A program made the position numbers and the translations under genes. The notes beneath the pieces are model-generated. The model was not told the DNA's origin. It did no database searches and saw only the letters and a program-made list of their open reading frames with translations. From Runella defluvii (lineage in GTDB: Bacteria; Bacteroidota; Bacteroidia; Cytophagales; Spirosomataceae), in contig NZ_JACIBY010000008.1 of assembly GCF_014195535.1 (NCBI RefSeq), positions 1 through 64,000 on the forward strand: a stretch of DNA of 64,000 nt. Direction: 5' to 3'. Of the stretch, positions 1 to 64,000 are shown in pieces. Each line of letters starts with the position of its first letter. Positions within the stretch are counted from its first letter, which is position 1.

Positions 1-684
1 GTAGGTGCGGGTGTAGTCGTTTATTCAGACAAAGGCTTAAGTGCATCGACGAAATATGGTTACCGTGTACGAGCGAAAAACACGGCAGGAGTATCAGACG
101 CTAGCCCGATGAAAGTTGCGACGACGCAAGCGATTAGTCAAACTGCATTAGCTGCTCCGTCAAACTTAGCTGTCAAACCAACCCCAATGGCATTGACGCT
201 TACTTGGTTGGACAACTCACCAGACGAAACAGGGTTTGAAATATCTCGTTCTGTTAACAATGAAACAAGCTGGGAGGTAATTAAAGCAGATTTAGCAGCC
301 AATACGACCGAATTTGTCGATAAAAATGTGCGCCCGACTTTTATGTATTATTACCGAGTACGAGGATTTAAAGGAGGGACTTTCTCAAATTACACGTCGG
401 TTGTAGGGGCAAATGGCCCTGTAATTACGGCTACAAATGTGGGGAGAAATCAAACCGAAACATTGGTGTATCCGAATCCTGCCTCAGATGTTGTGTACAT
501 CACACCTCCCAATGGCACATTGGCAACGTACCAACTGTTGACTGTTGCTGGCAAAGTAGTATCAAGTTCCATCGTAGAACAGCAATCTCCGATTAGCCTG
601 ACAGGTTTAGAAACAGGGACGTATTTGCTAAAAATACACCAAAGCGATGAGAAAGTAGTAACAATTAAATTGTTTAAACAATAG
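1..684 (+). CDS. Secreted fibronectin type III protein, T9SS type A sorting domain (5' end missing)
   Basis: The reading frame is open from base 1, so the protein begins before the window. The visible part starts inside one fibronectin type III module (YRVRAKNTAGVSDASP), followed by a second (about residues 52-140, with the typical NETSWEVI strand and YYYRVRGF). The last ~75 residues form a Por-secretion-system sorting domain: VYPNPASDVVYI, then GLETGTYLLKI and a basic end (VVTIKLFKQ). In the family, such domains direct export through the type IX system and are cleaved on attachment to the cell surface. No catalytic domain is visible, so the enzymatic or adhesive part, if any, lies upstream. 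The next gene starts 3 bp after the stop and may be cotranscribed. Confidence 0.85.
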   Translation, partial: VGAGVVVYSDKGLSASTKYGYRVRAKNTAGVSDASPMKVATTQAISQTALAAPSNLAVKPTPMALTLTWLDNSPDETGFEISRSVNNETSWEVIKADLAANTTEFVDKNVRPTFMYYYRVRGFKGGTFSNYTSVVGANGPVITATNVGRNQTETLVYPNPASDVVYITPPNGTLATYQLLTVAGKVVSSSIVEQQSPISLTGLETGTYLLKIHQSDEKVVTIKLFKQ

Positions 685-687
685 ATT

Positions 688-1155
688 ATGAAAGCGTTAA
701 CCGTTCTGTTGAAAGCTACTGTACTTGTGGTAGGTGTTTTACTAGCTCCTGTCTCCTGCCGCGTTCGTAACCTTGCTGACGTTACTAGCAATGCCCTTTT
801 TTCGGGAAGTTTTGTTGCCAACGTCGTCAAAGAGGGTTCGGTGGTGGTTTACCGAAGAGGGACAACGGGGAATTACATCCCAGGGTATTCAAAATTCCGA
901 ATTGAGTTTGTGGCGGGTTCTGAAAATAGGGTTCGATTTACCGAATACACAGGCGAAACGTTCGATGGGATTTGGAACTATTCGGAAGATAATTCTACCC
1001 TATCTTTTCGACAATTGGTACCAGTACCTTCGGCAGGTAATAGTATTATTTTTAAAGTAGAGAAAAAAGAAAGAAATGATTTTGTTTTGAGTAGTATTTC
1101 GCCTAATCCAAAGACAGGAAGTACCCTGAATCAGTACGTTTTGATTAGTGAATAG
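688..1155 (+). CDS. Small putative lipoprotein, lipocalin-like
   Basis: A 155-residue protein starting 3 bp after the previous stop. The N-terminus (MKALTVLLKATVLVVGVLLAPVSC) is a hydrophobic export signal ending in a Cys at about residue 24. The residues before it (APVSC) match a relaxed Bacteroidota lipobox rather than the strict one. The mature part is rich in beta strands (SKFRIEFVAG, RVRFTEYTG, FDGIWNYSEDNSTLSF), the pattern of small lipocalin-like proteins in this phylum. I do not recognise a specific function. Its position suggests cotranscription with the T9SS protein before it. Confidence 0.65.
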   Translation: MKALTVLLKATVLVVGVLLAPVSCRVRNLADVTSNALFSGSFVANVVKEGSVVVYRRGTTGNYIPGYSKFRIEFVAGSENRVRFTEYTGETFDGIWNYSEDNSTLSFRQLVPVPSAGNSIIFKVEKKERNDFVLSSISPNPKTGSTLNQYVLISE

Positions 1156-1226
1156 GAAGTTGTATTTGCAAGATTCCAAAGAAATCCTAATTTTGGAATT
1201 CATTCGATATCACTTCCTTAAATCAG

Positions 1227-4178
1227 TTGCGCTCACTATTTGTACATCTTTGGAGAAGTTTTTTGGTACTAATCGGCTTGGGTGTAAGCTTTGGTTGGGC
1301 GCAAAAAAAGTACCTCGTTTCTATTCTTGACGCCGACAAAGAGTATATTTCTGGCTCCATTTTTTGCCTTCATAAAGATAAAAAAGGCTTTGTTTGGATG
1401 GGAACACCTGGGGGACTTTGTCGCTTCGACGGTACTCAAATGCACTTCGTGCGCGATTCGGCCATTCGTGCGGTGGATTTGGTCAGAACCATTGTGGAAG
1501 ACCCCAACAGCAATTTTTGGCTGGGGGTAAATAGAATTCCAAGTTTTTTTGAGCGGTACTCGACCGTTGCGTATTTTATCCGAAAAACTGAACGCTTTGT
1601 TCACCTTAAAGAGAAAACCAAGGAAGGATGGAGGCCGATGAAAGGACAGCCGCTGGGACTGCTTGGAACCCGACTTTGGTGTATATCGCCTTCAAACCAA
1701 CAGCTGTTTTATTTCGATGTAGCGACTCGGCGTAAAACCGTTGTGTTAACTCAAGTGCCGTTTTTTGAGGATAATAACTTTTACGATCATCAATCCATGT
1801 TTGATGGGAAACGTTACCTCTGGATTCACCTCTTGGAGGGTATTTTAAGGTTCGACACGCAGACATTGGAAAGCTGTTATATTTTCAGTAAACATCCGTT
1901 GAACAAACTGGGCAATCCCACCTTTTTTAGCCATTTTAAGTTGACTGAAGAAGGGATTTATGCGGCAACAAAAGATTTTTCAGGTAGGCTGATTAGTAAT
2001 GATTTACGAACGGTGAAACCGACGACGAAAACGCAGGAGTTTTTTGCGCCTCATCATTCGGTGTTGGCTTTGCCGAAGGCGGTGTATCCTTATTACCCTC
2101 ATTACAAAACCTTTGGCGATGGGGTGCAGTGGCTTTGGAATTTTAACTATGGCTATAAACTTAACCCGTTGATTCCCAAGTTTCAAAAAGTGACAGCGAG
2201 TACCCATGAGGTACCCATGAAGCTTTCAAATCGAGGCTTTTTGGTACTCAATGATAGCTTGCTGAGGGTAAATTTGGACGACTATCAAGTGCTGTTGTAC
2301 AATAAAAAAACGGATGGTTTGTTTGCTCCCAATCCCAATGATAAACTCAACAATACAGGGGGACGTACCTTCCGAAGTGCGGATGGAAACGTTTGGATTA
2401 TGGCAAAAAATGGACTTCGCGTGTATGACTCATTGAGGAAAACAATACGAACGTTTGTGAATCCCGACACGCTCCAAAACGAGTCTAAATTTGCCAATAC
2501 CGTTCGAGATGTCTTTGAAACAACTCCTACGACATTGGTTCTGAATACCGAATCGGGGATGTTTGTGTTTCATCGAAAAAATCTGACTTTTCAACGGATT
2601 CCTTTTTTTGGAACCAATGGACGCGTGTGCCTGCATGACAAAGAAGGGCGGTTCTACGTGGGTTTTAATGGGAAACTACACATTGGCTACCTTCAAGATA
2701 CGGTTTGGCGGGCCACTACTGCCCCGATTACAGGGGCGATTTTCCGCAATGGCTACGACGATGTAGCTCACAATCAGGTGTTAGGGGCAAGTGCAACGGG
2801 ATTGTTTGTTATTTCTAAAACTACGTGGAAAGTCACCAAATGGACTGCGAAGGAAGGGCTTGCCAGTGAGTATGTGTATGATGTGTTGACGGATAAAAAA
2901 GGGCATTTTTGGGTAAGTAGTACGCGTGGAGTTTCGAGGATAGACCCTTATCGCTCAAAAGTCGAAAATTTTAAACTCACCGATGGACTGCAAAGCAATG
3001 ATTTTAATTCGCGGACGGCCTACCTTGCACCCGATGGGGAAATGTTTTTTGGTGGAAGTCAGGGTTTTAACCGCTTTTACCCTGAGGATATTACAAAGAA
3101 CACGTATGTGAGTCAACCGTATTTGACGCAATTGACGGTCAAAGAAGCTCCCTACAAATTGCCCATGGTTATAAGTGAAGCTACGTCCATCACGCTGCCG
3201 CCCGATAGCAATTCGTTTGCCATTCAGTACAGCGTCATAGATTACGTGTCGGAAGGGGTCAATAGCTACCAATTTCGGCTTTTGGGGTCGGATAGTACGT
3301 GGGTTAACGCCAATAAACAAACCATCGCACGCTTTATCCAAGTACCAGCGGGTAAGTACGTTTTTGAGTTAAAAGCAGCCAATAGTGATGGCGTCTGGAA
3401 TCCGATTCCTACCCGACTTAAAATCGAGATTCGACCCTATTTTTGGCAAACGCAGTGGTTCAAAGCCTTGCTATTTTTAGGGATGGTAATTGGCTTGTAT
3501 TTCTTTGATAAATACCGTGTTCGGCAACTTTTGGCGCAGCAACGAAAGGAAATAAAGCTAATGGTACAGACCCAAGAAATCGAACGAAATCGCTTTGCCA
3601 AGGAGGTGCACGACGGCATTGGTGCCAACCTTACCGCCCTCCGAATCATGGTAGGCTTGTTGGGGAATGTCGATAGTGCGATGCTCAAAGCGAAGTTGGA
3701 AAATGTGCTGGAAACTACCTTCGATGATTTACGAGGACTAATCAATGACATGAGCCCCAGAAGTCTGAAAACCAAAGGGTTGGTAGGTGTGTTGCGTGAG
3801 CGGGCTACCCTTATCAATCAAACGCAGAAGGTATATGTAATTGTCAACGTGAGTCGTAAGTTCCCGAAACACTTGGCCGAGGAGTACGAGGTGAATTTGT
3901 ATCGAATTGCTCAGGAATTGCTTCAAAATACCCTCAAACACGCAAGTGCCACCGAGGCGACTTTTTACCTTGATTACATTGGTAAGTGTTTGATTTTGAG
4001 TTATAATGACAATGGCGTGGGTTTTGATGTAGCTCAAGCCAAACACAAAAATGGGAATGGCCTTTCTAATTTGCAGGCACGAACCCAACTGCTCCATGGT
4101 ACGATGGAAACCCATTCGGCATTGGAGCAAGGAATGGAAGTAACCATTAAAATTCCGTACGATTTTACATTAGAGTAA
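1227..4178 (+). CDS. Two-component sensor histidine kinase with periplasmic propeller (Reg_prop/Y_Y_Y, HisKA_3)
   Basis: A 983-residue membrane sensor kinase. I take the TTG at 1227 as start because the frame is closed upstream at 1188 and the sequence from TTG gives a signal peptide (LWRSFLVLIGLGVSFGWA). Two-component propeller repeats fill most of the periplasmic part (GFVWMGTPGGLCRFDG, GNVWIMAKNGLRVYDS, GHFWVSSTRGVSRIDP). A Y_Y_Y domain follows (SYQFRLLGSDSTWVNAN), then one membrane helix near residues 742-762. The cytoplasmic part has a HisKA_3 H-box with His795 in KEVHDGIGANLTALR, an N-box ELLQNTLKHA near 897, and DNGVGFD near 928. There is no receiver or AraC domain, so this is not a hybrid one-component system. 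The partner regulator is not obvious; the stand-alone LytTR protein 550 bp downstream is a candidate. Confidence 0.9.
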   Translation: MRSLFVHLWRSFLVLIGLGVSFGWAQKKYLVSILDADKEYISGSIFCLHKDKKGFVWMGTPGGLCRFDGTQMHFVRDSAIRAVDLVRTIVEDPNSNFWLGVNRIPSFFERYSTVAYFIRKTERFVHLKEKTKEGWRPMKGQPLGLLGTRLWCISPSNQQLFYFDVATRRKTVVLTQVPFFEDNNFYDHQSMFDGKRYLWIHLLEGILRFDTQTLESCYIFSKHPLNKLGNPTFFSHFKLTEEGIYAATKDFSGRLISNDLRTVKPTTKTQEFFAPHHSVLALPKAVYPYYPHYKTFGDGVQWLWNFNYGYKLNPLIPKFQKVTASTHEVPMKLSNRGFLVLNDSLLRVNLDDYQVLLYNKKTDGLFAPNPNDKLNNTGGRTFRSADGNVWIMAKNGLRVYDSLRKTIRTFVNPDTLQNESKFANTVRDVFETTPTTLVLNTESGMFVFHRKNLTFQRIPFFGTNGRVCLHDKEGRFYVGFNGKLHIGYLQDTVWRATTAPITGAIFRNGYDDVAHNQVLGASATGLFVISKTTWKVTKWTAKEGLASEYVYDVLTDKKGHFWVSSTRGVSRIDPYRSKVENFKLTDGLQSNDFNSRTAYLAPDGEMFFGGSQGFNRFYPEDITKNTYVSQPYLTQLTVKEAPYKLPMVISEATSITLPPDSNSFAIQYSVIDYVSEGVNSYQFRLLGSDSTWVNANKQTIARFIQVPAGKYVFELKAANSDGVWNPIPTRLKIEIRPYFWQTQWFKALLFLGMVIGLYFFDKYRVRQLLAQQRKEIKLMVQTQEIERNRFAKEVHDGIGANLTALRIMVGLLGNVDSAMLKAKLENVLETTFDDLRGLINDMSPRSLKTKGLVGVLRERATLINQTQKVYVIVNVSRKFPKHLAEEYEVNLYRIAQELLQNTLKHASATEATFYLDYIGKCLILSYNDNGVGFDVAQAKHKNGNGLSNLQARTQLLHGTMETHSALEQGMEVTIKIPYDFTLE

Positions 4179-4325
4179 TAGTTTTCCGAATTCAGTTGAC
4201 CCCAAAAATCATGGTTTTCCATGAGCCAATATCATGGGAAACTATGAGAAGGAGTGTGGTAAAATAATGGGAAGTTTGTACCGAAGTAAAACCCTATTGT
4301 TTAAACCTTTCAGACCTTTTATTGT

Positions 4326-4706
4326 ATGAAAACGAACACTTTTATCCTGATTGTAACGATTTACAGCCTTTTATTGGGCTTGCCAGCGATTGTTGCTCCA
4401 ATAATGGCTTCCGAATACTTTGGCCAAGTGTCGCCAAATGCCAACGAACTTTCTTTGTTCAATTTTTTAGGAGGCTACCAACTAGCCATGGGTTATTTGG
4501 GCTATGTGGCGTACCGCTCAACCGACAAAGCGACCCGCAGGGGCTGGCTGTTGTCCATCGTTTTTCTAACCGTTTTGGCGGAAGTAGTCTATTATTACAA
4601 CCTGAATGTGAGACACATGGCGCCTCATAAAACGATTGCGATGGACATGGGTATTTGGGCTGTTATGGCCATTGGTGCTTTGTATTTTTGGAATAAAGAG
4701 AAGTAA
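4326..4706 (+). CDS. Small four-helix membrane protein, unknown function
   Basis: A 126-residue hydrophobic protein with about four predicted membrane segments: an N-terminal one (FILIVTIYSLLLGLPAIVA), one around LAMGYLGYVAY, one around LLSIVFLTVLAEVVYYY, and a C-terminal one (GIWAVMAIGALYFW). There is a conserved-looking polar stretch between the first two (EYFGQVSPNANELSLFNFLGG). I do not recognise the family with certainty. It sits between the histidine kinase and the LytTR gene, 26 bp before the latter, so the two small genes are probably one transcript. Confidence 0.7.
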   Translation: MKTNTFILIVTIYSLLLGLPAIVAPIMASEYFGQVSPNANELSLFNFLGGYQLAMGYLGYVAYRSTDKATRRGWLLSIVFLTVLAEVVYYYNLNVRHMAPHKTIAMDMGIWAVMAIGALYFWNKEK

Positions 4707-4732
4707 ACCTGGATTTTAACCCCTTGCCAATA

Positions 4733-5044
4733 ATGAACGCTTTATCTCATTTACCAAACTCAGGAAATTATTTGGTACTGCTACGTGGGCGTTTACGATT
4801 GCGTATAGCTGACATCGTTCGACTCGAAGCTGACCGAAACTACACCCGTTTAGTGCTGGCCGACGGTCGAACGTTGTTGATGGCGCGCACGCTTGGTTCT
4901 TTCGAAAAGGAATTACCCAATGTATTTTTTCGGGCCAACAAGAGTGTTTTGGTGAATCGTTTGTACGTAAAAGTTCTGATGAAAGATTGGGTAGAGCTAA
5001 AGGACGGTTTTGGGGTGACGGTGGCGAGGCGTCGAAAAATTTGA
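4733..5044 (+). CDS. Stand-alone LytTR DNA-binding domain protein
   Basis: About 103 residues from the ATG at 4733 (a TTG lies 9 bp earlier). Almost the whole protein is one LytTR domain: LRGRLRLRIADIVRLEADRNYTRL, GRTLLMARTLGSFEKELP, FFRANKSVLVNRLYV and the C-terminal VTVARRRKI. In the family these motifs (EA..NYT.., hR.hkS.lVN, h.hSRR) form the DNA-contacting beta domain. There is no receiver domain, unlike AlgR/AgrA-type regulators, so its activity must be set by expression, a partner, or a separate input. It follows the membrane protein by 26 bp. The propeller kinase upstream is a possible functional link, though HisKA_3 kinases usually pair with LuxR-type regulators. Confidence 0.8.
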   Translation: MNALSHLPNSGNYLVLLRGRLRLRIADIVRLEADRNYTRLVLADGRTLLMARTLGSFEKELPNVFFRANKSVLVNRLYVKVLMKDWVELKDGFGVTVARRRKI

Positions 5045-5115
5045 GGAACCAAAACAAGTTTTGAATGTACCACTGGAAGGTCGTAATATTGCAATTGAAT
5101 CAAAACGACCATCCA

Positions 5116-5535
5116 GTGAAAAAAATACTTATCATCAACGGCCCTAACTTGAACCTATTGGGCAAACGCGAACCCACCATTTACGGAAGCCAAACCTTTG
5201 AAGATTACTTCCAAACCCTTCAGCAACTTTTTCCTGAAGTAGAGTTGCATTACTTTCAATCAAACCACGAAGGCGCTCTCATCGACAAAATCCACGAAAT
5301 TGGTTTTACCTTCGATGGAATTGTTCTTAACGCTGGTGCATATACGCATACGTCGATAGCCATCGCCGATGCTCTTTCGGCTGTCACAACGCCTGCGGTC
5401 GAAGTCCACATTTCCAACGTACACGCCCGCGAGGCTTTTCGTCACCACAGCTACCTCAGTAGCCGCGTAAAAGGTGTCATTGTAGGATTAGGACTCAAAG
5501 GATACGAATTAGCGATTTGGTACTTTACAAATTGA
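5116..5535 (+). CDS. aroQ: 3-dehydroquinate dehydratase, type II
   Basis: Catalyses dehydration of 3-dehydroquinate to 3-dehydroshikimate in the shikimate pathway (cytoplasm). The hallmark N-terminus [18 protein letters not shown] carries the catalytic tyrosine; further type II motifs are [32 protein letters not shown] and [20 protein letters not shown], with the catalytic His in EVHISN. I prefer the GTG at 5116 (139 residues, [11 protein letters not shown]) because family members start a few residues before INGPN. An in-frame ATG at 5065 would add 17 residues unlike the family. Nothing in the neighbourhood belongs to aromatic amino acid synthesis. Confidence 0.9.
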
Positions 5536-5545
5536 AAATCCAATT

Positions 5546-5599
5546 GAACCGAAAAATGTAAAACTGCAAAACCGAAAAATGTAAACGAAACTGTAAAAT
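5546..5599. repeat. Left repeat array flanking the four-helix-bundle gene
   Basis: AT-rich array with two direct copies of ACCGAAAAATGTAAA (5548-5562, 5571-5585) followed by an AAACTGTAAAAT word that runs into the start codon of the next gene. The first 18 bp (5546-5563) are an exact inverted match to 5949-5966 on the other side of that gene. Confidence 0.75.
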
Positions 5600-5948
5600 G
5601 CAGCATAGGAAATTTGACTTGGAAGAACGTTTGATTGATTTTGGGGTTTTGATTATCGACGTGAGCGAAAAACTTCCTAAAACCGCAGCAGGAAGACATT
5701 TGGCCGATCAGCTTCTTAGGTCAGGAACTGCCCCTGCTTTGCTTTATGGGGAAGCACAAGCCGCTGAGTCCCAAAAAGATTTTATTCACAAAATGAAGTT
5801 GGCTCTCAAAGAATTGCGAGAAACATCCATCAACCTTCGAATGTTGCAGAAAGCAAAAATGTACTCGGATGAAAATCTGCTAGGTGAAGCTCGCCAATTG
5901 GTCGCAATTTTTCAGAAAAGTATCGATACCGCACAAAGTGGCACTTAA
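5598..5948 (+). CDS. Four-helix bundle protein (23S rRNA intervening-sequence protein family)
   Basis: A 116-residue helical protein. The arrangement and motifs match the four-helix-bundle family first seen encoded in 23S rRNA intervening sequences: DLEERLIDFGVLIIDVSEKLP, GRHLADQLLRSGTAPALLYGEA, the highly characteristic KDFIHKMKLALKELRETS, and a final helix EARQLVAIFQKSID. Members form pentamers in known structures and their function is unclear. The gene is enclosed by repeat arrays with an 18-bp exact inverted match, and its start codon overlaps the end of the left array. That is unusual for an ordinary chromosomal gene and hints at a mobile or cassette-like origin (inference). Confidence 0.88.
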   Translation: MQHRKFDLEERLIDFGVLIIDVSEKLPKTAAGRHLADQLLRSGTAPALLYGEAQAAESQKDFIHKMKLALKELRETSINLRMLQKAKMYSDENLLGEARQLVAIFQKSIDTAQSGT

Positions 5949-5990
5949 TTTTACATTTTTCGGTTCATCAATTTTACAGTTTTACATTTA
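5946..5990. repeat. Right repeat array flanking the four-helix-bundle gene
   Basis: Contains 5949-5966, the exact reverse complement of 5546-5563, then ATTTTACAGTTTTACATTTA (5971-5990), the reverse complement of a word in the left array with two or three changes. The next gene starts at the last base of the array. Confidence 0.75.
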
Positions 5991-7073
5991 ATGATAACCT
6001 TCTACCCTGGTCCATCCAAAATCTACCCTCAAGTCGAACAGTACTTGCAGGATGCCTACCGCTCGGGGATTCTGAGCATGAATCACCGCAGCCAAGGCTT
6101 CATGGACGTGCTGAAAGAAACGATGCGGTTGATGCGCGAAAAATTGGCGATTCCTGCCGATTATTCTATTTATTTGGTATCGTCGGCTACGGAGGCGTGG
6201 GAGATAGTGGCGCAGTCGTTGACGCAGCAACACAGCGCCCATCATTACAATGGCGCTTTTGGCAAGAAGTGGTTTAGCTACGCTACTCACATCGTCCCGC
6301 AGACCTCGGGCTCATTGTTCCCAATTAATCAAACTTTGCCGTATCATTTGTTTCAGGAAGGGGAGGAGCGTGCGGCTTTCAATCGTCAGCGTCTGAGCGA
6401 TTACGAAGTCCTGTGTTTGACCCACAGTGAAACCTCCAACGGCACACAAATACGGATGCAGGAGTTGGCCGAAATTCGTTCGTTGACCCCTGCCCTGATT
6501 GCCATCGATGCTACTTCGTCGATGGGAGGGGTGGCGTTTGACTGGACGCTCGGCGATGTGTGGTTTGCGTCTGTGCAAAAGTGTTTTGGTTTGCCCGCAG
6601 GCATGGGGATAATGGTATGTTCGCCCAACGCCCTCGAAAAAGCGCGCCAAGTCAACGATATTTTGCGCTACAACAGTTTATTGTTTGTGCACGAAAACTT
6701 TGAAAAGTACCAAACGCATTATACGCCAAATACGCTTGGCGTGTATTTGTTGATGCGGGTCATGGAGCAACTTGAGCCAATTGCAGCGATTGACCAACGG
6801 ACGGTAGAACGTGCTGCACATTTTTATCAATTTCTTGAAAATGAAACCAGTTGGGAGCCTTTGGTGACAAACAACGCGACCCGTTCGGATACGGTGATTG
6901 CGGTCAAAGGGGAGCCACAAGCGATTGCTGCGCTTAAAAAAGAAGCGACTTTGGCAGGAATTACCTTGGGCAACGGCTACGGTGAATGGAAAAATAATAC
7001 TTTCCGAATCGCCAATTTTCCTGCCATTGAGGACGAGGAGATCGAACAATTGCGGTCTTTTTTACGGAAATGA
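5991..7073 (+). CDS. Class V aminotransferase, phosphoserine aminotransferase-like
   Basis: A 360-residue PLP enzyme of fold type I. The N-terminus FYPGPSKIYPQVEQYL and the MNHRSQGFMDVLKET block are typical of SerC-like class V aminotransferases. The PLP region reads LIAIDATSSMGGVAFDW, with Asp contacting the ring nitrogen, and the Schiff-base lysine is in SVQKCFGLPAGMG. The length equals that of SerC (about 360). The substrate could be 3-phosphoserine (serine and pyridoxal synthesis), but some relatives act on other amino donors, and no serA or serB is nearby to decide. The start ATG lies directly against the repeat array upstream. Confidence 0.8.
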   Translation: MITFYPGPSKIYPQVEQYLQDAYRSGILSMNHRSQGFMDVLKETMRLMREKLAIPADYSIYLVSSATEAWEIVAQSLTQQHSAHHYNGAFGKKWFSYATHIVPQTSGSLFPINQTLPYHLFQEGEERAAFNRQRLSDYEVLCLTHSETSNGTQIRMQELAEIRSLTPALIAIDATSSMGGVAFDWTLGDVWFASVQKCFGLPAGMGIMVCSPNALEKARQVNDILRYNSLLFVHENFEKYQTHYTPNTLGVYLLMRVMEQLEPIAAIDQRTVERAAHFYQFLENETSWEPLVTNNATRSDTVIAVKGEPQAIAALKKEATLAGITLGNGYGEWKNNTFRIANFPAIEDEEIEQLRSFLRK

Positions 7074-7123
7074 TAAGGTAGGAATCCAATAACTGGTGAC
7101 TTTTGCTAATAAAAAAGTGAGTC

Positions 7124-7486
7124 ATGGCAGAACGTAAATTAAATTCGACCAACTACCAAAACCAAGTTTTTCTGGAGGAAAAATGTGCGCTCAACGAACT
7201 GATTCACTTGTTGAGCAAGCGCTGGTTGACGGAAGTAATGTTCAGTATCGAAGAGGGAAATGTTCGTTTTTCGAACATCAAAGAAGACCTTAAATACATC
7301 AGTGACAATGTGTTGGCTGACCGACTGAAATTGCTCGAAAAATATAAATTGATTGTCCGTACGGAGTTTGCCAAAGAGTCGCCTACGCGGGTGGAGTACG
7401 CCCTCACTCAAACGGGAGAGACGTTGAGCGAATGGTTGGGGGTATTGTGCAATTTTGCCGAAAAAGACATGGATTTTTCGACCTAG
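7124..7486 (+). CDS. HxlR-type transcriptional regulator
   Basis: A 120-residue winged-helix regulator. Features of the family are the conserved N-terminal cysteine (Cys21 in EEKCALNELIHLLSKRW), the helix-turn-helix with FSNIKEDLKYISDNVLADRLKLLEKYKLI, and the wing RVEYALTQTGETLSEWLGVL. HxlR proteins bind DNA as dimers and often sense electrophiles or oxidants through the N-terminal cysteine. It starts 50 bp after the aminotransferase; the target is unknown, with the NIPSNAP gene downstream a simple candidate. Confidence 0.88.
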   Translation: MAERKLNSTNYQNQVFLEEKCALNELIHLLSKRWLTEVMFSIEEGNVRFSNIKEDLKYISDNVLADRLKLLEKYKLIVRTEFAKESPTRVEYALTQTGETLSEWLGVLCNFAEKDMDFST

Positions 7487-7597
7487 TGCCGAGATGCTTA
7501 GAAAATTGTGAGTACATAAAAAGTGAAAGCGCTATTGATTAGGGTGTAGAAGGGACGTTATTTTGAGCTTTCAAAATCACCTAATCGTTCATGTAAG

Positions 7598-8371
7598 ATG
7601 TTTAAATCAGTTATTGCATTTTTGACGCTTTTGCTCATTGGATTTACGGCCAATGCCAAGCGCGATTTTTACCAAATTAAAGTATATCATTTAAAAACCG
7701 AAGAGCAGGAAAGAAAAGTAGATGATTTCCTAAAACAAGCCTATTTGCCTGCACTTCACCGCCTTGGGATTGCGCAGGTGGGTGTGTTTAAGCCGATTCC
7801 CAATCCCGAAAAACCTGCCGACGAAAAACTGATTTATGTGTTTATCCCGTTTAAGTCGCAAGATGATTTTTTCAAATTAGAACAAAAATTAGCCGCCGAC
7901 AAGGCTTACTGGACCGACGGAAAAGCGTATTTGGATGCGGTTTATACCGAACCCCCGTACGACCGCATCGAAACCATTTTGTTAACGGCGTTTGAAAAGA
8001 ATCCGCGCTACAATTTGCCACAGTTGAAATCACCGATGAAAGAGCGCGTGTACGAACTACGTAGCTACGAAGGGCATACGGAAAAGATTTCAAAAAATAA
8101 GATTAAGATGTTCAACGACGGCGACGAAGTGGGGCTGTTTAAACGCTTAAATTTCAACGCGGTATTTTACGGTGAAGTAGTAGCAGGAAGCCGAATGCCT
8201 AACCTGATGTACCTTACTACGTTCGAAAATCGCCCCGACCGCGATGCGCACTGGAAGTCGTTTAGTGCAGACGAATACTGGAAAAAACTTTCGGCGATGC
8301 CTGAGTATCAAAAGAATGTGTCAAAAAATGACCAACGCCTTTTGTACCCAACTGATTATTCGGATATTTAG
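7598..8371 (+). CDS. Exported NIPSNAP-family protein
   Basis: 257 residues with a signal peptide (FKSVIAFLTLLLIGFTANAK). Two ferredoxin-like NIPSNAP repeats follow: the first begins FYQIKVYHLKTEEQERKVDDF, the second MKERVYELRSYEGHTEKISKNKIKMF and ends with LMYLTTFENRPDRDAHWKSF, the usual signature of the second unit. The biochemical role of bacterial NIPSNAPs is not settled; in Bacteroidota they commonly sit near sugar-degradation or oxidoreductase genes. Downstream is a 9-bp-stem hairpin without a U-tract. Confidence 0.85.
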   Translation: MFKSVIAFLTLLLIGFTANAKRDFYQIKVYHLKTEEQERKVDDFLKQAYLPALHRLGIAQVGVFKPIPNPEKPADEKLIYVFIPFKSQDDFFKLEQKLAADKAYWTDGKAYLDAVYTEPPYDRIETILLTAFEKNPRYNLPQLKSPMKERVYELRSYEGHTEKISKNKIKMFNDGDEVGLFKRLNFNAVFYGEVVAGSRMPNLMYLTTFENRPDRDAHWKSFSADEYWKKLSAMPEYQKNVSKNDQRLLYPTDYSDI

Positions 8372-8384
8372 TCGATAGCAGTGA

Positions 8385-8406
8385 GTCGGGTTGCTCACAA
8401 CCCGAC
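8385..8406. repeat. CGGGTTG-CTCA-CAACCCG palindrome, copy 1
   Basis: Perfect hairpin: GTCGGGTTG (8385-8393), loop CTCA, CAACCCGAC (8398-8406), 14 bp after the NIPSNAP stop. The same palindrome recurs at 10918-10939 and 55053-55068. Here no T-run follows, so terminator function is uncertain. Confidence 0.8.
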
Positions 8407-8499
8407 TTACACCTGTATTCAAAAAAACTAATTCGTTACACTAAAACTTTCTCTCAAACGTTTTAAAAGGAAGGTATCACTTCTTTTGAAACGTTGAAT

Positions 8500-10623
8500 A
8501 TGAAAAAACGATTACGTGAGTTGTTGTTGTGTAGCCTACTGTTTTCTACACCTTATTGGGCTTTTGCTATCCACATCGTTGGTGGAAATTTTGGAATGAA
8601 ATCGTTGCCTCAAAGAGGTTTTTACCAAATCAATTTGACGCTTTTTTTTGATGTAGAAGGCAGTGTCACTATTTCAAATGCCGAGACAACCGCCAGTTGT
8701 AGTATTCGTTCGATTGCCGATGGGCGCATTGTCCGAAGTTTTACCATGACCCGTCAACGGTTTGAACCTCTAGTGTATAAAAATGCCATCTGCGTGCAAC
8801 AAGGCAAATTACGAACCGCAACGGGCTATTTCTCCCAAGAACTTTTTTTAGACCCTGCCGTTTACAACCAGCCACAAGGGTATTTGCTTATTTTTACCAA
8901 TTGCTGTCGTAATCAAGCGATTTCTAATATTCAAAATCCTATTAATTCTGAAGGGGTAATCACGTTACAATTTCCCGCTATTATGCAAAATGGCGCGGAA
9001 TTTCGTAACTCTTCTCCCGATTTTGGCCTTCCAAACGGTGATTATATTTGTATCAATAAGCCTTTTGATTTTAATTCGATGGCGACCGATGCCGATGGCG
9101 ACGAACTGCGGTATTCGATGGTCACTCCTTACGGAAAAATAGACATAAACAATAGTTTTCAGGAGGTACGATGGGCGGCGGGATTGGGTTTGTCCAACGT
9201 GATTCCTGGGCCACGGCCTCCCGTAGTTAACCCTCGAACGGGCCTGATGTCACTGACGGCTAATCGGCCAGGCTTGTATGTTTTTACTATTTTGGTAGAA
9301 GAATACCGAGCTGGAAAACGAATCGGTTTTGTTCGGCGCGATTTTCAGTTGCCAGTGGTTGACTGTCAGCGTAGTACACTTCCTGAGCCTCCTATTTATA
9401 CTTCTACTTCCCCCAATCAAACGGTTCAAGAGTTAGAGCTGTGCGAAGGGGCTTCGGTCACGTTAGCTACTGCGGAAAAAAGCGATTATGCGTACCAATG
9501 GCAAAGAGACAATGCCAATTTGACGGGAGCCAATTCGACTTCATTGCTTGTCACTCAGCCAGGAGATTATCGTGTTATTGTCAGCTCGGCCCTTGTGTGT
9601 GCAGGAGATACCAATTCACTGATTGTAAAGGTAAAAAAAGCGCCTTCTCCCATCATCCAACTCAGTCCGACGGATACATTGCGTCTTTGTGCGGCTGAAA
9701 ATGGTGAATTGCGCGTAACGGAATCCTCCAATTATCAATACAAATGGTATAAGAATGGCGAAGTGATTGTAGGACAAGAAAAGTCAACCTTGAATGTCCA
9801 ATCAGCAGGGACGTATAGTGTTCAGGTTACTACCCAACTTCGACCCAATTGCCCTGTTTCTGCTTGGGATACCGTGCAGGTGGTCACAGCGGCAATTGTT
9901 ACTTTTGATTCCTTGGGTACAGTGTGTTTTAGCGATTCGGGAGTGGTGCCGTTGCGGGTATCTCCTGCGGGAGGCATTTTTGTTGGAAAAGGAGTGGAAG
10001 CCAACAGTATGAAGGTCAAAGACGTTGGAGTAGGGACACATACGGTAAGCTACGAGCTCAAAGACCCTGCTACGGGTTGTATTGGTAAGCAAACCCGTTC
10101 GTTGGTTGTGCTGCCCCTTCCCGAAATCAACCTTGCGACCTCTCAAAGCGTTGCTCAAGGCGAAAATGTTACGCTAAAACCCCAAACGAAAGACCCAATC
10201 AATGAACAATTTCAATGGTCTCCTGCGGAAGGGCTGGATGACCCATTTTCTCCAACGCCAACTGTGTCGGTGCAACAAAATAGGACTTATAGCCTTCGAG
10301 TGACTGATAAAAACGGATGTGTCAATCAGGCAGCAATTAGGCTTGTTTTTTCCAATCTAATTCTAATCCCCGATGTGTTTTCTCCCAATGGCGACGGGGT
10401 AAATGACCGTTTGGAGATTAAAAAGAATGGTGATTTTCCCAGCCTTGAGCTGTTTATTTACAATCGGTGGGGGGAGTTATTGTTTTATGAAAAAGATGCC
10501 TACCAAAATTCGTGGGATGGTACCTACCGTGAGAAGCGGGTTCAAGCAGGCATCTACAGTTATGTCATTCAAAACGTGGAAAAGGGGGTGAAGCAAGCGG
10601 GTCGCCTTTGGGTGCTGTATTGA
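8500..10623 (+). CDS. T9SS type B (gliding-motility-associated C-terminal) secreted protein
   Basis: About 707 residues from the ATG at 8500; an in-frame TTG 6 bp earlier is less likely. Signal peptide KRLRELLLCSLLFSTPYWAFA, then an N-terminal beta domain beginning IHIVGGNFGMK with a GDYICINKPFDFNSMATDADGDEL-like cadherin/calcium-type block near residues 180-205 (key residues DADGDE). Ig-like modules follow (YQWQRDNANL, YKWYKNGEV). The C-terminus is the CHU_C/type B domain: IPDVFSPNGDGVNDRLEI, FIYNRWGELLFY, GIYSYVI. In the family this domain secretes the protein through T9SS and anchors it via SprF-like partners, here not present. It is a clear paralog of the gene at 46872-49265. Confidence 0.9.
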   Translation: MKKRLRELLLCSLLFSTPYWAFAIHIVGGNFGMKSLPQRGFYQINLTLFFDVEGSVTISNAETTASCSIRSIADGRIVRSFTMTRQRFEPLVYKNAICVQQGKLRTATGYFSQELFLDPAVYNQPQGYLLIFTNCCRNQAISNIQNPINSEGVITLQFPAIMQNGAEFRNSSPDFGLPNGDYICINKPFDFNSMATDADGDELRYSMVTPYGKIDINNSFQEVRWAAGLGLSNVIPGPRPPVVNPRTGLMSLTANRPGLYVFTILVEEYRAGKRIGFVRRDFQLPVVDCQRSTLPEPPIYTSTSPNQTVQELELCEGASVTLATAEKSDYAYQWQRDNANLTGANSTSLLVTQPGDYRVIVSSALVCAGDTNSLIVKVKKAPSPIIQLSPTDTLRLCAAENGELRVTESSNYQYKWYKNGEVIVGQEKSTLNVQSAGTYSVQVTTQLRPNCPVSAWDTVQVVTAAIVTFDSLGTVCFSDSGVVPLRVSPAGGIFVGKGVEANSMKVKDVGVGTHTVSYELKDPATGCIGKQTRSLVVLPLPEINLATSQSVAQGENVTLKPQTKDPINEQFQWSPAEGLDDPFSPTPTVSVQQNRTYSLRVTDKNGCVNQAAIRLVFSNLILIPDVFSPNGDGVNDRLEIKKNGDFPSLELFIYNRWGELLFYEKDAYQNSWDGTYREKRVQAGIYSYVIQNVEKGVKQAGRLWVLY

Positions 10624-10682
10624 TGTATCAAAAATCAATATGTTCGTAAACCTCATCCAAACGCAACGTAACGCCTAGCGGA

Positions 10683-10866
10683 TAGGTTGAGTGCATTGAA
10701 ATAAAAAGCTAGTATTGATTGCTCCAGAGGAGCTACATCTTCGTAGCAAAAATGAATCAGGCCTTAAATCAAGCCCCATCGGGGTGGCATCTTTCACTGA
10801 ACATCGGCCGCATTCTACTACAAAGGTTTCGCCTCTCCGAGGCTGTTTTTAAAAATGTTTAACCTG
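10683..10866. mobile_element. MITE-like palindromic element, copy 1 (older)
   Basis: 184 bp between degenerate ends AGGTTGAGTGCATTGAAA and TTTAAAAATGTTTAACCTG. Internal landmarks shared with the copies at 32130 and 45475 are the hairpin GCTCCAGAGGAGC, the words CTACATCTTCGTAG and CTACAAAGGTTTCGCC, and the hairpin GCCTCTCCGAGGC. It also carries a central segment (GGCATCTTTCACTGAACATC) related to the palindrome inside copy 2. Target duplication is not convincing (CCTAGCGGA versus CCTAATAAA). It fills most of the gap between two convergent genes. Confidence 0.75.
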
Positions 10867-10917
10867 CCTAATAAACAAGGTTCTTTCGATTAGTTGGTGA
10901 TTTTGTTCTGAACAAAA

Positions 10918-10968
10918 ATCGGGTTGTGAGCAACCCGATTCACTTGTTACTAGCAACCCGACTCACTT
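10918..10968. repeat. CGGGTTG palindrome, copy 2, plus half copy
   Basis: ATCGGGTTG (10918-10926), loop TGAG, CAACCCGAT (10931-10939), followed by a half copy AGCAACCCGACTCACTT ending 3 bp before the stop of the minus-strand CoA-transferase gene. Lies between convergent genes and could act as part of a bidirectional terminator, although no long T-run is present. Confidence 0.75.
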
Positions 10969-10970
10969 AT

Positions 10971-12257
10971 TTACAACGCTTTAAATCGCTCAAAACAGGC
11001 TTTTTCAAGCCCTTCGCGGTCGTCAGGATGGGCAATGTCGATGAGGGCTTTGGCACGTTGACGGAGGTTTTTGCCAAACAAATAGGCCGAACCGTATTCC
11101 GTAATGATGTAGTGCGCATGGGCGCGGGTCGTGACCACACCAGCCCCTTGTTTGAGGAAAGGAACAATGCGCGATACGCCTTTTTGAGTCCGCGATGGCA
11201 GGGCAATAATGGGTTTCCCGCCCTGACTCAACGCTGCTCCCCGCATAAAATCCATTTGTCCACCCACGCCCGAATACTGATAAGTACCGATGGAATCAGA
11301 GCAAATTTGCCCCGTTACATCCACTTCCACGGCGCTGTTGATGGCTACTACTTTGGGATTTTGTTTGATGATGTGCGGGTCGTTGACAAAGTCAATGTCT
11401 AAAAAAGAAAAGGCAGGATTGTCATTGACATAATCATATAACCGCTTGGTACCCAAGGCAAAGCCCGTGACGGTTTTGTTGGGATTGATGACCTTGAATT
11501 TGTTGTTGATGATGTCTTTATCGAACAAATCAATCAACCCATCGCTGAACATTTCGGTATGAACGCCTAAATTTTTGTGGTGGTAGAGGCATTGCAAGAC
11601 GGCATTGGGAATTGACCCAATACCCATTTGCAGGGTGCTACCGTCGTCAATCAATTCGGCGACATATTGGCCAATTTTTTGGTCCACTTCCGTCACTGCG
11701 CCTCCAAATTTTCCTTCGTGCAAAGCGTCTTCGCAATATACCATGGCGTGAAAACGACTGGCGTGAATCATGCCATCGCCGTGGGTGCGGGGCACGTTGG
11801 GGTTGACTTGTGCAATGACGTAGCGGGCGTTGTTGACGGCCGAACGGGCGATGTCAACCGATACCCCTAAGGAGCAATAACCGTGCTGGTCGGGCACCGA
11901 AACGTGGACGATAGCCACATCGACGGGTAGAATTTTTTGGTTGAATAGCTCAGGAATTTCGCTCAAAAAAACGGGTACATAATCCGCTCTACCTTCGTTG
12001 ACGGCTTTGCGAATACTTTCTGAAACAAACAACGAATTGATGTGAAAATGCCCTTCAAATTCGGGTTTATCCACGTACACATCGCCATAAACGGTAATTG
12101 ACACAATTTCTAAGTCGTGCAGACGAGGGGCTTCTTGGGCTAGATGACGAAGTAAAAACGTGGGCGTTTGGGCACTTCCGTGAACAAAGACACGGTTGCC
12201 AGACTGAATGCAAGAAAGGGCTTCTTGGGGCGAGACGTAACTGATTTTAGGTCGCAA
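10971..12257 (-). CDS. Acetyl-CoA hydrolase/transferase family protein (4-hydroxybutyrate CoA-transferase-like)
   Basis: A 428-residue class I CoA-transferase. The N-terminal half begins KISYVSPQEALSCIQSGNRVFVHGSA; the second half has the substrate/CoA loop MGIGSIPNAVL, the catalytic glutamate in HTEMFSDGLIDL and the glycine-rich SGVGGQMDFMRGAALS. The length fits the Cat1/AbfT group (about 430), which moves CoA between acetate and other acids such as succinate or 4-hydroxybutyrate. Substrate cannot be read from sequence. It stands alone, facing the S9 peptidase gene on the other side. Confidence 0.85.
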   Translation of the reverse strand: MRPKISYVSPQEALSCIQSGNRVFVHGSAQTPTFLLRHLAQEAPRLHDLEIVSITVYGDVYVDKPEFEGHFHINSLFVSESIRKAVNEGRADYVPVFLSEIPELFNQKILPVDVAIVHVSVPDQHGYCSLGVSVDIARSAVNNARYVIAQVNPNVPRTHGDGMIHASRFHAMVYCEDALHEGKFGGAVTEVDQKIGQYVAELIDDGSTLQMGIGSIPNAVLQCLYHHKNLGVHTEMFSDGLIDLFDKDIINNKFKVINPNKTVTGFALGTKRLYDYVNDNPAFSFLDIDFVNDPHIIKQNPKVVAINSAVEVDVTGQICSDSIGTYQYSGVGGQMDFMRGAALSQGGKPIIALPSRTQKGVSRIVPFLKQGAGVVTTRAHAHYIITEYGSAYLFGKNLRQRAKALIDIAHPDDREGLEKACFERFKAL

Positions 12258-12471
12258 GGTGTGAGTGAGTTGGTTCTTGGAACAATGCTAATTACCTATC
12301 GTTGCTAAAAAAATGATGTTGGTCAGAACTACTCTTTCCAAAGCCGTTTTTCGACTTTTTATCTACGCAAAGCCCAAGTAGGTCATCATTTTGTAAAAGA
12401 ATGGGTAATTTTTGTTTGTTTTGGTAATTTAACGTCCCTATTCAAACACTAACTCTTCATCTAATAACCCT

Positions 12472-14826
12472 ATGAGCCAAATTTTCCGCGCATTGTCACT
12501 TTGTTGCGCTGTTGTGGTGAGTTCATCTTCGTTGTTTGCCCAAAAACTCGCCCCCCTTTCTGTTGAAAAAATCATGCGTGACCCCAAATGGATGGGTGTA
12601 GCGCCTACCAACCCAGTGTGGAGCGAAGATGGTAGCAAAGTTTACTTTAGCTGGAATCCAGACAAGACCACCAGCGATTCGTTGTATGTCTATGAAGTCG
12701 CCTCAAAACAAACCCGCAAAGTAACGCCCCAAGAGCGTCGCGCTTTGCCAGGCCAATTTGGGGGAGCATACAATCGGGCGTTTACCCAAAAATTATATGC
12801 TAAAAATGGTGATTTATTTTGGTTGGATATCAAAACAAACCAAACTCGTCAGTTGACCAATACCGTTGAAAATGAGTCGGGTGTGACTTTTAGCGGTGAT
12901 GAAACCAAAGCCGTTTTTCGCCGTGGATTAAACTTGTTTGCGCTGACGTTGACTACAGGAGAGTTGGTACAATTGACCAATTTTCAAGCAGGCAACAAAC
13001 GTCCAGAAGCCGCAACTGGTGAGCAAGAAAAATGGCTAAAAGCTGACCAATTGGCGATGTTTGAGATTTTAAAAGAACGTTCAGACAAGAAGAAAGAAGG
13101 CGATAAAATTGCTAAAGCCGACCTGCCAAAACGCCCGAAAGAAATTTACACGGGAGAAGCCCAGGTCGATAATGTAACGCTTGCCCCTAAGAGTAACTTT
13201 ATTACGTATCGTACCGTAAAAGCAGCGGCAGGAACGAAGCCGACGATTGTGCCCAACTACGTTACTGAATCGGGTTTTACCGAAGATATTTCTGCGCGGA
13301 CGAAAGTAGGGGTGGCCCAACCAACGTCGCAATTGTTTGTCTATAACATCGCGCGCGATACGGTTTTGGAGGTTTCGACCAAAGACCTGACGGGTATCAA
13401 CGATAAACCCGACTATTTGAAAGATTACAAACAAGACACCACCAAAGCGAAAAAGCCAGCGGCGCGCAAAGTGAATTTTATGAGCTTGTCGTGGTCAGAA
13501 GATGGCAAGTATGCGGTCGTGATGGTGCGTTCGCAAGACAACAAAGACCGCTGGATTGCGTTGTTGGATCCTGCAACGGCTAAATTAAAAACCCTTGACC
13601 GCGTTCGCGACGAAGCGTGGGTGGGTGGCCCAGGAAGTTTTTGGTTAAATTGGATTGACAATGAGACGATTGTGTTTCATTCGGAAGCGAATACTGGTTA
13701 CTCACATTTATACAGCGTCAACGTAGCCAACGGTACGCGTAAAACGTTGACGTCGGGGAAATTTGAAGTGCAGCAAGCACAACTCTCGCGCGATAAAAAG
13801 TCGATTTATTTTACCTCAAACGAAGTCCACCCTGGCGAGCAGCATTTCTACAAAATGTCGGTAGCAGGAGGTGAGCGCACGGCACTGACCAAAATGACAG
13901 GCAGCAACGACGCAACGCTTTCGCCCGATGAGTCTAAACTTTTGATTCGTTTTTCGTCGAGTACACAGCCTTGGGAGCTGTATTTGCAAGATAACCAGCC
14001 CAGTGCGACTCCTGCCAAAATTACCAACTCCACTTCGGAAGAGTTTCGCAGCTATGCTTGGCGCGAGCCACAGATTGTGACGGTTAAAGCCACCGACGGT
14101 ACCGACGTATATGCACGTTTGTACGTTCCGAAAAAGAAAAACGGCGCGGCGGTGATTTTCGTGCACGGTGCGGGTTATTTGCAAAATGCCCACAAATGGT
14201 GGAGCCAATATTTCAGAGAGTATATGTTCCACAACTTGTTGGTGGACATGGGTTATACGGTGCTTGACATGGATTACCGCGCTTCGGCAGGCTACGGCCG
14301 CGACGTGCGCACAGGGATTTACCGTTTTATGGGTGGAAAAGACCTTGACGATAACGTGGACGGCGCCAAGTATTTGGTTGAAAAACACGGTATCAATGCC
14401 AAACGCATTGGTATTTATGGCGGGTCGTACGGTGGTTTTATTACGTTGATGGCGATGTTTACCAAGCCTGGTGTTTTTGCGGCAGGCGCAGCGCTTCGTC
14501 CCGTGACCGATTGGGCAGCCTATAATCACGGTTATACGGCCAACATCCTAAATGAACCCCAAACCGATTCGTTGGCGTACCGTCGTAGTTCGCCTATTTA
14601 CCATGCCGCAGGTTTGCAAGGACATTTGTTGATTTGCCACGGAATGGTCGATGTCAACGTGCACATTCAGGACTCGTACCGTTTGGCGCAGCGCTTGATT
14701 GAGTTGAAAAAAGAAAACTGGGAAATGGCCTCGTACCCGATGGAAGACCACGGTTTTGTAGAACCCACCAGCTGGATGGACGAGTACAAACGTATCTTGA
14801 AGTTGTTTCAGGAGAAGTTGAAATAG
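12472..14826 (+). CDS. Secreted S9-family (prolyl oligopeptidase/DPP IV-like) peptidase
   Basis: 784 residues with a signal peptide (ALSLCCAVVVSSSSLFAQ). A beta-propeller covers about residues 30-520 (for example PVWSEDGSKVYFSW, LSWSEDGKYAVVMV, DATLSPDESKLLIRF). The C-terminal alpha/beta-hydrolase domain carries the triad: Ser652 in GIYGGSYGGF, Asp727 in HGMVDVNVH, His760 in MEDHGFVEP. Enzymes of this group cleave dipeptides or oligopeptides, often after proline, in the periplasm. It is monocistronic by position. Confidence 0.9.
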   Translation: MSQIFRALSLCCAVVVSSSSLFAQKLAPLSVEKIMRDPKWMGVAPTNPVWSEDGSKVYFSWNPDKTTSDSLYVYEVASKQTRKVTPQERRALPGQFGGAYNRAFTQKLYAKNGDLFWLDIKTNQTRQLTNTVENESGVTFSGDETKAVFRRGLNLFALTLTTGELVQLTNFQAGNKRPEAATGEQEKWLKADQLAMFEILKERSDKKKEGDKIAKADLPKRPKEIYTGEAQVDNVTLAPKSNFITYRTVKAAAGTKPTIVPNYVTESGFTEDISARTKVGVAQPTSQLFVYNIARDTVLEVSTKDLTGINDKPDYLKDYKQDTTKAKKPAARKVNFMSLSWSEDGKYAVVMVRSQDNKDRWIALLDPATAKLKTLDRVRDEAWVGGPGSFWLNWIDNETIVFHSEANTGYSHLYSVNVANGTRKTLTSGKFEVQQAQLSRDKKSIYFTSNEVHPGEQHFYKMSVAGGERTALTKMTGSNDATLSPDESKLLIRFSSSTQPWELYLQDNQPSATPAKITNSTSEEFRSYAWREPQIVTVKATDGTDVYARLYVPKKKNGAAVIFVHGAGYLQNAHKWWSQYFREYMFHNLLVDMGYTVLDMDYRASAGYGRDVRTGIYRFMGGKDLDDNVDGAKYLVEKHGINAKRIGIYGGSYGGFITLMAMFTKPGVFAAGAALRPVTDWAAYNHGYTANILNEPQTDSLAYRRSSPIYHAAGLQGHLLICHGMVDVNVHIQDSYRLAQRLIELKKENWEMASYPMEDHGFVEPTSWMDEYKRILKLFQEKLK

Positions 14827-14838
14827 GGGTTCAAATTA

Positions 14839-14878
14839 GCCTCGGCGAGGCGCCACGTTTGTAGCATCTCGCCGAGGC
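14839..14878. terminator. Hairpin after the S9 peptidase gene
   Basis: GCCTCGGCGAG (14839-14849) pairs exactly with CTCGCCGAGGC (14868-14878) over an 18-nt loop, 12 bp past the stop. There is no T-run after it, so its terminator role is uncertain. The GCCTCGSCGAGGC core and the neighbouring TTTGTAG word resemble the inner part of the MITE family, but the terminal repeats are missing. Confidence 0.5.
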
Positions 14879-14912
14879 ACAACATTTCAATTATTTATGA
14901 TAGTTTTGTTTT

Positions 14913-15725
14913 ATGAATTCAAAACGTAAACCAAGCAGACGACAATCCTCACAGTACGATAAAGTTTTTAAAGAAAATATTGAGGCCGTAATATCAAGTA
15001 TCATGCAAAACTTACTTGGCATTACGGCCGTTTCTTTAGAAGAGCTGCCCGACGATATTCAACATACCAAAGAAAGAAAGCCTGATGTACTCAAAAAAGT
15101 GACAGATAGTCAAGGGAATGTTTTTGTACTTCAAATAGAATTTCAGGTAGTTGATGAGCCTGAAATGGTTTATCGTATGCTTGAATATAAGGCTATGCTT
15201 TTGAGAAAATACAAAATTAATGTTGAGCAATTTGTTATTTATATTGGAAAAGGAGAGCCTAGAATGATGACTCAATTCAAAAGTAAAGGAATTGATTTTG
15301 AGTATCAACTTCGTTCAATTAAAGCGGTTGATTATCAACTTTTCCTAAAATCGAGTAAGCCAGAAGAAATTGTATTCGCTGTATTGAGCAATTTTGGCGA
15401 AGATAAGCCTAAAGTTGCTATCGAAAAGATAATTGAGCGGCTTGAAGAAACTATTGAAAACGATTTATCGTTAAAAAAGTACATCAATCAGTTACGGATA
15501 TTAGCGGAATTGCGTAAATTAGACCTTAAGATAGATGAAATCATGGAAAGCATAGCCAAGTACTTGAATGAAGAAAATGACTACTTTGTCGTTAAAGCCA
15601 AAAGAAAAATGGTTGAAAAATTATTGACTAAAACAAATCATACAATAGCTGAAATTGCAGAGTTTGCGAGTGTGACGATAGACTTCGTAATTGGTATCAA
15701 GCAAAAACTCTCAGCCGATAAGTAA
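14913..15725 (+). CDS. Rpn-family recombination-promoting nuclease / PD-(D/E)XK putative transposase
   Basis: 270 residues. The N-terminal half matches the Rpn/PDDEXK_2 family: YDKVFKENIEAVISSIMQNL, then the nuclease core KPDVLKKVTDSQGNVFVLQI continuing into EFQ, and the MVYRMLEYKAMLLRKY helix. Asp in KPD and the E-x-Q of IEFQ are the expected metal-site residues. In Escherichia coli Rpn proteins promote RecA-independent recombination and cleave DNA. The gene is visibly richer in A+T than the flanking peptidase genes, which supports recent transfer, but no terminal repeats or target duplication were found around it. Confidence 0.85.
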   Translation: MNSKRKPSRRQSSQYDKVFKENIEAVISSIMQNLLGITAVSLEELPDDIQHTKERKPDVLKKVTDSQGNVFVLQIEFQVVDEPEMVYRMLEYKAMLLRKYKINVEQFVIYIGKGEPRMMTQFKSKGIDFEYQLRSIKAVDYQLFLKSSKPEEIVFAVLSNFGEDKPKVAIEKIIERLEETIENDLSLKKYINQLRILAELRKLDLKIDEIMESIAKYLNEENDYFVVKAKRKMVEKLLTKTNHTIAEIAEFASVTIDFVIGIKQKLSADK

Positions 15726-15849
15726 TTGGCCTTGACAGCATTCTTCCTACTGGCTGTATACTTCTGATAGTAAATACACATTAAAATCGCTGGTACTTCA
15801 TCTTTAAATGAGTGAAGTACCATTTTTGTTTTATCACCAAACTAATCAC

Positions 15850-17727
15850 ATGAGAAAACTCAATTACCTTCTCGTTGTCACACTTCTTGTTTCGCTTGGC
15901 ACCAGAGCGCAGGATGAAATCTTAAAAAAACTCGAAGCCATAGCGGTCATCGACCAAAAAGTGATGATGCCCATGCGCGATGGCGTTCGGTTGGCAACCG
16001 ACATTTATCGTCCCAAAGGCGATAAACCCGTCCCCATTATTTTTTCACGAACACCCTATAATTTTAACTCGTGGGGGAACGGTGAAATGCGTACAGGAAC
16101 CTACCAAGCGGCCTACGAAGCTGTTCGCAGAGGATATGCGTATGTGGTTCAGAATGAGCGCGGTCGTTTTTTCTCGGAAGGTACGTGGGACATTTTAGGT
16201 ACACCGCTGACGGATGGCTACGACGCTTTTGAATGGATGTCGAAACAACCGTGGAGCAATGGTAAAATCGGGACGTTGGGTTGTTCTTCTACGGCGGAAT
16301 GGCAGATGGCCGTGGCGTCGCTCAACCACCCTGCTCATACCGCCATGATTCCCCAAGGATTTGGCGCGGGAGTGGGCAAAGTAGGAGAATTTTGGGAGCA
16401 GGGCAACTGGTATCGTGGGGGAGCGCAACAAATGCTGTTCACGGCTTGGTTGTACGGTACTCAAAACGACGTCATTCGCCCCGAATTTCCTAAAAATGCT
16501 ACCCAAGAGCAGCTCGTGCGCGTATCACGCTATTTTGATTTAGCGACCGAAATGCCTCCCGTCGATTGGTCGAAAGCCCTGCGTCACTTGCCCGTTTCGG
16601 ACATTATCAAAAACGTGAATGGACAACAGGGTGTGTATGAAAACATGATTCGCCGCAAACCCAATGACCCTGAGTGGTTTAAAGGTGGGTTGTATCACGA
16701 TAATATGCCGTTCACTAAGCCAAGTTACTGGTTTGTGTCGTGGTACGATGTGTCGTCGAGCCCAAATTTGGCGTTGTTCAACCACGTTCGTAAAAATGCC
16801 AAAACCAAAGAAATTGCGGATAACCAGTTTTTAGTCATTGCTCCGACACTCCACTGTGCCTACAAACGCGCATCTGAAAACACCATCGTGGGCGAACGTA
16901 GCGTGGGTGATGCCCGTTTGGACTACGACAGCATGACCTACGGCTGGTTTGACCTTCATTTGAAAGGAGAAGCTAATGGTTTTGCCGAAAAAACGCCCCG
17001 CGTTAAGTACTACACCATGGGTTCAAACAAATGGCAATCGTCGGATACGTGGCCGCCTGCCAGTGCCGAAATGACGACCTATTATTTGAATAGCGGTGGC
17101 CGTGCCAATAGCTTGCACGGAGACGGGAAATTGACGACGCAGCCTTTGACGAAAGACGATAAAATGGACTCATTCACCTATGACCCAGCGTATCCAGTGC
17201 CTTCGTACGGTGGAAATGTGTGTTGTACGGGCAATGCCGTTCAGGGTGGTTCGTTTGACCAACACCAAATGGAATCGCGGAATGATATTTTGGTTTACAC
17301 GACAGAACCGTTCAAAGATGGGGTAGAAGTGACGGGTTCGATCGAAACGACGTTGTACGTGTCTTCGGATGCGAAGGATACCGATTTTACGGTGAAAATC
17401 TTGGATGTATATCCTGATGGCAAAGCGTATAATTTGGACGAAACCATTTTGCGCGCTCGTTACCGTGAAGGTTTTGACAAAGAGGTAATGATGGAAAAAG
17501 GCAAAGTCTATAAACTTACCCTCAGCCCGATGTCCACTTCCAACTATTTTGCCCCAGGTCATAGCATTCGGATTGAGGTTTCGAGCAGTAATTTTCCTCG
17601 TTTTGAACGAAATTTGAACACAGGTGGTAATAACTATGATGAGAAACAAGGCGTGGTGGCGCATAACCAAATTCACCATTCTACGCTTTACCCGTCACAA
17701 ATCCGTTTGCCAATCGTAAAAAAATAA
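15850..17727 (+). CDS. Secreted CocE/NonD-family hydrolase (S15 X-Pro dipeptidyl-peptidase-like)
   Basis: About 625 residues from the ATG at 15850, which begins a signal peptide ([20 protein letters not shown]); an in-frame ATG 42 bp upstream would place extra polar residues before it. The alpha/beta-hydrolase part has the N-terminal block [18 protein letters not shown] and a nucleophile motif [11 protein letters not shown] with Ser146 in place of the usual GxSYxG. It ends in the galactose-binding jelly roll typical of X-Pro peptidases ([39 protein letters not shown]). Members hydrolyse acyl or peptide bonds; the substrate is unknown. The PPOX gene follows after 4 bp. Confidence 0.9.
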
Positions 17728-17731
17728 CAAC

Positions 17732-18292
17732 GTGGGAAAGTTTTATCCAAAAATCGAAGAAGCGCATCGGGCGTTTGTCGATAAGCAGCACCTATTTTTT
17801 GTCGCTACGGCGCCGAGTAGCACAGAAGGTCATGTCAACCTTTCACCAAAGGGAGTGGACAGTTTTCGAATCCTCTCCGATACGGAAGTGGGATACATGG
17901 ATTTGATAGGAAGTGGAAACGAAACGTCGGCGCATACCCTCGAAAATGGGCGGATTACGTTTATGTTTTGTTCGTTTGATAAAACACCCAATATTTTGCG
18001 CTTCTACGGTCGCGGAAAAGTCGTTTTACCCAATACGCCTGAGTGGGAAAAATACGCCCCGCAGTTTACGACCTATCCAAGTACGCGTCAGCTCATCGTT
18101 GCCGAAATCAACTTGGTGCAAACCTCCTGTGGGTTTGGCATTCCGTTGTTTGACTACGTGGGCGAGCGTTCGATTCACTTTGATTGGGCCGAGAAAAAGG
18201 GGGAAGAGGGATTACGGGACTACGTTGGAGAAAAGAACCTGATTAGCCTCGACGGTCTTCCCACTCATTGGGAGCAAGAATTGGGGAAATAG
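17732..18292 (+). CDS. Pyridoxamine 5'-phosphate oxidase-family flavoprotein
   Basis: 186 residues from a GTG start, 4 bp after the hydrolase stop, so very likely cotranscribed. The split-barrel FMN-binding fold is indicated by HLFFVATAPSSTEGHVNLSPKG, the NETSAHTLENGRITFMFCSF strand pair and ILRFYGRGKVVLP. The sequence belongs to the general PPOX family, not to PdxH itself, whose substrate motifs are absent. These proteins bind FMN, F420 or heme. The function in this pair is not known. A strong terminator follows. Confidence 0.85.
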   Translation: MGKFYPKIEEAHRAFVDKQHLFFVATAPSSTEGHVNLSPKGVDSFRILSDTEVGYMDLIGSGNETSAHTLENGRITFMFCSFDKTPNILRFYGRGKVVLPNTPEWEKYAPQFTTYPSTRQLIVAEINLVQTSCGFGIPLFDYVGERSIHFDWAEKKGEEGLRDYVGEKNLISLDGLPTHWEQELGK

Positions 18293-18308
18293 GGTTTGAT
18301 TTATAGCT

Positions 18309-18347
18309 AGACCTTCCAAGTTTCAAAAACTTGGAAGGTCTTTTTTA
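18309..18347 (+). terminator. Rho-independent terminator after the PPOX gene
   Basis: A perfect 15-bp stem: AGACCTTCCAAGTTT (18309-18323), loop CAA, AAACTTGGAAGGTCT (18327-18341), followed directly by TTTTTT. It belongs to the same AAGTTTCAAAACTT-type hairpin class as those at 36847 and 39211. Confidence 0.9.
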
Positions 18348-18384
18348 TTGATTATATATATTAAAATTATATATGTAATTTATT

Positions 18385-18392
18385 TATCTTTG
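18385..18392 (+). promoter_or_regulatory. Possible -7 box (TATCTTTG) of the TlpA gene
   Basis: TATCTTTG matches the Bacteroidota -7 consensus TAnnTTTG, in a very AT-rich stretch 40 bp before the start codon. No TTTG or TTG is found at the expected -33 distance, so the call is weak. Confidence 0.3.
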
Positions 18393-18432
18393 TTGGTAGT
18401 CAAGGATTTAATGATTATTAAAAAAACGCACT

Positions 18433-19533
18433 ATGATGAAACCTTTTCTATTTGCCGTACTTTTCTTAGCTCCCATCTTCCTTTGGGCTCAAAACAACTA
18501 TCGAATTGAAGGAGAATTAAAGAATGTTGCCCCCAAAGCCAAAATTTATGTAGTTTACGGAATAGGGTCTGTTGGACATACGGATTCCGCGCAGATTTAT
18601 AATGGGAAATTTGTTGTTACTGGAACCATAAATCGACCCTACTACGGATGGATTTCGACTGGGAAAGCTTCTATTAGGCTTTACATAGAACCAGGCACTA
18701 TTACGGTGGTTAGTGCTGACTCCATTGAAAACGCAGTTGTAGTTTCACCCATGAATATTGACCATCAACGACTTAAAATGGTACTTAAATCCACCGAAGA
18801 CCAGTTGAAACAAATCGATAAAGAATATCAATCAGCTACCCCCGAACAAAAAGCACAGCAAGCGTTTACTAAGGCGTTTGTGAAACAGCAGGATTTGCTC
18901 TACGATAAAATGTGGCAGATTAAAGCTCAGTTTATCAAGGAAAATACCACTTCGATGCTTAGCCTGTGTCTTTTGGAAGAATATTCAAATTTTACATATA
19001 GCGATATTTCTGAATTAGAACCGATGTACACCGCCTTGTCAGAAGAAATAAAAAGCAGTAAACTAGGAAAGGATTATGCAAAATTATTAACCCTTATTAA
19101 AACGGTTTCGGTAGGAGCAATGGCTCCTGATTTTACTCAGCCAGATACTTCGGGGAAATCGGTGACTTTAAGCAGTTTTCGAGGAAAATATGTATTGGTT
19201 GATTTTTGGGCAAGTTGGTGTGGTCCTTGTCGAGCGGAAAATCCAAACCTTGTTAAAAATTATCATCAATACAAAGACAAAAACTTCACCATTTTAGGAG
19301 TATCGTTGGATAGGCCCAATGGGAGGGAAGCTTGGTTGAATGCAATACACAAAGATCGTCTTGAATGGACGCATGTTTCGGAGTTAAAGGTATGGCAGTC
19401 AGACATAGCCAAACAATACAATATTCAGGTTATTCCTCAAAATTTCTTGATTAATCCTGAGGGAAAAATCATTGCAAAAAACTTACAAGGAGAGACCTTG
19501 AATAAAAAGCTCGCAGAAATTTTCAGTAAATAA
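18433..19533 (+). CDS. TlpA-family thiol-disulfide protein with DUF4369 domain
   Basis: 366 residues, exported (KPFLFAVLFLAPIFLWAQ). The N-terminal DUF4369 domain (about residues 20-130: YRIEGELKNVAPKAKIYV, YNGKFVVTGTI) is followed by a helical linker and a thioredoxin-like domain with the redox motif WASWCGPCRAENPNLV and the cis-proline region YNIQVIPQNFLINPEGKI. Such periplasmic proteins reduce or oxidise disulfides; in Bacteroidota many accompany SusCD systems, cytochrome maturation or stress genes. It converges on the cytochrome c protein gene. Confidence 0.9.
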   Translation: MMKPFLFAVLFLAPIFLWAQNNYRIEGELKNVAPKAKIYVVYGIGSVGHTDSAQIYNGKFVVTGTINRPYYGWISTGKASIRLYIEPGTITVVSADSIENAVVVSPMNIDHQRLKMVLKSTEDQLKQIDKEYQSATPEQKAQQAFTKAFVKQQDLLYDKMWQIKAQFIKENTTSMLSLCLLEEYSNFTYSDISELEPMYTALSEEIKSSKLGKDYAKLLTLIKTVSVGAMAPDFTQPDTSGKSVTLSSFRGKYVLVDFWASWCGPCRAENPNLVKNYHQYKDKNFTILGVSLDRPNGREAWLNAIHKDRLEWTHVSELKVWQSDIAKQYNIQVIPQNFLINPEGKIIAKNLQGETLNKKLAEIFSK

Positions 19534-19556
19534 TTTTATCTGTGGGAATCTGCGAC

Positions 19557-19590
19557 TTTAAATCTGCGCCAATCTGCGGGTAAAACTTTA
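19557..19590. repeat. Dispersed AATCTGCG repeat, copy 1
   Basis: Two tandem AATCTGCGs within a 34-bp unit that matches the reverse complement of 55180-55213 at 32 of 34 positions. It lies in the convergent gap after the TlpA gene. Confidence 0.75.
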
Positions 19591-19615
19591 AGCAAACTTC
19601 GCTCACACTTAAAAG

Positions 19616-19643
19616 AAAAGGGAGGCCACGTGGCCTCCCTTTT
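19616..19643. terminator. Bidirectional terminator between convergent genes
   Basis: A fully self-complementary 28-bp palindrome, AAAAGGGAGGCCAC followed by GTGGCCTCCCTTTT. Both strands read a GC-rich stem ending in a T-run, as suits the gap between the plus-strand TlpA gene and the minus-strand cytochrome gene. Confidence 0.88.
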
Positions 19644-19664
19644 TGATATGGAAAGTTGTCAGTG

Positions 19665-22361
19665 TTACTTGTCACCTGACTTTTGAGTGAAAACTGCATT
19701 TTTCTCGTTTCCACCTGCCATCAAGTACGCCATCAAGTCTTTCAATTCCTCTTCGTTCAAGCTATTGATCAAGTTTCCAAACATGATAGAAACTGGAGAA
19801 TATTTGTGCGAAGCGACGTTTTTCTTGAGCAACTTCATTGTTTTCTCAGGCTCATACGGGTTTTGAGACACGTAATACGCGTTGGCATCTTCGTTGGTCA
19901 AACGACCTACAATCGACTCGCCATTTTTGAGCGTAAAGTGCGTAGCCGCGTATTGGTCTGAGATGCTCTTACTTGGGTCAATGATGGCCTCTAACATGTC
20001 TTTGGTAGAGAAACGCGTACCCAACTGCGTCAAATCAGGTCCGATACTTCCACCTTCTCCGCGCATACTGTGGCAACGGTTACAAGTGATGGCTTCGTAC
20101 ATGTTTTTACCGTTTTCAAAGTTACGGCCTGTCAATTTACCCTCTACTGCCGCTACAGAATTGTCCAATTTCCACTGGCGACCTGGGCCTTTTGGATAAG
20201 TTACTTTTGCAATGTCATTTCCTGATTTGCTCAATAACTCACCACCCGAGAGCTTGTCGTAATAAGCCGTCTTGCCTTCTGGTACGTTTTTCAACGCTAG
20301 TTTACGCGCACGGTCGATAAAACCAACGTAGCTACGTCCACCTTTAAAGCTAAATGCTTTGTAGAACCACTTGAAATAACGCTCGTGGAGCTCAGGAGTC
20401 CATCCTTTTTTCGCTAAACTAAGCATGGTGGCATAGTACGTCTGCTGTGCAGGAGGCATACTTTTCAACATGTCAGCAATGTCCAAACCGTATTGGGGGT
20501 TACGCATGATCAACTCAGCCGATGCGGTTGCCGTTTCACCACCTGCGGTAAGGTTCGTAGGTTGTTCTTTGGCTTCCAACAAGGCCAATGTTTTAGGGAT
20601 TACACCTGGAGCTTCTAAGTAAATCAGAATTTTGCTTAATTGACGGTTTAGGTCAGAGCTGTTAGCATTAGCGGGGAAAGATGGATTCAACGCTGCGGCA
20701 ATTTTTGTGCCTGTAGCAGCATCGGGAGCTCCTGTGCGCAAGAACACCAACTCGTAGGCACGCAATAAATCAATTTGTTGAGGCTCAGTCAACGACTTGA
20801 AGTTGATACTCAACAATGAATTGAGCATTGCTCCTTTTAACTCAGTTTTGTTCTGACGAGCAAGCGCGATGATGGCGTTGATAGACGTAATTGGGTCTTT
20901 TTCGCTCACAGCCTTGTCTTGCCATTCAGCTACTGGCTGATGCTCCACGGCCAAACGTGCCGCATAACGAATGAAACGATCTGGGTGTTTCAAATAAGGC
21001 CAAGCCGTTGCCACTGCTTTTGCGTTTGGCTCACCGTGGAATTTCTCCAAACTACGGCGAAGCTCGTTTTCTTTTGTAATAGCCGTTGGGGCAGGAGAGG
21101 CTGTACTTTCTGTGCCTGTGTAATAGACACGATACACATCCGACTCAAGACGACGACCACCAGTCATAAAGTACAAAGCACCGTCTGGACCAACAACACC
21201 ATCCGTAAGCGGAAGCGGAATACCCGAAATAAATTCTTCGTGTTCGCCAGTGTAAGTAGAGCCAGATGGTTTGAGGTGAATGGCGTGCATAATCCCAAAG
21301 CTCCAGTCGAAGGCCAACAAAGTTTTCTTGTATTTGGCAGGGAATTTGGCATCTCTCAAGTAAACAAGGTTCGTTGGTGATCCTTGACCGATGTTCATGA
21401 GTGCAGGCATGTTGTCAGGCCAAGTAGCCGACCACTTGCTGTTACCAGTTCTCCAACCAAATTCAGTAGCGCTAGTAGCGTGGCAAATACGGGTTGGGCG
21501 GTACCAAGGCAAACCAAAATCCCATTCCATATCGGCATCATACACAAACAAATCACCTACTTCGTTGAAGGCCATGTCAAAGGCGTTACGATAACCTGCA
21601 CTAATCAACTCCCAATTTTTACCTTCGGGGTCAACGTTGGCAATCCAGCCACCTGGCGCCATACGGTCGTTGGCATGGCCGCGCGGGTCTTTGATAAGCG
21701 GGAAAAGGTTATCTTCTTGCCAAGTAGCAGGCAAACGATACGCATCCATTTTAGGAACGTCGGTATGGTTTCCCGAAATGACATAAAGCGATTGCTTGTC
21801 GGGTGATAAGATAATACTGTGAGGGCCGTGTTCGCCATCGCCAGCCAGTTCTTTTAGCAAGGTAAGCTTGTCGTATTGGTCATCATTGTCAGTATCTTGC
21901 AAACGGTACAAACCACTTTTACGTGGAAATGTTTTGTTGTTTTTACTGTTGTTAATCATCACATACAAGCTATTGAACGCATACAATAGCCCGTTTGCAT
22001 ACCCCATTCCGACTGTATCAATTGCGGCGCTTTTCCCAATTTTTAGCGGCTCTACTTTGGGTGCTTCTGTGCTGCCAATCGGCGGTAACTCAAGACGATA
22101 GAGGGTACCGTATTGGTCAGAAGCAATCATACGACCTTTGTTGTCAAAAGTCATGGCAACCCAAGAACCTTGTTTGTTTTCGGAGGGGCTGTACAAATGC
22201 TCTGCTTTGAAACCAGGCTGAAGACGAAGCTTCTCTACCTTCGGGTTGTCGCGGCCGTTGACAGCGGGCTCCGTTTTGTTGAGGATTGTAAAAGACGCCG
22301 CTAGTGTAAACAGGGCGGAAGCCACTAGAAATGCGCGGATAGAGCGGTGTTTAGTGAACAT
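19665..22361 (-). CDS. Large exported propeller protein with C-terminal cytochrome c (membrane-bound dehydrogenase/PVC-type heme-binding)
   Basis: 898 residues. After an export signal (AFLVASALFTLAASFTIL) comes a beta-propeller resembling glucose/sorbosone-dehydrogenase-like domains (SWVAMTFDNKGRMIASDQYG, PLTDGVVGPDGALYFMTGG; about residues 40-420), a helical repeat region (about 440-720), and a C-terminal cytochrome c-like domain with one heme site CNRCH in YEAITCNRCHSMRGEGGSIGPD and a likely axial Met further on. Such proteins are frequent beside sugar-oxidation genes in Bacteroidota and Planctomycetes and probably pass electrons from a periplasmic oxidation. It lies downstream of SusD on the same strand but behind a strong terminator, so it is likely expressed separately. 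Confidence 0.82.
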   Translation of the reverse strand: MFTKHRSIRAFLVASALFTLAASFTILNKTEPAVNGRDNPKVEKLRLQPGFKAEHLYSPSENKQGSWVAMTFDNKGRMIASDQYGTLYRLELPPIGSTEAPKVEPLKIGKSAAIDTVGMGYANGLLYAFNSLYVMINNSKNNKTFPRKSGLYRLQDTDNDDQYDKLTLLKELAGDGEHGPHSIILSPDKQSLYVISGNHTDVPKMDAYRLPATWQEDNLFPLIKDPRGHANDRMAPGGWIANVDPEGKNWELISAGYRNAFDMAFNEVGDLFVYDADMEWDFGLPWYRPTRICHATSATEFGWRTGNSKWSATWPDNMPALMNIGQGSPTNLVYLRDAKFPAKYKKTLLAFDWSFGIMHAIHLKPSGSTYTGEHEEFISGIPLPLTDGVVGPDGALYFMTGGRRLESDVYRVYYTGTESTASPAPTAITKENELRRSLEKFHGEPNAKAVATAWPYLKHPDRFIRYAARLAVEHQPVAEWQDKAVSEKDPITSINAIIALARQNKTELKGAMLNSLLSINFKSLTEPQQIDLLRAYELVFLRTGAPDAATGTKIAAALNPSFPANANSSDLNRQLSKILIYLEAPGVIPKTLALLEAKEQPTNLTAGGETATASAELIMRNPQYGLDIADMLKSMPPAQQTYYATMLSLAKKGWTPELHERYFKWFYKAFSFKGGRSYVGFIDRARKLALKNVPEGKTAYYDKLSGGELLSKSGNDIAKVTYPKGPGRQWKLDNSVAAVEGKLTGRNFENGKNMYEAITCNRCHSMRGEGGSIGPDLTQLGTRFSTKDMLEAIIDPSKSISDQYAATHFTLKNGESIVGRLTNEDANAYYVSQNPYEPEKTMKLLKKNVASHKYSPVSIMFGNLINSLNEEELKDLMAYLMAGGNEKNAVFTQKSGDK

Positions 22362-22495
22362 AGGAATAGAAATATGGATACAAATTTAAGTTCAACGTTC
22401 TAATGGGTGGAATAGTAATAGTACTGTAAAAGAGAGTTTCCTATCTTATTTTACCTTAGTCTTTGAAAAATAGGCTACGTAGCCCTCCATGAATC

Positions 22496-22533
22496 AAAAA
22501 AACTTCGAGCCGACTGCGGCAATCGGCTCGAAG
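22496..22533 (-). terminator. Rho-independent terminator after susD
   Basis: On the minus strand an 11-bp perfect stem CTTCGAGCCGA / TCGGCTCGAAG (22533-22503) with a 9-nt loop is followed by seven T residues (22502-22496). It lies 8 bp past the SusD stop and separates the SusCD pair from the cytochrome gene. Confidence 0.9.
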
Positions 22534-22540
22534 GAATTGG

Positions 22541-24049
22541 TTAGAAATGCGGTGTAAGAGCCGATTCTACTGCAGGTAAGCCATAGTAATCATCCAACAC
22601 TGTGAAAGCGTTTGGTGGAGGTACGGCGCCTTTAGGGAAATAGTAATCTTGTGGATTTGCTTTTACCTTAGCACCGTAAGCAGTAATAACCGCTTTGGCA
22701 CGTCCAGTTCTTACGAGGTCAAACCATCTTTTGTTTTCAAAAGCAAGTTCTACGCGGCGCTCTTTGAAGATGGCTTCACGCATGTCTGCTTGAGACGTAG
22801 CTGTTGTTGCCGCAAGTCCCGCACGAGTACGAACTTGGTTAAGATAAGGAGCAGCTTCGGCCGTTTTTCCTTGCTCGTTTAAGGCTTCTGCCAAGAACAA
22901 AAGCACTTCTGAATAACGATAAACAGGGATGTTTTGGCCAGTATTGTTGTGCAACGAGTGAGCACGAGCAAACTTCTTGATGTAAGGATACACCTTGTTG
23001 TCGCGTAAGCTTTGACTCAATGTAACGTAGCCAATTGAGATGTCTTTGCGCTTATCGCCAGCCTCATAGGCTGCAATCACGTCAGGAGTAGGAATATTGT
23101 TATTTTCTCCCGAAAGCGATTGTGGGTTAGACGTTCCCGTGATTGGTTGAAGTTCTGCCGCTGTGATTGGCGTAGGTACAATACGGTAAATAAAGTTACC
23201 ATTGTAGCCTGCCGAACCTTCCATGTATTGAACTTCAAATACCGACTCTGCATTGTTTTTGTTGCCTGTCGTTGTCGTAAACGCATCGTTGTAATCAGGC
23301 ATTAACTTGTACCCATCGTTGGTTACGACATCTTTCGCTACGGCTTCGGCATTGCTCCACTTTTTCTGGATAAGGTAAAGGTTAGCTAACAACGTTTTTG
23401 CCGTTCCTGAAGTAACACGCCCTGCCTCTTGTTTTGACTTGTTAAACAATAGCTTTGAGGCTTCAAGCGCATCTTTTTCAATTTGCGCGTACAACTGTTC
23501 AGTCGTTGCCAATGGAGAAGCAGCTTCTTCACGGGTTGCAACTGGAGTAAGGTGCATTGGTACTTTACCGAACAATTGCACCAATTGGAAATAAGCGAAA
23601 GCTCTCAAATACAACGCCTGACCTTTAAGGTTGTTTTTTGAATCAGCGTTAAAATCCACTTTGTCGATCAATGCCAAAACCTGATTGGTACGAGCGATAA
23701 TTTGGTAGTCGAGGCGATAGTGCTGGAGTACGTTATCGTTGGCAGTAACCCCACTTGCAGTAGGGATGGCAAAGTCTGCTACGTTTTCAGTACCATCTAC
23801 CGCTCCGAAGAGGATGTTACGGGCATAGTAGGTGTTGTCTGAGTGCATTTCCGCCAAAATCCAGTGGCGGTCGTTGTAGATAGCTCTCAAAGGTACGTAG
23901 GCTGCATTTACTGCCTGAACAAAGTCAGCTTCTTTGCTAAAGAAAGTTGCCGAACTTAATGCGGTTTCTGGAACAACGGTCAAAAAGCTCTCTTTGCAGC
24001 TCGCCAGCCCGAAACTTAGAAGGAATGCCGATATTATTATTTTTTTCAT
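22541..24049 (-). CDS. SusD/RagB-family outer-membrane glycan-binding lipoprotein
   Basis: 502 residues. Lipoprotein signal IIISAFLLSFGLASC gives surface anchoring at Cys18. The SusD fold is shown by FLTVVPETALSSATFFSKEADF at the start, TPR-like helices (GQALYLRAFAYFQLVQLFG) and the conserved C-terminal block VYRYSEVLLFLAEALNEQG, AAPYLNQVRTRAGL, IFKERRVELAFENKRWFDLVR. SusD partners cap the SusC channel and capture a glycan. No glycoside hydrolase gene is in the window, so the ligand is unknown; the nearby 3-keto-sugar-like genes make a small glycoside or disaccharide plausible (inference). Confidence 0.95.
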   Translation of the reverse strand: MKKIIISAFLLSFGLASCKESFLTVVPETALSSATFFSKEADFVQAVNAAYVPLRAIYNDRHWILAEMHSDNTYYARNILFGAVDGTENVADFAIPTASGVTANDNVLQHYRLDYQIIARTNQVLALIDKVDFNADSKNNLKGQALYLRAFAYFQLVQLFGKVPMHLTPVATREEAASPLATTEQLYAQIEKDALEASKLLFNKSKQEAGRVTSGTAKTLLANLYLIQKKWSNAEAVAKDVVTNDGYKLMPDYNDAFTTTTGNKNNAESVFEVQYMEGSAGYNGNFIYRIVPTPITAAELQPITGTSNPQSLSGENNNIPTPDVIAAYEAGDKRKDISIGYVTLSQSLRDNKVYPYIKKFARAHSLHNNTGQNIPVYRYSEVLLFLAEALNEQGKTAEAAPYLNQVRTRAGLAATTATSQADMREAIFKERRVELAFENKRWFDLVRTGRAKAVITAYGAKVKANPQDYYFPKGAVPPPNAFTVLDDYYGLPAVESALTPHF

Positions 24050-24095
24050 TTGTGTAAAATCAAAAGTGAATTGGAATGGAAAGTCAACCTATGGC

Positions 24096-27000
24096 TTAAA
24101 AGTTGAGGTTCACGCCAAGAGTGAACGTACGTGGAACAGGGTAGTTCGACAAGTCGATACCTTGGCTCAAGTTACCACCGTCGCCGTTACCGTCGCCTTG
24201 TGCACTTGTTTCTGGGTTAGGTCCACCAGTGTATTTTGTGAATACATATACTTGTTGGGCCGAAGCATAAACACGAGCAGAGCGGAAGAACTTGTTAGGG
24301 CGATTGATGTTGTAGCCCAATGTGATGTTCTTGATGGTAAAGAATGACGCATCTTGGATGAAGTGGCTACTCATCCAGTCACGCTCAATCCCTGTGTAGT
24401 TACCACCACCCACGGTTGTTCCAAACACTCCTTTTCCTGGGTTAGCTTCTGAACGCCAACGGTATTTTACCCCTTCAACTAGGTTAAATACACCATCCAA
24501 GTTGGCAGTACTGTACAAGTGACGAACCAAAAGCTGATTTCCTTGTGAGCCCGAACCTACGATTGAGAAATCCCAATCACCGTATTGCAAGTTGTTAGTG
24601 ATACCGTAAGTAAATTTAGGGAATGGATTACCGATGATGGTACGGTCGTCTTTGTCACCACCGTTTGTGATTACTCCGTCGCCGTTCAAGTCAGCAAATT
24701 TGATAGTACCTGGAGCCGAACGACCTGGGATGATAGGTGAGTTCTTCACGTCTTCCGCGTTTTTGTACAAACCAATTTTCTGCATTCCGTAGAACTGACC
24801 GAAAGGCTGTCCAACTTGTGTAATGTGGAAGGTTCCGTAAACGCGGTCAATACCATCGGCAAGGGCAACAACCTTGTTGCGGTTGAAAGAAATGTTCGCA
24901 TTAGTTGTCCACTTCAATCTACCTGTGGTGTTACGAGTTGTCAATGCAAATTCATGTCCCCAGAATTTGATTTCACCGATGTTGTCATTGAAGTTAGTGA
25001 AACCAGCTTCTTGTGCAATCTGAACACTATACAACAAGTTGGTGGTACGTTTTGTATAGAAGTCATACACAAACTGGATGCGGTCGTTGATTAAACCCAA
25101 ATCCAACCCTAAGTCGATTTGTTTGGTGGTTTCCCAGCCTAAGTTAGGGTTAGCCAATGAAGTTACAACGGCACCTGTCGCTACGGTGTTACCAAATACC
25201 CCGTTTACGGTATTGTTTACGAGAGCATACGAAGTATAGTTACCAATGTTGTTGTTACCAATGACACCATAACTAGCTCTCACTTTAGCAAACGAAATTT
25301 TTGAGAAATTCTTCATGAATTCTTCGTCCGAAACCAACCAGCCCAATGATGCTGATGGGAAAGTACCCCAACGGTTGTTGGCACCGAAACGAGAAGAACC
25401 ATCGCTACGAATCGCTGCTGTGAACAAGTATTTGCCTTTGTAGTTGTATGTCAAACGAGAAAGGAATGAAGATAATGCCCATTCGTTTACGCCGTTTGTT
25501 GTTCCACCACGGTTTACGTTAAGTGCCCCTTGGATAGTTGGAAGGCGGTCGTCGGCATAAGTATCTGCTTGAACACGTGTACTTTCTTGACGGAAACGTT
25601 GGTTGGTAAAACCGCCCAAAATCTCAAAATTGTGATCTTTGACACTTTTGGTGTACGTAATCAAGTTTTCGTTCAACCAAGTAAGGTTATCGGTGCTCTG
25701 ACGAATCGACACGGCCGTTGTTGGGATAGGCACGTTGATAGCACTCGTTGCCGTCGATGGGTTGAAGAAGAAGAACTTAGAGTTCAATAACTCTGCGTTA
25801 AACGTTGACTTCAATACCAATCCTTTGATTGGTTCGTACTGTAGATAAGCGTTTGTCAATACGTTGATGTTACGCGTTTCGTTTACAAGTTCGTTAGCCG
25901 CTCTTACCCAGTTTGGATAGGCAAAAATGTTACCTGTACTTCCTGGCAATTGGTTAAACTTAGTAAGGTCGCCGTTTGCATCATAGATAGGCATGATAGG
26001 CCAAGTGTGAAGGGCGTTGAAAAGGATACCTGTTCCACGGTCACCATCCGTACGTGGCGTGTTATCAAATACGTACTGAGGTGCAAGGTTAAAACCAATC
26101 TTCACTTTGTCAGAAATACTGTAGTCGGTGTTCAAACGTACTGAATAACGCTTGTACGTGTTGTTCAACACAACCCCGTCTTGCTGGAAATAACCAGCTA
26201 CTACTGCCGTATTTACGCGCTCTTTGTTAGAAGTAAGCGAAAGGTTATAGCTTTGGATAGGAGCTGTACGAAGCAATGCGCCATACCAATCGTTGTTTTT
26301 GTCGCGGTATTGAGAGGGGTTTTGGAATTCTACGGGTACAGCCTGACCTGCGTCTTCGTAGTACTCTTTCTTAAACTGAGCAAACTCTTCGGCATTCAAC
26401 ATCTTGATGCGTCCGCGCTCTGGTACTTTTTGAATACCTACGAACGACGTAAAGCTCACGTTCGTTTGGCCGCTTTTACCACGCTTGGTAGTGATAAGTA
26501 CTACCCCGTTGGCTGCCCGCGAACCATACAATGAAGTAGAAGAGGCATCTTTCAAAATAGAAATGTCTTCGATTTCATCGGGGTTGATGGCACCAATGCT
26601 TCCTGTGATAGGGAAACCGTCAACTACGTAAAGTGGCTCGCTACCTGCTGATACCGACAACTGCCCACGAATACGAACAGACATCCCTTGTCCAGGCTTA
26701 CCAGTAGTTTGGTTGATTTGTACCCCTGCTACTTGTCCTTGTAGCTTTTGTGTGATTTGTGATACGGGAATGTCTTTGATTTCTTTTGCTGTTATGGTTT
26801 GAACAGCCCCCGTTACTTCTTTTTTCGTTTGGCTACCGTATCCCACAACCACGATTTCGTTGAGGGTTTTGTCATTAACATCAAGAACGACATTGATGGT
26901 TGATTGTGAACCCACAACCACCTCTTTTGTTAGGTAGCCGATGTAACTGAATACCAACGTTGCACCACTGTTTACGTCAAGTTTGTAGTTTCCGTCGGCA

Positions 27001-27191
27001 TCTGAGTTGGTACCACGGGTGGTGCCCTTGATGGCGACGTTTACTCCAACAAGACTTTCTCCGTCCTTGGCAGAGACTTTTCCCTTGATGGCGTTTTGGG
27101 CAAATGAGCTGGTAGCTACAAGTAATAGTAAGGCAATAATGCCTACACACAAGTTGCCTCTACCCTGAAGTAGGATAAACTTTTTTTGCAT
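24096..27191 (-). CDS. SusC/RagA-family TonB-linked outer-membrane transporter
   Basis: 1031 residues. Signal peptide, then a carboxypeptidase-regulatory-like domain (IKGKVSAKDGESLVGVNVAI, about residues 33-120), the plug domain with the family tag LNEIVVVGYGSQTKKEVTGA, SVRIRGQLSVSAGSEPLYVVDG and YGSRAANGVVLITTKRGKSG, and a long beta-barrel ending in an aromatic residue (TFTLGVNLNF). It imports glycan fragments using TonB energy together with SusD, whose gene follows after 46 bp. No STN domain is present at the N-terminus, so control by a trans-envelope anti-sigma relay is not suggested. Confidence 0.96.
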   Translation of the reverse strand: MQKKFILLQGRGNLCVGIIALLLLVATSSFAQNAIKGKVSAKDGESLVGVNVAIKGTTRGTNSDADGNYKLDVNSGATLVFSYIGYLTKEVVVGSQSTINVVLDVNDKTLNEIVVVGYGSQTKKEVTGAVQTITAKEIKDIPVSQITQKLQGQVAGVQINQTTGKPGQGMSVRIRGQLSVSAGSEPLYVVDGFPITGSIGAINPDEIEDISILKDASSTSLYGSRAANGVVLITTKRGKSGQTNVSFTSFVGIQKVPERGRIKMLNAEEFAQFKKEYYEDAGQAVPVEFQNPSQYRDKNNDWYGALLRTAPIQSYNLSLTSNKERVNTAVVAGYFQQDGVVLNNTYKRYSVRLNTDYSISDKVKIGFNLAPQYVFDNTPRTDGDRGTGILFNALHTWPIMPIYDANGDLTKFNQLPGSTGNIFAYPNWVRAANELVNETRNINVLTNAYLQYEPIKGLVLKSTFNAELLNSKFFFFNPSTATSAINVPIPTTAVSIRQSTDNLTWLNENLITYTKSVKDHNFEILGGFTNQRFRQESTRVQADTYADDRLPTIQGALNVNRGGTTNGVNEWALSSFLSRLTYNYKGKYLFTAAIRSDGSSRFGANNRWGTFPSASLGWLVSDEEFMKNFSKISFAKVRASYGVIGNNNIGNYTSYALVNNTVNGVFGNTVATGAVVTSLANPNLGWETTKQIDLGLDLGLINDRIQFVYDFYTKRTTNLLYSVQIAQEAGFTNFNDNIGEIKFWGHEFALTTRNTTGRLKWTTNANISFNRNKVVALADGIDRVYGTFHITQVGQPFGQFYGMQKIGLYKNAEDVKNSPIIPGRSAPGTIKFADLNGDGVITNGGDKDDRTIIGNPFPKFTYGITNNLQYGDWDFSIVGSGSQGNQLLVRHLYSTANLDGVFNLVEGVKYRWRSEANPGKGVFGTTVGGGNYTGIERDWMSSHFIQDASFFTIKNITLGYNINRPNKFFRSARVYASAQQVYVFTKYTGGPNPETSAQGDGNGDGGNLSQGIDLSNYPVPRTFTLGVNLNF

Positions 27192-27327
27192 GGTGTAAAA
27201 AATTAAGTGTTTATAAATAAATAGAATGGTATCAGGACTTTAAATAATTCTACAAATCCCTGACATTATACAAATATGCTTTGTAGGGCTGAGAGAACTA
27301 TCCTATGCAATCCTGTATCATTGGTAT

Positions 27328-27370
27328 AAAAAAAGGGGATAAACCGATTTTGCATGGTTTATCCCCTTTT
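27328..27370 (-). terminator. Rho-independent terminator of the sugar ABC operon
   Basis: A 15-bp perfect stem AAAAGGGGATAAACC (27331-27345) / GGTTTATCCCCTTTT (27356-27370). Read on the minus strand it ends in seven T residues. It lies about 105 bp past the binding-protein stop and 140 bp before the SusC start, separating the two units. Confidence 0.88.
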
Positions 27371-27475
27371 GGAGTTTTGTTAAATCTTTATTTGTCAGAT
27401 AGTTGTCAACTTTTAGCTAATAGTGTTGATTGAAAAAATGTAATTTTGTTTGTAAAAAATATTTCTTTTACAACA

Positions 27476-28414
27476 CTATTTTAGGAACGTTTCTACGTTT
27501 TCCTTGGTCACGAGCTGAAAGGGAATTAAGGTTTGTTTTTCAAATTTTTCCCCTTTTACAATTTTAACGGCCGTTTCGAGGGCATTGGCACCTTGCTGTT
27601 GGGCGTTTTGGAATACAGTTGCGTTGAGTGTCCCTTTTTTGACGGCTTGTAGCGCGTCTGGAATGGCATCAATACTGACCACAATGACTTTGTCTTTCCT
27701 ACCAGCAGCCGTCAGGGCATTCACGGCACCCATGCCCATTTCATCGTTTTGGGCAAAAACGGCGTTGACATTTGCACCGTAGGACTGAATCCAGTTTTCC
27801 ATGAGCGACATGGCCTTGGCGCGGTCCCACTCGGCCGTTTGGTGGGCAAGTAGTTTCAAATTAGGGTTCTTTTGAAAGATTTCGCGCGCGCCTTGTTCCC
27901 GTTTGATTTGGGCGGCTTGTCCCATGTAGCCGTGCATCATCAGAATGTTGCCTTTTCCGCCGAGTTTTTCCGCAATATAATTCATCGCAATCCGCGCCGA
28001 TTCTACGTCGTCCGAGCCCACAAAGGCCGTGGGGGCGGCACTGGTTTCCGAATTGACATTAACAATGGGGATTTTAGCGGCCAATGCCTTGGTCACTGCG
28101 GGCGAACTGGCTTCTACTTCGCAGGGGTTCATGATAATGGCATCGACTTTCTGCGCAATGAAGCTTTCGACTTGCTCTACTTGCTTCAAGGCGGAGCGCT
28201 CGGCATCGACAACAATGAGTTCAACGCCCATTTCTTGGGCTTTTTTCTCAATTTCATCGCTTACTTTCACAATAAACTCATTTTGCATACTGAGCATCGT
28301 CACGCCAATCTTCATTTTTTTGCCACCGTTGGCTTCTTTGTTGTCGCTGCTACCTTGCCCGCAACCTACCAATAATAAAGCGCAAAGCGCCGAACCAATT
28401 AATGTACGTTTCAT
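27476..28414 (-). CDS. Sugar ABC transporter substrate-binding lipoprotein (RbsB-like)
   Basis: About 312 residues from the ATG at 28414, chosen because it directly begins the lipoprotein signal KRTLIGSALCALLLVGCGQG; a more upstream Met would add 24 non-signal residues. The mature protein is a type I periplasmic binding protein (KIGVTMLSMQNEFIVKVSDE, VDAIIMNPCE, VFAQNDEMGMGAVNAL, VVSIDAIPDALQAVKKG). The family binds ribose, xylose, galactose, inositol or AI-2. It completes an importer with the permease (155 bp upstream) and the double ATPase. Confidence 0.92.
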   Translation of the reverse strand: MKRTLIGSALCALLLVGCGQGSSDNKEANGGKKMKIGVTMLSMQNEFIVKVSDEIEKKAQEMGVELIVVDAERSALKQVEQVESFIAQKVDAIIMNPCEVEASSPAVTKALAAKIPIVNVNSETSAAPTAFVGSDDVESARIAMNYIAEKLGGKGNILMMHGYMGQAAQIKREQGAREIFQKNPNLKLLAHQTAEWDRAKAMSLMENWIQSYGANVNAVFAQNDEMGMGAVNALTAAGRKDKVIVVSIDAIPDALQAVKKGTLNATVFQNAQQQGANALETAVKIVKGEKFEKQTLIPFQLVTKENVETFLK

Positions 28415-28569
28415 TCGTGTTCTGTAATGTTTATAAATAATGTCAGTGAATAATAATAACCACAAAGTACTCAAAGAATGGCACAAAGTTCACAAAGGTT
28501 CTGCGTGTGCATTGTGGGCTAGAAGCCTAATAATAAATATCACGAACGGGACGTTCGCGCTATCGGAAA

Positions 28570-29514
28570 CTATTTCTTCTGATTCCAACTATCAAGCACA
28601 ACCGCTCCAATAATAATCGCCCCCATGACCACTTGTTGGTAATACGACGTGACGTTGAGGAGGTCGAGGCCGTTGCTGATGACGCCAATCAAGAGTGCGC
28701 CGATGAGCGTTCCTGTCATCGTGCCTGTTCCGCCTGAGGTACTGGTGCCACCAATAATGGCCGCTGCGATGGCATCAAGTTCAAAACCTGCGCCTGCGTT
28801 GGGCTGTCCCGTGGTGATGCGGGCCGTAAGAAGAATTCCCGCCAAACCTGCCAAGCCGCCACACAAAGTATAAACCGCCATTTTGACTTTATTGACCCGA
28901 ATTCCTGAGGCTGTTGCGGCTTGTTCGTTTCCTCCAACGGCGTAAATATACCGTCCCAACACCGTTTTTTTGAGAAGAAGTGTACAAAGGATAAAAAAGA
29001 CGACCAAAATGAGAATGGGAAAGGGAATTCCTAAAACACTACCTCCGCCAATGAAATTGAACGAATCGGAAAGGTTAGAAATGGGACGGCCTTTGCTCAA
29101 AATCAAGGCCAAACCGCGCCCAATGGTCATCATTCCCAGCGTCACGATGAACGGTGGAACTTTGCTTTTGGTAATCACCAACCCATTGAGCGCACCCATG
29201 GCTACGCCCGAAAGCACGCCAACGCCGATGGGGACAATGACGGGGTAGGTATCAGGGTGGGCCAGTGAAGCTGCCACGACGCCCGTGACGGCGACCATCG
29301 AGCCCAACGAAAGGTCGATGCCACCCGTAATAATGACAAACGTGACCCCAAAGGCTAAAAGCGCATTGATAGATACTTGGGTGATGATGATGGTCCAGTT
29401 GGAGACGGTCATAAACTGTGGATTGATGACGGCCAATCCCAAGCAAATTACCACAAAAGCCCCAAATATGCCGTATTGGCCAAGGTTTTTTGAACGAGCT
29501 AAAATTGTATTCAT
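28570..29514 (-). CDS. Sugar ABC transporter permease (RbsC-like)
   Basis: About 314 residues from the ATG at 29514; the longer frame would translate the repeat array upstream into a basic, low-complexity leader (KEQRARRKKQ), which is not real protein. Roughly 8-10 membrane helices and the family motifs VIITGGIDLSLGSMVAVTG, GRYIYAVGGNEQAATASGI, and GAGFELDAIAAAIIGGTSTSGG are clear. It forms the channel of a ribose/xylose/inositol-class importer with the ATPase and binding protein genes around it. Confidence 0.93.
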   Translation of the reverse strand: MNTILARSKNLGQYGIFGAFVVICLGLAVINPQFMTVSNWTIIITQVSINALLAFGVTFVIITGGIDLSLGSMVAVTGVVAASLAHPDTYPVIVPIGVGVLSGVAMGALNGLVITKSKVPPFIVTLGMMTIGRGLALILSKGRPISNLSDSFNFIGGGSVLGIPFPILILVVFFILCTLLLKKTVLGRYIYAVGGNEQAATASGIRVNKVKMAVYTLCGGLAGLAGILLTARITTGQPNAGAGFELDAIAAAIIGGTSTSGGTGTMTGTLIGALLIGVISNGLDLLNVTSYYQQVVMGAIIIGAVVLDSWNQKK

Positions 29515-29520
29515 TTTTTT

Positions 29521-29638
29521 GTTTCGGGTTTTCTGTTTCCTGTTTGGGGTTTTTATACCGACGTAGGAGGTATCAACTCCCTTTGCCCCTTGCTTCTTGC
29601 GTCTTGCCCTTTGCTCCTTGCCTTTTCCCCTTCGCCTA
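29521..29638. repeat. Degenerate word-repeat array between permease and ATPase genes
   Basis: Two blocks of short imperfect words: GTTTCGGGTTTTCTGTTTCC (29521-29540) continuing with CTGTTTGGGG, and a pyrimidine-rich block near 29580-29625 built of CCTTTGC, CCTTGC, TCTTGC units. Between them is a small hairpin ATACC..GGTAT (about 29556-29574). It sits inside the presumed ABC operon. Confidence 0.65.
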
Positions 29639-31132
29639 TTGCATTGCAAATTTCATAATCATGTCCTGCGTGGCTTCGGTAGTGGAGAGCAGGGCGGTTT
29701 GTTTACCTTTCGACAGTACTAGAATTCGGTGGCTAAGTCCAAGAATCTCGGGTAATTCCGACGAAATCATCACGACGGCGATACCTTGCGCCGTTAGGTC
29801 GTTGATAAGTTTATAAATTTCAAACTTCGCCCCAATGTCGATGCCTCGCGTAGGTTCGTCCAGAATCACTACGTCGGGAGCAGCCTGAAGTACCTTGGCG
29901 ATGACCACTTTTTGTTGGTTTCCACCGCTGAGATGGCTTACTTTTTGAGCCGCGCCCGTGGCTTTGATACGTAAGTTTTGCATCATGCGCGTGGCAACGG
30001 TTGCTTCGCTGTCGGTCATTACCCAGCCTGCTTTGGCGTGTTGCGGGAGGCTCGAAAGCGTAATATTATCCTGAATGGTCATGGCAGGAATAAAGCCTAG
30101 CCCTTTGCGGTCTTCGCTGACGTAACCAATGCCCAAGGCAATGGCTTCGGCGGGAGACTGGACGCGAACGGTTTGTCCATTGAGTTGAATTTCGCCACTA
30201 TCATAACGGTCTAGTCCAAAAATAGCCCGTGCCACTTCCGTCCGACCCGCGCCCATCAAGCCTGCCAAACCCAAAACTTCGCCTTTGCGTACCTCAAACG
30301 TGATGTCAGAAAATACCCCTTGACGTGTGAGTTGTTTGACCGAAAGCACTACGTCGTCCTTGGAAGGAACGATTTCGGGAAAAAGATTGGTGATTTCGCG
30401 CCCCACCATCATCGAAATCAAGGTAGGTTGGTCGAGGTCGGAAGCGGGTTTTGTTCCGATGTATTGTCCATCACGCAAGACGGTAATGGTGTCCGAAATC
30501 TGGAAAATCTCGTCCATTTTGTGCGAAATATACAGGATTCCGACGCCTTGTTGTTTTAAGTCTTTGATGATTTTGAACAAGGTGGCCACTTCTTTGTCCG
30601 AAATGGCCGAAGTAGGCTCGTCCATGATGATGACCTTGGCGTTGTTGGAAATGGCCTTGGCGATTTCGACCATTTGCATTTCGGCCACACTCAGGTGCTT
30701 GAGCAGGGTAGTGGGGGCAATGTCCACGCCCATTTGCTGTAAAATGGCTTCGGCTTGGGCGTTGGAGTGGGCGTCGTCGAGCCAAAAAGGGAGCCAATTG
30801 GTTTTTTCACGTCCCAAAAAAATGTTTTGAGCAACGGTCAATTCGGGCACGACAAGCATTTCTTGGTGAATCATCGAAATACCGCGTTTGAGCGTTTCGT
30901 TGACGTCGGCATTTTTTAGGATCTCACTTTCCAGCCAAATTTCTCCCGAATCGGGAGAGAGCAGTCCCATCAAAATCTTCATGAAGGTGGATTTCCCCGC
31001 TCCATTTTCGCCCATGACGGCATGGACTTCGCCTTTTTTGAGGTCGAGCTGGACTTGGTCGAGGGCCTTCACGCCCACAAACGACTTAGAAAGGTTGCGT
31101 ACTTGCAGTAATTGGTCAGGTTGGCGGGTCAT
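29636..31132 (-). CDS. Sugar ABC transporter ATP-binding protein with two nucleotide-binding domains (RbsA-like)
   Basis: 498 residues, the normal length of RbsA/XylG/MglA. The first NBD has Walker A GENGAGKSTF, a signature-like LSVAEMQMVEIAKAI and Walker B VIIMDEPTSAI. The second begins LSVKQLTRQGVFSDITFEVR with the degenerate Walker A GLMGAGRTEVAR, signature LSGGNQQKVVIAKVL and VVILDEPTRGIDIGAK. The weak second site is normal for this family. It is the first gene of the importer operon; a 10-bp-stem hairpin (31141-31150 / 31177-31186) lies just upstream of its start. Confidence 0.95.
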   Translation of the reverse strand: MTRQPDQLLQVRNLSKSFVGVKALDQVQLDLKKGEVHAVMGENGAGKSTFMKILMGLLSPDSGEIWLESEILKNADVNETLKRGISMIHQEMLVVPELTVAQNIFLGREKTNWLPFWLDDAHSNAQAEAILQQMGVDIAPTTLLKHLSVAEMQMVEIAKAISNNAKVIIMDEPTSAISDKEVATLFKIIKDLKQQGVGILYISHKMDEIFQISDTITVLRDGQYIGTKPASDLDQPTLISMMVGREITNLFPEIVPSKDDVVLSVKQLTRQGVFSDITFEVRKGEVLGLAGLMGAGRTEVARAIFGLDRYDSGEIQLNGQTVRVQSPAEAIALGIGYVSEDRKGLGFIPAMTIQDNITLSSLPQHAKAGWVMTDSEATVATRMMQNLRIKATGAAQKVSHLSGGNQQKVVIAKVLQAAPDVVILDEPTRGIDIGAKFEIYKLINDLTAQGIAVVMISSELPEILGLSHRILVLSKGKQTALLSTTEATQDMIMKFAMQ

Positions 31133-31238
31133 TAGGAGGAAAGCCCTTTGGTGGAAAACAGTGTACTAAGTCAAAAAAGGGCTTTCCTTACTCGTTTTTG
31201 AGGTGAAAAGTGGGGAGTTGTTGGCAAAAATGAAGGTT

Positions 31239-31694
31239 TTACGGATGCTCAAACAAGAGCCGATAGACGAAACCGCCGTCGCTGTATTGGAGTTGAAGCA
31301 TGTGTTCAGATAGCTCGGTGACTTTGTATTCGTACAAACCCAAGCCTGAATCGCCCGTTTTAATGTTGATTTTGAGGGTGCTGCCATCCTCGCTCAACGA
31401 CCATATACCTGTATGAATGACTTGTGCGTCGTTGGGGGCGCATTTGGTCGCGCCAGCGTTGTACTCGTATTGTTTTTTAGCCGTAAAAACGTAAATGTCG
31501 TCTTTGAGGCAATTGGGCATGGCCGAAAGCCTATCTTCGTAGCGGCTACCTAGTTGGACGGTGTAAGCCGTAACGTACCACGGTTTGTCACTCAAAAAAC
31601 GCTCTTTGGGTGGTAAACTGGGTTCTTTGGTGCAAGAAACCAAGGAAGCAACGAAAAGAATGCCAAAAGCGAGGGATTTGAAGGGCGTGTTCAT
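31239..31694 (-). CDS. Putative lipoprotein, lipocalin-like
   Basis: 151 residues with a lipoprotein signal (KSLAFGILFVASLVSC). The mature part is beta-rich with spaced cysteines (MPNCLKDDIYVFTAKKQYEY, ATKCAPNDA, IHTGIWSLSEDGSTLKIN), as in the lipocalin-like DUF4923/DUF5004-type lipoproteins of Bacteroidota. The GIWSLSEDGSTLKI strand resembles GIWNYSEDNSTLSF in the lipoprotein at 688-1155, suggesting the same fold. No function is recognised. Confidence 0.65.
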   Translation of the reverse strand: MNTPFKSLAFGILFVASLVSCTKEPSLPPKERFLSDKPWYVTAYTVQLGSRYEDRLSAMPNCLKDDIYVFTAKKQYEYNAGATKCAPNDAQVIHTGIWSLSEDGSTLKINIKTGDSGLGLYEYKVTELSEHMLQLQYSDGGFVYRLLFEHP

Positions 31695-31937
31695 GGGAGT
31701 TGTGTTGTTTTTTGCTCAAAACAACGACACGCTCTTTTCCCTTTCAAGCCTCAATAGACGAACAGCCATTTTCTTCGACAGACAACGATTTTCGCCCCAC
31801 TTTGTTAGGGGATTGTGGGTAGTTTGAGACTTTGGGCACCGCTTTTTGGAGCTAGGCTAACATGACTAGTATTTTTAGGTCGTGGGATTTTGTGTAGCTT
31901 GTTAGCTACAATAATCCATCAAAATAAAATTGGAGAA

Positions 31938-32120
31938 ATGAAAAAGGTCGCGAAATACCAACTGACATTATTGGAACTAGAGAACATCTTGCGGCATCAC
32001 AGGATATTTGAAACCTTTGGAATCACTCAGTTGGGGGTATTTGGGTCGTTTGCCAGAGGAGAGGAAGCCTTTACTGGTCATGTTGGAATCTGTTGAAAAG
32101 GTTTTATTGTATGCTAAAGG
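31938..32120 (+). pseudogene. Remnant of an MNT nucleotidyltransferase (MntA-like) joined to a HepT-like fragment
   Basis: From the ATG at 31938 (after GGAGAA) the frame encodes the start of a minimal nucleotidyltransferase: LTLLELENILRHHRIFETFG, then ITQLGVFGSFARGEEA with the catalytic GSF..GE motif. Right after GEEA the homology stops and the frame ends at 32096, without the downstream D-x-D/LLV part. In another frame the following bases read LLVMLESVEKVLLYAKGF, which resembles the start of HEPN toxin HepT. The simplest reading is an internal deletion joining the two genes of an MntA-HepT pair, later cut by the MITE at 32130. The MNT part is clear; the HEPN part is tentative. Confidence 0.55.
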
Positions 32121-32129
32121 TTTCCAAAC

Positions 32130-32357
32130 CAGGTTGAACGCATTAAAATGTAGAATGGCTATTGATTGCTCCAGAGGAGCTACATCTTAGTAGAAAAATG
32201 AATGAAATCCCCCCAATCCCTATCTGGGCGGCCGACGTTCGGTGAAAGATGTCACCGAACGTCGGCCGCCCAGACGGGGCTTTTGGATGTTCTTTACCTC
32301 TTTTTTCTACTAAGATTTAGCCTCGCTGAGGCTACTTTTTTTAATGCGTTCAACCTG
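32130..32357. mobile_element. MITE-like palindromic element, copy 2, with 9-bp target duplication
   Basis: 228 bp bounded by CAGGTTGAACGCATTAAAA and its exact reverse complement TTTTAATGCGTTCAACCTG. The 9-bp TTTCCAAAC is found on both sides (32121-32129 and 32358-32366), as expected for a transposition event. Inside are GCTCCAGAGGAGC, a GCCTCGCTGAGGC hairpin, and a central 23-bp perfect stem (32223-32245 / 32252-32274, loop AAGATG) that is missing from copy 3. No coding capacity. It interrupts the MNT/HEPN remnant. Confidence 0.88.
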
Positions 32358-32472
32358 TTTCCAAACGCGACTGAGTCTTTTGATAAAAGTGATTGTAAGG
32401 TGGCACAAGAAAGTGTTTTTTACAGGCATATTGATTTTGAGCGGCTTGTGTAAATTAGGGTCGTTCTATTCA

Positions 32473-33261
32473 CTATTCTACCCAGAAACTTCCGACCGAA
32501 TAGGTCTTGGCCTGGCCGCTAATGAGGACGCGCTCTCCTTGGTCTTCGCAGTATAATTTTCCTAAACGCTCAGACACTTGTTGGGCGTAGAGCGACGTTT
32601 TCGACAACCTTTTTGCCCAAAAAGGAATCAACGAACAGTGCGCAGAACCCGTCACGGGGTCTTCTAAAATAGAGGCTTGGGGGGTAAAAAAACGAGAGAC
32701 AAAGTCGCAGGTATCACCTACGGCAGTGACGATGACACCGCCTGGGTCGAGGTTTATTTGGTCAAAAAAGTGCCTGTCGATGGTGATGCTTCTGATTTGG
32801 GTTTCATTTTCGTACACCAACACGTAGTCTCGGGCTTTGTAAATTTCTTGGGGTTGGAGGTTCAACGCCGCCGAAATCACCGAGGGCAAAGTGGCGGCTA
32901 CGGGCATTCGGGAAGGGAAGTCCAGTTGGTATAATTCCTGCTGCACCGACACGCGTAAATCGCCGCTCAGGGTTTCAAAAATAAGGGTGTCTTTGGGGTA
33001 GTTCAGACTAGTTTTTAGGCAATGCGCCGTAGCCAAGGTAGCGTGGCCACACAAATCCATTTCAATTTCGGGCGTAAACCATCGCAAATGAATTTTTTCG
33101 CCTTTGTCCACAAAAAAAGCGGTTTCGGCTACGGCATTTTCTTTCGCAATTTTCAGTAAAAGTTCATCGGGTAGCCACGTTTCAAGCGGCACTACGCAGG
33201 CGGGGTTTCCTCCAAAAAGAATATCGGTAAAAGCATCAACTTGATAAAGAGGCAATTTCAT
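32473..33261 (-). CDS. PhzF-family isomerase-like protein
   Basis: 262 residues, normal for the family. The two-lobed diaminopimelate-epimerase fold is shown by LYQVDAFTDILFGGNPACVV, the catalytic-Glu motif AVAETAFFV, LRWFTPEIEMDLCGHATLATAH, and in the second lobe FFTPQASILEDPVTGSAHCSL. PhzF itself isomerises a phenazine precursor, but most members, lacking the other phz genes as here, have unknown substrates. Cys in the GHAT block takes a position where true epimerases have a second acid/base residue. Confidence 0.92.
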   Translation of the reverse strand: MKLPLYQVDAFTDILFGGNPACVVPLETWLPDELLLKIAKENAVAETAFFVDKGEKIHLRWFTPEIEMDLCGHATLATAHCLKTSLNYPKDTLIFETLSGDLRVSVQQELYQLDFPSRMPVAATLPSVISAALNLQPQEIYKARDYVLVYENETQIRSITIDRHFFDQINLDPGGVIVTAVGDTCDFVSRFFTPQASILEDPVTGSAHCSLIPFWAKRLSKTSLYAQQVSERLGKLYCEDQGERVLISGQAKTYSVGSFWVE

Positions 33262-33301
33262 GGGGGGCGTTGGTTAGGGTGGAAGGGTTGTTATTTCTAC
33301 C

Positions 33302-33339
33302 TTTTGTCATGCCGTAGGCATCTAAAACCGCTGTTTTCA
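33302..33339. repeat. GTCATGCCGTAGGCAT repeat, copy 1
   Basis: Short palindrome ATGCC-GTA-GGCAT inside the longer unit TGTCATGCCGTAGGCATCTA..ACCGCTG. Further copies at 34221, 34501 and 34565 surround the toxin-antitoxin pair. Confidence 0.75.
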
Positions 33340-33418
33340 CGGGAGAGTCGTTATTCGCAAGATGGATGCGAGCGACTGCGTGGATATTGCGAACCTGAGT
33401 TTGAAGATATGGAGAAAA

Positions 33419-33448
33419 TTTGTAATAACTAGTTTTTTTGTATCTTTG
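33419..33448 (+). promoter_or_regulatory. Bacteroidota-type promoter of the PIN toxin-antitoxin pair
   Basis: TTTG (33419-33422), 18 nt, then TATCTTTG (33441-33448): a close match to the Bacteroidota housekeeping promoter (-33 TTTG, -7 TAnnTTTG). The antitoxin start at 33492 is about 40 bp downstream, a normal leader length. Confidence 0.55.
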
Positions 33449-33491
33449 GTTGTTGTATTAATTGGATAGGGTAAAAAATATCAATTGAGCC

Positions 33492-33722
33492 ATGACTGAG
33501 TTTAGAATAAGTGTAAAAAATGCCAAAACTGCTTCGGCTTTGCGTAAATTACTGAACGAGATGGATAATTTGGAGGTGGAGGAAATTGAGAATGAAAGGG
33601 TCGTGAAAGGGGAGGGCGATTTGCACGTTTTCTCCAATTTATGTGGGGCGTGGGATGACAAGACTCCAAGACTATCGGCTGATGAAATTCGTAAAACTGC
33701 ATGGCAAAGAAGAATAAGATAG
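33492..33722 (+). CDS. Antitoxin partner of PIN-domain toxin
   Basis: 76 residues. The sequence is charged and helical in the first half (FRISVKNAKTASALRKLLNE, LEVEEIENERVVKGEG) and ends with SADEIRKTAWQRRIR. Size, charge and the 22-bp overlap with the toxin gene fit a type II antitoxin; the C-terminal tail would bind the toxin. No clear AbrB, RHH or Phd motif is seen, so the DNA-binding class is open. An exact 32-bp copy of its 3' end plus the toxin start codon occurs at 34521-34552. Confidence 0.75.
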   Translation: MTEFRISVKNAKTASALRKLLNEMDNLEVEEIENERVVKGEGDLHVFSNLCGAWDDKTPRLSADEIRKTAWQRRIR

Positions 33723-34105
33723 TAATTCTTGATAGTGGTGTGGTGTTTGACTATTTGAAGGGGAGTGAGTCGGTGAGGTCTGAAATTTTTCAAGAAATTG
33801 GGCTTAACAACACTTTTGTCAGTACCATCACAATCCTTGAAACATATTATGGTATGTTAAAAAAGGAGGAAGCAGATACCCGAGCCTTCTTTCGTCAAAT
33901 TAGTCATTTCGTGATAGATAAAGAAACAAGCCAAAAAGCAATTGAGTTGATGAATGGCTACAGAAGCCAAAAAATTGGTTTGCCTGATTGCCTTATTGCT
34001 GCTACCTGCATCGTGAATAATGCACAACTCTTCACATACAATACTCAAGATTTCGACTATATCGAGGGAGTGAAGCTGTATAAGCCTAAAAAGAGAAATA
34101 GATAA
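33701..34105 (+). CDS. PIN-domain ribonuclease toxin (VapC-like)
   Basis: 134 residues, the usual VapC length. The acidic metal-site residues are all present: Asp in VILDSGVVFDYLKG, Glu in ITILETYYGML, Asp in IGLPDCLIAATC, and Asp in TYNTQDFDYI. VapC toxins cleave tRNA or rRNA and are held inactive by their antitoxin. It overlaps the antitoxin gene by 22 bp, and both are read from the promoter at 33419-33448. The pair looks intact. The gene is richer in A+T than the block to its right from 36.9 kb on. Confidence 0.9.
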   Translation: MAKKNKIVILDSGVVFDYLKGSESVRSEIFQEIGLNNTFVSTITILETYYGMLKKEEADTRAFFRQISHFVIDKETSQKAIELMNGYRSQKIGLPDCLIAATCIVNNAQLFTYNTQDFDYIEGVKLYKPKKRNR

Positions 34106-34220
34106 TAAAATATGTCATCTTAGGTTTACAGTAAGAGAATATAATTTTTTCAGTCGGAAGTCATGCGGTTTTGTCATTGGGTATTTAAGCTGTTCGGCAT
34201 GTTTAGTACCTCTCACCCAA

Positions 34221-34333
34221 TGTCATGCCGTAGGTATCTAAAATCGCTGTTTATTTGAAGATGAGTGCGGAATGTGAGATACAATTTATGTTGGAAGCCT
34301 TTTGATAGTCGTCATGGCTTGGGCTGCCCCGTC
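34221..34333. repeat. Composite repeat unit, copy A
   Basis: Begins with TGTCATGCCGTAGGTATCTA (34221-34240) and ends with GAAGCCTTTTGATAGTCGTC plus TGGCTTGGGCTGCCCCGTC (to 34333). The same order of both ends is found at 34565-34695. Between the two copies lies an inverted pair ATTCTCCCAATTAGCGTTAA / TTAGCGTTAATTTGGAGAAT (about 34364-34425). Confidence 0.65.
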
Positions 34334-34520
34334 TGAGTAATTGCGGGGAGTCGTGGCATCCTATTCTCCCAATTAGCGTTAATTAGGCTAGTCTATTAGC
34401 TGAATTAGCGTTAATTTGGAGAATGACAAAGTAAAACGCAATGGCTCACAGAAATTCCTACGAAATCAACTGGCCTTCCTAGCCCTCATCGTTTCTTTTT
34501 GTCATGCCGTAGGCATAGAT

Positions 34521-34552
34521 TATCGGCTGATGAAATTCGTAAAACTGCATGG
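34521..34552 (+). pseudogene. Antitoxin 3'-end fragment (exact 32-bp copy)
   Basis: These 32 bases are identical to 33673-33704, the last codons of the antitoxin up to and including the ATG of the toxin gene plus one base. Before it stands a GTCATGCCGTAGGCAT repeat (34501), after it unrelated sequence. It is a leftover of a second toxin-antitoxin copy or a recombination product. Confidence 0.8.
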
Positions 34553-34564
34553 AATAATAATCAT

Positions 34565-34695
34565 TGTCATGCCGTAGGCATCTAAAACCGCCGCGTTTTT
34601 GAAAATTATGATACACATGTCATGTGGGAACGTGCAATTCAGGGATTAGAATTAGAAGCCTTTTAATAGTCGTCACGGCTTGGGCCGCCCCCGTC
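34565..34695. repeat. Composite repeat unit, copy B
   Basis: Begins TGTCATGCCGTAGGCATCTA and ends with GAAGCCTTTTAATAGTCGTC plus CGGCTTGGGCCGCCCCCGTC, matching copy A at both ends with a slightly longer middle. Apart from these units, the antitoxin fragment and the inverted pair, 34106-34719 holds no gene that I can support. Confidence 0.65.
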
Positions 34696-34719
34696 ACAGA
34701 TGCTAGTTAGGGCGGGGTG

Positions 34720-35688
34720 TTAGATATTATTGATTCCTTTGTCATGAATGTATTTTACCAATTCGTCCATTTTTAAAACTTTATCATATTGGCTTTTTAC
34801 TTTTCCAAGTTTACAATCTTCCGTAATTAATTTTAAAAAATCATTAAAATCTGTATTTTCATTTGCCAATCGGTTGACGGTATCCCAGTCAATTTCTTGG
34901 TTAATTTTTGAAGGAAATAGTATTTCACTTTCAAAAATATTCTCAGAATTGAGTTGGATTATACCAATTCCAAAAGCGTTATTAAGACGCCTAACTTCAT
35001 CTTTAAAAGTCGGGTCATCATCGATGTTTAGGGTGACTAGATAGCCCTCATTGGCCCAGCTCGAATTTGAAACAGCTTGGAAGTAAGACTGTCTTAAATT
35101 CCCGAAGTTTAAAGTGACCTTTAACTCAAAAGAGAATAATTTTATAGAGGTGATGGATAACTGATTTTGGATTTCAAGAGTTTCGGGTTTATAATCACGA
35201 AATGGGAAATAAACCCCCACCAAACCAGGATGCAACCACTCATTTTACCCCTTAATTGCTTTGGTTGAAATTTCGTGAAAAATAGTCTTTAGATTTGCTT
35301 TAAAATGACTAGCACCATAGGCATAAGAAACCAATAAAGGATGTAAGTCTCGCTCGTTGAATCTTTTGGTTTCGATTTTGTCTTTTTGGGCAATTTCGGT
35401 ATCCTTTTGTTTCTGGACTTTTTGAAGATCTACCTGATTTTTGAGACGTCTTAAAAAAAACTGAGCAGGCCGTTCACTGGTTTGAATAACCATTGAGTTT
35501 TCTGCGTTATTGTTTATGTCAGTGTAGCAATAGGCGGCGATGGTCGCCCAAGGAGTTTTGCCTGTGGTTGTAAAATCGCCTAACGTGCCAAGTTCATTGG
35601 CTTTGTCCCAAATTTCTTTTGCCGAAAGCGGTGTTCCAACTTTTTCAATCGTTTTATCTATTACGTCCCAAAAGGTTGTTTTTGCCAT
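34720..35688 (-). pseudogene. HrgA-like HARE-HTH / PD-(D/E)XK nuclease, interrupted by one in-frame stop
   Basis: Two adjacent reading frames on the same strand and in the same phase are separated only by TAA at 35247-35245. The first 147 residues hold a HARE-HTH domain (FWDVIDKTIEKVGTPLSAKE, IWDKANELG, GKTPWATIAAYCYTDI) and the block RDLHPLLVSYAYGASHFKA. The second part resumes NEWLHPGLVGVYFPFRDY and contains a likely nuclease core, FSFELKVTLN with E-x-K, then SSWANEGYLVTLNID. In COG2958/HrgA proteins these parts form one continuous chain of about 320 residues. One base change (for example AAA, CAA or GAA to TAA) would explain the break. HrgA-type proteins are linked to restriction loci in Helicobacter. 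Confidence 0.82.
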
Positions 35689-35741
35689 TTATTTATAGGG
35701 GTCTTTAAATGTAAAAATAGAGGCTAGAAGTCTTTCAATCG

Positions 35742-36512
35742 CTATATTTTAAATCGTTCTTCGTTATGATATTTCAAAAATTCAACGTCAGGTAAAAAAC
35801 GTGAAGGAAGATTAATGGGTTGATTGTCAAACTTACCAATGAAATCAAAAGTATGTTGATTTTTGTCTTTTAGTATTAATGGTGAAACTTTTACCTTATA
35901 ATCAGGGGTAATTGTAATATATCCTGCTTCAAATGCTTTGTCGTGTAAAGCGTTTATTGCTATTCCATTTCTTGGATTTAGCCTGTTCTTTTCATCAATT
36001 CCCCACGGACGAATGTGGCCTGCTATTAAAAACTCAGGTTTATTAATTCCTGTAATACAGCAAGTATTATTGTACGCGGCTAGTATTGACCTTCTAAAAA
36101 ATGATTGGTTAACTCTTACCTTTACTACTTGCTCCCTTGTCTTTCCTTCTTTTAGTAGAGCATCTTCAGGAATCTCGTATAATTTTTCAACAGTTGTATG
36201 TTCAAATTGTGCTAACAATTTTTCGCTCTCATAGGGGAGTACATCCCAATTGTTGAAAAATTCATTCCAAATTTCATTATCGGCTTTACTTGCATTAGAA
36301 GCACCTTTTATACCTCTTGTTTTTAGACTTGGGTCTAAACTGGCAAAGTTTACTAATTTATATGCTACTGAACTTGGCGTTCTATTTATCAGGTTGGCAA
36401 GATTTATTACTTCTGAATTTAATCGATGCAAACGGCCAAAGGGTAGTGTGCAATACAAATTAATTGCCAATATTAATTCATCTCTTGTCCATAGTCTTTG
36501 CCCTTGTTTCAT
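35742..36512 (-). CDS. HNH endonuclease, restriction-type
   Basis: 256 residues. The N-terminal part looks DNA-binding and helical (WTRDELILAINLYCTLPFGR, RTPSSVAYKLVNFASLDP). The C-terminal HNH domain reads NNTCCITGINKPEFLIAGHI, RPWGIDEKNRLNPRNGIAIN and ALHDKAFEAGYITI: the His of AGHI, the Asn of NGIAL-type strand and the His of LHDKAF are the metal/catalytic residues. This arrangement is common in restriction-like HNH proteins that occur without a methylase. Its start overlaps the stop of the Zn-ribbon gene by 4 bp (ATGA), and the HrgA-like gene follows after 53 bp. Confidence 0.88.
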   Translation of the reverse strand: MKQGQRLWTRDELILAINLYCTLPFGRLHRLNSEVINLANLINRTPSSVAYKLVNFASLDPSLKTRGIKGASNASKADNEIWNEFFNNWDVLPYESEKLLAQFEHTTVEKLYEIPEDALLKEGKTREQVVKVRVNQSFFRRSILAAYNNTCCITGINKPEFLIAGHIRPWGIDEKNRLNPRNGIAINALHDKAFEAGYITITPDYKVKVSPLILKDKNQHTFDFIGKFDNQPINLPSRFLPDVEFLKYHNEERFKI

Positions 36513-36706
36513 AATAAAGCTCCATTATCAAACTCTTCATCATATTGCATTTCAAACTCATGCACACATTTTATATTGATACACTTATGGATTTGAGTTT
36601 GATATTTTATTTGGGATAGTTCTAATATAATCTCTGACCTTGAACCACAATTTGGGCAAGTTACTGGCTGGTCAGAATAGATAAAAATCTCAGGGAAGGA
36701 TTTCAT
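36509..36706 (-). CDS. Small zinc-ribbon protein
   Basis: 65 residues with two cysteine pairs, CPNCGSR near residue 17 and KCINIKC near residue 42, spaced as in a zinc ribbon, followed by an acidic tail (EFEMQYDEEFDNGALL). It overlaps the HNH nuclease gene by ATGA, so the two are translationally coupled. It may be a DNA-binding or accessory subunit of the nuclease; no specific family is recognised. Confidence 0.75.
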   Translation of the reverse strand: MKSFPEIFIYSDQPVTCPNCGSRSEIILELSQIKYQTQIHKCINIKCVHEFEMQYDEEFDNGALL

Positions 36707-36738
36707 TAGGAAGCAATGTTGGTCAAATTAGTAATTGC

Positions 36739-36945
36739 TTGAAAATCCTAAATGTAGAAAATTATTCAGAAGAATTAAAAAAACAGGGTTCTTTGACCGT
36801 AGAAACAATAATAAAACCCGATAAGTACAAAACTCGAATTTTTGTAAACCTTTCCAAGGTTCAAAACCTTGGAAAGGTTAGAATGATTACCCAATCGCCT
36901 CAGCACCCGTATCTTTCCAGCTACGAGAGTTGGCCGATTCAATGA
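36739..36945 (+). CDS. Doubtful short open frame or gene fragment
   Basis: From a TTG the frame reads [37 protein letters not shown], which has the composition of real protein, but after about 40 residues it enters a palindromic repeat (36847-36879) and then the antisense of the oxidoreductase gene. If it is a gene remnant, the repeat has cut it. No family recognised. Confidence 0.15.
36847..36879. terminator. Palindrome at the end of the sugar operon
   Basis: AACCTTTCCAAGGTT (36847-36861), loop CAA, AACCTTGGAAAGGTT (36865-36879), 8 bp beyond the stop of the minus-strand oxidoreductase gene. No T-run follows on the minus strand, so termination is uncertain; the hairpin could also protect the transcript's 3' end. 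Confidence 0.6.
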
Positions 36946-38047
36946 CCGCTTCGCATACTTTTTGAGTTTGGAGCGCGTCTCTGAACGTTGGGCCGCAAGG
37001 TGAACCGTCTTCGAGGCTTTTCAAGAAATCGGCTACTTGGTGGATAAAGCTGTGCTCGTATCCGATACCGCAGCCAGGAATCCACCAACGGTTCATGTAC
37101 GGTTGGTCGCCGTCGGTAACGTGGATGGAGCGCCAGCCGCGTACGATAGATTCGTCCTTGTGGTCGAAGTATTCGAGGCGGTTCAAATCGTGCAAATCCC
37201 AACGAATCGAAGCGTGTTCGCCGTTGATTTCAAACGTATAAAGGGCTTTGTGGCCGCGTGCATAGCGCGTTGACTCAAACAAGCCCAACGAACCATTGGC
37301 AAAATGACAGTGGAAAAGACAAGCGTCGTCGATGCCCACAGGCTCTACCTTGCCCGTAAGCTGGTGCATACGCTCTTTGACGAAGGTTTCGGTCATAGCC
37401 GAAACGTCGGTGATGGCGCCGTTGAGCCACATTGCGGTGTCGATACAGTGCGCTAATAAGTCGCCCGTTACGCCCGAACCCGCCGAGGATACGTCCATGC
37501 GCCACAGCCCCGTTCCTCCTTGCGGTAGATCGGCGTTGATGGTCCAGTCTTGTAGGAAGTTGGCGCGGTAGTGAAAAATCTTGCCCAATTTCCCCGAATC
37601 AATGATTTGTTTGGCCAACGTCACGGCAGGAATCCGACGGTAGTTGTACCAAACGGTGGTTTTAACGCCCGCTTTTTCGGCTGCTTCCACCATGGTTTCG
37701 CCTTCGGCCAAGGTGCGTGCAAGTGGTTTTTCGCAAAGAATCATTTTGCCCGCTGCCGCTGCTGCCAACGCGATTTCGGCGTGGCTGTCGTTGGGCGTAC
37801 AAATATCAACCGCGTCGATGTCATCGCGGGCAATCAATGCTTTCCAGTCGGTTTCGTACGATTCAAAACCCCACTGCTCGGCAAATGCCTGCACATTTTG
37901 AGGGTTACGTGAACACACCGCTTTCAAAACGGGGCGGTACTCCAATTCTGGGAAGAAATTGGCAATTCGATTATATCCGTTGGCGTGGGTACGGCCCATC
38001 AAACCCGTCCCAACTAATCCGATTCTGATTTCTTTTTTAGCTGACAT
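36887..38047 (-). CDS. Gfo/Idh/MocA-family NAD(P)-dependent sugar dehydrogenase
   Basis: 386 residues. Rossmann start [19 protein letters not shown], then [20 protein letters not shown] and the catalytic region [20 protein letters not shown], with the lysine of EKP. The C-terminal half ([32 protein letters not shown]) has the D-x-x-H type substrate residues. The family oxidises or reduces sugars, inositols and their 3-keto derivatives. It is the last gene of an eight-gene minus-strand run (45439 to 36887) rich in sugar-isomerase genes, which supports a role in a keto-sugar route; cofactor specificity cannot be read. Confidence 0.92.
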
Positions 38048-38064
38048 AGTTTTATAGTATTTTG

Positions 38065-38146
38065 AACCCCACCTCCTGTCCTCCTCCCCTGTGAGGGAGG
38101 AGGTAACTCTACCCCTCCCTCACAGGGGAGGGGCAGGGGTGGGGTT
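38065..38146. repeat. GC-rich imperfect palindrome in the sugar operon
   Basis: Left arm 38065-38103 (starts AACCCCACCTCCTGTCC) and right arm 38112-38146 (ends GGGGCAGGGGTGGGGTT) are near-complete reverse complements sharing CCCCTGTGAGGGAGG. It would give a long RNA hairpin between two genes of the operon. Confidence 0.85.
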
Positions 38147-38154
38147 AAGTTAAT

Positions 38155-39186
38155 TTATTCTACCCATCCGTGTGCTTTGCGAACCTTAATCATGGCCGCG
38201 AGGATGTCGTTCCACGTTTGTTGGTTGTTCATGACCGCGTTCGGGAACATACAGCCATCCCAGCAAATGTGCTTGAATGCCTTGGTCAACTCACCGCTTT
38301 CGTTGCGAAGCCAAAGTCCCGCGTCGTTGGTGATGTCGAGTTTACCGTTCGGGTCGGTGGCTTGGCAGTGGCGACCCGTTTTGTCGTGTGAGCCTGAACC
38401 AAACACGGTGCCGTCGTTTTGGGCAACGTGGAAGTCGATGGTCCACGGACGCAAGGCGGCGGTCAATTTGCGCAAACCTTCGAGGAAGGTTTCGCGGTCG
38501 CCCCATTGGAAATCTTCGGGCAACACGCGGTGTTCTGGCGCATTGTAACCCAACAAATACAAAGTCGTGTGCGACATATCGGCTTGGAAACCAATATTTT
38601 TGCGGTCAACGGCCTCTAGCGTGTCGAGCATGTATTTCCACGAGTGCATCCCGCCCCAGCAGATTTCTCCTTCGGCGGCTAGGCTTTCACCAAAATCAGC
38701 GGCTACGTCGCAGGCTTCGCGGAACGTTTGGGCAATGAGCTTGGTGTTTCCTGCGGGGTCAAGTGCCCAATCGTGCGGGCTACTTGCTGAGTCGATACGA
38801 ACAATGCCGTTCGGACGCAGTCCCCACTCGCGGAGTTTTTGACCGATGTGGCATGATTTACGCACCATTTCCACAAATTCGGCACGTTGTTCTTTGGTAC
38901 CCATCGCAGGGCCACCCCAGATAGGTGCCACCAAGCTACCTACTTCGAGGCCGTGCTTGGCTACTTTGTCGGCGAGGCGCTTGATGCCGTCGTCCGATAT
39001 ATCGAGGTCGTAGTGAGGGTCAAAAAGACCAACGTCCACGCCGTCAAATTTTACGCCGTCCACTTCTGCTGCCGCAGTCATTTCGAGCATGGTGTCAAAT
39101 GCGATTGCAGGCTCTGAATCTGGGCCTTTACCCACAATCCCAGGCCAAGTGGCATTGTGGAGTTTTGGAAAATTGTTTTCTGCCAT
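38155..39186 (-). CDS. TIM-barrel sugar phosphate isomerase/epimerase (AP2 family), first of three
   Basis: 343 residues of the xylose-isomerase-like TIM barrel. The opening [21 protein letters not shown] and the blocks [68 protein letters not shown] and [20 protein letters not shown] hold the acidic and His residues that bind the divalent metal. Longer than the other two homologs in the cluster (275 and 283 residues). Relatives include sugar isomerases, IolE/IolI dehydratases and 3-keto-glycoside lyases, so substrate assignment is open. Confidence 0.85.
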
Positions 39187-39210
39187 TGTTAGAAAAGGTT
39201 TAATTTTGGT

Positions 39211-39312
39211 AAACCTGTAAGGTTTTCAAAACCTTACAGGTTTGATTAGTTTGCATTTAAAACGTATGAATAGAACCTAAAACCTATAAGATTTCAAAAA
39301 CCTTATAGGTTT
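39211..39312. repeat. Two tandem AACCT..AGGTT hairpins in the sugar operon
   Basis: Hairpin 1: AAACCTGTAAGGTTTT (39211-39226) with AAAACCTTACAGGTTT (39228-39243). Hairpin 2: AAACCTATAAGATTT with AACCTTATAGGTTT (39280-39312). Both lie in the 138-bp gap between the cupin-like gene and the isomerase gene and belong to the same hairpin class as 36847-36879. Confidence 0.85.
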
Positions 39313-39324
39313 AGGGTAGTTTAA

Positions 39325-40545
39325 TTACTTCACTACGACCAAATCAGGGTTATTAGGCCCGAAGTGCTTCAACATCACGATCGGATCCGTTGACGAGTAG
39401 TTGGTGATGGTAACACCTGCTTTCGCTGCGTTTTCAGTGACAAAAAACTCGTCGTTGGTCAATTGTCCGTAACGAATCAAGGCAGGAGTTTCGATGTTCC
39501 ACACGCCCATTTTACCGTGTCCTTGCATCATGATTAAGCCGTACGCCGCGTTGTCGGTGATGGTGACAGTAGCGCCTGGCAAAACGGTTAGTTCTTTGGC
39601 ACTGTATGCCTCAGATCGGTAACAAATCCAGTTTTCTACGTATCCTTGGGCTTGCATTTCTTCCAACGGATGCACGGGTCTAGGCATCATAAAGTGATTG
39701 GCGGCAAAATTGGGGTCAACATTGGCTTCCCAGTCAATCACCGAAACCAACTCATCATAATCACCCATTTTGTCTTGTGGTGTGCCATTCCAAAGCAATT
39801 CTTCTGGTACAATTGCTTCATTCACAAGGCTTTGGTACATGGCAAAAATATCGGAAGCCTTTTGTGGCTCGTAGGTGCACAAGCTACCTGGCGCGTGCAA
39901 AATTCCTGGAGGCACGTCCCAGCCTGTGCCTGGTTCTAATTTATAAGCCGACGAGAAATTGGTGATTTTGTTGTCACCTTTATTGAAGTCCATCAAGCAT
40001 TGCTTGATTTGTTCTTTGGTGGTACCTGGCGTAATTCCGAAGAAAGTATAGGGGAAATCACCACCGTGGTTGTTGAGTTGAGGAGGGAAATAATAGGCTT
40101 CGGGTTTACCATTTTGCCCTACCAAAGCCGCCTTTTCGTCGTTGTGGTGGATATGGTGCGGTAGTGGCCCCATGTTGTCAAAGAATTTTGAATACATCGG
40201 CCAGCTTTGGTATTCGTCCCAAAGACGGTCGCCAACGATTTCGCCTTTTAATTCTTCAATGACGTCTTTCAACAACACTTGTTCGGTTTGTCCACCTTCT
40301 TCAAACACCACTTTGCTCAAACCTTCGTGTTCGCCCGTAAGTGGGCCGTTTTTGGCTGGGGTGGTAGAAGAAAGCCAACGCTCGTCGATACCACCACGAA
40401 CACCACCTAATACATAATAATCGTCGGGGTGAAGTTTGATACGACGACCAGGAACGCAAAATGAGCGCGGAACCCACGTGGGGGCTAAACGTAAAATACC
40501 TTGTCCTTGCTCTAACGCTTTTGCTGCTATACTTGAATTTGCCAT
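39325..40545 (-). CDS. Cupin-type protein, mannose-6-phosphate isomerase-like
   Basis: 406 residues. The metal-binding cupin part shows MGPLPHHIHHNDEKAALVGQ, PEAYYFPPQLNNHGGDFPYTF and GTGWDVPPGILHAPGSL, the last resembling the type I phosphomannose isomerase block with its His and Pro. A second beta domain follows (LTVLPGATVTITDNAAYGLI, MMQGHGKMGVWNIE). True PMI sequences have additional Gln/His/Glu metal ligands that I cannot all place, so a sugar isomerase role is likely but not certain. It is within the sugar operon, after DUF4432. Confidence 0.6.
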   Translation of the reverse strand: MANSSIAAKALEQGQGILRLAPTWVPRSFCVPGRRIKLHPDDYYVLGGVRGGIDERWLSSTTPAKNGPLTGEHEGLSKVVFEEGGQTEQVLLKDVIEELKGEIVGDRLWDEYQSWPMYSKFFDNMGPLPHHIHHNDEKAALVGQNGKPEAYYFPPQLNNHGGDFPYTFFGITPGTTKEQIKQCLMDFNKGDNKITNFSSAYKLEPGTGWDVPPGILHAPGSLCTYEPQKASDIFAMYQSLVNEAIVPEELLWNGTPQDKMGDYDELVSVIDWEANVDPNFAANHFMMPRPVHPLEEMQAQGYVENWICYRSEAYSAKELTVLPGATVTITDNAAYGLIMMQGHGKMGVWNIETPALIRYGQLTNDEFFVTENAAKAGVTITNYSSTDPIVMLKHFGPNNPDLVVVK

Positions 40546-40612
40546 TTTTTCAGGGGGTGCAATTGCACTTGTTAAGAGTTAATTAATGAAAGTTGTGTGT
40601 GTATAATTAGGG

Positions 40613-41680
40613 TTAACCAACAAAGTCGCGAAGCGCGGCGGAGTCGGTAATGATTTCAATTTCAAGGGTGTAACTGCGCTTTTCTCCTGGCGCTAGTTCA
40701 ATGAGCGTTTGTTGTGCTCGTGCCGCCGCTTGCCCAATCGGAGGGTGGGTGCCAGGTTCTAAGCCTGTGACGTACTCGCCTTTGCCCCAGTGCTGCCAGT
40801 TGGTGAGCCAAGGCAGTTGAGCTTTGGGAAAACGAACTGCTACGGCAAAACCGAGCGCTTCGTTGTAAACTCCGCAGCTTGCTTGTCCGTTGGCGTCAGC
40901 GTCGATGTCGATAAAGGCGGCCTCTTCGCCAAAACCACTGTGGGCTTCGAGCGGCGCGGGACAGCGGCGAAAATCGTTGTCGTTATTAAAAATAGGATTT
41001 TGCGGATTGCCATCGCGCGATTGCCATTTGCCTTGCCACACCAAGCGCGCTCCTTCGTCCACCAGTGGCCAACCAAAGTTGCAGTGGTAAAGTAACATGT
41101 GCGGAGCGGGAGTATTGGCGCGGTTGATGACTTCGTCGTGGATTTTGATGGTCGGTTGTCCGAGCGTTCCCGAAATCGTCCGACGCAGTTCTAACACGGG
41201 GCCAAAAACGCGGGCTTGTTTGATAATCCCCGTAATGCTCATGTCCAACATGCCCGCCGCAGGGTCGGGCTGAACGATGGATTCAATTTCGGCGGGAATA
41301 TTGCTGATTTCGCCGTGAAGACCGCGCTGACCGTATTCGTCCGACTCAGGTCCACCGACGTGGCTCAAGCCGCACGTGGTAACTAAACCTCCGCCGAACG
41401 TCCGAAGCCAATCAATGCCACCGTCCGAAAAAGGCTGAGGCGGCGTAACGCCCGCATGACTCAACCAAGCCAAGCCGTGTTGGTTGTAGAACGCCTCGGC
41501 GATGTCCATGGCACGGTCAAGCACCACTTTGTACCGCAAACCCGTTCCCGTATTTATCCACGCAATGCGTGTACCACGTCCTGCGCCGTTGTCGAGTACG
41601 GAGGTTTCGATGCCTCCCCACTGCGCCGCGTGCGACAGTTTGTTGGTCCAAGGTTGCGTGTTTGTTTCGTTTGTGTTCAT
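40613..41680 (-). CDS. DUF4432-family protein (aldose 1-epimerase-like)
   Basis: About 355 residues from the ATG at 41680, which leaves a 5-bp gap to the alpha/beta-hydrolase stop; the earlier in-frame start at 41707 would overlap that gene. The galactose-mutarotase-like beta sandwich is indicated by YKVVLDRAMDIAEAFYNQHG, LAWLSHAGVTPPQPFSDGG, LRTFGGGLVTTCGLSHVGGP, RGLHGEISNIPAEIE and MLLYHCNFGWPLVDEG. These have the His and acidic residues found in DUF4432/YphB-type epimerases. It would interconvert anomers of a sugar intermediate in the cluster (inference). Confidence 0.8.
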   Translation of the reverse strand: MNTNETNTQPWTNKLSHAAQWGGIETSVLDNGAGRGTRIAWINTGTGLRYKVVLDRAMDIAEAFYNQHGLAWLSHAGVTPPQPFSDGGIDWLRTFGGGLVTTCGLSHVGGPESDEYGQRGLHGEISNIPAEIESIVQPDPAAGMLDMSITGIIKQARVFGPVLELRRTISGTLGQPTIKIHDEVINRANTPAPHMLLYHCNFGWPLVDEGARLVWQGKWQSRDGNPQNPIFNNDNDFRRCPAPLEAHSGFGEEAAFIDIDADANGQASCGVYNEALGFAVAVRFPKAQLPWLTNWQHWGKGEYVTGLEPGTHPPIGQAAARAQQTLIELAPGEKRSYTLEIEIITDSAALRDFVG

Positions 41681-41685
41681 AAATA

Positions 41686-42498
41686 TTACGTATGCTGACT
41701 TAACCAATTCTTCACCCGTGGGTTAAAGTCGTCCAAGTGCTCAAAATGGAAAATATGTCCCGCTTTTTCGTACAAATACAATTCAGCGTTAGGAATCGCA
41801 TTGGTCACTTCTTCGGCCATCCAAACGGGCGTAAAGATGTCTTCGCGGCCACCAATCACAAGCGTCGGTTGTGTAACGTTCGGCAAATCGGCCAAGGCAT
41901 TGTGCGAAATACAGGCGGCGGCTTGTCCTTCCAATCCGTGCAACGGCTGAGGGAACGGGTCGAGGCCCGCTTGGGCGCGTCCTGCTTCCAAGTCTGCCGC
42001 GATGGCTTCGTTGTCCCACGACGATTTTGAATAAATCAATTGCTGAATGTACAAGCTAAATTCCTCGGGACGGAAGCGCGCTTTGCAGTGCATCATGTGG
42101 GTAAAAATGGCTTTGGCCGCGTTGTCGCAGCGTGCCCACGGACACATCAGTACCAGCGAACGTACCTTTTTGGGGTGACGAACGGCGAGTTGTTGCGCAA
42201 TCGTGCTTCCCATTGAGCAGCCCACAACGTGCACATTGTCCAGACCTAACGCGTCGAGCAGCCCCGCATAATCATCGGCCATTTGGGCGGTAGAATAGGG
42301 GCCTTGTGGCTTGTCGGTTTTGCCTACGCCACGGTTGTCACCAATGATGCACCGAAAATCGGTTGCCCAGTACGAGGCGTGGGGCTCCCACACACCGCCT
42401 GCTGCCGTGATTCCCATGATGAGGAGCAACGGCTCGGCGTTGGCCGCACCCCGTTCTTCGTAGTAAAAATTGATACCGTTGGTTTGAACAAAAGGCAT
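41686..42498 (-). CDS. Alpha/beta hydrolase
   Basis: 270 residues, cytoplasmic (no signal peptide). Canonical fold with oxyanion region LLLIMGITAAGGVW, nucleophile elbow VVGCSMGSTIAQQLA, acid in IGGREDIFTPVWMAEE and histidine in EKAGHIFHFEHL. Family members include esterases, lactonases (3-oxoadipate enol-lactonase type) and C-C hydrolases. In this sugar cluster a lactonase acting after a dehydrogenase step is an attractive but unproven role. Start codon is separated from the next upstream gene by 144 bp that contain a palindrome. Confidence 0.88.
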   Translation of the reverse strand: MPFVQTNGINFYYEERGAANAEPLLLIMGITAAGGVWEPHASYWATDFRCIIGDNRGVGKTDKPQGPYSTAQMADDYAGLLDALGLDNVHVVGCSMGSTIAQQLAVRHPKKVRSLVLMCPWARCDNAAKAIFTHMMHCKARFRPEEFSLYIQQLIYSKSSWDNEAIAADLEAGRAQAGLDPFPQPLHGLEGQAAACISHNALADLPNVTQPTLVIGGREDIFTPVWMAEEVTNAIPNAELYLYEKAGHIFHFEHLDDFNPRVKNWLSQHT

Positions 42499-42533
42499 AT
42501 CGTTGACGATTGGTTACGAGACTTTGCTTTTTT

Positions 42534-42627
42534 ACCACATAGCTCACAGAGATTTTTCACATAGAAAACCTAGGAGGATTTAGCTATCTGTGATTCTATG
42601 TGTTAATTCTATTGTGCTCTATGTGGT
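42534..42627. repeat. ACCACATAG..CTATGTGGT inverted-repeat element in the sugar operon
   Basis: Left end ACCACATAG (42534-42542) and right end CTATGTGGT (42619-42627) are reverse complements, with inner imperfect pairs (CTCACAGAG and CTATCTGTGATT; CACATAG and CTATGTG). It lies in the only large gap of this part of the operon. The sequence ACCACAAAGTACTCAAAG at 28459 is of the same general type. Confidence 0.75.
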
Positions 42628-42642
42628 TAAATCAGTTTAAAG

Positions 42643-43470
42643 TTATTTTAGATTGGGGATTAAATCGTTTAAAATCCAACGTCCGTCGTGGAGGGTCACA
42701 AAATCGGGGTCGTCGAGGGCTTCTTCGCCTTCGTCTTCGCAGATAATCCAACCCGAATAATTGATGTCTTTCAACCACTGCGTAACGCCGAGCAAATCCA
42801 CTTTTCCGCGTCCCATCAACGTAAATTCAGGATTCCCGTCCCAGTCTTTGTAGTGAACGTGGTTGATAAGCGGGGCGTATTCTTTCATTTTGGCGAGCGG
42901 GTCCATGTCACCATTGATAATGTGACCCACGTCTGGCGTCCAGCCCGTCACGGTAGCATCCAACGACTCCAACACGATTTTGTAATCTTCTTCAGTGCGG
43001 ATGATGGACGAATGCGGCGAATTGGGGTGAAAACTGCAAGGAACGCCCAAGGCATTGGCGCGGGCCGAAACGGTGTTGACAATATTCACCAAGCTTTTCT
43101 GACGCGCAGCTAAGTCGTGGCGACCCGTCGGAATTTGTACAGTATTTAAAACCGCTCCAGGAAAACGTTGCAACAAAGCGATGGCGTTGTCGGCGATGCG
43201 GCGTTCGTCTTCGCTTTCTCCGTTACCGTTCCACTCCAAGGCCAGCGCCACGGCGGCTAGTTCGATGCCTTGTTCTTTCAATTTAGCTTCCAACAGGTCG
43301 GGGTTTACCAAATCGCCCATCCACGTAAAAATGGGCTGAATTCCCGTAAAACCTGCTTTAGAAATAATTTCAATCATGTGGCCCAAACGCCCTTGGTGGG
43401 TGGTGCCGTTTCCGCTCATAAACCAAGTATAAACCTCAGAACCGAAACGAAAAGGAAGTGATGCTGACAT
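42643..43470 (-). CDS. TIM-barrel sugar phosphate isomerase/epimerase (AP2 family), second of three
   Basis: 275 residues. Opens FGSEVYTWFMSGNGTTHQGR and contains AGFTGIQPIFTWMG, ELAAVALALEWNGNGESE, PCSFHPNSPHSSII, WTPDVGHIINGDMDPLAKMK, LINHVHYKDWDGN and GWIICEDEGEEALDDP: the expected His/Asp/Glu metal ligands at the strand ends. This pattern resembles inosose dehydratase-like and 3-keto-sugar-acting members more than xylose isomerase. Starts 11 bp after the ThuA stop, so it is tightly coupled. Confidence 0.87.
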   Translation of the reverse strand: MSASLPFRFGSEVYTWFMSGNGTTHQGRLGHMIEIISKAGFTGIQPIFTWMGDLVNPDLLEAKLKEQGIELAAVALALEWNGNGESEDERRIADNAIALLQRFPGAVLNTVQIPTGRHDLAARQKSLVNIVNTVSARANALGVPCSFHPNSPHSSIIRTEEDYKIVLESLDATVTGWTPDVGHIINGDMDPLAKMKEYAPLINHVHYKDWDGNPEFTLMGRGKVDLLGVTQWLKDINYSGWIICEDEGEEALDDPDFVTLHDGRWILNDLIPNLK

Positions 43471-43481
43471 AAAATGATGGG

Positions 43482-44555
43482 TTATTTTTTCTTGAATAGT
43501 TCACCTGGCATGATTAGCGAATTCCAATCGGCCAAATCGGCTGGTTTTACTTTTGTTTTGTAACCGTCAAAATTGAATGGGGTTGGCTGGTAAGGGCCGA
43601 CAAATTCAATGGGATTGTTGGCTTTGATTTCTTGCTCCATGCCTATTGCCCAAAGGGCGGCGTTGATTGCCATGCGACGGAATCCTTCATTCAATAAATC
43701 TTCAGAAGCTCCGTGGGTGGTAGTAAAAGCACGCCCCGTTGGCCCAGAATCGACTGAATAGTTTTTAATCCACGCAACAGGAAGCAACTCTTTGGTAGGG
43801 TCGGGTTCGGAAGTGGGCGTCATGCCATTAAGCACTTGCCCACGTGCCAAAGTGGTAGCTCCGTTGGGATAGGCGGTATAGCCACCCGACTGCACCCAAA
43901 CGTCTTTGACACCGCGCAAAATAGGATGTTGTTTTTGGGCGTCTTCCAACAGTAGTTTTGAGGATTGTTTGTGGTTGGTGCCGTAGTGAGACACCCATGT
44001 TTCTCCCAACACCAATTCACCAAAACCGTCTTTCCACGCACTTTTCTCCCCTTTGTAGTTCCACGAATAATGCTCCCATTTGGCATTGCCTTTGTTGTTA
44101 AAAGCATGGGTAGATGTCCGAAAAGCAACAATAGGGCCTCCGCGACGAATGTAAGCGTCGAAGTGCTGCATTTCTTCGTCATCGAAATTAGAAAAGCGGG
44201 TAAACAACACCATCAAATCGGCCTTGTCCAACGCCGCCAATCCTTTGAGGTTGGAGCTGCCTGGTAAAATGTATCCGTTGTCGTCAAGTCCAAAAATAAC
44301 CGTGCAAGTAAACCCGTAGCGTTTGGCCAAAATACGGGCCAAGGCAGGCAACGACTCTTCGCTGCGGTATTCGTGGTCGGTGGTAATAAAAACAATATTT
44401 TTTCCTCGCCCTGGGCCTTTTTCTCCCTTATAAACAATTTGGTAGGCCGACATTGGATGCGGGCCTTTGGCTGAGCGAGTGGGTTTGTCGAAGGTGAACC
44501 CAAATGCGCCGAAAAGCAAGCTGCACCAAACTATCAAAAGACCGCTTTTTTTCAT
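43482..44555 (-). CDS. Exported ThuA-domain protein (trehalose-utilization type)
   Basis: 357 residues with a signal peptide (KSGLLIVWCSLLFGAFGF). The class I glutamine-amidotransferase-like ThuA fold is seen in NIVFITTDHEYRSEESLPAL, ADLMVLFTRFSNFDDEEMQ, YIRRGGPIVAFRTSTHAF, WVSHYGTNHKQSSKL and GRAFTTTHGASEDLLNEGFR. In rhizobia ThuA works with ThuB, a Gfo/Idh/MocA-type dehydrogenase, on 3-keto derivatives of trehalose and other disaccharides. Here a Gfo/Idh/MocA gene lies in the same run, which supports similar chemistry, though this protein is exported. Confidence 0.88.
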   Translation of the reverse strand: MKKSGLLIVWCSLLFGAFGFTFDKPTRSAKGPHPMSAYQIVYKGEKGPGRGKNIVFITTDHEYRSEESLPALARILAKRYGFTCTVIFGLDDNGYILPGSSNLKGLAALDKADLMVLFTRFSNFDDEEMQHFDAYIRRGGPIVAFRTSTHAFNNKGNAKWEHYSWNYKGEKSAWKDGFGELVLGETWVSHYGTNHKQSSKLLLEDAQKQHPILRGVKDVWVQSGGYTAYPNGATTLARGQVLNGMTPTSEPDPTKELLPVAWIKNYSVDSGPTGRAFTTTHGASEDLLNEGFRRMAINAALWAIGMEQEIKANNPIEFVGPYQPTPFNFDGYKTKVKPADLADWNSLIMPGELFKKK

Positions 44556-44587
44556 AGTAAATAGCGTTTCAGGGCATTGTTTTTTAA

Positions 44588-45439
44588 TTACAAATTATGC
44601 TTAATAGACATTTCTCGAATAAACGTCAGACCGTTTTCGGCAATGTGCCAAGGGTCGTTGTATTCGCGCCATACCCCAATCGCATTGGCAAAATCAGGGT
44701 CGTTACGAGAAAATGCTTCAATCGTCAACCAGCCTTTGTAGCCAACCGCCGCCAGTCCCGCAAACGCATTGTCCCAAGGAATGTGGCCATCGCCTGGTGT
44801 GCCACGGTCGTTTTCGCTAATGTGGACGTGACTCAAGTAAGGTGCGATGGTACGAATGGCCGACTCGTATTTTTTCTCTTCGATGTTGGCATGGTGCGTG
44901 TCGAACATGGCCCGTACGTTGGGGTGGTTGGTCAATTGCACCAAGTTGGCAAGGTGCTCCATCGTATTGCAGAGGTAGCACTCAAAACGATTGAGCGCTT
45001 CGGGCGCAAGAATTAAATTGGCTTGCGCGGCGTATTCGCCCGCGGCATGAAGTACTTCAGCGGCGCGCGCAAATTCATCTGCGGAAGCTGGACGAGACAC
45101 AAAATGCGCGTGGGCTGAGTGAAAAGGTCCGCAAAGAACTTCGGCGTTTAAGTCGTGCGCGCGGTCAATCACCCACTTGAGTTGGTCGAGGGCTTGGGCA
45201 CGTACCGTCGCCGATTCGCTCACGGGATTGGTATCGGGGCTAACCACCGTTACGGCTGTTACGCCTAAACCTAGTTCGCGCGAGCGATTTCCTACACGTT
45301 TGTAAGCGTCTTCGTCGGGAGCGCCAATAAAATATTCGACGCCGTCGTAGCCAATTTCTTTGAGGCGTTCGATGATAGGAAATAATTCGTCAGACATTCC
45401 CGCCGACCAAGCCAATACATTAAAGCCAATTTTATTCAT
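44588..45439 (-). CDS. TIM-barrel sugar isomerase/epimerase (hydroxypyruvate isomerase-like), third of three
   Basis: 283 residues. Opens IGFNVLAWSAGMSDELFPII and contains IGYDGVEYFIGAPDEDAYKR, AEVLCGPFHSAHAHFVS, LILAPEALNRFECYLCNT, VRAMFDTHHANIEEKKYESA, LSHVHISENDRGTPGDGHIP and GWLTIEAFSRNDPDF. Glu152-region, Asp of MFDTHH, His of HVHISE and Glu of TIEAF are the metal ligands typical of D-psicose/tagatose epimerases and hydroxypyruvate isomerases. As the first gene of the run it probably follows the operon promoter, which I could not place. The gene begins 36 bp from the MITE copy 3. Confidence 0.87.
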   Translation of the reverse strand: MNKIGFNVLAWSAGMSDELFPIIERLKEIGYDGVEYFIGAPDEDAYKRVGNRSRELGLGVTAVTVVSPDTNPVSESATVRAQALDQLKWVIDRAHDLNAEVLCGPFHSAHAHFVSRPASADEFARAAEVLHAAGEYAAQANLILAPEALNRFECYLCNTMEHLANLVQLTNHPNVRAMFDTHHANIEEKKYESAIRTIAPYLSHVHISENDRGTPGDGHIPWDNAFAGLAAVGYKGWLTIEAFSRNDPDFANAIGVWREYNDPWHIAENGLTFIREMSIKHNL

Positions 45440-45474
45440 AATTCTTTTTGAGCAGTTTTTTGTCTGTGTAATCG

Positions 45475-45602
45475 CAGGTTGAACGCATTAAAATAAAATG
45501 TGACTATTTATTGCTCCAGAGGAGCCAAATCTTCGTAGAATTTTACATTTTTCTACAAAGGTTTTGCCTCTCCGAGGCTCTTTTTTTAATGCGTTTAACC
45601 TG
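45475..45602. mobile_element. MITE-like palindromic element, copy 3, shortest, with 9-bp target duplication
   Basis: 128 bp from CAGGTTGAACGCATTAAAA to TTTTAATGCGTTTAACCTG (one mismatch between the ends). The flanks carry the perfect direct repeat GTGTAATCG (45466-45474 and 45603-45611). Internal hairpins GCTCCAGAGGAGC and GCCTCTCCGAGGC, and the pairing words CTTCGTAGAA / TTCTACAAAG, make the whole element foldable into one long stem. It holds no open frame, so it must be moved by a transposase encoded elsewhere. Confidence 0.9.
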
Positions 45603-45605
45603 GTG

Positions 45606-45757
45606 TAATCGTTAACTGTTATTTGTATAACTGTTATCTGTTAGTCGTGTGATTACTAGGTATTTAACATTGATTATGGTATTGCGCTAGTGAAGTTTTT
45701 TGATAACTGTTAACGGTTAACAGATAACCAATCACCGATAACGGTTAACCAATAACA
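45606..45757. repeat. GTTAAC/GTTATCTGTTA word-repeat array
   Basis: Left block (45611-45645) repeats GTTAACTGTTAT and ATAACTGTTATCTGTTA; right block (45702-45757) has the complementary words GTTAACGGTTAACAGATAAC and CGATAACGGTTAACCAATAA. A unique middle of about 55 bp separates them, so the array is an inverted pair. It lies directly after MITE copy 3 and ends 4 bp from the stop of the DUF1080 gene. Confidence 0.8.
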
Positions 45758-45760
45758 GCA

Positions 45761-46543
45761 CTACAATTGCTTCAAACGCAGATTGCGGTATTGTACTTTC
45801 ATTGGAGGGCCAACGTGTACCTGTACTCCCAAAAATCCTTTTGATTTACCATTTACTTGGTCATTGTCGGTGACATCGCTCATCAATACGCCGTTGACAT
45901 AATGTTGTAAACGATTGCCTTTGATAACCAAGTGAAATTCGTTCCAATCTTCTGATTTGATTTTTGTTTTTAACTCGTCTGAAGTTCCTAATGAACCTGT
46001 TACTTGGAGGTCGGTCCAGGCATTGCGTTTTACTTTGCCACGAACTTGCTCAGGGGTCATTGGAGAAGACTGAGGGCTAATCGTCGTGATTTGACCACGG
46101 TAGGCGAGGGTCGTGCGTTTACGTTCCTCGTAGTTTTGACCTGTGTAATTGATTTGGCCGTCAATGTCAGCTTGGTAGCCTTTCAACGCAAACGGAACGT
46201 CCGTGAGGCGTTCGCTGCGATAATTGATGCCCGAGTTGCCCGCTTTGGCAATGTTAAATTCGCCTTTTAGTTCAAAATCAGCAGGTTCGCCACCTTTCCA
46301 GATAAGGAAGTTGTTGGCTTTGAGCAATGTGCTAGGAGTAATTTCGCCGATAAGTACACCGTTTTCGGCGCGCCAGTAAGTAGGGTCACCGTCCCAACCG
46401 TCGAGGTTTTTACCGTTAAAAATTTGTTTAAAGCCTTTTTCAGACGTACCCGTGCTTGTGTTAGAAACTTTGCAACCACTCAGTACTATCATAGCGGAAA
46501 GAAATCCTGCTTGTAGAAATTTAGCACTCATTTTGTTAAGCAT
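45761..46543 (-). CDS. DUF1080 lipoprotein (3-keto-disaccharide hydrolase family)
   Basis: 260 residues; an internal ATG at 46531 is an alternative start. Lipoprotein signal ending VLSGC. The concanavalin-like DUF1080 domain reads [79 protein letters not shown] and [20 protein letters not shown], all standard for the family. Characterised members hydrolyse 3-keto-glycosides after a dehydrogenase has oxidised C3. It lies upstream of the sugar run on the same strand, but a repeat array and a MITE separate it, so it may be an independent unit. Confidence 0.9.
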
Positions 46544-46807
46544 GTAGATAACGATTTTATGTTTTAGGAATAAGTCTGGTGTTTAGCCACAAAAATGATT
46601 TGGGAACTAAGCAACGGACAAATTAATATTCAAATATTTCTAAAAAGAGTGTGAAAGACTATCCTACACCTACCTGCTCATTTGTATTATTTTTGACTGT
46701 ATTTGCGCTATCTCCTGCGTTTTTTGACTTATACTCAGTTGTTTACCCATTCCGTTGGAATACAAAAAAAGAGCATCTCTGACCCCAAAGTCATGTTATT
46801 CTAAAGC

Positions 46808-46835
46808 AAAAAAAGGGGCATTATTACCCCTTTTT
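46808..46835 (-). terminator. Rho-independent terminator of the second T9SS type B gene
   Basis: AAAAAGGGG (46810-46818), 8-nt loop, CCCCTTTTT (46827-46835); on the minus strand the stem ends in seven T residues. It is 36 bp past the stop. The rest of the 46544-46871 gap shows no gene; it holds the untranslated leader of the DUF1080 gene. Confidence 0.85.
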
Positions 46836-46871
46836 ATTGATAAAATATGTGAAGATTGTGCAGAATTTGCG

Positions 46872-49265
46872 CTATCGAAGCAGTAAAACCTTACCCCGTC
46901 GAGCTACATTGTCGGACTCCGTGTTGGGCAAAATGAGGTAGGTATATTCGCCGATGGGTGCAGGGCTATTTTCGTAAAAACCATCCCAAGGCAAAGGGCG
47001 GTCTTTCGATTGGTGGTGAATGAGCTCACCCCAGCGGTTGTAAACAAATACCTCCGCGTCGGGGAATTTTTCAAGGTTTTTGATTTCCCACGTGTCATTG
47101 GTGCCATCGCCGTTGGGGCTAAATGCGTCGGGAATAAACATTAGATGTACCACCACTACTTTAATGCTAATTTCGGAAGTACATCCGTTGGCGGCGGTGG
47201 CGGTAAGGGTATAAGTCTCAGTGTTGGGAGTGGCGATGTTGGTTCGTAACGCAGTAGGGTCTTCAACGCCCGTTGGGGGTGTCCATTGGTATGTTTCGCC
47301 ATTGGGTGTTTCACTTTGGACTTGCACTGTCACCGAAGCATCTTTTAGTTGAGTAACGCTGTTGGGCGCTTTTAAAACGGGAACGGGTTTGATTTCCAAA
47401 ATGCGGGTTTTGGACAAGACACAATCATTGCCAAAGCTCACTTGATATTGAATAGGGTGAAGACCTGCCCCCGCTTTTTGAACATTTAAGTTGTTTGTTT
47501 CAACCCCATTTCCCACAAATATCCCGTTTGCGGGGCTACCTTGAAGCGCCACCCGAAGTGCGGGGTCATAACAAACCGCAAGCAGCGAGTCGAATCGGAT
47601 GGTGTCTGCCAATACTTGGGTAATTCTTTTGGGGTCTGAAAGTGCCGAACAACTACCATTAAAAACTCGTACCTGATAAGTCCCCGCAAGTTGGACCGAT
47701 AATTGGTTGAAACGCTGGGGCAAAACTTGGCCATTAAAACGCCATTCAGCACTTAAATCGGGGGTAAGCGCCGTTTGTAGTAGAATCGAATCACGGTGAC
47801 AAAGCAAGGTTTTGGTTGAGGTAATTTCTGGCTTTGCGGGGGAAGGACGAAGCACAACGAAGGCGGTGTCGCGACTGATACAGGAATTGACCGTGCTCCG
47901 AACAGCGACCTGATAAGTGCCAATTTGAGTTGTGGCTAAACTAGAACGGGTTTCAGAAGGAAGTACTGCGCCATTTCTACGCCATTCATAAACAAAACCG
48001 TTTCCTTGGGTAGTTTGTACCAAAGCTGTGTCGCCATTACAAATTCTGACCGTATCAGACGGAGAAAAACGGATGGTAGGTCCTTTTGCTAACACAACCT
48101 TTACGAGTTGGGAAACCGTGTCGAGGGCGCATCGACTGGTATAACTAGCCGTCACTTGATACTCACCTGCTTGGCTGATGGTGACAGTTGTGCTTTTTTG
48201 GTTTGGAATGTTGATACCATCTTTTTGCCATTGGTACGAAACATTGGGTTGTGAGGTAAACTGTAGTGTCGCATTTGCCCCTTCGCAAATTTCGACAACC
48301 GAAGCGGGTAAAGCCGTATTGGTGTTATTGAATACGGTAGGGCTTGGTGGGGGAGCACCGCCACAGTCAATGACTTTTAACTGAAACTCCCGACGGGTTG
48401 AACCAATTTTGACCCCATTTCTAAACTCTTCTACCAGAATAGCAAACGCGAATCTGCCTAGTTGAGAGGCTCTTACCGTAAGGAAGCCCGTAGTCGGGTG
48501 AATTGCTAAAGCAGGGTTTCCTGGAATGGTATTAGAAAGTCCATAGCCTGCGGCCCACCTAACTTCGGGATAAGTGCTATGAGAATCTCCTTTTCCTATG
48601 GTATTGTCCGCATCATTAGTTGTATAGCCGTTTAAGGGCGTTACAAGTGAGTACCGCAATTCATCCCCATCGGCATCGGTGGCGTTCATGTTCATCCTAA
48701 ATGGCCTATTAATACAAATGTATTCGCCGTTGGGGATACTGAGGTCGGGGGAAGAATTACGAAAAAAAGTGCCGTTTTGCATAAGGGCAGGAAATTCCAA
48801 CGTAAAAACCATCCCGACGTTTTGACCTCTATTTTGGAGATTGTCCACCCCCGCCGTCCGACAACAACGTTCCCAAATGATGTAGTACCCTTGGGAATCG
48901 TTATAGCGTGCGGGGCTTAAACTAATAGCGCGACTATAAATTTGGGCAACGGTACGCAGTTGTTGATTTCCCGCACAAGCTTCATTTTGATAAATGATAG
49001 GTTTGTTTTGGTTTACTTGTTGTGGCAACTCAAAAGCGTCCATTCTCACATGGTCACTTTTACGAAAGATGTACACCTTCACACTCAGGTCGTCGTTTCC
49101 AGTACCGAGGGTATTGGCATCAGCATATATGGTAAGTGTTAAGGTATAATTACCCTGTGTAGGCTGCGCTATCATCCGAAAATCGCCTCCAAAAATATGG
49201 ACAGCCCATCCATCAATTGAAATAGACAAGAAAAATACAAACACAAAAATCACTCGCTTCATCAT
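46872..49265 (-). CDS. T9SS type B (gliding-motility-associated C-terminal) secreted protein, paralog
   Basis: 797 residues. Signal peptide RVIFVFVFFLSISIDGWA, then VHIFGGDFRMIAQPTQGNYT, aligning with IHIVGGNFGMKSLPQRGFYQ of the protein at 8500-10623. Both share the CCR motif region (WERCCRTAGVDNLQNRGQNV), PNGEYICINRPF and a DADGDELRYSLVTP block, then Ig-like modules (SYQWQKDGINIPNQ, VYEWRRNGAVLPSE) and a PKD/Ig-like module before the type B tail IPDAFSPNGDGTNDTWEI, VFVYNRWGELIH. It has one Ig-like module more than its paralog. Likely a surface protein exported through T9SS. Confidence 0.9.
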   Translation of the reverse strand: MMKRVIFVFVFFLSISIDGWAVHIFGGDFRMIAQPTQGNYTLTLTIYADANTLGTGNDDLSVKVYIFRKSDHVRMDAFELPQQVNQNKPIIYQNEACAGNQQLRTVAQIYSRAISLSPARYNDSQGYYIIWERCCRTAGVDNLQNRGQNVGMVFTLEFPALMQNGTFFRNSSPDLSIPNGEYICINRPFRMNMNATDADGDELRYSLVTPLNGYTTNDADNTIGKGDSHSTYPEVRWAAGYGLSNTIPGNPALAIHPTTGFLTVRASQLGRFAFAILVEEFRNGVKIGSTRREFQLKVIDCGGAPPPSPTVFNNTNTALPASVVEICEGANATLQFTSQPNVSYQWQKDGINIPNQKSTTVTISQAGEYQVTASYTSRCALDTVSQLVKVVLAKGPTIRFSPSDTVRICNGDTALVQTTQGNGFVYEWRRNGAVLPSETRSSLATTQIGTYQVAVRSTVNSCISRDTAFVVLRPSPAKPEITSTKTLLCHRDSILLQTALTPDLSAEWRFNGQVLPQRFNQLSVQLAGTYQVRVFNGSCSALSDPKRITQVLADTIRFDSLLAVCYDPALRVALQGSPANGIFVGNGVETNNLNVQKAGAGLHPIQYQVSFGNDCVLSKTRILEIKPVPVLKAPNSVTQLKDASVTVQVQSETPNGETYQWTPPTGVEDPTALRTNIATPNTETYTLTATAANGCTSEISIKVVVVHLMFIPDAFSPNGDGTNDTWEIKNLEKFPDAEVFVYNRWGELIHHQSKDRPLPWDGFYENSPAPIGEYTYLILPNTESDNVARRGKVLLLR

Positions 49266-49390
49266 CTTCCGCGCTCAAAACGTTAAGGGTTGTTTTAAAG
49301 GAATTATAAAGCTAGTGATTTTCTAGTTACGATGATAGATTATTGCTAGTCAATGATTTGAAATTTTAAAAAGATTTTATTAAACGGCCT

Positions 49391-50392
49391 CTAAAACGCC
49401 ATGCGAGGCAAGGGGCTCACGGTTTGCTCACAGAAAGCGGCTTGCTCAAATTTGAAATGGGAGGCCATTGCAATCATCGCGGCATTGTCGGTGCAGTACT
49501 CAAAGCGCGGGATAAAAACATTCCAACGTTCTTTTTCTCCGAGTTCTAAAAGTGACTTCCGTAAACCTGAATTGGCCGATACACCCCCCGCAATTGCAAT
49601 GTCAGAAATACCCGTTTGGCGGGCGGCTTTGCGGAGTTTTTGTAACAACATTTTGATGAGCGTATGCTGCACACTGGCACAAATATCGGCGATGTTTTCT
49701 TCGACAAACTGTGGATTTGTCTTGGTTTTACCCTGTAAAAAGTACAAAATAGATGTTTTGATGCCGCTAAATGAGTAATTGAGCCCAGGCATTTCGGAGA
49801 GAGGGAAAGTGTAAGCCAACGGATTTCCTTGTTGGGCGTGTTTGTCAACCAACGGCCCGCCTGGGTAGGGAAGGTTGAGCAATTTGGCGGTTTTGTCGAA
49901 GGCTTCTCCTACGGCGTCGTCCTGCGTTTCACCAATAATTTCCATGTCGAGGGGCGAGCGTACCAGCACAATTTGGGTATGCCCACCGCTGACCGTCAGG
50001 CACAAAAACGGGAAGGAAGGCGTTGGGGCTTCAATAAAGTGCGCCAATACGTGCGCCTGCATGTGATTTACCTCAATGAGCGGTATGTTTAGCCCCAAAG
50101 CAAAGGCTTTGGCAAACGATGCACCTACTAATAATGCGCCTAAAAGGCCAGGCCCGCGCGTAAAAGCGATGGCATTCAGGTCTTTTTTGCTTACTTTTGC
50201 ATCCAGAAGCGCCTTTTCGACCACAGGAACAATGTGTTGCTGATGGGCACGAGAGGCTAATTCGGGGACAACCCCACCGTATTTTTGGTGAATCACTTGT
50301 GTCGCTACAATGTTGGAACAGATTTTGCCGTTAGAGATAACGGCCGCGGAAGTTTCATCACACGAAGATTCGATGGCTAAAATAGTTGACAT
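49391..50392 (-). CDS. tsaD: tRNA N6-adenosine threonylcarbamoyltransferase
   Basis: 333 residues from the ATG at 50392 (STILAIESSCDETSAAVI is the family's N-terminus; a longer frame adds 21 unrelated residues). ASKHA fold with VPELASRAHQQHIVPVV, the metal-binding HMQAHVLAH pair of histidines, SGGHTQIVLVRSP, YPGGPLVDKHAQQGN, and IAGGVSANSGLR. It transfers threonylcarbamoyl from threonylcarbamoyl-AMP to A37 of ANN-decoding tRNAs with TsaB and TsaE, which are not in this window. It is divergent from the TamB gene with a 42-bp shared promoter space. Confidence 0.96.
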   Translation of the reverse strand: MSTILAIESSCDETSAAVISNGKICSNIVATQVIHQKYGGVVPELASRAHQQHIVPVVEKALLDAKVSKKDLNAIAFTRGPGLLGALLVGASFAKAFALGLNIPLIEVNHMQAHVLAHFIEAPTPSFPFLCLTVSGGHTQIVLVRSPLDMEIIGETQDDAVGEAFDKTAKLLNLPYPGGPLVDKHAQQGNPLAYTFPLSEMPGLNYSFSGIKTSILYFLQGKTKTNPQFVEENIADICASVQHTLIKMLLQKLRKAARQTGISDIAIAGGVSANSGLRKSLLELGEKERWNVFIPRFEYCTDNAAMIAMASHFKFEQAAFCEQTVSPLPRMAF

Positions 50393-50434
50393 TTGTTGGA
50401 AATTTACGTTACTTGTTGAGTAGTGACCCAGCCC

Positions 50435-53400
50435 ATGAAGCGTATCCTTTGGCACATCTTGAACACACTCTTTATCCTCTTTGTCACAGTCGTGCTGTTG
50501 GCAGAGATGATAAGTCTATGTGTTCAATTTCCATTGATACAAACCTCGCTCGTAGGCTACGTTACCCAAAAACTTTCTAAAGAACTTCAGCACCCGACTT
50601 CCGTTGGAAGGGTAAGCATTAAATGGTTTAACGCCGTTTCGCTTGAAAAAGTTGAGATTCGCGACCGCAAAGGCCGCCCCATGATTCAAGTGGAGCGCCT
50701 CGACGTCAACCACGACTTTTTGGAGCTGGCGATTGGCAAAGATAAAAAGACTTTTGGGACATGGCTCGATGAGGCTACGCTTTACCGCCCCTCGGTATGG
50801 TTAGTGAAGAACCCCAAAACGGGCGATTTGAACCTAGACGAATTTATAGCCCGCATCGAAGAGCTGACTGCAAACCCCAATTCGCCAGGGGTAAAAGACC
50901 AAAATGTACCGTTTTATATCAAACAAGTGCATTTGATTGAAGGTACATTTCGTTTTGACGATCCTCGTGAGCAACGAATGTCGGGTAAAGCCTTCGATTA
51001 CAATCACTTTACCTTGAAGGGCATAAGTGGCGAGGCCAAAAATTTTATGATTTTGGGGGATACCATCGCCCTGAAAGTTCGGGGGCTACATACCTACGAT
51101 AAACGCACTAATTTGACGGTAAAAGGGCTGAATTCCAACGTGATGTACTGCCGTACCAAGCTGGAGTTGGCAGATTTGTACGCGCCCATTGGTAACTCAA
51201 TCATTCGCAATTATATTTCCTTCAACTATGACAAACCATCGGCTTTTGGCGATTTTAATGCCAAGGTGTTGATGAAAGCCCACATCGACAGTTCGCGGGT
51301 GCGTTCGGAGGATTTGGGGTGGTTTGCTGATTATTTGTTTACCCTCAACGAAACCTGGAAAGTCCACGGGGATTTTCTGGGAACGGTCAATGATTTCAAA
51401 TTGACAAACACCGATTTGCGTTTTGGGAAAAATAGCCGTCTCCGTGGAAAAATAGCTTTCAAAGGAGTCACTGAATTTGCGACCTCGTTGTTAGATTTTG
51501 ACATGATTGAGACGCGCGTTGATGCTGCTGATTTGTACCAATATTATCCCGAAAAATCGTTCAATGATTTGGCGAAAAAATTCGGGGTTGTTGATTTCTC
51601 GGGTAAATACAAAGGCACAATCGACCGCTTCAACATGAGCGGGGATTTTAAAACGGCGATGGGGCAAATCAACGTCCGAGCGCTGGAAATGAACCTTGCC
51701 GCACCCGTTCCTACCTACGTGGCCGATATGAAAACCCAAGATTTTGATTTGGGGAAGTTGGTGGAAGACGACGCGTTTTCTCAACTTGATTTGGACGGAA
51801 AAATAAGCGGAAAAGGATTTGACGTCAAAAATGCGGGGTTACGCTTTGATGGTAAAATGCCGAAATTTACCTACAACGGCTACGTCTATAAAAATGTATA
51901 TCTGAACGGTACGCTGCAAAATAAGCTTTTCAAAGGCTCGGTGATTGTCCGCGATACCAACCTCATTGCTGACGTGGACGGAACCTTCAACTTTAATAAA
52001 GAGAGGTACTCCTACCACGCCGAAGGTTTTGTACAACGCGCCGATTTGCGCGCGCTCAAGTTTATGAAAGACTCCCTGTTGATTCACACGGAGTTGAACG
52101 TAGATTTGGAGGGCAATACGATGGATGAAATGGTGGGAAAAGCGAAGTTTTTGAATAACTACGCTACTTTTAAAAACCGCAATTTGGTCGTTGATACCTT
52201 GTTGGTTGACTCTCGCTTAGAAGAGAAAAATCGTGACTTAGACATTCGCTCTGAGTTTTTTAATTTTAAAGCCAATGGACGCTTTGAACCCACCAAAGCG
52301 GTGGTGGACTTAGCACGTTTGTTTGATGAATACCAAATGTACTTTTTGGGAGACGAAGCTGCCCAAATCGCTTATTACGAAAACAAGCAACTCAAAAAGC
52401 CAATCGGGGAGCGCTACAGTGTGGCGTACGATTTGAAATTTAAGAAAATGGATCGCCTGTTGGCGTTTCTTTTTCCAGAAGGGTACGTCTCCAACGGTTC
52501 GCGTGTGGAGGGAGTGTTTACGGTAGATAATACCTCAATGTTTTCGATGACGGGGCAATTAGATACCCTCAAAATTGGAAATAACTCGTTTTATCATACT
52601 GAGGTGGATTTGAATACCTCAAAGTTTACCAACACTCCTCAAGTGCTTGCATCGGCGATTATTCGGTCTGACCAACAAAAATTGGTTGGCATTGCACCTA
52701 CCGAAAACATGCAAATCGAAGCCGCTTGGAACGAAGATCACATTGCTTTTCGTAGTAACTTACGCCAACAAAAACTGCCTAACCGCGCTACGCTCAATGG
52801 CGAACTTCGGTTTGTGGGTGACTACATGTCATTGCAATTCAAAAAGTCGAAACTCCGCTTGTTGGAGGAAGACTGGAACTTGGATGCTAATAACCTGATT
52901 ACAATCAATGGCTCAGAAGTACTTTTGAGCAATGTCAACTTAAAAGCAGATAAAAAAGACCAGTTGATTTCGTTGAACGGAAAAATGTCCACCAATGCCT
53001 CCGAAGAACTGGCTTTTGAAACCCATAATTTTGAACTAGCTACGCTTAATCCCGTCTTAAATGTGAACCTTGGGGGCGTGGCCAATGGCAGCCTAACCAT
53101 GAGGGATGTATATCGTACGTTGATTTTTGACAGTCAACTTCAGATTAAAAAACTGACGTACAATAATTTCTTGATGGGCAACTTGATAGGGGATGGAGAG
53201 TGGGATCCTGTCGATAAGCACTTGCACGTTGACATTCATTTGGACAAAAACGAGAAACGCGAATTTACCGTAACGGGCACTTATACTCCCGACCGCACTG
53301 ACAATGAGTTGGACTTAACGGCCGAATTTAACGAAACGAACCTCAATTTGATTGAGCCGTTTGCGCGGGGGTTGGTGTCGAATATCACAGGTAAGGCAGT

Positions 53401-55024
53401 AGGCAAAGTGTCGGTGAAAGGAGCGGCGTTGTCGCCCGTGTTGGATGGAACGGTGGATGTAAAAAAAGGACGTTTGACGTTCGACTATTTAAAAGCGGTA
53501 TTGTCATTTGAAGACAAAGTCTATTTTGGAGAAAGTGATATTCGGGTAAAAAACCTTCGCCTGACCGACCCTGAAGGTAACGTGGCCAATTTACGAGGGG
53601 GCGTTTACCACGATGGATTTAGCAAGTTTTCGATAGGGTTTGATGCCGAAATGCGCAACTTCCGAATGCTAAATACAACGATTCGGGACAATGAACTTTT
53701 CTACGGAAATGCCTATACAACGGGTACAATGGAGATTTTTGGCCCCATTAATAATTTGAATATCAGTGCCGATTTGACCAGCAATAAGGGAACAAAAATC
53801 TACATTCCGCTCGATGGTGCGGCCGAAGTGGCTTCCGAAGATTTTGTCCAGTTTGTGGTGCCAGTGGAAGATACCACCACGCAAATCGCGAAAGAAGATA
53901 AGGTTATTCCCGCCCAAGAAAGTAACATCAAAATGGATTTTCGCCTCAACATGACGCCCGATGCGTACTGCGAAATTCAGTTTGACCGCCAAGGAGGAGA
54001 TGCCATCAAAGCTTACGGACGAGGGCTTATTAATCTCAAAATTGATACCCGCGACGTGTTTGACATGGCAGGGTCGTACGAGATTCAAAACGGGGACTAT
54101 TTGTTTACCTTGCAAAATGTCATCAACAAGAAATTCCAAATCCAGAAAGGAAGCCGAATTTCTTGGACGGGCGACCCTTACGGTGCAATTCTCGATGTAA
54201 AGGCAAACTATTTGTCCAACGTTTCGTTGGCACCTGTACTGTCAGCAAGTACCACTACGACTTCTACTTCCAACAACGATGCGCTCATGTCGCGCCGTTA
54301 TCCAGTGGAAGTAACCATTGGCCTGAGCGAGCGAATGTTGTCGCCTCAAGTGACGTATGGTTTGAAGTTTAAAGAATATCCTGCGGCTTACTCGTACATT
54401 GTAACGGCTTTGGAAGAACGACTCAAGCGTGACGAACAGTCTCTGTCGCAGCAGGTGAGTAGTATGTTGTTATTTGGGCAGCTATTCTCTGACCAAAACA
54501 ACATCTTGGCGCAATCGGCGACGGGTATCGGAAACAGCATTGGAGAAATGGTAACGAGCCAAATCAACAAATGGGGGTCGTCGTTGAACGAAAACTTAGA
54601 GTTGGGCGTGTCGGGCTTAAACTTTAATTTGAACGACCCTACCATCAACGCTCTCAACAACTTGCAGTTACGCTTTTCGTACCGTTTCCTAAACGACCGT
54701 TTCCGCATCACGCGCGACGGCCGCTTGTCGTACGGCCAAAATCAATACGATGCGACGAGTTTATTGTTGGATTGGACCCTAGAATACTGGCTTAATGACG
54801 ACGGTAGCCAGCGCCTGCGGATGTACAACCGTAACGTCCAAAATCAGTATTTAGCATCTACGGGCACACCAATGGCCGTTTCCTATGGGGCCAGTTATTT
54901 GTTTACCCGTAGTTTCAATTCATTTAGAAATTTAGGGCCGAAAGAATCGCGCCCCGAAACGCTTCCCAAAACGGATTCAGGAAGGTTGACTACCTATCGT
55001 AATTCGGTAAACACCGAGAAATAA
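50435..55024 (+). CDS. Translocation/assembly module TamB-like protein (AsmA/DUF490)
   Basis: About 1529 residues from the ATG at 50435. One N-terminal membrane helix (LWHILNTLFILFVTVVLLAE), then a very long stretch of repeated beta strands (NLDEFIARIEELTANPNSPG, FKANGRFEP, LNGKMSTNASEELAFETHNF), as in the lipid-conducting groove of TamB/YhdP proteins. The C-terminal DUF490 domain includes MDFRLNMTPDAYCEIQFDRQ, GDAIKAYGRGLINLKIDTRD, DMAGSYEIQNGDYLFTLQNV and SLLFGQLFSDQ-like motifs. It spans the periplasm and supports outer-membrane protein or lipid delivery. The TamA partner is not in the window. Confidence 0.92.
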   Translation: MKRILWHILNTLFILFVTVVLLAEMISLCVQFPLIQTSLVGYVTQKLSKELQHPTSVGRVSIKWFNAVSLEKVEIRDRKGRPMIQVERLDVNHDFLELAIGKDKKTFGTWLDEATLYRPSVWLVKNPKTGDLNLDEFIARIEELTANPNSPGVKDQNVPFYIKQVHLIEGTFRFDDPREQRMSGKAFDYNHFTLKGISGEAKNFMILGDTIALKVRGLHTYDKRTNLTVKGLNSNVMYCRTKLELADLYAPIGNSIIRNYISFNYDKPSAFGDFNAKVLMKAHIDSSRVRSEDLGWFADYLFTLNETWKVHGDFLGTVNDFKLTNTDLRFGKNSRLRGKIAFKGVTEFATSLLDFDMIETRVDAADLYQYYPEKSFNDLAKKFGVVDFSGKYKGTIDRFNMSGDFKTAMGQINVRALEMNLAAPVPTYVADMKTQDFDLGKLVEDDAFSQLDLDGKISGKGFDVKNAGLRFDGKMPKFTYNGYVYKNVYLNGTLQNKLFKGSVIVRDTNLIADVDGTFNFNKERYSYHAEGFVQRADLRALKFMKDSLLIHTELNVDLEGNTMDEMVGKAKFLNNYATFKNRNLVVDTLLVDSRLEEKNRDLDIRSEFFNFKANGRFEPTKAVVDLARLFDEYQMYFLGDEAAQIAYYENKQLKKPIGERYSVAYDLKFKKMDRLLAFLFPEGYVSNGSRVEGVFTVDNTSMFSMTGQLDTLKIGNNSFYHTEVDLNTSKFTNTPQVLASAIIRSDQQKLVGIAPTENMQIEAAWNEDHIAFRSNLRQQKLPNRATLNGELRFVGDYMSLQFKKSKLRLLEEDWNLDANNLITINGSEVLLSNVNLKADKKDQLISLNGKMSTNASEELAFETHNFELATLNPVLNVNLGGVANGSLTMRDVYRTLIFDSQLQIKKLTYNNFLMGNLIGDGEWDPVDKHLHVDIHLDKNEKREFTVTGTYTPDRTDNELDLTAEFNETNLNLIEPFARGLVSNITGKAVGKVSVKGAALSPVLDGTVDVKKGRLTFDYLKAVLSFEDKVYFGESDIRVKNLRLTDPEGNVANLRGGVYHDGFSKFSIGFDAEMRNFRMLNTTIRDNELFYGNAYTTGTMEIFGPINNLNISADLTSNKGTKIYIPLDGAAEVASEDFVQFVVPVEDTTTQIAKEDKVIPAQESNIKMDFRLNMTPDAYCEIQFDRQGGDAIKAYGRGLINLKIDTRDVFDMAGSYEIQNGDYLFTLQNVINKKFQIQKGSRISWTGDPYGAILDVKANYLSNVSLAPVLSASTTTTSTSNNDALMSRRYPVEVTIGLSERMLSPQVTYGLKFKEYPAAYSYIVTALEERLKRDEQSLSQQVSSMLLFGQLFSDQNNILAQSATGIGNSIGEMVTSQINKWGSSLNENLELGVSGLNFNLNDPTINALNNLQLRFSYRFLNDRFRITRDGRLSYGQNQYDATSLLLDWTLEYWLNDDGSQRLRMYNRNVQNQYLASTGTPMAVSYGASYLFTRSFNSFRNLGPKESRPETLPKTDSGRLTTYRNSVNTEK

Positions 55025-55052
55025 CGTAAAAAGGGTTGCTCACATGTGCTGA

Positions 55053-55079
55053 GGGTTGCTCACAACCCGATTTTTTTTT
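55053..55079 (+). terminator. Terminator after tamB built on the CGGGTTG palindrome, copy 3
   Basis: GGGTTG (55053-55058), loop CTCA, CAACCC (55063-55068), then GA and nine T residues (55071-55079). A half copy, AAGGGTTGCTCACA, precedes it at about 55030-55043. Here the repeat family clearly serves as an intrinsic terminator. The rest of 55080-55329 has a dispersed repeat and no gene. Confidence 0.8.
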
Positions 55080-55179
55080 GTGTGTGGTTGCTCCCGACCC
55101 GACGAAATCAGCGATTAGAGCGCTGGGAAGTTGTGTATTATATCACCTTTAACTTTAAAAAGTGTTAGCCAAGTTTCTT

Positions 55180-55213
55180 TAAAGTTTTACCCGCTGATTG
55201 GCGCAGATTAAAA
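55180..55213. repeat. Dispersed AATCTGCG repeat, copy 2 (inverted)
   Basis: Reverse complement of 19557-19590 with 2 differences in 34 bases; continues with the related word AAATCCGCAGATAAACGCCG (55210-55229). Located between the convergent tamB and TlpA genes, just as copy 1 lies between convergent genes. Confidence 0.75.
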
Positions 55214-55329
55214 TCCGCAGATAAACGCCGATAATATGCTTTCATAAGTCATTTTTTAAGCGAAGATATGGGTTTATATTATTTCAAATGTATTCAAAAG
55301 ACATACGTTTAATGGTTTAAATATACATT

Positions 55330-56838
55330 TTAATTTTCTTGGATTAGTTTATCTATTAAAGTTGTAAACTCTTTGATGTTTCTAACATCTGGAGCATACA
55401 TTTTTAAAATTTTACCTTCTTGATTTAAAATAATATATCTGGGTAAATATTTTACATCAAATTTTTTAGCAAATTCAGATTTCATACCCCCAACAATCCA
55501 GTAAGAGTCTTCAGGTTTTAATTGTAATTTATTCGTACTTTTTCTCCAATTTTCTTCTTTATCATCCAAAGAGATTTTAAGAAAAGAAACCTTTTTTTCG
55601 GTAGAATAGTTTGTCATTAATGATTCAATTAAAGGAAATGTGTCAATGCAATTTCCGCACCAACTTGCCCATAAATCAATGACAGTAACAGGGGTTAGCT
55701 TTTTGTTGAGTACATATTCGTGATTAGAAGGTGTACTAATTTTAAATTCATCGATAAAATCTTTATCTGTGTACCTTGTTGAATTAGGGTCGATTTCAGT
55801 ATAATATCGTTGTCGTATCAAAGTTCTTCTTTCTTCGCTTAGGTAGGAATCGTATAGCGTAATTAATGAATCTACTGATGGATAGTTAGGTGGGTAGTTT
55901 CTGGCTACGGAAGCTAAAAAATATAAGTTATTGGTGATGGCGTAATTGCGCTTTTCCCCATCGTAATTATTTGATACATAGTCTAATAGATAGGCGTAGT
56001 GACCAATTTTGTGGTACAAAGCGTTATCTTTTGATTCTCGTACCCTTGCCAAAATATAGTCAGGTAAATACGAGCTAAAAAAAAGGACACTACTTCCTGA
56101 GTTTAAATCAATTTCTTCTTTCAGGAGACTTGCTGGTTGGATATATTTATTAAAAAATTGTACTGCTTTATCTGCTTTGTAATTTCGGGCATTAATGAAA
56201 TTAATCAAACGCCCCAATTTATGGTAAGCTAATTCTGTTTTTTGAGTTTTAAAAAACGATTTAATTGATTCGTCAGGCTGCGAGTTGCTTAAATTTTCAT
56301 AGACAGAATAAACTGAATCTAATTTTTTGTAGTGACTTTCGATTTTTTCTAGATATTCTTCTTCAGTTATTGTTTTTCCTATATTTCTTAAAGTTGGTAA
56401 ATTTCTGCTAATATTTATATTTCCTAAATAATCATTAGCAATTTTTCCAATTCCGAAATAGTCAAAAAATATAATTCCGTCTTTAGTGTTATTTTTATCA
56501 ATAACAACGGTTAGTTGATGACGTGGCGCAATAAATATTTTACGCTGAATCCCATTTATTATCACTTCCATGCTTATTGGTTTTGCGAAATGATATTTCT
56601 TTTCGCAAACTCCATTACTTACTGCTAAAGTATCAGTAGAATAAGTTAGATAGTTTAAACTGTATCTTAATATAATATAAGGAGTTGGAAAGTTTTTTAG
56701 TTCGAAACGAACTGTTGATTCGATTTGCGTACTATCAGGATTCAAATGGGGATACTTATTTGAGTCCCAATGCCCATTTCCAAAGCAACCAAATACTTTT
56801 GTAATTACAATTAGTGAAGAAATGATGAGTGTTTTCAT
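55330..56838 (-). CDS. TlpA-family thiol-disulfide protein
   Basis: 502 residues, exported (TLIISSLIVITKVFGCFGNG gives a signal peptide and perhaps a lipid-anchored Cys). The long N-terminal part (about residues 30-370) has DUF4369-like beta strands followed by helices without a recognised domain. The C-terminal thioredoxin domain has VIDLWASWCGNCIDTFPLIE and the cis-Pro region FDVKYLPRYIILNQEGKI. The gene is strikingly A+T-rich compared with its neighbours and may have been acquired. It differs from the TlpA protein at 18433 in its long middle region. Confidence 0.88.
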   Translation of the reverse strand: MKTLIISSLIVITKVFGCFGNGHWDSNKYPHLNPDSTQIESTVRFELKNFPTPYIILRYSLNYLTYSTDTLAVSNGVCEKKYHFAKPISMEVIINGIQRKIFIAPRHQLTVVIDKNNTKDGIIFFDYFGIGKIANDYLGNINISRNLPTLRNIGKTITEEEYLEKIESHYKKLDSVYSVYENLSNSQPDESIKSFFKTQKTELAYHKLGRLINFINARNYKADKAVQFFNKYIQPASLLKEEIDLNSGSSVLFFSSYLPDYILARVRESKDNALYHKIGHYAYLLDYVSNNYDGEKRNYAITNNLYFLASVARNYPPNYPSVDSLITLYDSYLSEERRTLIRQRYYTEIDPNSTRYTDKDFIDEFKISTPSNHEYVLNKKLTPVTVIDLWASWCGNCIDTFPLIESLMTNYSTEKKVSFLKISLDDKEENWRKSTNKLQLKPEDSYWIVGGMKSEFAKKFDVKYLPRYIILNQEGKILKMYAPDVRNIKEFTTLIDKLIQEN

Positions 56839-56866
56839 AGAAATAGTTGATTACTCTAGCCTATGC

Positions 56867-56897
56867 CAAAACTACAATTTTTTACTCAAGAGTACAA
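56867..56897 (-). promoter_or_regulatory. Bacteroidota-type promoter of the A+T-rich TlpA gene
   Basis: On the minus strand: TTG (56897-56895), 20 nt, TAGTTTTG (56874-56867), matching -33 TTG and -7 TAnnTTTG. The start codon (56838) is 29 nt downstream of the -7 box, leaving a leader of about 20 nt. Confidence 0.42.
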
Positions 56898-56951
56898 TTA
56901 GTTTTTCTTTAAATAAAAAGCCGTAGCTAGCCAAAGCTAGGTAAGCGATAA

Positions 56952-57113
56952 ATCACTGACCTGAGCATCGCCCTCAACGAAACCGTACAAGCCCGACAAA
57001 ATTATGTGAATGGATTGAAGACATACTGGACTTCCTTTTATACCTTGCGGCGATTAACGCTTTTCGATTTTTTGAAGAACGAGAAAATAACCGTTTCGGA
57101 AGGACGTTTTTAG
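56952..57113 (+). pseudogene. C-terminal fragment of a TolC-family outer-membrane efflux protein
   Basis: An open frame of 53 codons ending at TAG 57111-57113, with stop 56949 just upstream and no start codon. It reads DLSIALNETVQARQNYVNGL, KTYWTSFYTLRRLTLFDFLK and NEKITVSEGRF. The Y-N-G-L..YW..Y..LRRLTL.DF pattern is the well-known end of CzcC/TolC-type channel proteins in Bacteroidota. Everything upstream of the last helix is missing, replaced by A+T-rich sequence next to the TlpA gene. It is therefore the tail of a gene deleted by an insertion or rearrangement. Confidence 0.8.
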
Positions 57114-57137
57114 TAACACGTGGTTCAGGATCGCCTG

Positions 57138-59714
57138 ATGACATTCAGTATTCATTCAAATTCAATGAGATTTCTTCTTTTTTGGCAAAATTGGAACCGT
57201 TCTGAGCGGTTTTTGTACCTTACTGCTTTAGGGCTTTTGACGTTTAGCTTGGTTTGTCTTCTCTTTTTTCACTACCGTGGTATCGAAAATTCGATTGAGT
57301 GGAAAGTTTTGAGCGAATTGGACGAAGTACCCGTAAAGCTCGATAGTTTGAAGGTGAGTGGGCAGCAGTTAGCAGATAGCAGTCAGCGGTCGGCAGATAG
57401 CGGACAGCAGTCAGAAGAAACCCTCTTTTTGTTGGGAAAAGCCTATATTTTAAAAGAGCAATTTGTACCTGTTCAAATCGACGTCCCCGAATGGCTGGGC
57501 TGGGGGTATTTGGGGGGCGTGTTGGCGGGTTTTGTGCTATTGTTGGCCGCAATTTCGGGCTTGCCACGTAGGTGGTACATTGGCGCGATGATGTTAGTCA
57601 TTACGCTGCTTTCACTGTCTCATTTTGAAGTGCTGCAACTTTTTGGGACCGACAATTCAACGGGCTTTGTGGTGGTAGCGGCAGTGTTGGGTATTGTAAG
57701 TTACTATGTCCACGCTTTTCGAGAAGATATGCCGATGGTGCAGCGGATTTTTCTATTTGCGGGAGTGGTAGGCGTTTTAGTAGGCGTTTTTTATTTTGGA
57801 AGCAATGCTCCTCTGCAAGCACTGACGGCGACTACCTATAGTTTGCTTCCCATGTTGATGTTGAGCGTTGGGTTTATCGGGTGGCTGTCGATAGAAATTG
57901 TGGCGGGTTTTGTGTATGTCGTCACCAACCCACGAACAGGTTTTGGCAAGACGAGTTTGTTCAACTTTTTGTTTTTGTCGGTACTGTACATTTTTAGTAC
58001 GTATCTGTTGTATCTCAAAGTAACCCGTCAGAGTGATGCGGCGTTTTGGTATATAAGCCCTGTCGTGATATATACTATAAGTCTTGCTTTAGGGATATGG
58101 AGTTTTGCCCGACGAACCGAAGCATTTTTACCTTTTCGTGAGATTGGGGCATGGTTATACGTCGGACTAGGATTGGTGACGACTTCTGTGATGTCCTTTG
58201 CGCTTTTTACCCATAACAATTCGTTTATTGAAGTTTTTGAAGATGCGGTGGTGTATAGCCAATTGTGCATCGGAACGCTGTTTGTGGTCTATGTTGGTCT
58301 TAATTTCTGGCCGTTGTTCAAACAGGGAAAAGCCGTTTATAAAGTGGTGTACAAACCCATGCGATTTTTACAGTCGCAGGCTTGGCTGATTGGTGGCATG
58401 GCTTGGATTGCCATTTTAGCTTTTAATCGTTTTTATACCATCGACCAAGCGCAGGCGGGTTATTACAATGGATTGGGCGATTTACATACCGTTACGCGGG
58501 AGTGGACAGTGGCGAGTGGTTATTACCAACAAGCATTGGATATTGATTATCAGAACCATAAGTCGGCTTTTGCCCTAGCATCCTTGGCTTTGCGGCAGGG
58601 AGATCAGGCTACGGCAGGGTCTTTTTTTCAACAAGCCTTGCAAAAAGACCCGACGCCACAAGCGTATGTGGGTTTGGGGCAGGCGCTGCTGAACGAAAAC
58701 CTATTTTTTGATGCGGTTTTTAACCTACGAAAAGGATTAAAAACGTTTCCTGATAATGGTGAAATTCAAAACAATCTAGGGTATTTGTATTCTCGAACGG
58801 CCATTGCAGACTCTACGTATTATTATTTTGAGCTGGCACGTCAGAATGCTAAAAACCGCGACGTGGCGGAGAGTAATTTGCTGGCTTTCTGGGCAAAAGC
58901 ACTTACTATCTCGTCGGGGAAAGGGTCGTTGGCGTCGTTGGGGCTTACCAAAAAGGACGTAGAAGAAACGCAATTGCTCGAAAACAAAGCCGCCAATCTT
59001 TCGCACGAAGCCAACCGATTGGCCGTTGTGCAGCTAACAAATACCCGCACCGAAGCCGTGAAGGTAGCCCCTGATTTTGCCAAAGATTCGGCATTGAGTG
59101 TCAATAACTTTGCGTATTTGTACAACTTGGGGCAATTTACGAAAGATACAAACCAAGCCATTTTGTTTAAAAAACTGATAAATACGGGCAACAACGGTAA
59201 TTTTTACCATGAGCTGCAAGTAGCCCAAGCGTACGCGGAATATCCCCGAAACAAATTGACGGCCCTCGATATTTTGGCGTCGGAAACAGTAGCGGATACT
59301 TCCCAAAAGGTAGCGATGGCCCGTCAGATGCTGGATTTTTGGCTTATCAAAGAAGCCCGTCCAAGCTATGTAAACCTTGCTAAATTGAAAACAAAAGCCG
59401 ACTATTGGACGGCGGTGAGACAGCATCCGTTTGACATGGGTGTATTGACGGCGGCGACCCACTATTTCAATGCTCAAAAAAATCCAAAAGCGGCCTACGA
59501 TATTCTACTCAATGCCTTACGCTTTCGTCGGACAGCGCCTGAGTTGCAAAAATTGTATGTTCTTCAGTGTTTAAAATTATACCTAACTGACTTCGCAGAA
59601 GAAGGGCTACAGGACTTAGCTCAAATGACCACTGCTACCGATTATCAAGCATTTTTGAAAACCTATCAAGCCCAACGCGCACTCATCGAAAAAGAACGCG
59701 AAAGTTTCAGGTAA
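57138..59714 (+). CDS. Multi-span membrane protein with C-terminal TPR region
   Basis: About 858 residues from the ATG at 57138; ATG 57165 is equally possible. The N-terminal 430 residues contain roughly ten membrane helices (FLYLTALGLLTFSLVCLLFF, GYLGGVLAGFVLLLAAISGL, IFLFAGVVGVLVGVFYFG and others). The rest is soluble and helical with TPR-like units (AGYYNGLGDLHTVTREWTVA, SGYYQQALDIDYQNHKSAFA, QAYVGLGQALLNENLFFDAV). No enzymatic motif is recognised; its partner could be an O-antigen- or secretion-related system, but nothing near says so. Residues about 74-96 are encoded by a word-repeat array, see the repeat entry. Confidence 0.75.
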   Translation: MTFSIHSNSMRFLLFWQNWNRSERFLYLTALGLLTFSLVCLLFFHYRGIENSIEWKVLSELDEVPVKLDSLKVSGQQLADSSQRSADSGQQSEETLFLLGKAYILKEQFVPVQIDVPEWLGWGYLGGVLAGFVLLLAAISGLPRRWYIGAMMLVITLLSLSHFEVLQLFGTDNSTGFVVVAAVLGIVSYYVHAFREDMPMVQRIFLFAGVVGVLVGVFYFGSNAPLQALTATTYSLLPMLMLSVGFIGWLSIEIVAGFVYVVTNPRTGFGKTSLFNFLFLSVLYIFSTYLLYLKVTRQSDAAFWYISPVVIYTISLALGIWSFARRTEAFLPFREIGAWLYVGLGLVTTSVMSFALFTHNNSFIEVFEDAVVYSQLCIGTLFVVYVGLNFWPLFKQGKAVYKVVYKPMRFLQSQAWLIGGMAWIAILAFNRFYTIDQAQAGYYNGLGDLHTVTREWTVASGYYQQALDIDYQNHKSAFALASLALRQGDQATAGSFFQQALQKDPTPQAYVGLGQALLNENLFFDAVFNLRKGLKTFPDNGEIQNNLGYLYSRTAIADSTYYYFELARQNAKNRDVAESNLLAFWAKALTISSGKGSLASLGLTKKDVEETQLLENKAANLSHEANRLAVVQLTNTRTEAVKVAPDFAKDSALSVNNFAYLYNLGQFTKDTNQAILFKKLINTGNNGNFYHELQVAQAYAEYPRNKLTALDILASETVADTSQKVAMARQMLDFWLIKEARPSYVNLAKLKTKADYWTAVRQHPFDMGVLTAATHYFNAQKNPKAAYDILLNALRFRRTAPELQKLYVLQCLKLYLTDFAEEGLQDLAQMTTATDYQAFLKTYQAQRALIEKERESFR
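57361..57415. repeat. GCAGTTAGCAGATAGCAGTCAG word-repeat array inside a coding region
   Basis: Made of variants of GCAGTTAGCAGATA, GCAGTCAGCGG, GCAGATAGCGG and ACAGCAGTCAG. In the reading frame of the membrane protein it encodes SGQQLADSSQRSADSGQQSE, a low-complexity stretch between the first and second membrane helices. The same style of degenerate array is intergenic elsewhere (for example 45606). Confidence 0.75.
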
Positions 59715-59782
59715 AAATGTACCTTTACACATTGTTTTTTCCCTGCTTTTGAACTTTCGTTAATTTTTAAAAACCACGTATT

Positions 59783-60874
59783 ATGTGGAAAGTTGTTGCC
59801 ACGGGTCTTGGCATACTTGCCTTGTTGTTTAGCTGTGTGTTTGGGTATTTTTATTTTAAGTATTTACGCTACGAAACCGATTTTGTAGCCGAATATCTTC
59901 AGAAAAATCCTCAAAAATGTGCTATCTATTATGCTAAAAACGGGAAGGTGGAGGTCGCCCACAGGGTGGACACCTTGATGCCGCTGGCAAGTACCGTAAA
60001 GGTTATCATTGCTGTGGAGTTTGCGCAGCAGGTAGCTTCTGGAAAAATAAAACCAGAGGAACCGATTGCGATAGGAGAACTAGCGCGGTTTTACATTCCA
60101 GAAACCGATGGAGGCGCTCATCCGCAATGGTTGGCCGAACAAAGAAAAACCAAAAAATTGCAAAATAACGCAGTGCCGTTGTTAGAAGTAGCCAAAGGAA
60201 TGCTTCAATACAGTAGCAATGCCAACACGGAGTATTTGATGTGGAAATTGGGTTTGAACAACATCAATGCCAATTTACCCAAATTGGGGCTAACCAAACA
60301 CCAGCCGTTGTACCCTTTTGTGTCGGCTTTGTATGTTTGTTCGGACGAGCATTCAGAGGCTGCGATGAAAAACTTGCCAATGTCAGTTTATTTGGAACGT
60401 GCCAATAAATATTTTGAATTACTGAAAATAGACACAACAACGAAGGCCAATTTTAAGCTAGCCAATATTCCGTTGCCAGTACAAAAGGTTTGGTCGAATC
60501 GTTTACCAGCTTCAACGGCGGCAGAATACGGTTCTTTGATGCAAAAAATAGATAGTCGTACCTATTTTGATACAGCCACCCAAACCGTACTCGATGACCT
60601 AATGGAGTGGCCAATGCGATTAAACCCTGAAAATAAACGGTATTTTACGCATTTCGGGGCAAAGGGTGGCTCTACCGCATTTGTGTTGAATTATGCCTTG
60701 TATGCCACTGATAAAAAAGGAAATAAAATTGAATTTGTCCTGTTTACCAACGAATTAAAGGTGTTTGACCAAACCCTTTTGCAGGCGGAGTTTCAGGAGT
60801 TTCTAAAGCGAATCATGAAAAATGACGCTGATAGCAAGGAAGTGTTAGACATTTTGAAAAAAATACAGTCATGA
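59783..60874 (+). CDS. Serine hydrolase of the class A beta-lactamase fold
   Basis: 363 residues with an N-terminal membrane anchor ([20 protein letters not shown]). The three active-site signatures are present: S70-x-x-K73 in [10 protein letters not shown]144-S-N146 in [12 protein letters not shown] in place of SDN, and K294-GG-S in GAKGGSTAF in place of KTG/KSG. No clear Glu-x-x-x-Asn omega-loop motif is visible, so beta-lactam hydrolysis is doubtful and a penicillin-binding or esterase role is as likely. Its stop overlaps the start of the ABC ATPase gene by 4 bp (ATGA). Confidence 0.85.
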
Positions 60875-61593
60875 AAATTATCGAAACTTCGCACATCGCC
60901 AAACGCTACATCATGGGTACCGAAATCATCGACGCCCTCAAAGATGTGACCATCTCGGTTAGTAAAGGAGAATATGTGGCTTTTATGGGTCCTTCTGGAT
61001 CAGGAAAGTCAACATTAATGAACATCATTGGATGTTTGGATTCGCCTACTTCGGGAAAGTATATCTTAAATAGCAAGGACGTAAGCGATATGACCGAAAA
61101 TGAATTGGCTGAGGTGCGAAACAAAGAGATTGGGTTTGTGTTTCAAACTTTTAACCTGTTGCCTCGGATGACTTCGCTCGAAAATGTGGCACTTCCCTTG
61201 ATTTATGCAGGATACACAAAAGCACAACGCACCGAACGTGCCATGGCTGCACTGAAAAGTGTGGGTTTGGAACAACGGGCTGGACACCGCCCCAATGAAC
61301 TTTCGGGAGGGCAGCGTCAGCGGGTGGCTGTTGCCCGCGCATTGGTCAATGACCCAAGTATTTTGTTGGCCGACGAACCGACAGGTAACTTGGACACCCG
61401 CACTTCTTACGAAATCATGGATTTGTTTGACCAACTTCATTCTAAAGGAAACACGATTGTCGTCGTTACGCACGAAGATGACATTGCCAAATATGCCCAC
61501 CGCATCATCCGTCTGCGCGACGGGCTAGTGGAAACTGACGTAGTAAACGCAAATCCAACGAAAGTAAAACTGACGCAGTTGAAAGCCGAATAA
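60871..61593 (+). CDS. ABC transporter ATP-binding protein, LolD/MacB type
   Basis: 240 residues. Walker [14 protein letters not shown]-loop [20 protein letters not shown], signature [15 protein letters not shown], Walker [17 protein letters not shown] and the switch His in [14 protein letters not shown]. The insertion and LPRMT block fit the MacB/LolD subgroup that works with FtsX-like permeases in lipoprotein release or macrolide/peptide export. No permease gene follows; a terminator does, so the partner is encoded elsewhere. Translational coupling to the serine hydrolase gene suggests a shared function. Confidence 0.93.
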
Positions 61594-61657
61594 GCTAAAT
61601 GGGCATTTTGTGTGGTGGGTTATTCATAATGTGTGGTGGGTTACTATAACCCACCTG

Positions 61658-61707
61658 AGAGGTTTCTCAAAACCGAACGAATCCGAGGTTTTGAGAAACC
61701 TCTTTTT
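61658..61707 (+). terminator. Rho-independent terminator after the ABC ATPase gene
   Basis: 17-bp perfect stem AGAGGTTTCTCAAAACC (61658-61674) / GGTTTTGAGAAACCTCT (61687-61703), followed by TTTT. Just before it lies a smaller palindrome, GTGGGTTACTATAACCCAC (61636-61654). Confidence 0.88.
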
Positions 61708-61786
61708 GTTGGATGTGCGCATCCAACAGCACTTTTGACGAGGTTTTGAGAAACCTTTTTTGTTGGATGTGAGCATCCAACAGCAC
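61685..61786. repeat. Tandem pair of terminator-hairpin units
   Basis: The unit GAGGTTTTGAGAAACCTYTT, T-run, TTGGATG..CATCCAACAGCAC occurs twice (about 61685-61732 and 61740-61786, period about 55 bp). Each contains a second hairpin TTGGATG-TGMG-CATCCAA. Only the first unit has the complementary left arm upstream. The second ends 7 bp before the convergent S41 protease stop. Confidence 0.82.
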
Positions 61787-61792
61787 AATACA

Positions 61793-63193
61793 TTACTGTT
61801 GGGGGCTATCTATAAACATTTCGGTTTCAGGGCCTTGTGGCTGTATTTGATACCTCTCGATAGGCTCAGCTTCGCTTATGCCTCTACGGGCGTTGCGCGT
61901 GCCCGTAATTTGGTAAAAAGCTTCAGAAAGTAGGGGGTCTCTCAAGTCGCCAAAAGCGTAAAATGGTTGCGTAATGCTTTCTTTTACAGTGACATTGGGT
62001 GTAAATCCAGCGGTGTAGTCAGACTGCCCTGCGGAGTTGTATGTTTTGAGAATAATCGGCATAATACCTTGCACAAAGCGCTTTTTAGTGTCTTTTATGA
62101 CCGTCGAACCCACATTTTTACCTACCGTTACATCTCCAATCAAAAACACGTCCATAAAAGGTTTGAGGGAATTGATAACCATTTCGCTGGCCGATGCCGT
62201 GCGTGTACTGGTCAGAACATAGACCCGACTCAGGTTGCTGCCAATGTTTTCGGGGCGGTTTTCAAAAAAACGTTGTCCGTAATTGGCACCGTATTGCTTC
62301 TGTAAGTCAGGCGTTACGTTTTTGTTGTATTCGTCGCGGGTCATTAGTACTTTGTCATTTGCTCCTTTGGCAATAAAACTGCCCAGCGTCACCGCCGTAG
62401 AAATGTAGCCGCCACCGTTGTAGCGCAGGTCAAGTACAAAATCAGTGACACCAGCGGCTTTGAACTTCCCAAAAATCTGCGCCATTTTTTGGTCGTAAAG
62501 GGCTTGGTCGCTGTTGTTGGGTTTAGAATAAAAACGGTTATAGACCAAGTAGCCAATTTTCTTGTTGCCTTTGGTGTAAACGGTATCAAACGGCATGGGG
62601 TCTTCTTGGAGCGATTGTGCCACTACCGTTTTGGTTTGGCCCGTGCTTACAAAAGCCGCGTTTTCGTATCGACCTAGCGTAAAGACATAATTGGTGCCAA
62701 CTGCGAGTAAATTGGCGTAGTTATCGACCGTAACTGCTTGTCCATCAACGGTCATTTTAGCAATAATATCACCTCGTTTGACACCACCTTGGGCAGCGGG
62801 TGAGCCAGGAATGACGTACAAAACGAGGGCCGAAATGGTATTATTGATGTTATACAAGCTAAGTCGTGCGCCTGTTGTTTTACTTTCTCCTGCGAGCGAT
62901 GCCTCGGTGGTTTCGGCATTGTCCAAAAAACGAGAAAAACGGTCTCCGTCGGGGCGTGCTTGCTTGTCATACGTATAAAGCATGGCATTAAAATAGTCGG
63001 AAGAGGCAAGTTTGTTGTCAGCGCCGCTTGGAATTTTGTCGTTCCAATAATACCAATACTCCATGTTTACTTTAATAAATTCATTCACCAAGGCATCGCC
63101 AGAGGCTACCTCTTTGAACAAACTACACGACGAAAGTGTCACAAGCAGTACCAGGGCTGCGTAAGAGAGGGATTTAAAGGCCGTTTTGTGCAT
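61793..63193 (-). CDS. S41-family peptidase lipoprotein (C-terminal processing protease-like)
   Basis: 466 residues. Lipoprotein signal SYAALVLLVTLSSC. An N-terminal helical region (LVNEFIKVNMEYWYYWNDKI), a PDZ-like domain (VLYVIPGSPAAQGGVKRGDI), and the S41 catalytic domain: IGYLVYNRF, DFVLDLRYNGGGYISTA, STRTASASEMVINSL with Ser336 as likely nucleophile, and Lys in DVTVGKNVGSTV. Such lipoproteins are frequent in Bacteroidota and cleave periplasmic or outer-membrane proteins near their C-termini. It converges on the ABC ATPase gene. Confidence 0.9.
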   Translation of the reverse strand: MHKTAFKSLSYAALVLLVTLSSCSLFKEVASGDALVNEFIKVNMEYWYYWNDKIPSGADNKLASSDYFNAMLYTYDKQARPDGDRFSRFLDNAETTEASLAGESKTTGARLSLYNINNTISALVLYVIPGSPAAQGGVKRGDIIAKMTVDGQAVTVDNYANLLAVGTNYVFTLGRYENAAFVSTGQTKTVVAQSLQEDPMPFDTVYTKGNKKIGYLVYNRFYSKPNNSDQALYDQKMAQIFGKFKAAGVTDFVLDLRYNGGGYISTAVTLGSFIAKGANDKVLMTRDEYNKNVTPDLQKQYGANYGQRFFENRPENIGSNLSRVYVLTSTRTASASEMVINSLKPFMDVFLIGDVTVGKNVGSTVIKDTKKRFVQGIMPIILKTYNSAGQSDYTAGFTPNVTVKESITQPFYAFGDLRDPLLSEAFYQITGTRNARRGISEAEPIERYQIQPQGPETEMFIDSPQQ

Positions 63194-63274
63194 GGCATTA
63201 AGAAGGTTGATGAAGCAAAAACGTAAAATGTCAAGGATTGTTTTGACTATATTTACGACAAATATAAGACTACG

Positions 63275-64000
63275 ATGAAATTTATTGCGTCCTTTTTTTT
63301 ACTACAACTCTCGCTTTATGTAAGTTATGCTCAGTGGACCCCACAAAATAGCGGCACTGATGCTCATTTTCGTTCAATTTCGGCCGTGAATGAGAAAATT
63401 GTATGGGCAGGGGGGGCCAAAGGAACGGTGCTACATACCGTAAATGGAGGAACTACTTGGGAGGTTTTGCACGTACAAGATGCTGAAAAATTAGACTTTC
63501 GTGGGATTCATGGCCTAGATGCCCAAACGGCCGTGGCAGTAAGTGCGGGTTTGGCGGAAGAAGGACAAGCACGTATTTTTAGAACCAACGATGGCGGGAA
63601 AACGTGGAAAGAAGTATGGCAAACAACCGAAAAAGGAGTCTTTTTGGATGGTATATCGTTTTGGGATGCTAAAAACGGACTGATTTTTGGGGATCCCATT
63701 GGCACTAAAATTTATTTGCTTAAAACCGCTGATGGCGGCCAAACTTGGCAACGTATTTCACCGTCGCAATTGCCCGAAAATAAGGCGGGCGAAGCAGCTT
63801 TTGCGGCTAGTAATTCTACCATGGTGCTCCAAGGTAAGAAAAATGTGTGGATTGGTACGGGTGGGAGCGATCACGCCCGCGTGTTTTATTCGACCGACCG
63901 TGGCACAACTTGGCAAGTGACAGATACCCCGATGGCGGCCAATGCTTCTTCTGGGATTTTTGGCTTGAATTTTTGGGATGCAAAAAATGGGATAGCCGTT
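63275..64000 (+). CDS. Secreted YCF48/BNR-type beta-propeller protein (3' end missing)
   Basis: Open from the ATG at 63275 to the window edge (242 codons seen). Signal peptide KFIASFFLLQLSLYVSYAQ, then repeated propeller blades with the photosystem-II-assembly (YCF48)/sialidase BNR pattern: GTVLHTVNGGTTWEVLHV, IFRTNDGGKTWKEVW, LLKTADGGQTWQRIS, VFYSTDRGTTWQVTD. Each blade has the S/T-x-D-x-G-x-T-W signature. In Bacteroidota these are secreted oxidoreductase-like proteins of unknown substrate. It is divergent from the S41 gene with 81 bp between the starts. Confidence 0.87.
   Translation, partial: MKFIASFFLLQLSLYVSYAQWTPQNSGTDAHFRSISAVNEKIVWAGGAKGTVLHTVNGGTTWEVLHVQDAEKLDFRGIHGLDAQTAVAVSAGLAEEGQARIFRTNDGGKTWKEVWQTTEKGVFLDGISFWDAKNGLIFGDPIGTKIYLLKTADGGQTWQRISPSQLPENKAGEAAFAASNSTMVLQGKKNVWIGTGGSDHARVFYSTDRGTTWQVTDTPMAANASSGIFGLNFWDAKNGIAV

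What the first reader, a model, noticed from the sequence alone, without database searches (positions are those of the whole stretch)
32121..45611. Mobile palindromic element family (MITE) with perfect 9-bp target duplications
Three related elements (10683-10866, 32130-32357, 45475-45602) share the 19-bp ends CAGGTTGAACGCATTAAAA and the same internal hairpins. Copies 2 and 3 have perfect but different 9-bp flanking repeats, TTTCCAAAC and GTGTAATCG. That combination is direct evidence of transposition. The elements carry no gene, fold almost end to end, and vary in length through central insertions. I know of no named family with these ends. The transposase that moves them is unknown; a 9-bp duplication is used by several IS families, so the source cannot be assigned from this window.
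Basis: seen in the sequence. Interest (0 to 1): 0.85.

Follow-up and report, generated by a model that had tools for sequence, protein, structure and literature searches.

The report
Orphaned ISAs1-type mini-transposon carrying REP-like hairpins
The window holds short gene-less jumping elements whose ends match a known bacterial transposon family (ISAs1) that a search did not find in this genome, and whose insides are mostly built from another kind of hairpin repeat; it is a real mobile element of a broadly familiar kind.

Summary
Copy 1 is a decayed relative with neither. Of 55 distinct copies collected from this and six other genomes, 18 have an exact 9-bp duplication, 9 more match 8 of 9, and none has an exact one of another length from 5 to 13. 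A sister genome has the empty site of copy 3; copy 2 lies in what is there an open HepT-like gene. The transposase family can be assigned: related genera carry ISAs1-family insertion sequences with the same ends, which also make 9-bp duplications. No ISAs1 transposase was found in this genome, so the copies look orphaned. Inside, most copies of 100 bp or more have the tag NTTNGTAG behind a hairpin on both arms; the same repeat type lies free in the genome and beside some IS200-like transposase genes. In genus g33 one of three copies carries a g33-type repeat. So: an ISAs1-derived MITE with a REP-like interior, a new variant of a known kind. How the interior arose is inference.

The parts
32121..32129 (.). 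left TSD of copy 2, TTTCCAAAC
   Evidence: a single TTTCCAAAC at this site in sister genome G010
32130..32148 (+). left TIR of copy 2 (19 bp)
32168..32193 (+). left hairpin module GCTCCAGAGGAGC-TACAT-CTTAGTAG
32224..32273 (.). central 50-bp hairpin of copy 2
   Evidence: fold
32307..32334 (-). right hairpin module TAGCCTCAGCGAGGCTA-AAT-CTTAGTAG; on the + strand a stem plus T-run that scores as terminator-like
32339..32357 (-). right TIR of copy 2
32358..32366 (.). right TSD of copy 2
45466..45474 (.). left TSD of copy 3, GTGTAATCG
   Evidence: a single copy in G010
45475..45602 (.). copy 3, 128-bp element (TIRs 45475-45493 and 45584-45602)
45513..45538 (+). left hairpin module of copy 3
45553..45578 (-). 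right hairpin module of copy 3, GCCTCGGAGAGGC-AAAAC-CTTTGTAG
45603..45611 (.). right TSD of copy 3
10684..10866 (.). copy 1, decayed relative (modules at 10721-10746 + and 10818-10843 -); no TSD
14839..14864 (+). free hairpin module outside the three elements (GCCTCGGCGAGGC...TTTGTAG)
44588..45439 (-). gene (PF01261 TIM barrel) whose start codon lies 35 bp from copy 3

Best explanation
These are MITEs derived from an ISAs1-family insertion sequence. SHOWN: inverted ends of about 18-19 bp, CAGGTTNAACGCATTWAAA; 9-bp target duplications; dispersed copies; an empty site; and the same ends on ISAs1-family elements of related genera, which also make 9-bp duplications. INFERRED: an ISAs1 transposase supplied in trans bound the two ends, cut, and joined them to a 9-bp staggered target; the transposase source was later lost, or visited only briefly, because none was found in this genome. 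The interior is a separate thing: in most copies of 100 bp or more, two REP-like stem-loop modules (hairpin plus NTTNGTAG) face each other, usually around a central hairpin. Such modules also flank some IS200-like Y1 transposase genes and lie free in the genome. That they were built into, or captured by, the ISAs1-ended element is inferred. They seem not to be needed for movement, since a 74-bp copy without the tag has an exact TSD.
For: Ends and TSDs: 18 of 55 distinct copies have an exact 9-bp TSD, 9 more match 8/9; exact duplications of length 5-8 or 10-13: 0; mismatched-flank control: 0 of 2970 at 8/9 or 9/9. Empty site of copy 3 in G010 with one GTGTAATCG; one own-genome copy sits in the arm of an older copy. 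Parent: in 7 of 16 loci read outside G000 and G003, all 7 in genus g5, the ends run straight into a transposase-like frame. The one I tested against families (L134, G203) matches NCBIfam ISAs1 with 291 bits (cut-off 70) and Pfam PF13808 and PF01609; the G216, G217, G221 and G225 frames match that protein at 72-85% over their first stretch. Six left-end/right-end contig pairs of g28 genomes G081 and G079 share exactly 9 bp; all six lie within one genome, none among the 40 between-genome pairs of the 80 compared; 2 of 20 ends could not be classed and were dropped. G203 and G080 two-ended elements have 8/9 duplications. Orphan state: ISAs1 protein search, 0 in G000 and G003; PF01609, 0 in G000. 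Interior: tag on both strands in 42 of 49 copies of 100 bp or more, against 7 of 2450 shuffled interiors; same module type beside Y1 genes.
Against: 28 of the 55 copies have fewer than 8 of 9 TSD matches, so many are old or rearranged (one, L130, is exact once its end is moved by one base). ISAs1-ended elements G217 (1180 bp) and G086 (1183 bp) show no clear duplication. No ISAs1 element with these ends was seen in the window's own genus; the ISAs1 proteins there are 40-43% identical over most of the query, or fragments, and their ends were not recovered. The open-frame G203 copy is interrupted by another insertion, and the g28 evidence rests on contig ends that show only the outer part of each element. 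G003 has one PF01609 match, in a 226-aa frame (L127), that the ISAs1 search did not find and whose ends I could not recognise. Copies are related by descent, so the tag count is not 49 independent events, and it counts the tag, not the hairpin. The two Y1 proteins tested fall below the RAYT cut-off (33.8 and 29.8 against 80); modules were seen near only 9 of 40 Y1 loci.
Confidence: 0.85

Rival explanations
1. The elements are REP-like clusters (BIME-like) moved by the Y1 transposases, and the outer inverted repeats are part of that system.
For: Modules of the same type flank Y1 genes and lie free in the genome: 61 GCCTC-stem matches in G000, of which by my reading 16 lie in catalogued elements and 3 in one-ended remnants.
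Against: Exact 9-bp duplications in one register only; Y1 enzymes are not known to make staggered duplications (recalled). Copies of 63-75 bp lack the tag (0 of 6), yet one (L045) has an exact 9-bp TSD. In the 40 Y1 loci held (126 kb) there is one match to the TIR with up to 3 mismatches, a lone one about 750 bases before the Y1 match in L158.
Confidence: 0.05
2. A DDE transposase of another family moves these ends, and the match to ISAs1 ends is convergence.
For: No ISAs1 transposase was found in G000 or G003, where most catalogued copies are; G003 has one other PF01609 match; other 9-bp families exist (recalled).
Against: An 18-bp match plus the same duplication length. Of 16 loci read from 222 family genomes outside G000 and G003, the seven with a transposase-like frame next to the end all have the same ISAs1-type frame; the other nine were read by eye and not scanned for transposases. 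PF01609, which covers several DDE families (recalled), gives 0 in G000.
Confidence: 0.07
3. The elements are kept as regulatory RNA or terminator structures and are spread mainly by copying of genome segments, not by transposition.
For: Strong fold; the right hairpin plus T-run scores as terminator-like in copies 2 and 3 (one site each, shuffled means 0.6 and 0.3).
Against: Different flanks with exact duplications, an empty site in G010, and insertion into a coding sequence and into an older copy.
Confidence: 0.03

Closest known systems
ISAs1 family of insertion sequences (NCBIfam NF033564)
   Same: Same ends and 9-bp duplication as ISAs1-family elements in genera g5 and g28. Other ISAs1 elements of the bacterial family start CAGGGC and have 10-bp duplications.
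   Different: The window's elements have no transposase gene, and none was found in their genome.
QMITE2 of Coxiella burnetii (PMC5896051, part of the abstract and passages seen)
   Same: A MITE of 150-190 bp with 7-11-nt direct repeats that holds a GTAG-tagged REP.
   Different: There the REP is described as the target of IS1111. Here two modules face each other, the tag lies 3' of the hairpin after a spacer, and the stems differ between genera.
BrickBuilt MITE of Porphyromonas gingivalis (PMC4596501, passages seen)
   Same: A Bacteroidota MITE with internal tandem repeats and TIRs close to those of full insertion sequences; compare the 459-bp copy L061.
   Different: Its TIRs match IS5-family elements, and the passages call its flanking duplications possibly not canonical TSDs.
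GTAG-tagged REPs and RAYTs (PMC3733652, PMC6006769, passages seen)
   Same: Short hairpins tagged by GTAG, in clusters, beside Y1 transposase genes.
   Different: The REP search rule of PMC6006769 puts GTAG 0-2 nt 5' of the hairpin; here it is on the 3' side after several bases. The two Y1 proteins tested match the IS200 model, not the RAYT model.

Membership tests
MITE | short, non-coding, terminal inverted repeats | tested here: met
   63-459 bp with TIRs; the only ORFs of 60 aa or more overlapping copy 2 are short frames without a transposase look; no family search was run on them
MITE | target site duplication and dispersed copies | tested here: met
   18 of 55 exact 9-bp TSD; empty site
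MITE | ends shared with an autonomous transposon | tested here: met
   in related genera; not found in the own genome
ISAs1 family (as derivative) | ISAs1 transposase between the ends | tested here: met
   For a relative (L134): 291 bits against cut-off 70. The window's own elements lack the gene, so they are derivatives, not members
ISAs1 family (as derivative) | target duplication of 8-10 bp (range recalled) | tested here: met
   9 bp in MITEs and CAGGTT-ended ISs, 10 bp in CAGGGC-ended ISs
canonical GTAG REP | GTAG 0-2 nt 5' of the hairpin | tested here: not met
   tag lies 3' of the hairpin after a spacer; hence REP-like only
RAYT (NF047646) | linked transposase above the RAYT cut-off | tested here: not met
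   two proteins tested: 33.8 and 29.8 bits against 80; IS200 model met, 77.3 and 70.9 against 55
trans-mobilisation by ISAs1 | movement of the MITE by the enzyme | not testable with these tools
   needs a transposition assay

The most novel reading that the evidence does not exclude
ISAs1-ended MITEs in this bacterial family repeatedly take up the local Y1-transposase-linked hairpin repeat, so that one element is built from two unrelated transposition systems and the MITE re-disperses the other system's repeats. In this genus the MITE carries GCCTC-stem modules of the type free in the genome; in genus g33 one copy (L130) carries the g33-type ATCCC-stem/TTGGTAG module, a second (L131) has yet other stems, and a third (L129) has no tag.
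Probability: 0.4. Interest if true: 0.6.

Novelty: new variant of a known kind. Interest (0 to 1): 0.42.

Why it matters
It assigns an unnamed MITE family to its transposase family and shows spread of copies in a genome where no such transposase was found. It also gives a case where a DDE-type mini-transposon is built from REP-like repeats that accompany a second, single-strand type of transposase. That turns the question of how REP-like repeats are carried around in Bacteroidota into something testable.

Tried and rejected
PF01609 in G000 and G003 to find a resident parent: none in G000, one match in G003 (L127, 226-aa frame) without recognisable ends. Rfam on the window at gathering scores: no match. 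Automatic search for paired ends around 31 loci (L127 plus the 30 loci): exact 10-bp duplications for CAGGGC-type ISAs1 elements L181, L188, L200 (18/18 ends) and L196 (17/18 ends); L194's flanks are masked; L185 has perfect ends but no duplication; for the CAGGTT type only the G217 pair without a duplication (L175); more were found. Naming the organisms by a genome-contig scan with the g5 protein: no relative confirmed. Empty site of copy 1: the spot in G010 holds a different stretch of about 585 bp, inconclusive. A clean empty site for copy 2 is blurred by later deletions in G000. Papers: searches for ISAs1 with MITE, Runella with insertion sequence or MITE, Bacteroidetes MITEs, RAYT/REP in Bacteroidetes, REP plus MITE plus RAYT. 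The rows listed showed no title on an ISAs1-derived MITE; the listings were capped at 10-20 rows, so this is a statement about those rows only.
Full report
CHECK OF THE OBSERVATION. Copies 2 and 3 are as described: 19-bp inverted ends and exact 9-bp duplications TTTCCAAAC and GTGTAATCG. The ends are far above chance: 4 matches with up to 3 mismatches, mean 0.03 in shuffles. Copy 1 is a relative by its hairpins, but its ends have no match at 3 mismatches and its flanks agree at 2 of 9 positions.

FAMILY SIZE AND TSDs. The own genome (G000, 7.99 Mb, 50 contigs) has 51 end matches with up to 3 mismatches against 5 for the reversed control, and 73 BLAST pieces to the 128-bp copy. Of 39 genomes searched as 'relatives' (G000 among them), 9 have an end match with at most 1 mismatch; G003 of the same genus has 73, G000 38, the other seven 1 to 4 each. 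From the loci fetched (not every G003 end was fetched) I extracted 55 distinct two-ended copies: 21 in G000, 29 in G003, 1 each in G005, G007, G136, G137, G138. The 9-bp register stands alone: mean flank identity 0.70 at length 9 and 0.30-0.37 at the other lengths from 5 to 13. 18 copies are exact, 9 more match 8 of 9, no other length has an exact case, and 0 of 2970 mismatched flank pairs reach 8 of 9. The other 28 copies score below 8; one of these (L130, G137) becomes exact if its end is moved by one base. Targets of the good copies are AT-rich.

PROOF OF MOVEMENT. In sister genome G010 the copy 3 site is empty, with one GTGTAATCG; the joined-flank query matched at 97% across the junction, and at 83% in G007. 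In G010 the copy 2 site holds one TTTCCAAAC inside an open frame that matches Pfam HepT-like (69.9 bits, cut-off 23.5) next to an MNT-like frame; both fall below the stricter NCBIfam HepT and MntA cut-offs (31.3 and 29.2 against 60). In the window both are broken: copy 2 sits in the HepT-like frame, and deletions lie in both genes. One own-genome copy (L062) lies inside the arm of an older, decayed copy of the same family, its duplication CAATAAATA being part of that arm. One insertion is shared by G000 and G003 with the same flanks (L064/L121), so some copies are old.

THE PARENT. The exact 18-base ends were sought in 222 genomes of the bacterial family; 15 have them, G000 and G003 included. 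Of 16 loci read outside those two, seven, in five g5 genomes, lead from the end into a transposase-like frame (L134, L136-L139, L144, L147), for example MNWEAFFADVPDFRLNRR in L134. L130 and L131 are MITEs; the others are decayed or lone matches, read by eye only. The L134 frame is an ISAs1-family transposase (291.3 bits, cut-off 70; PF13808 103 bits, PF01609 41 bits). Two-ended elements: 1180 bp with a broken frame in G217 and 1183 bp in G086, neither with a clear duplication; 1225 bp in G080 with flanks matching 8 of 9, its frame broken by stops; and G203, about 2.5 kb, with an open frame, a second insertion inside it, and flanks matching 8 of 9. In g28 genomes G081 and G079, contigs break inside the element. 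Of 20 ends fetched, 10 were classed left, 8 right, and 2 dropped as unclear. Comparing all 80 left-right pairs at lengths 8 to 11 gave six matches, all at 9 bp and all within one genome. These contig ends show only the outer part of each element; the left ones begin the ISAs1 frame (78-79% identity over 27-29 residues for the G081 ends listed). G082 of g28 has 249 end matches with up to 2 mismatches; in the capped list many lie about 120-140 bases from a contig start, and 3 of 3 loci read there lead into sequence that is not the transposase.

ORPHAN STATE. The ISAs1 protein finds 39 of 222 genomes, but not G000, G003 or G010. PF01609 finds nothing in G000 and one match in G003. G000 is 99.99% complete by the tool's figure, but a missing or collapsed stretch cannot be excluded. 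Within the genus other ISAs1 proteins exist (40-43% identity in G001, G005, G006, G008); I could not recover their ends.

THE INTERIOR. Of 49 copies of 100 bp or more, 48 have the tag NTTNGTAG on at least one strand and 42 on both, against 7 of 2450 shuffled interiors with both; copies of 63-75 bp have none (0 of 6). In the copies of this genus the tag as a rule follows a short hairpin (sequences, read by eye). The short copies look like fusions of the two hairpins, yet L045 (74 bp, G007) has an exact 9-bp duplication, so the ends seem to suffice. The same module type occurs beside Y1 transposase genes: at L158-L161 (4 of 16 loci in G000 and G003) and within about 250 bp of the gene at L253, L254, L255, L256 and L259 (5 of 24 loci in six other genomes). 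Single modules farther off or of doubtful kind in L252, L263 and L269 are not counted. Six other own-genome loci had 3 modules in 36 kb (one of the six, L048, has an element remnant). The L161 module differs from the right arm of copy 3 at 2 of 26 bases. Two Y1 proteins tested (L160, L161) match IS200 above and RAYT below its cut-off. Their YxxNQxxHHxK motif resembles 'subclass 1.2' of PMC6006769, said there to be generally without typical terminal IS200 structures (passages seen). The TIR itself is not seen around the Y1 genes: one lone match with 3 mismatches in 40 loci.

LINEAGE MATCH. GCCTC-stem/TTTGTAG modules: 61 in G000, 66 in G003, 7 in G005, 41 in G010, and 0 in three g33 and two g5 genomes. 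In G000, by my reading of that list, 16 lie in catalogued two-ended elements, 3 in one-ended remnants and 42 elsewhere, some in tandem arrays. ATCCC-stem/TTGGTAG modules: 1, 1 and 4 in three g33 genomes, 0 in the other six. The one in G137 is inside its MITE (L130), and two of the four in G138 lie just after a Y1 gene (L255). So one g33 MITE carries a g33-type module. Against this, the other g33 copies do not show such a match: L131 (G138) has different stems that I did not find beside the Y1 genes read, and L129 (G136) has no tag. The evidence for repeated capture is thus one matched case of three. G010 has 41 free or embedded modules but only 2 MITE ends at 1 mismatch, so the modules do not depend on the MITE.

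MECHANISM. Shown: ends, duplication length, empty site, ends shared with ISAs1 elements. Inferred: transposition in trans by an ISAs1 enzyme, loss or transience of that enzyme, and acquisition of the REP-like interior by insertion, recombination or formation of ends around an existing cluster. Copy 2 is nearest to L062 (97.2%), and a G003 copy (L109) is 93.9% to L062, so this subtype resembles the G003 copies; copy 3 has the other right-arm type. Copies 32130, L062, L079 and L082 of the first subtype have exact TSDs, but other copies with a similar arm do not (L052 3/9, L064 6/9, L047 3/9), so a late arrival of that subtype is only a suggestion.

COMPARISON. See Closest known systems. MITEs with a REP (QMITE2) and MITEs with internal tandem repeats (BrickBuilt) are in print, so the parts are known kinds. 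The combination of ISAs1 ends and Y1-linked modules that differ by genus is what I did not see in the rows listed.

VERDICT. A real MITE family, parent family assigned, no parent found in its host, with an unusual composite interior. The organism's name was not established by any tool; a Runella-like member of the Spirosomataceae is my guess from genome sizes and kinship.

Noticed in passing
window 31890-32453: Remains of an MNT/HepT-like pair: open frames in G010, broken here by copy 2 and by further deletions.
   Followed up: partly
window 45603-45750: AT-rich GTTAAC-type palindromic repeats (AACGGTTAACAGATAACC and similar) that also match other places in this and related genomes.
   Followed up: no
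L159 1092-2792, L160 663-1426: Dense direct and inverted arrays of GGGGCGTAGCCCC-type hairpin modules around IS200-like Y1 transposase genes whose motif resembles a subclass said in PMC6006769 to lack typical terminal structures.
   Followed up: partly
L134, L137, L138 (genus g5): ISAs1 copies contain a short GC-rich sequence like GGGCCGCCGGAGCGG at different spots; possibly another small repeat.
   Followed up: no
G082 (genus g28): L205, L214, L221: 249 CAGGTTNAACGCATTNAA ends with up to 2 mismatches; the 3 loci read lead into sequence that is not the transposase, perhaps a very abundant derivative element.
   Followed up: no
L061 2788-3246 (G000:C4:264787-265245): A 459-bp copy with six copies of one hairpin module in tandem at 58-59-bp spacing; TSD 8/9.
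   Followed up: partly
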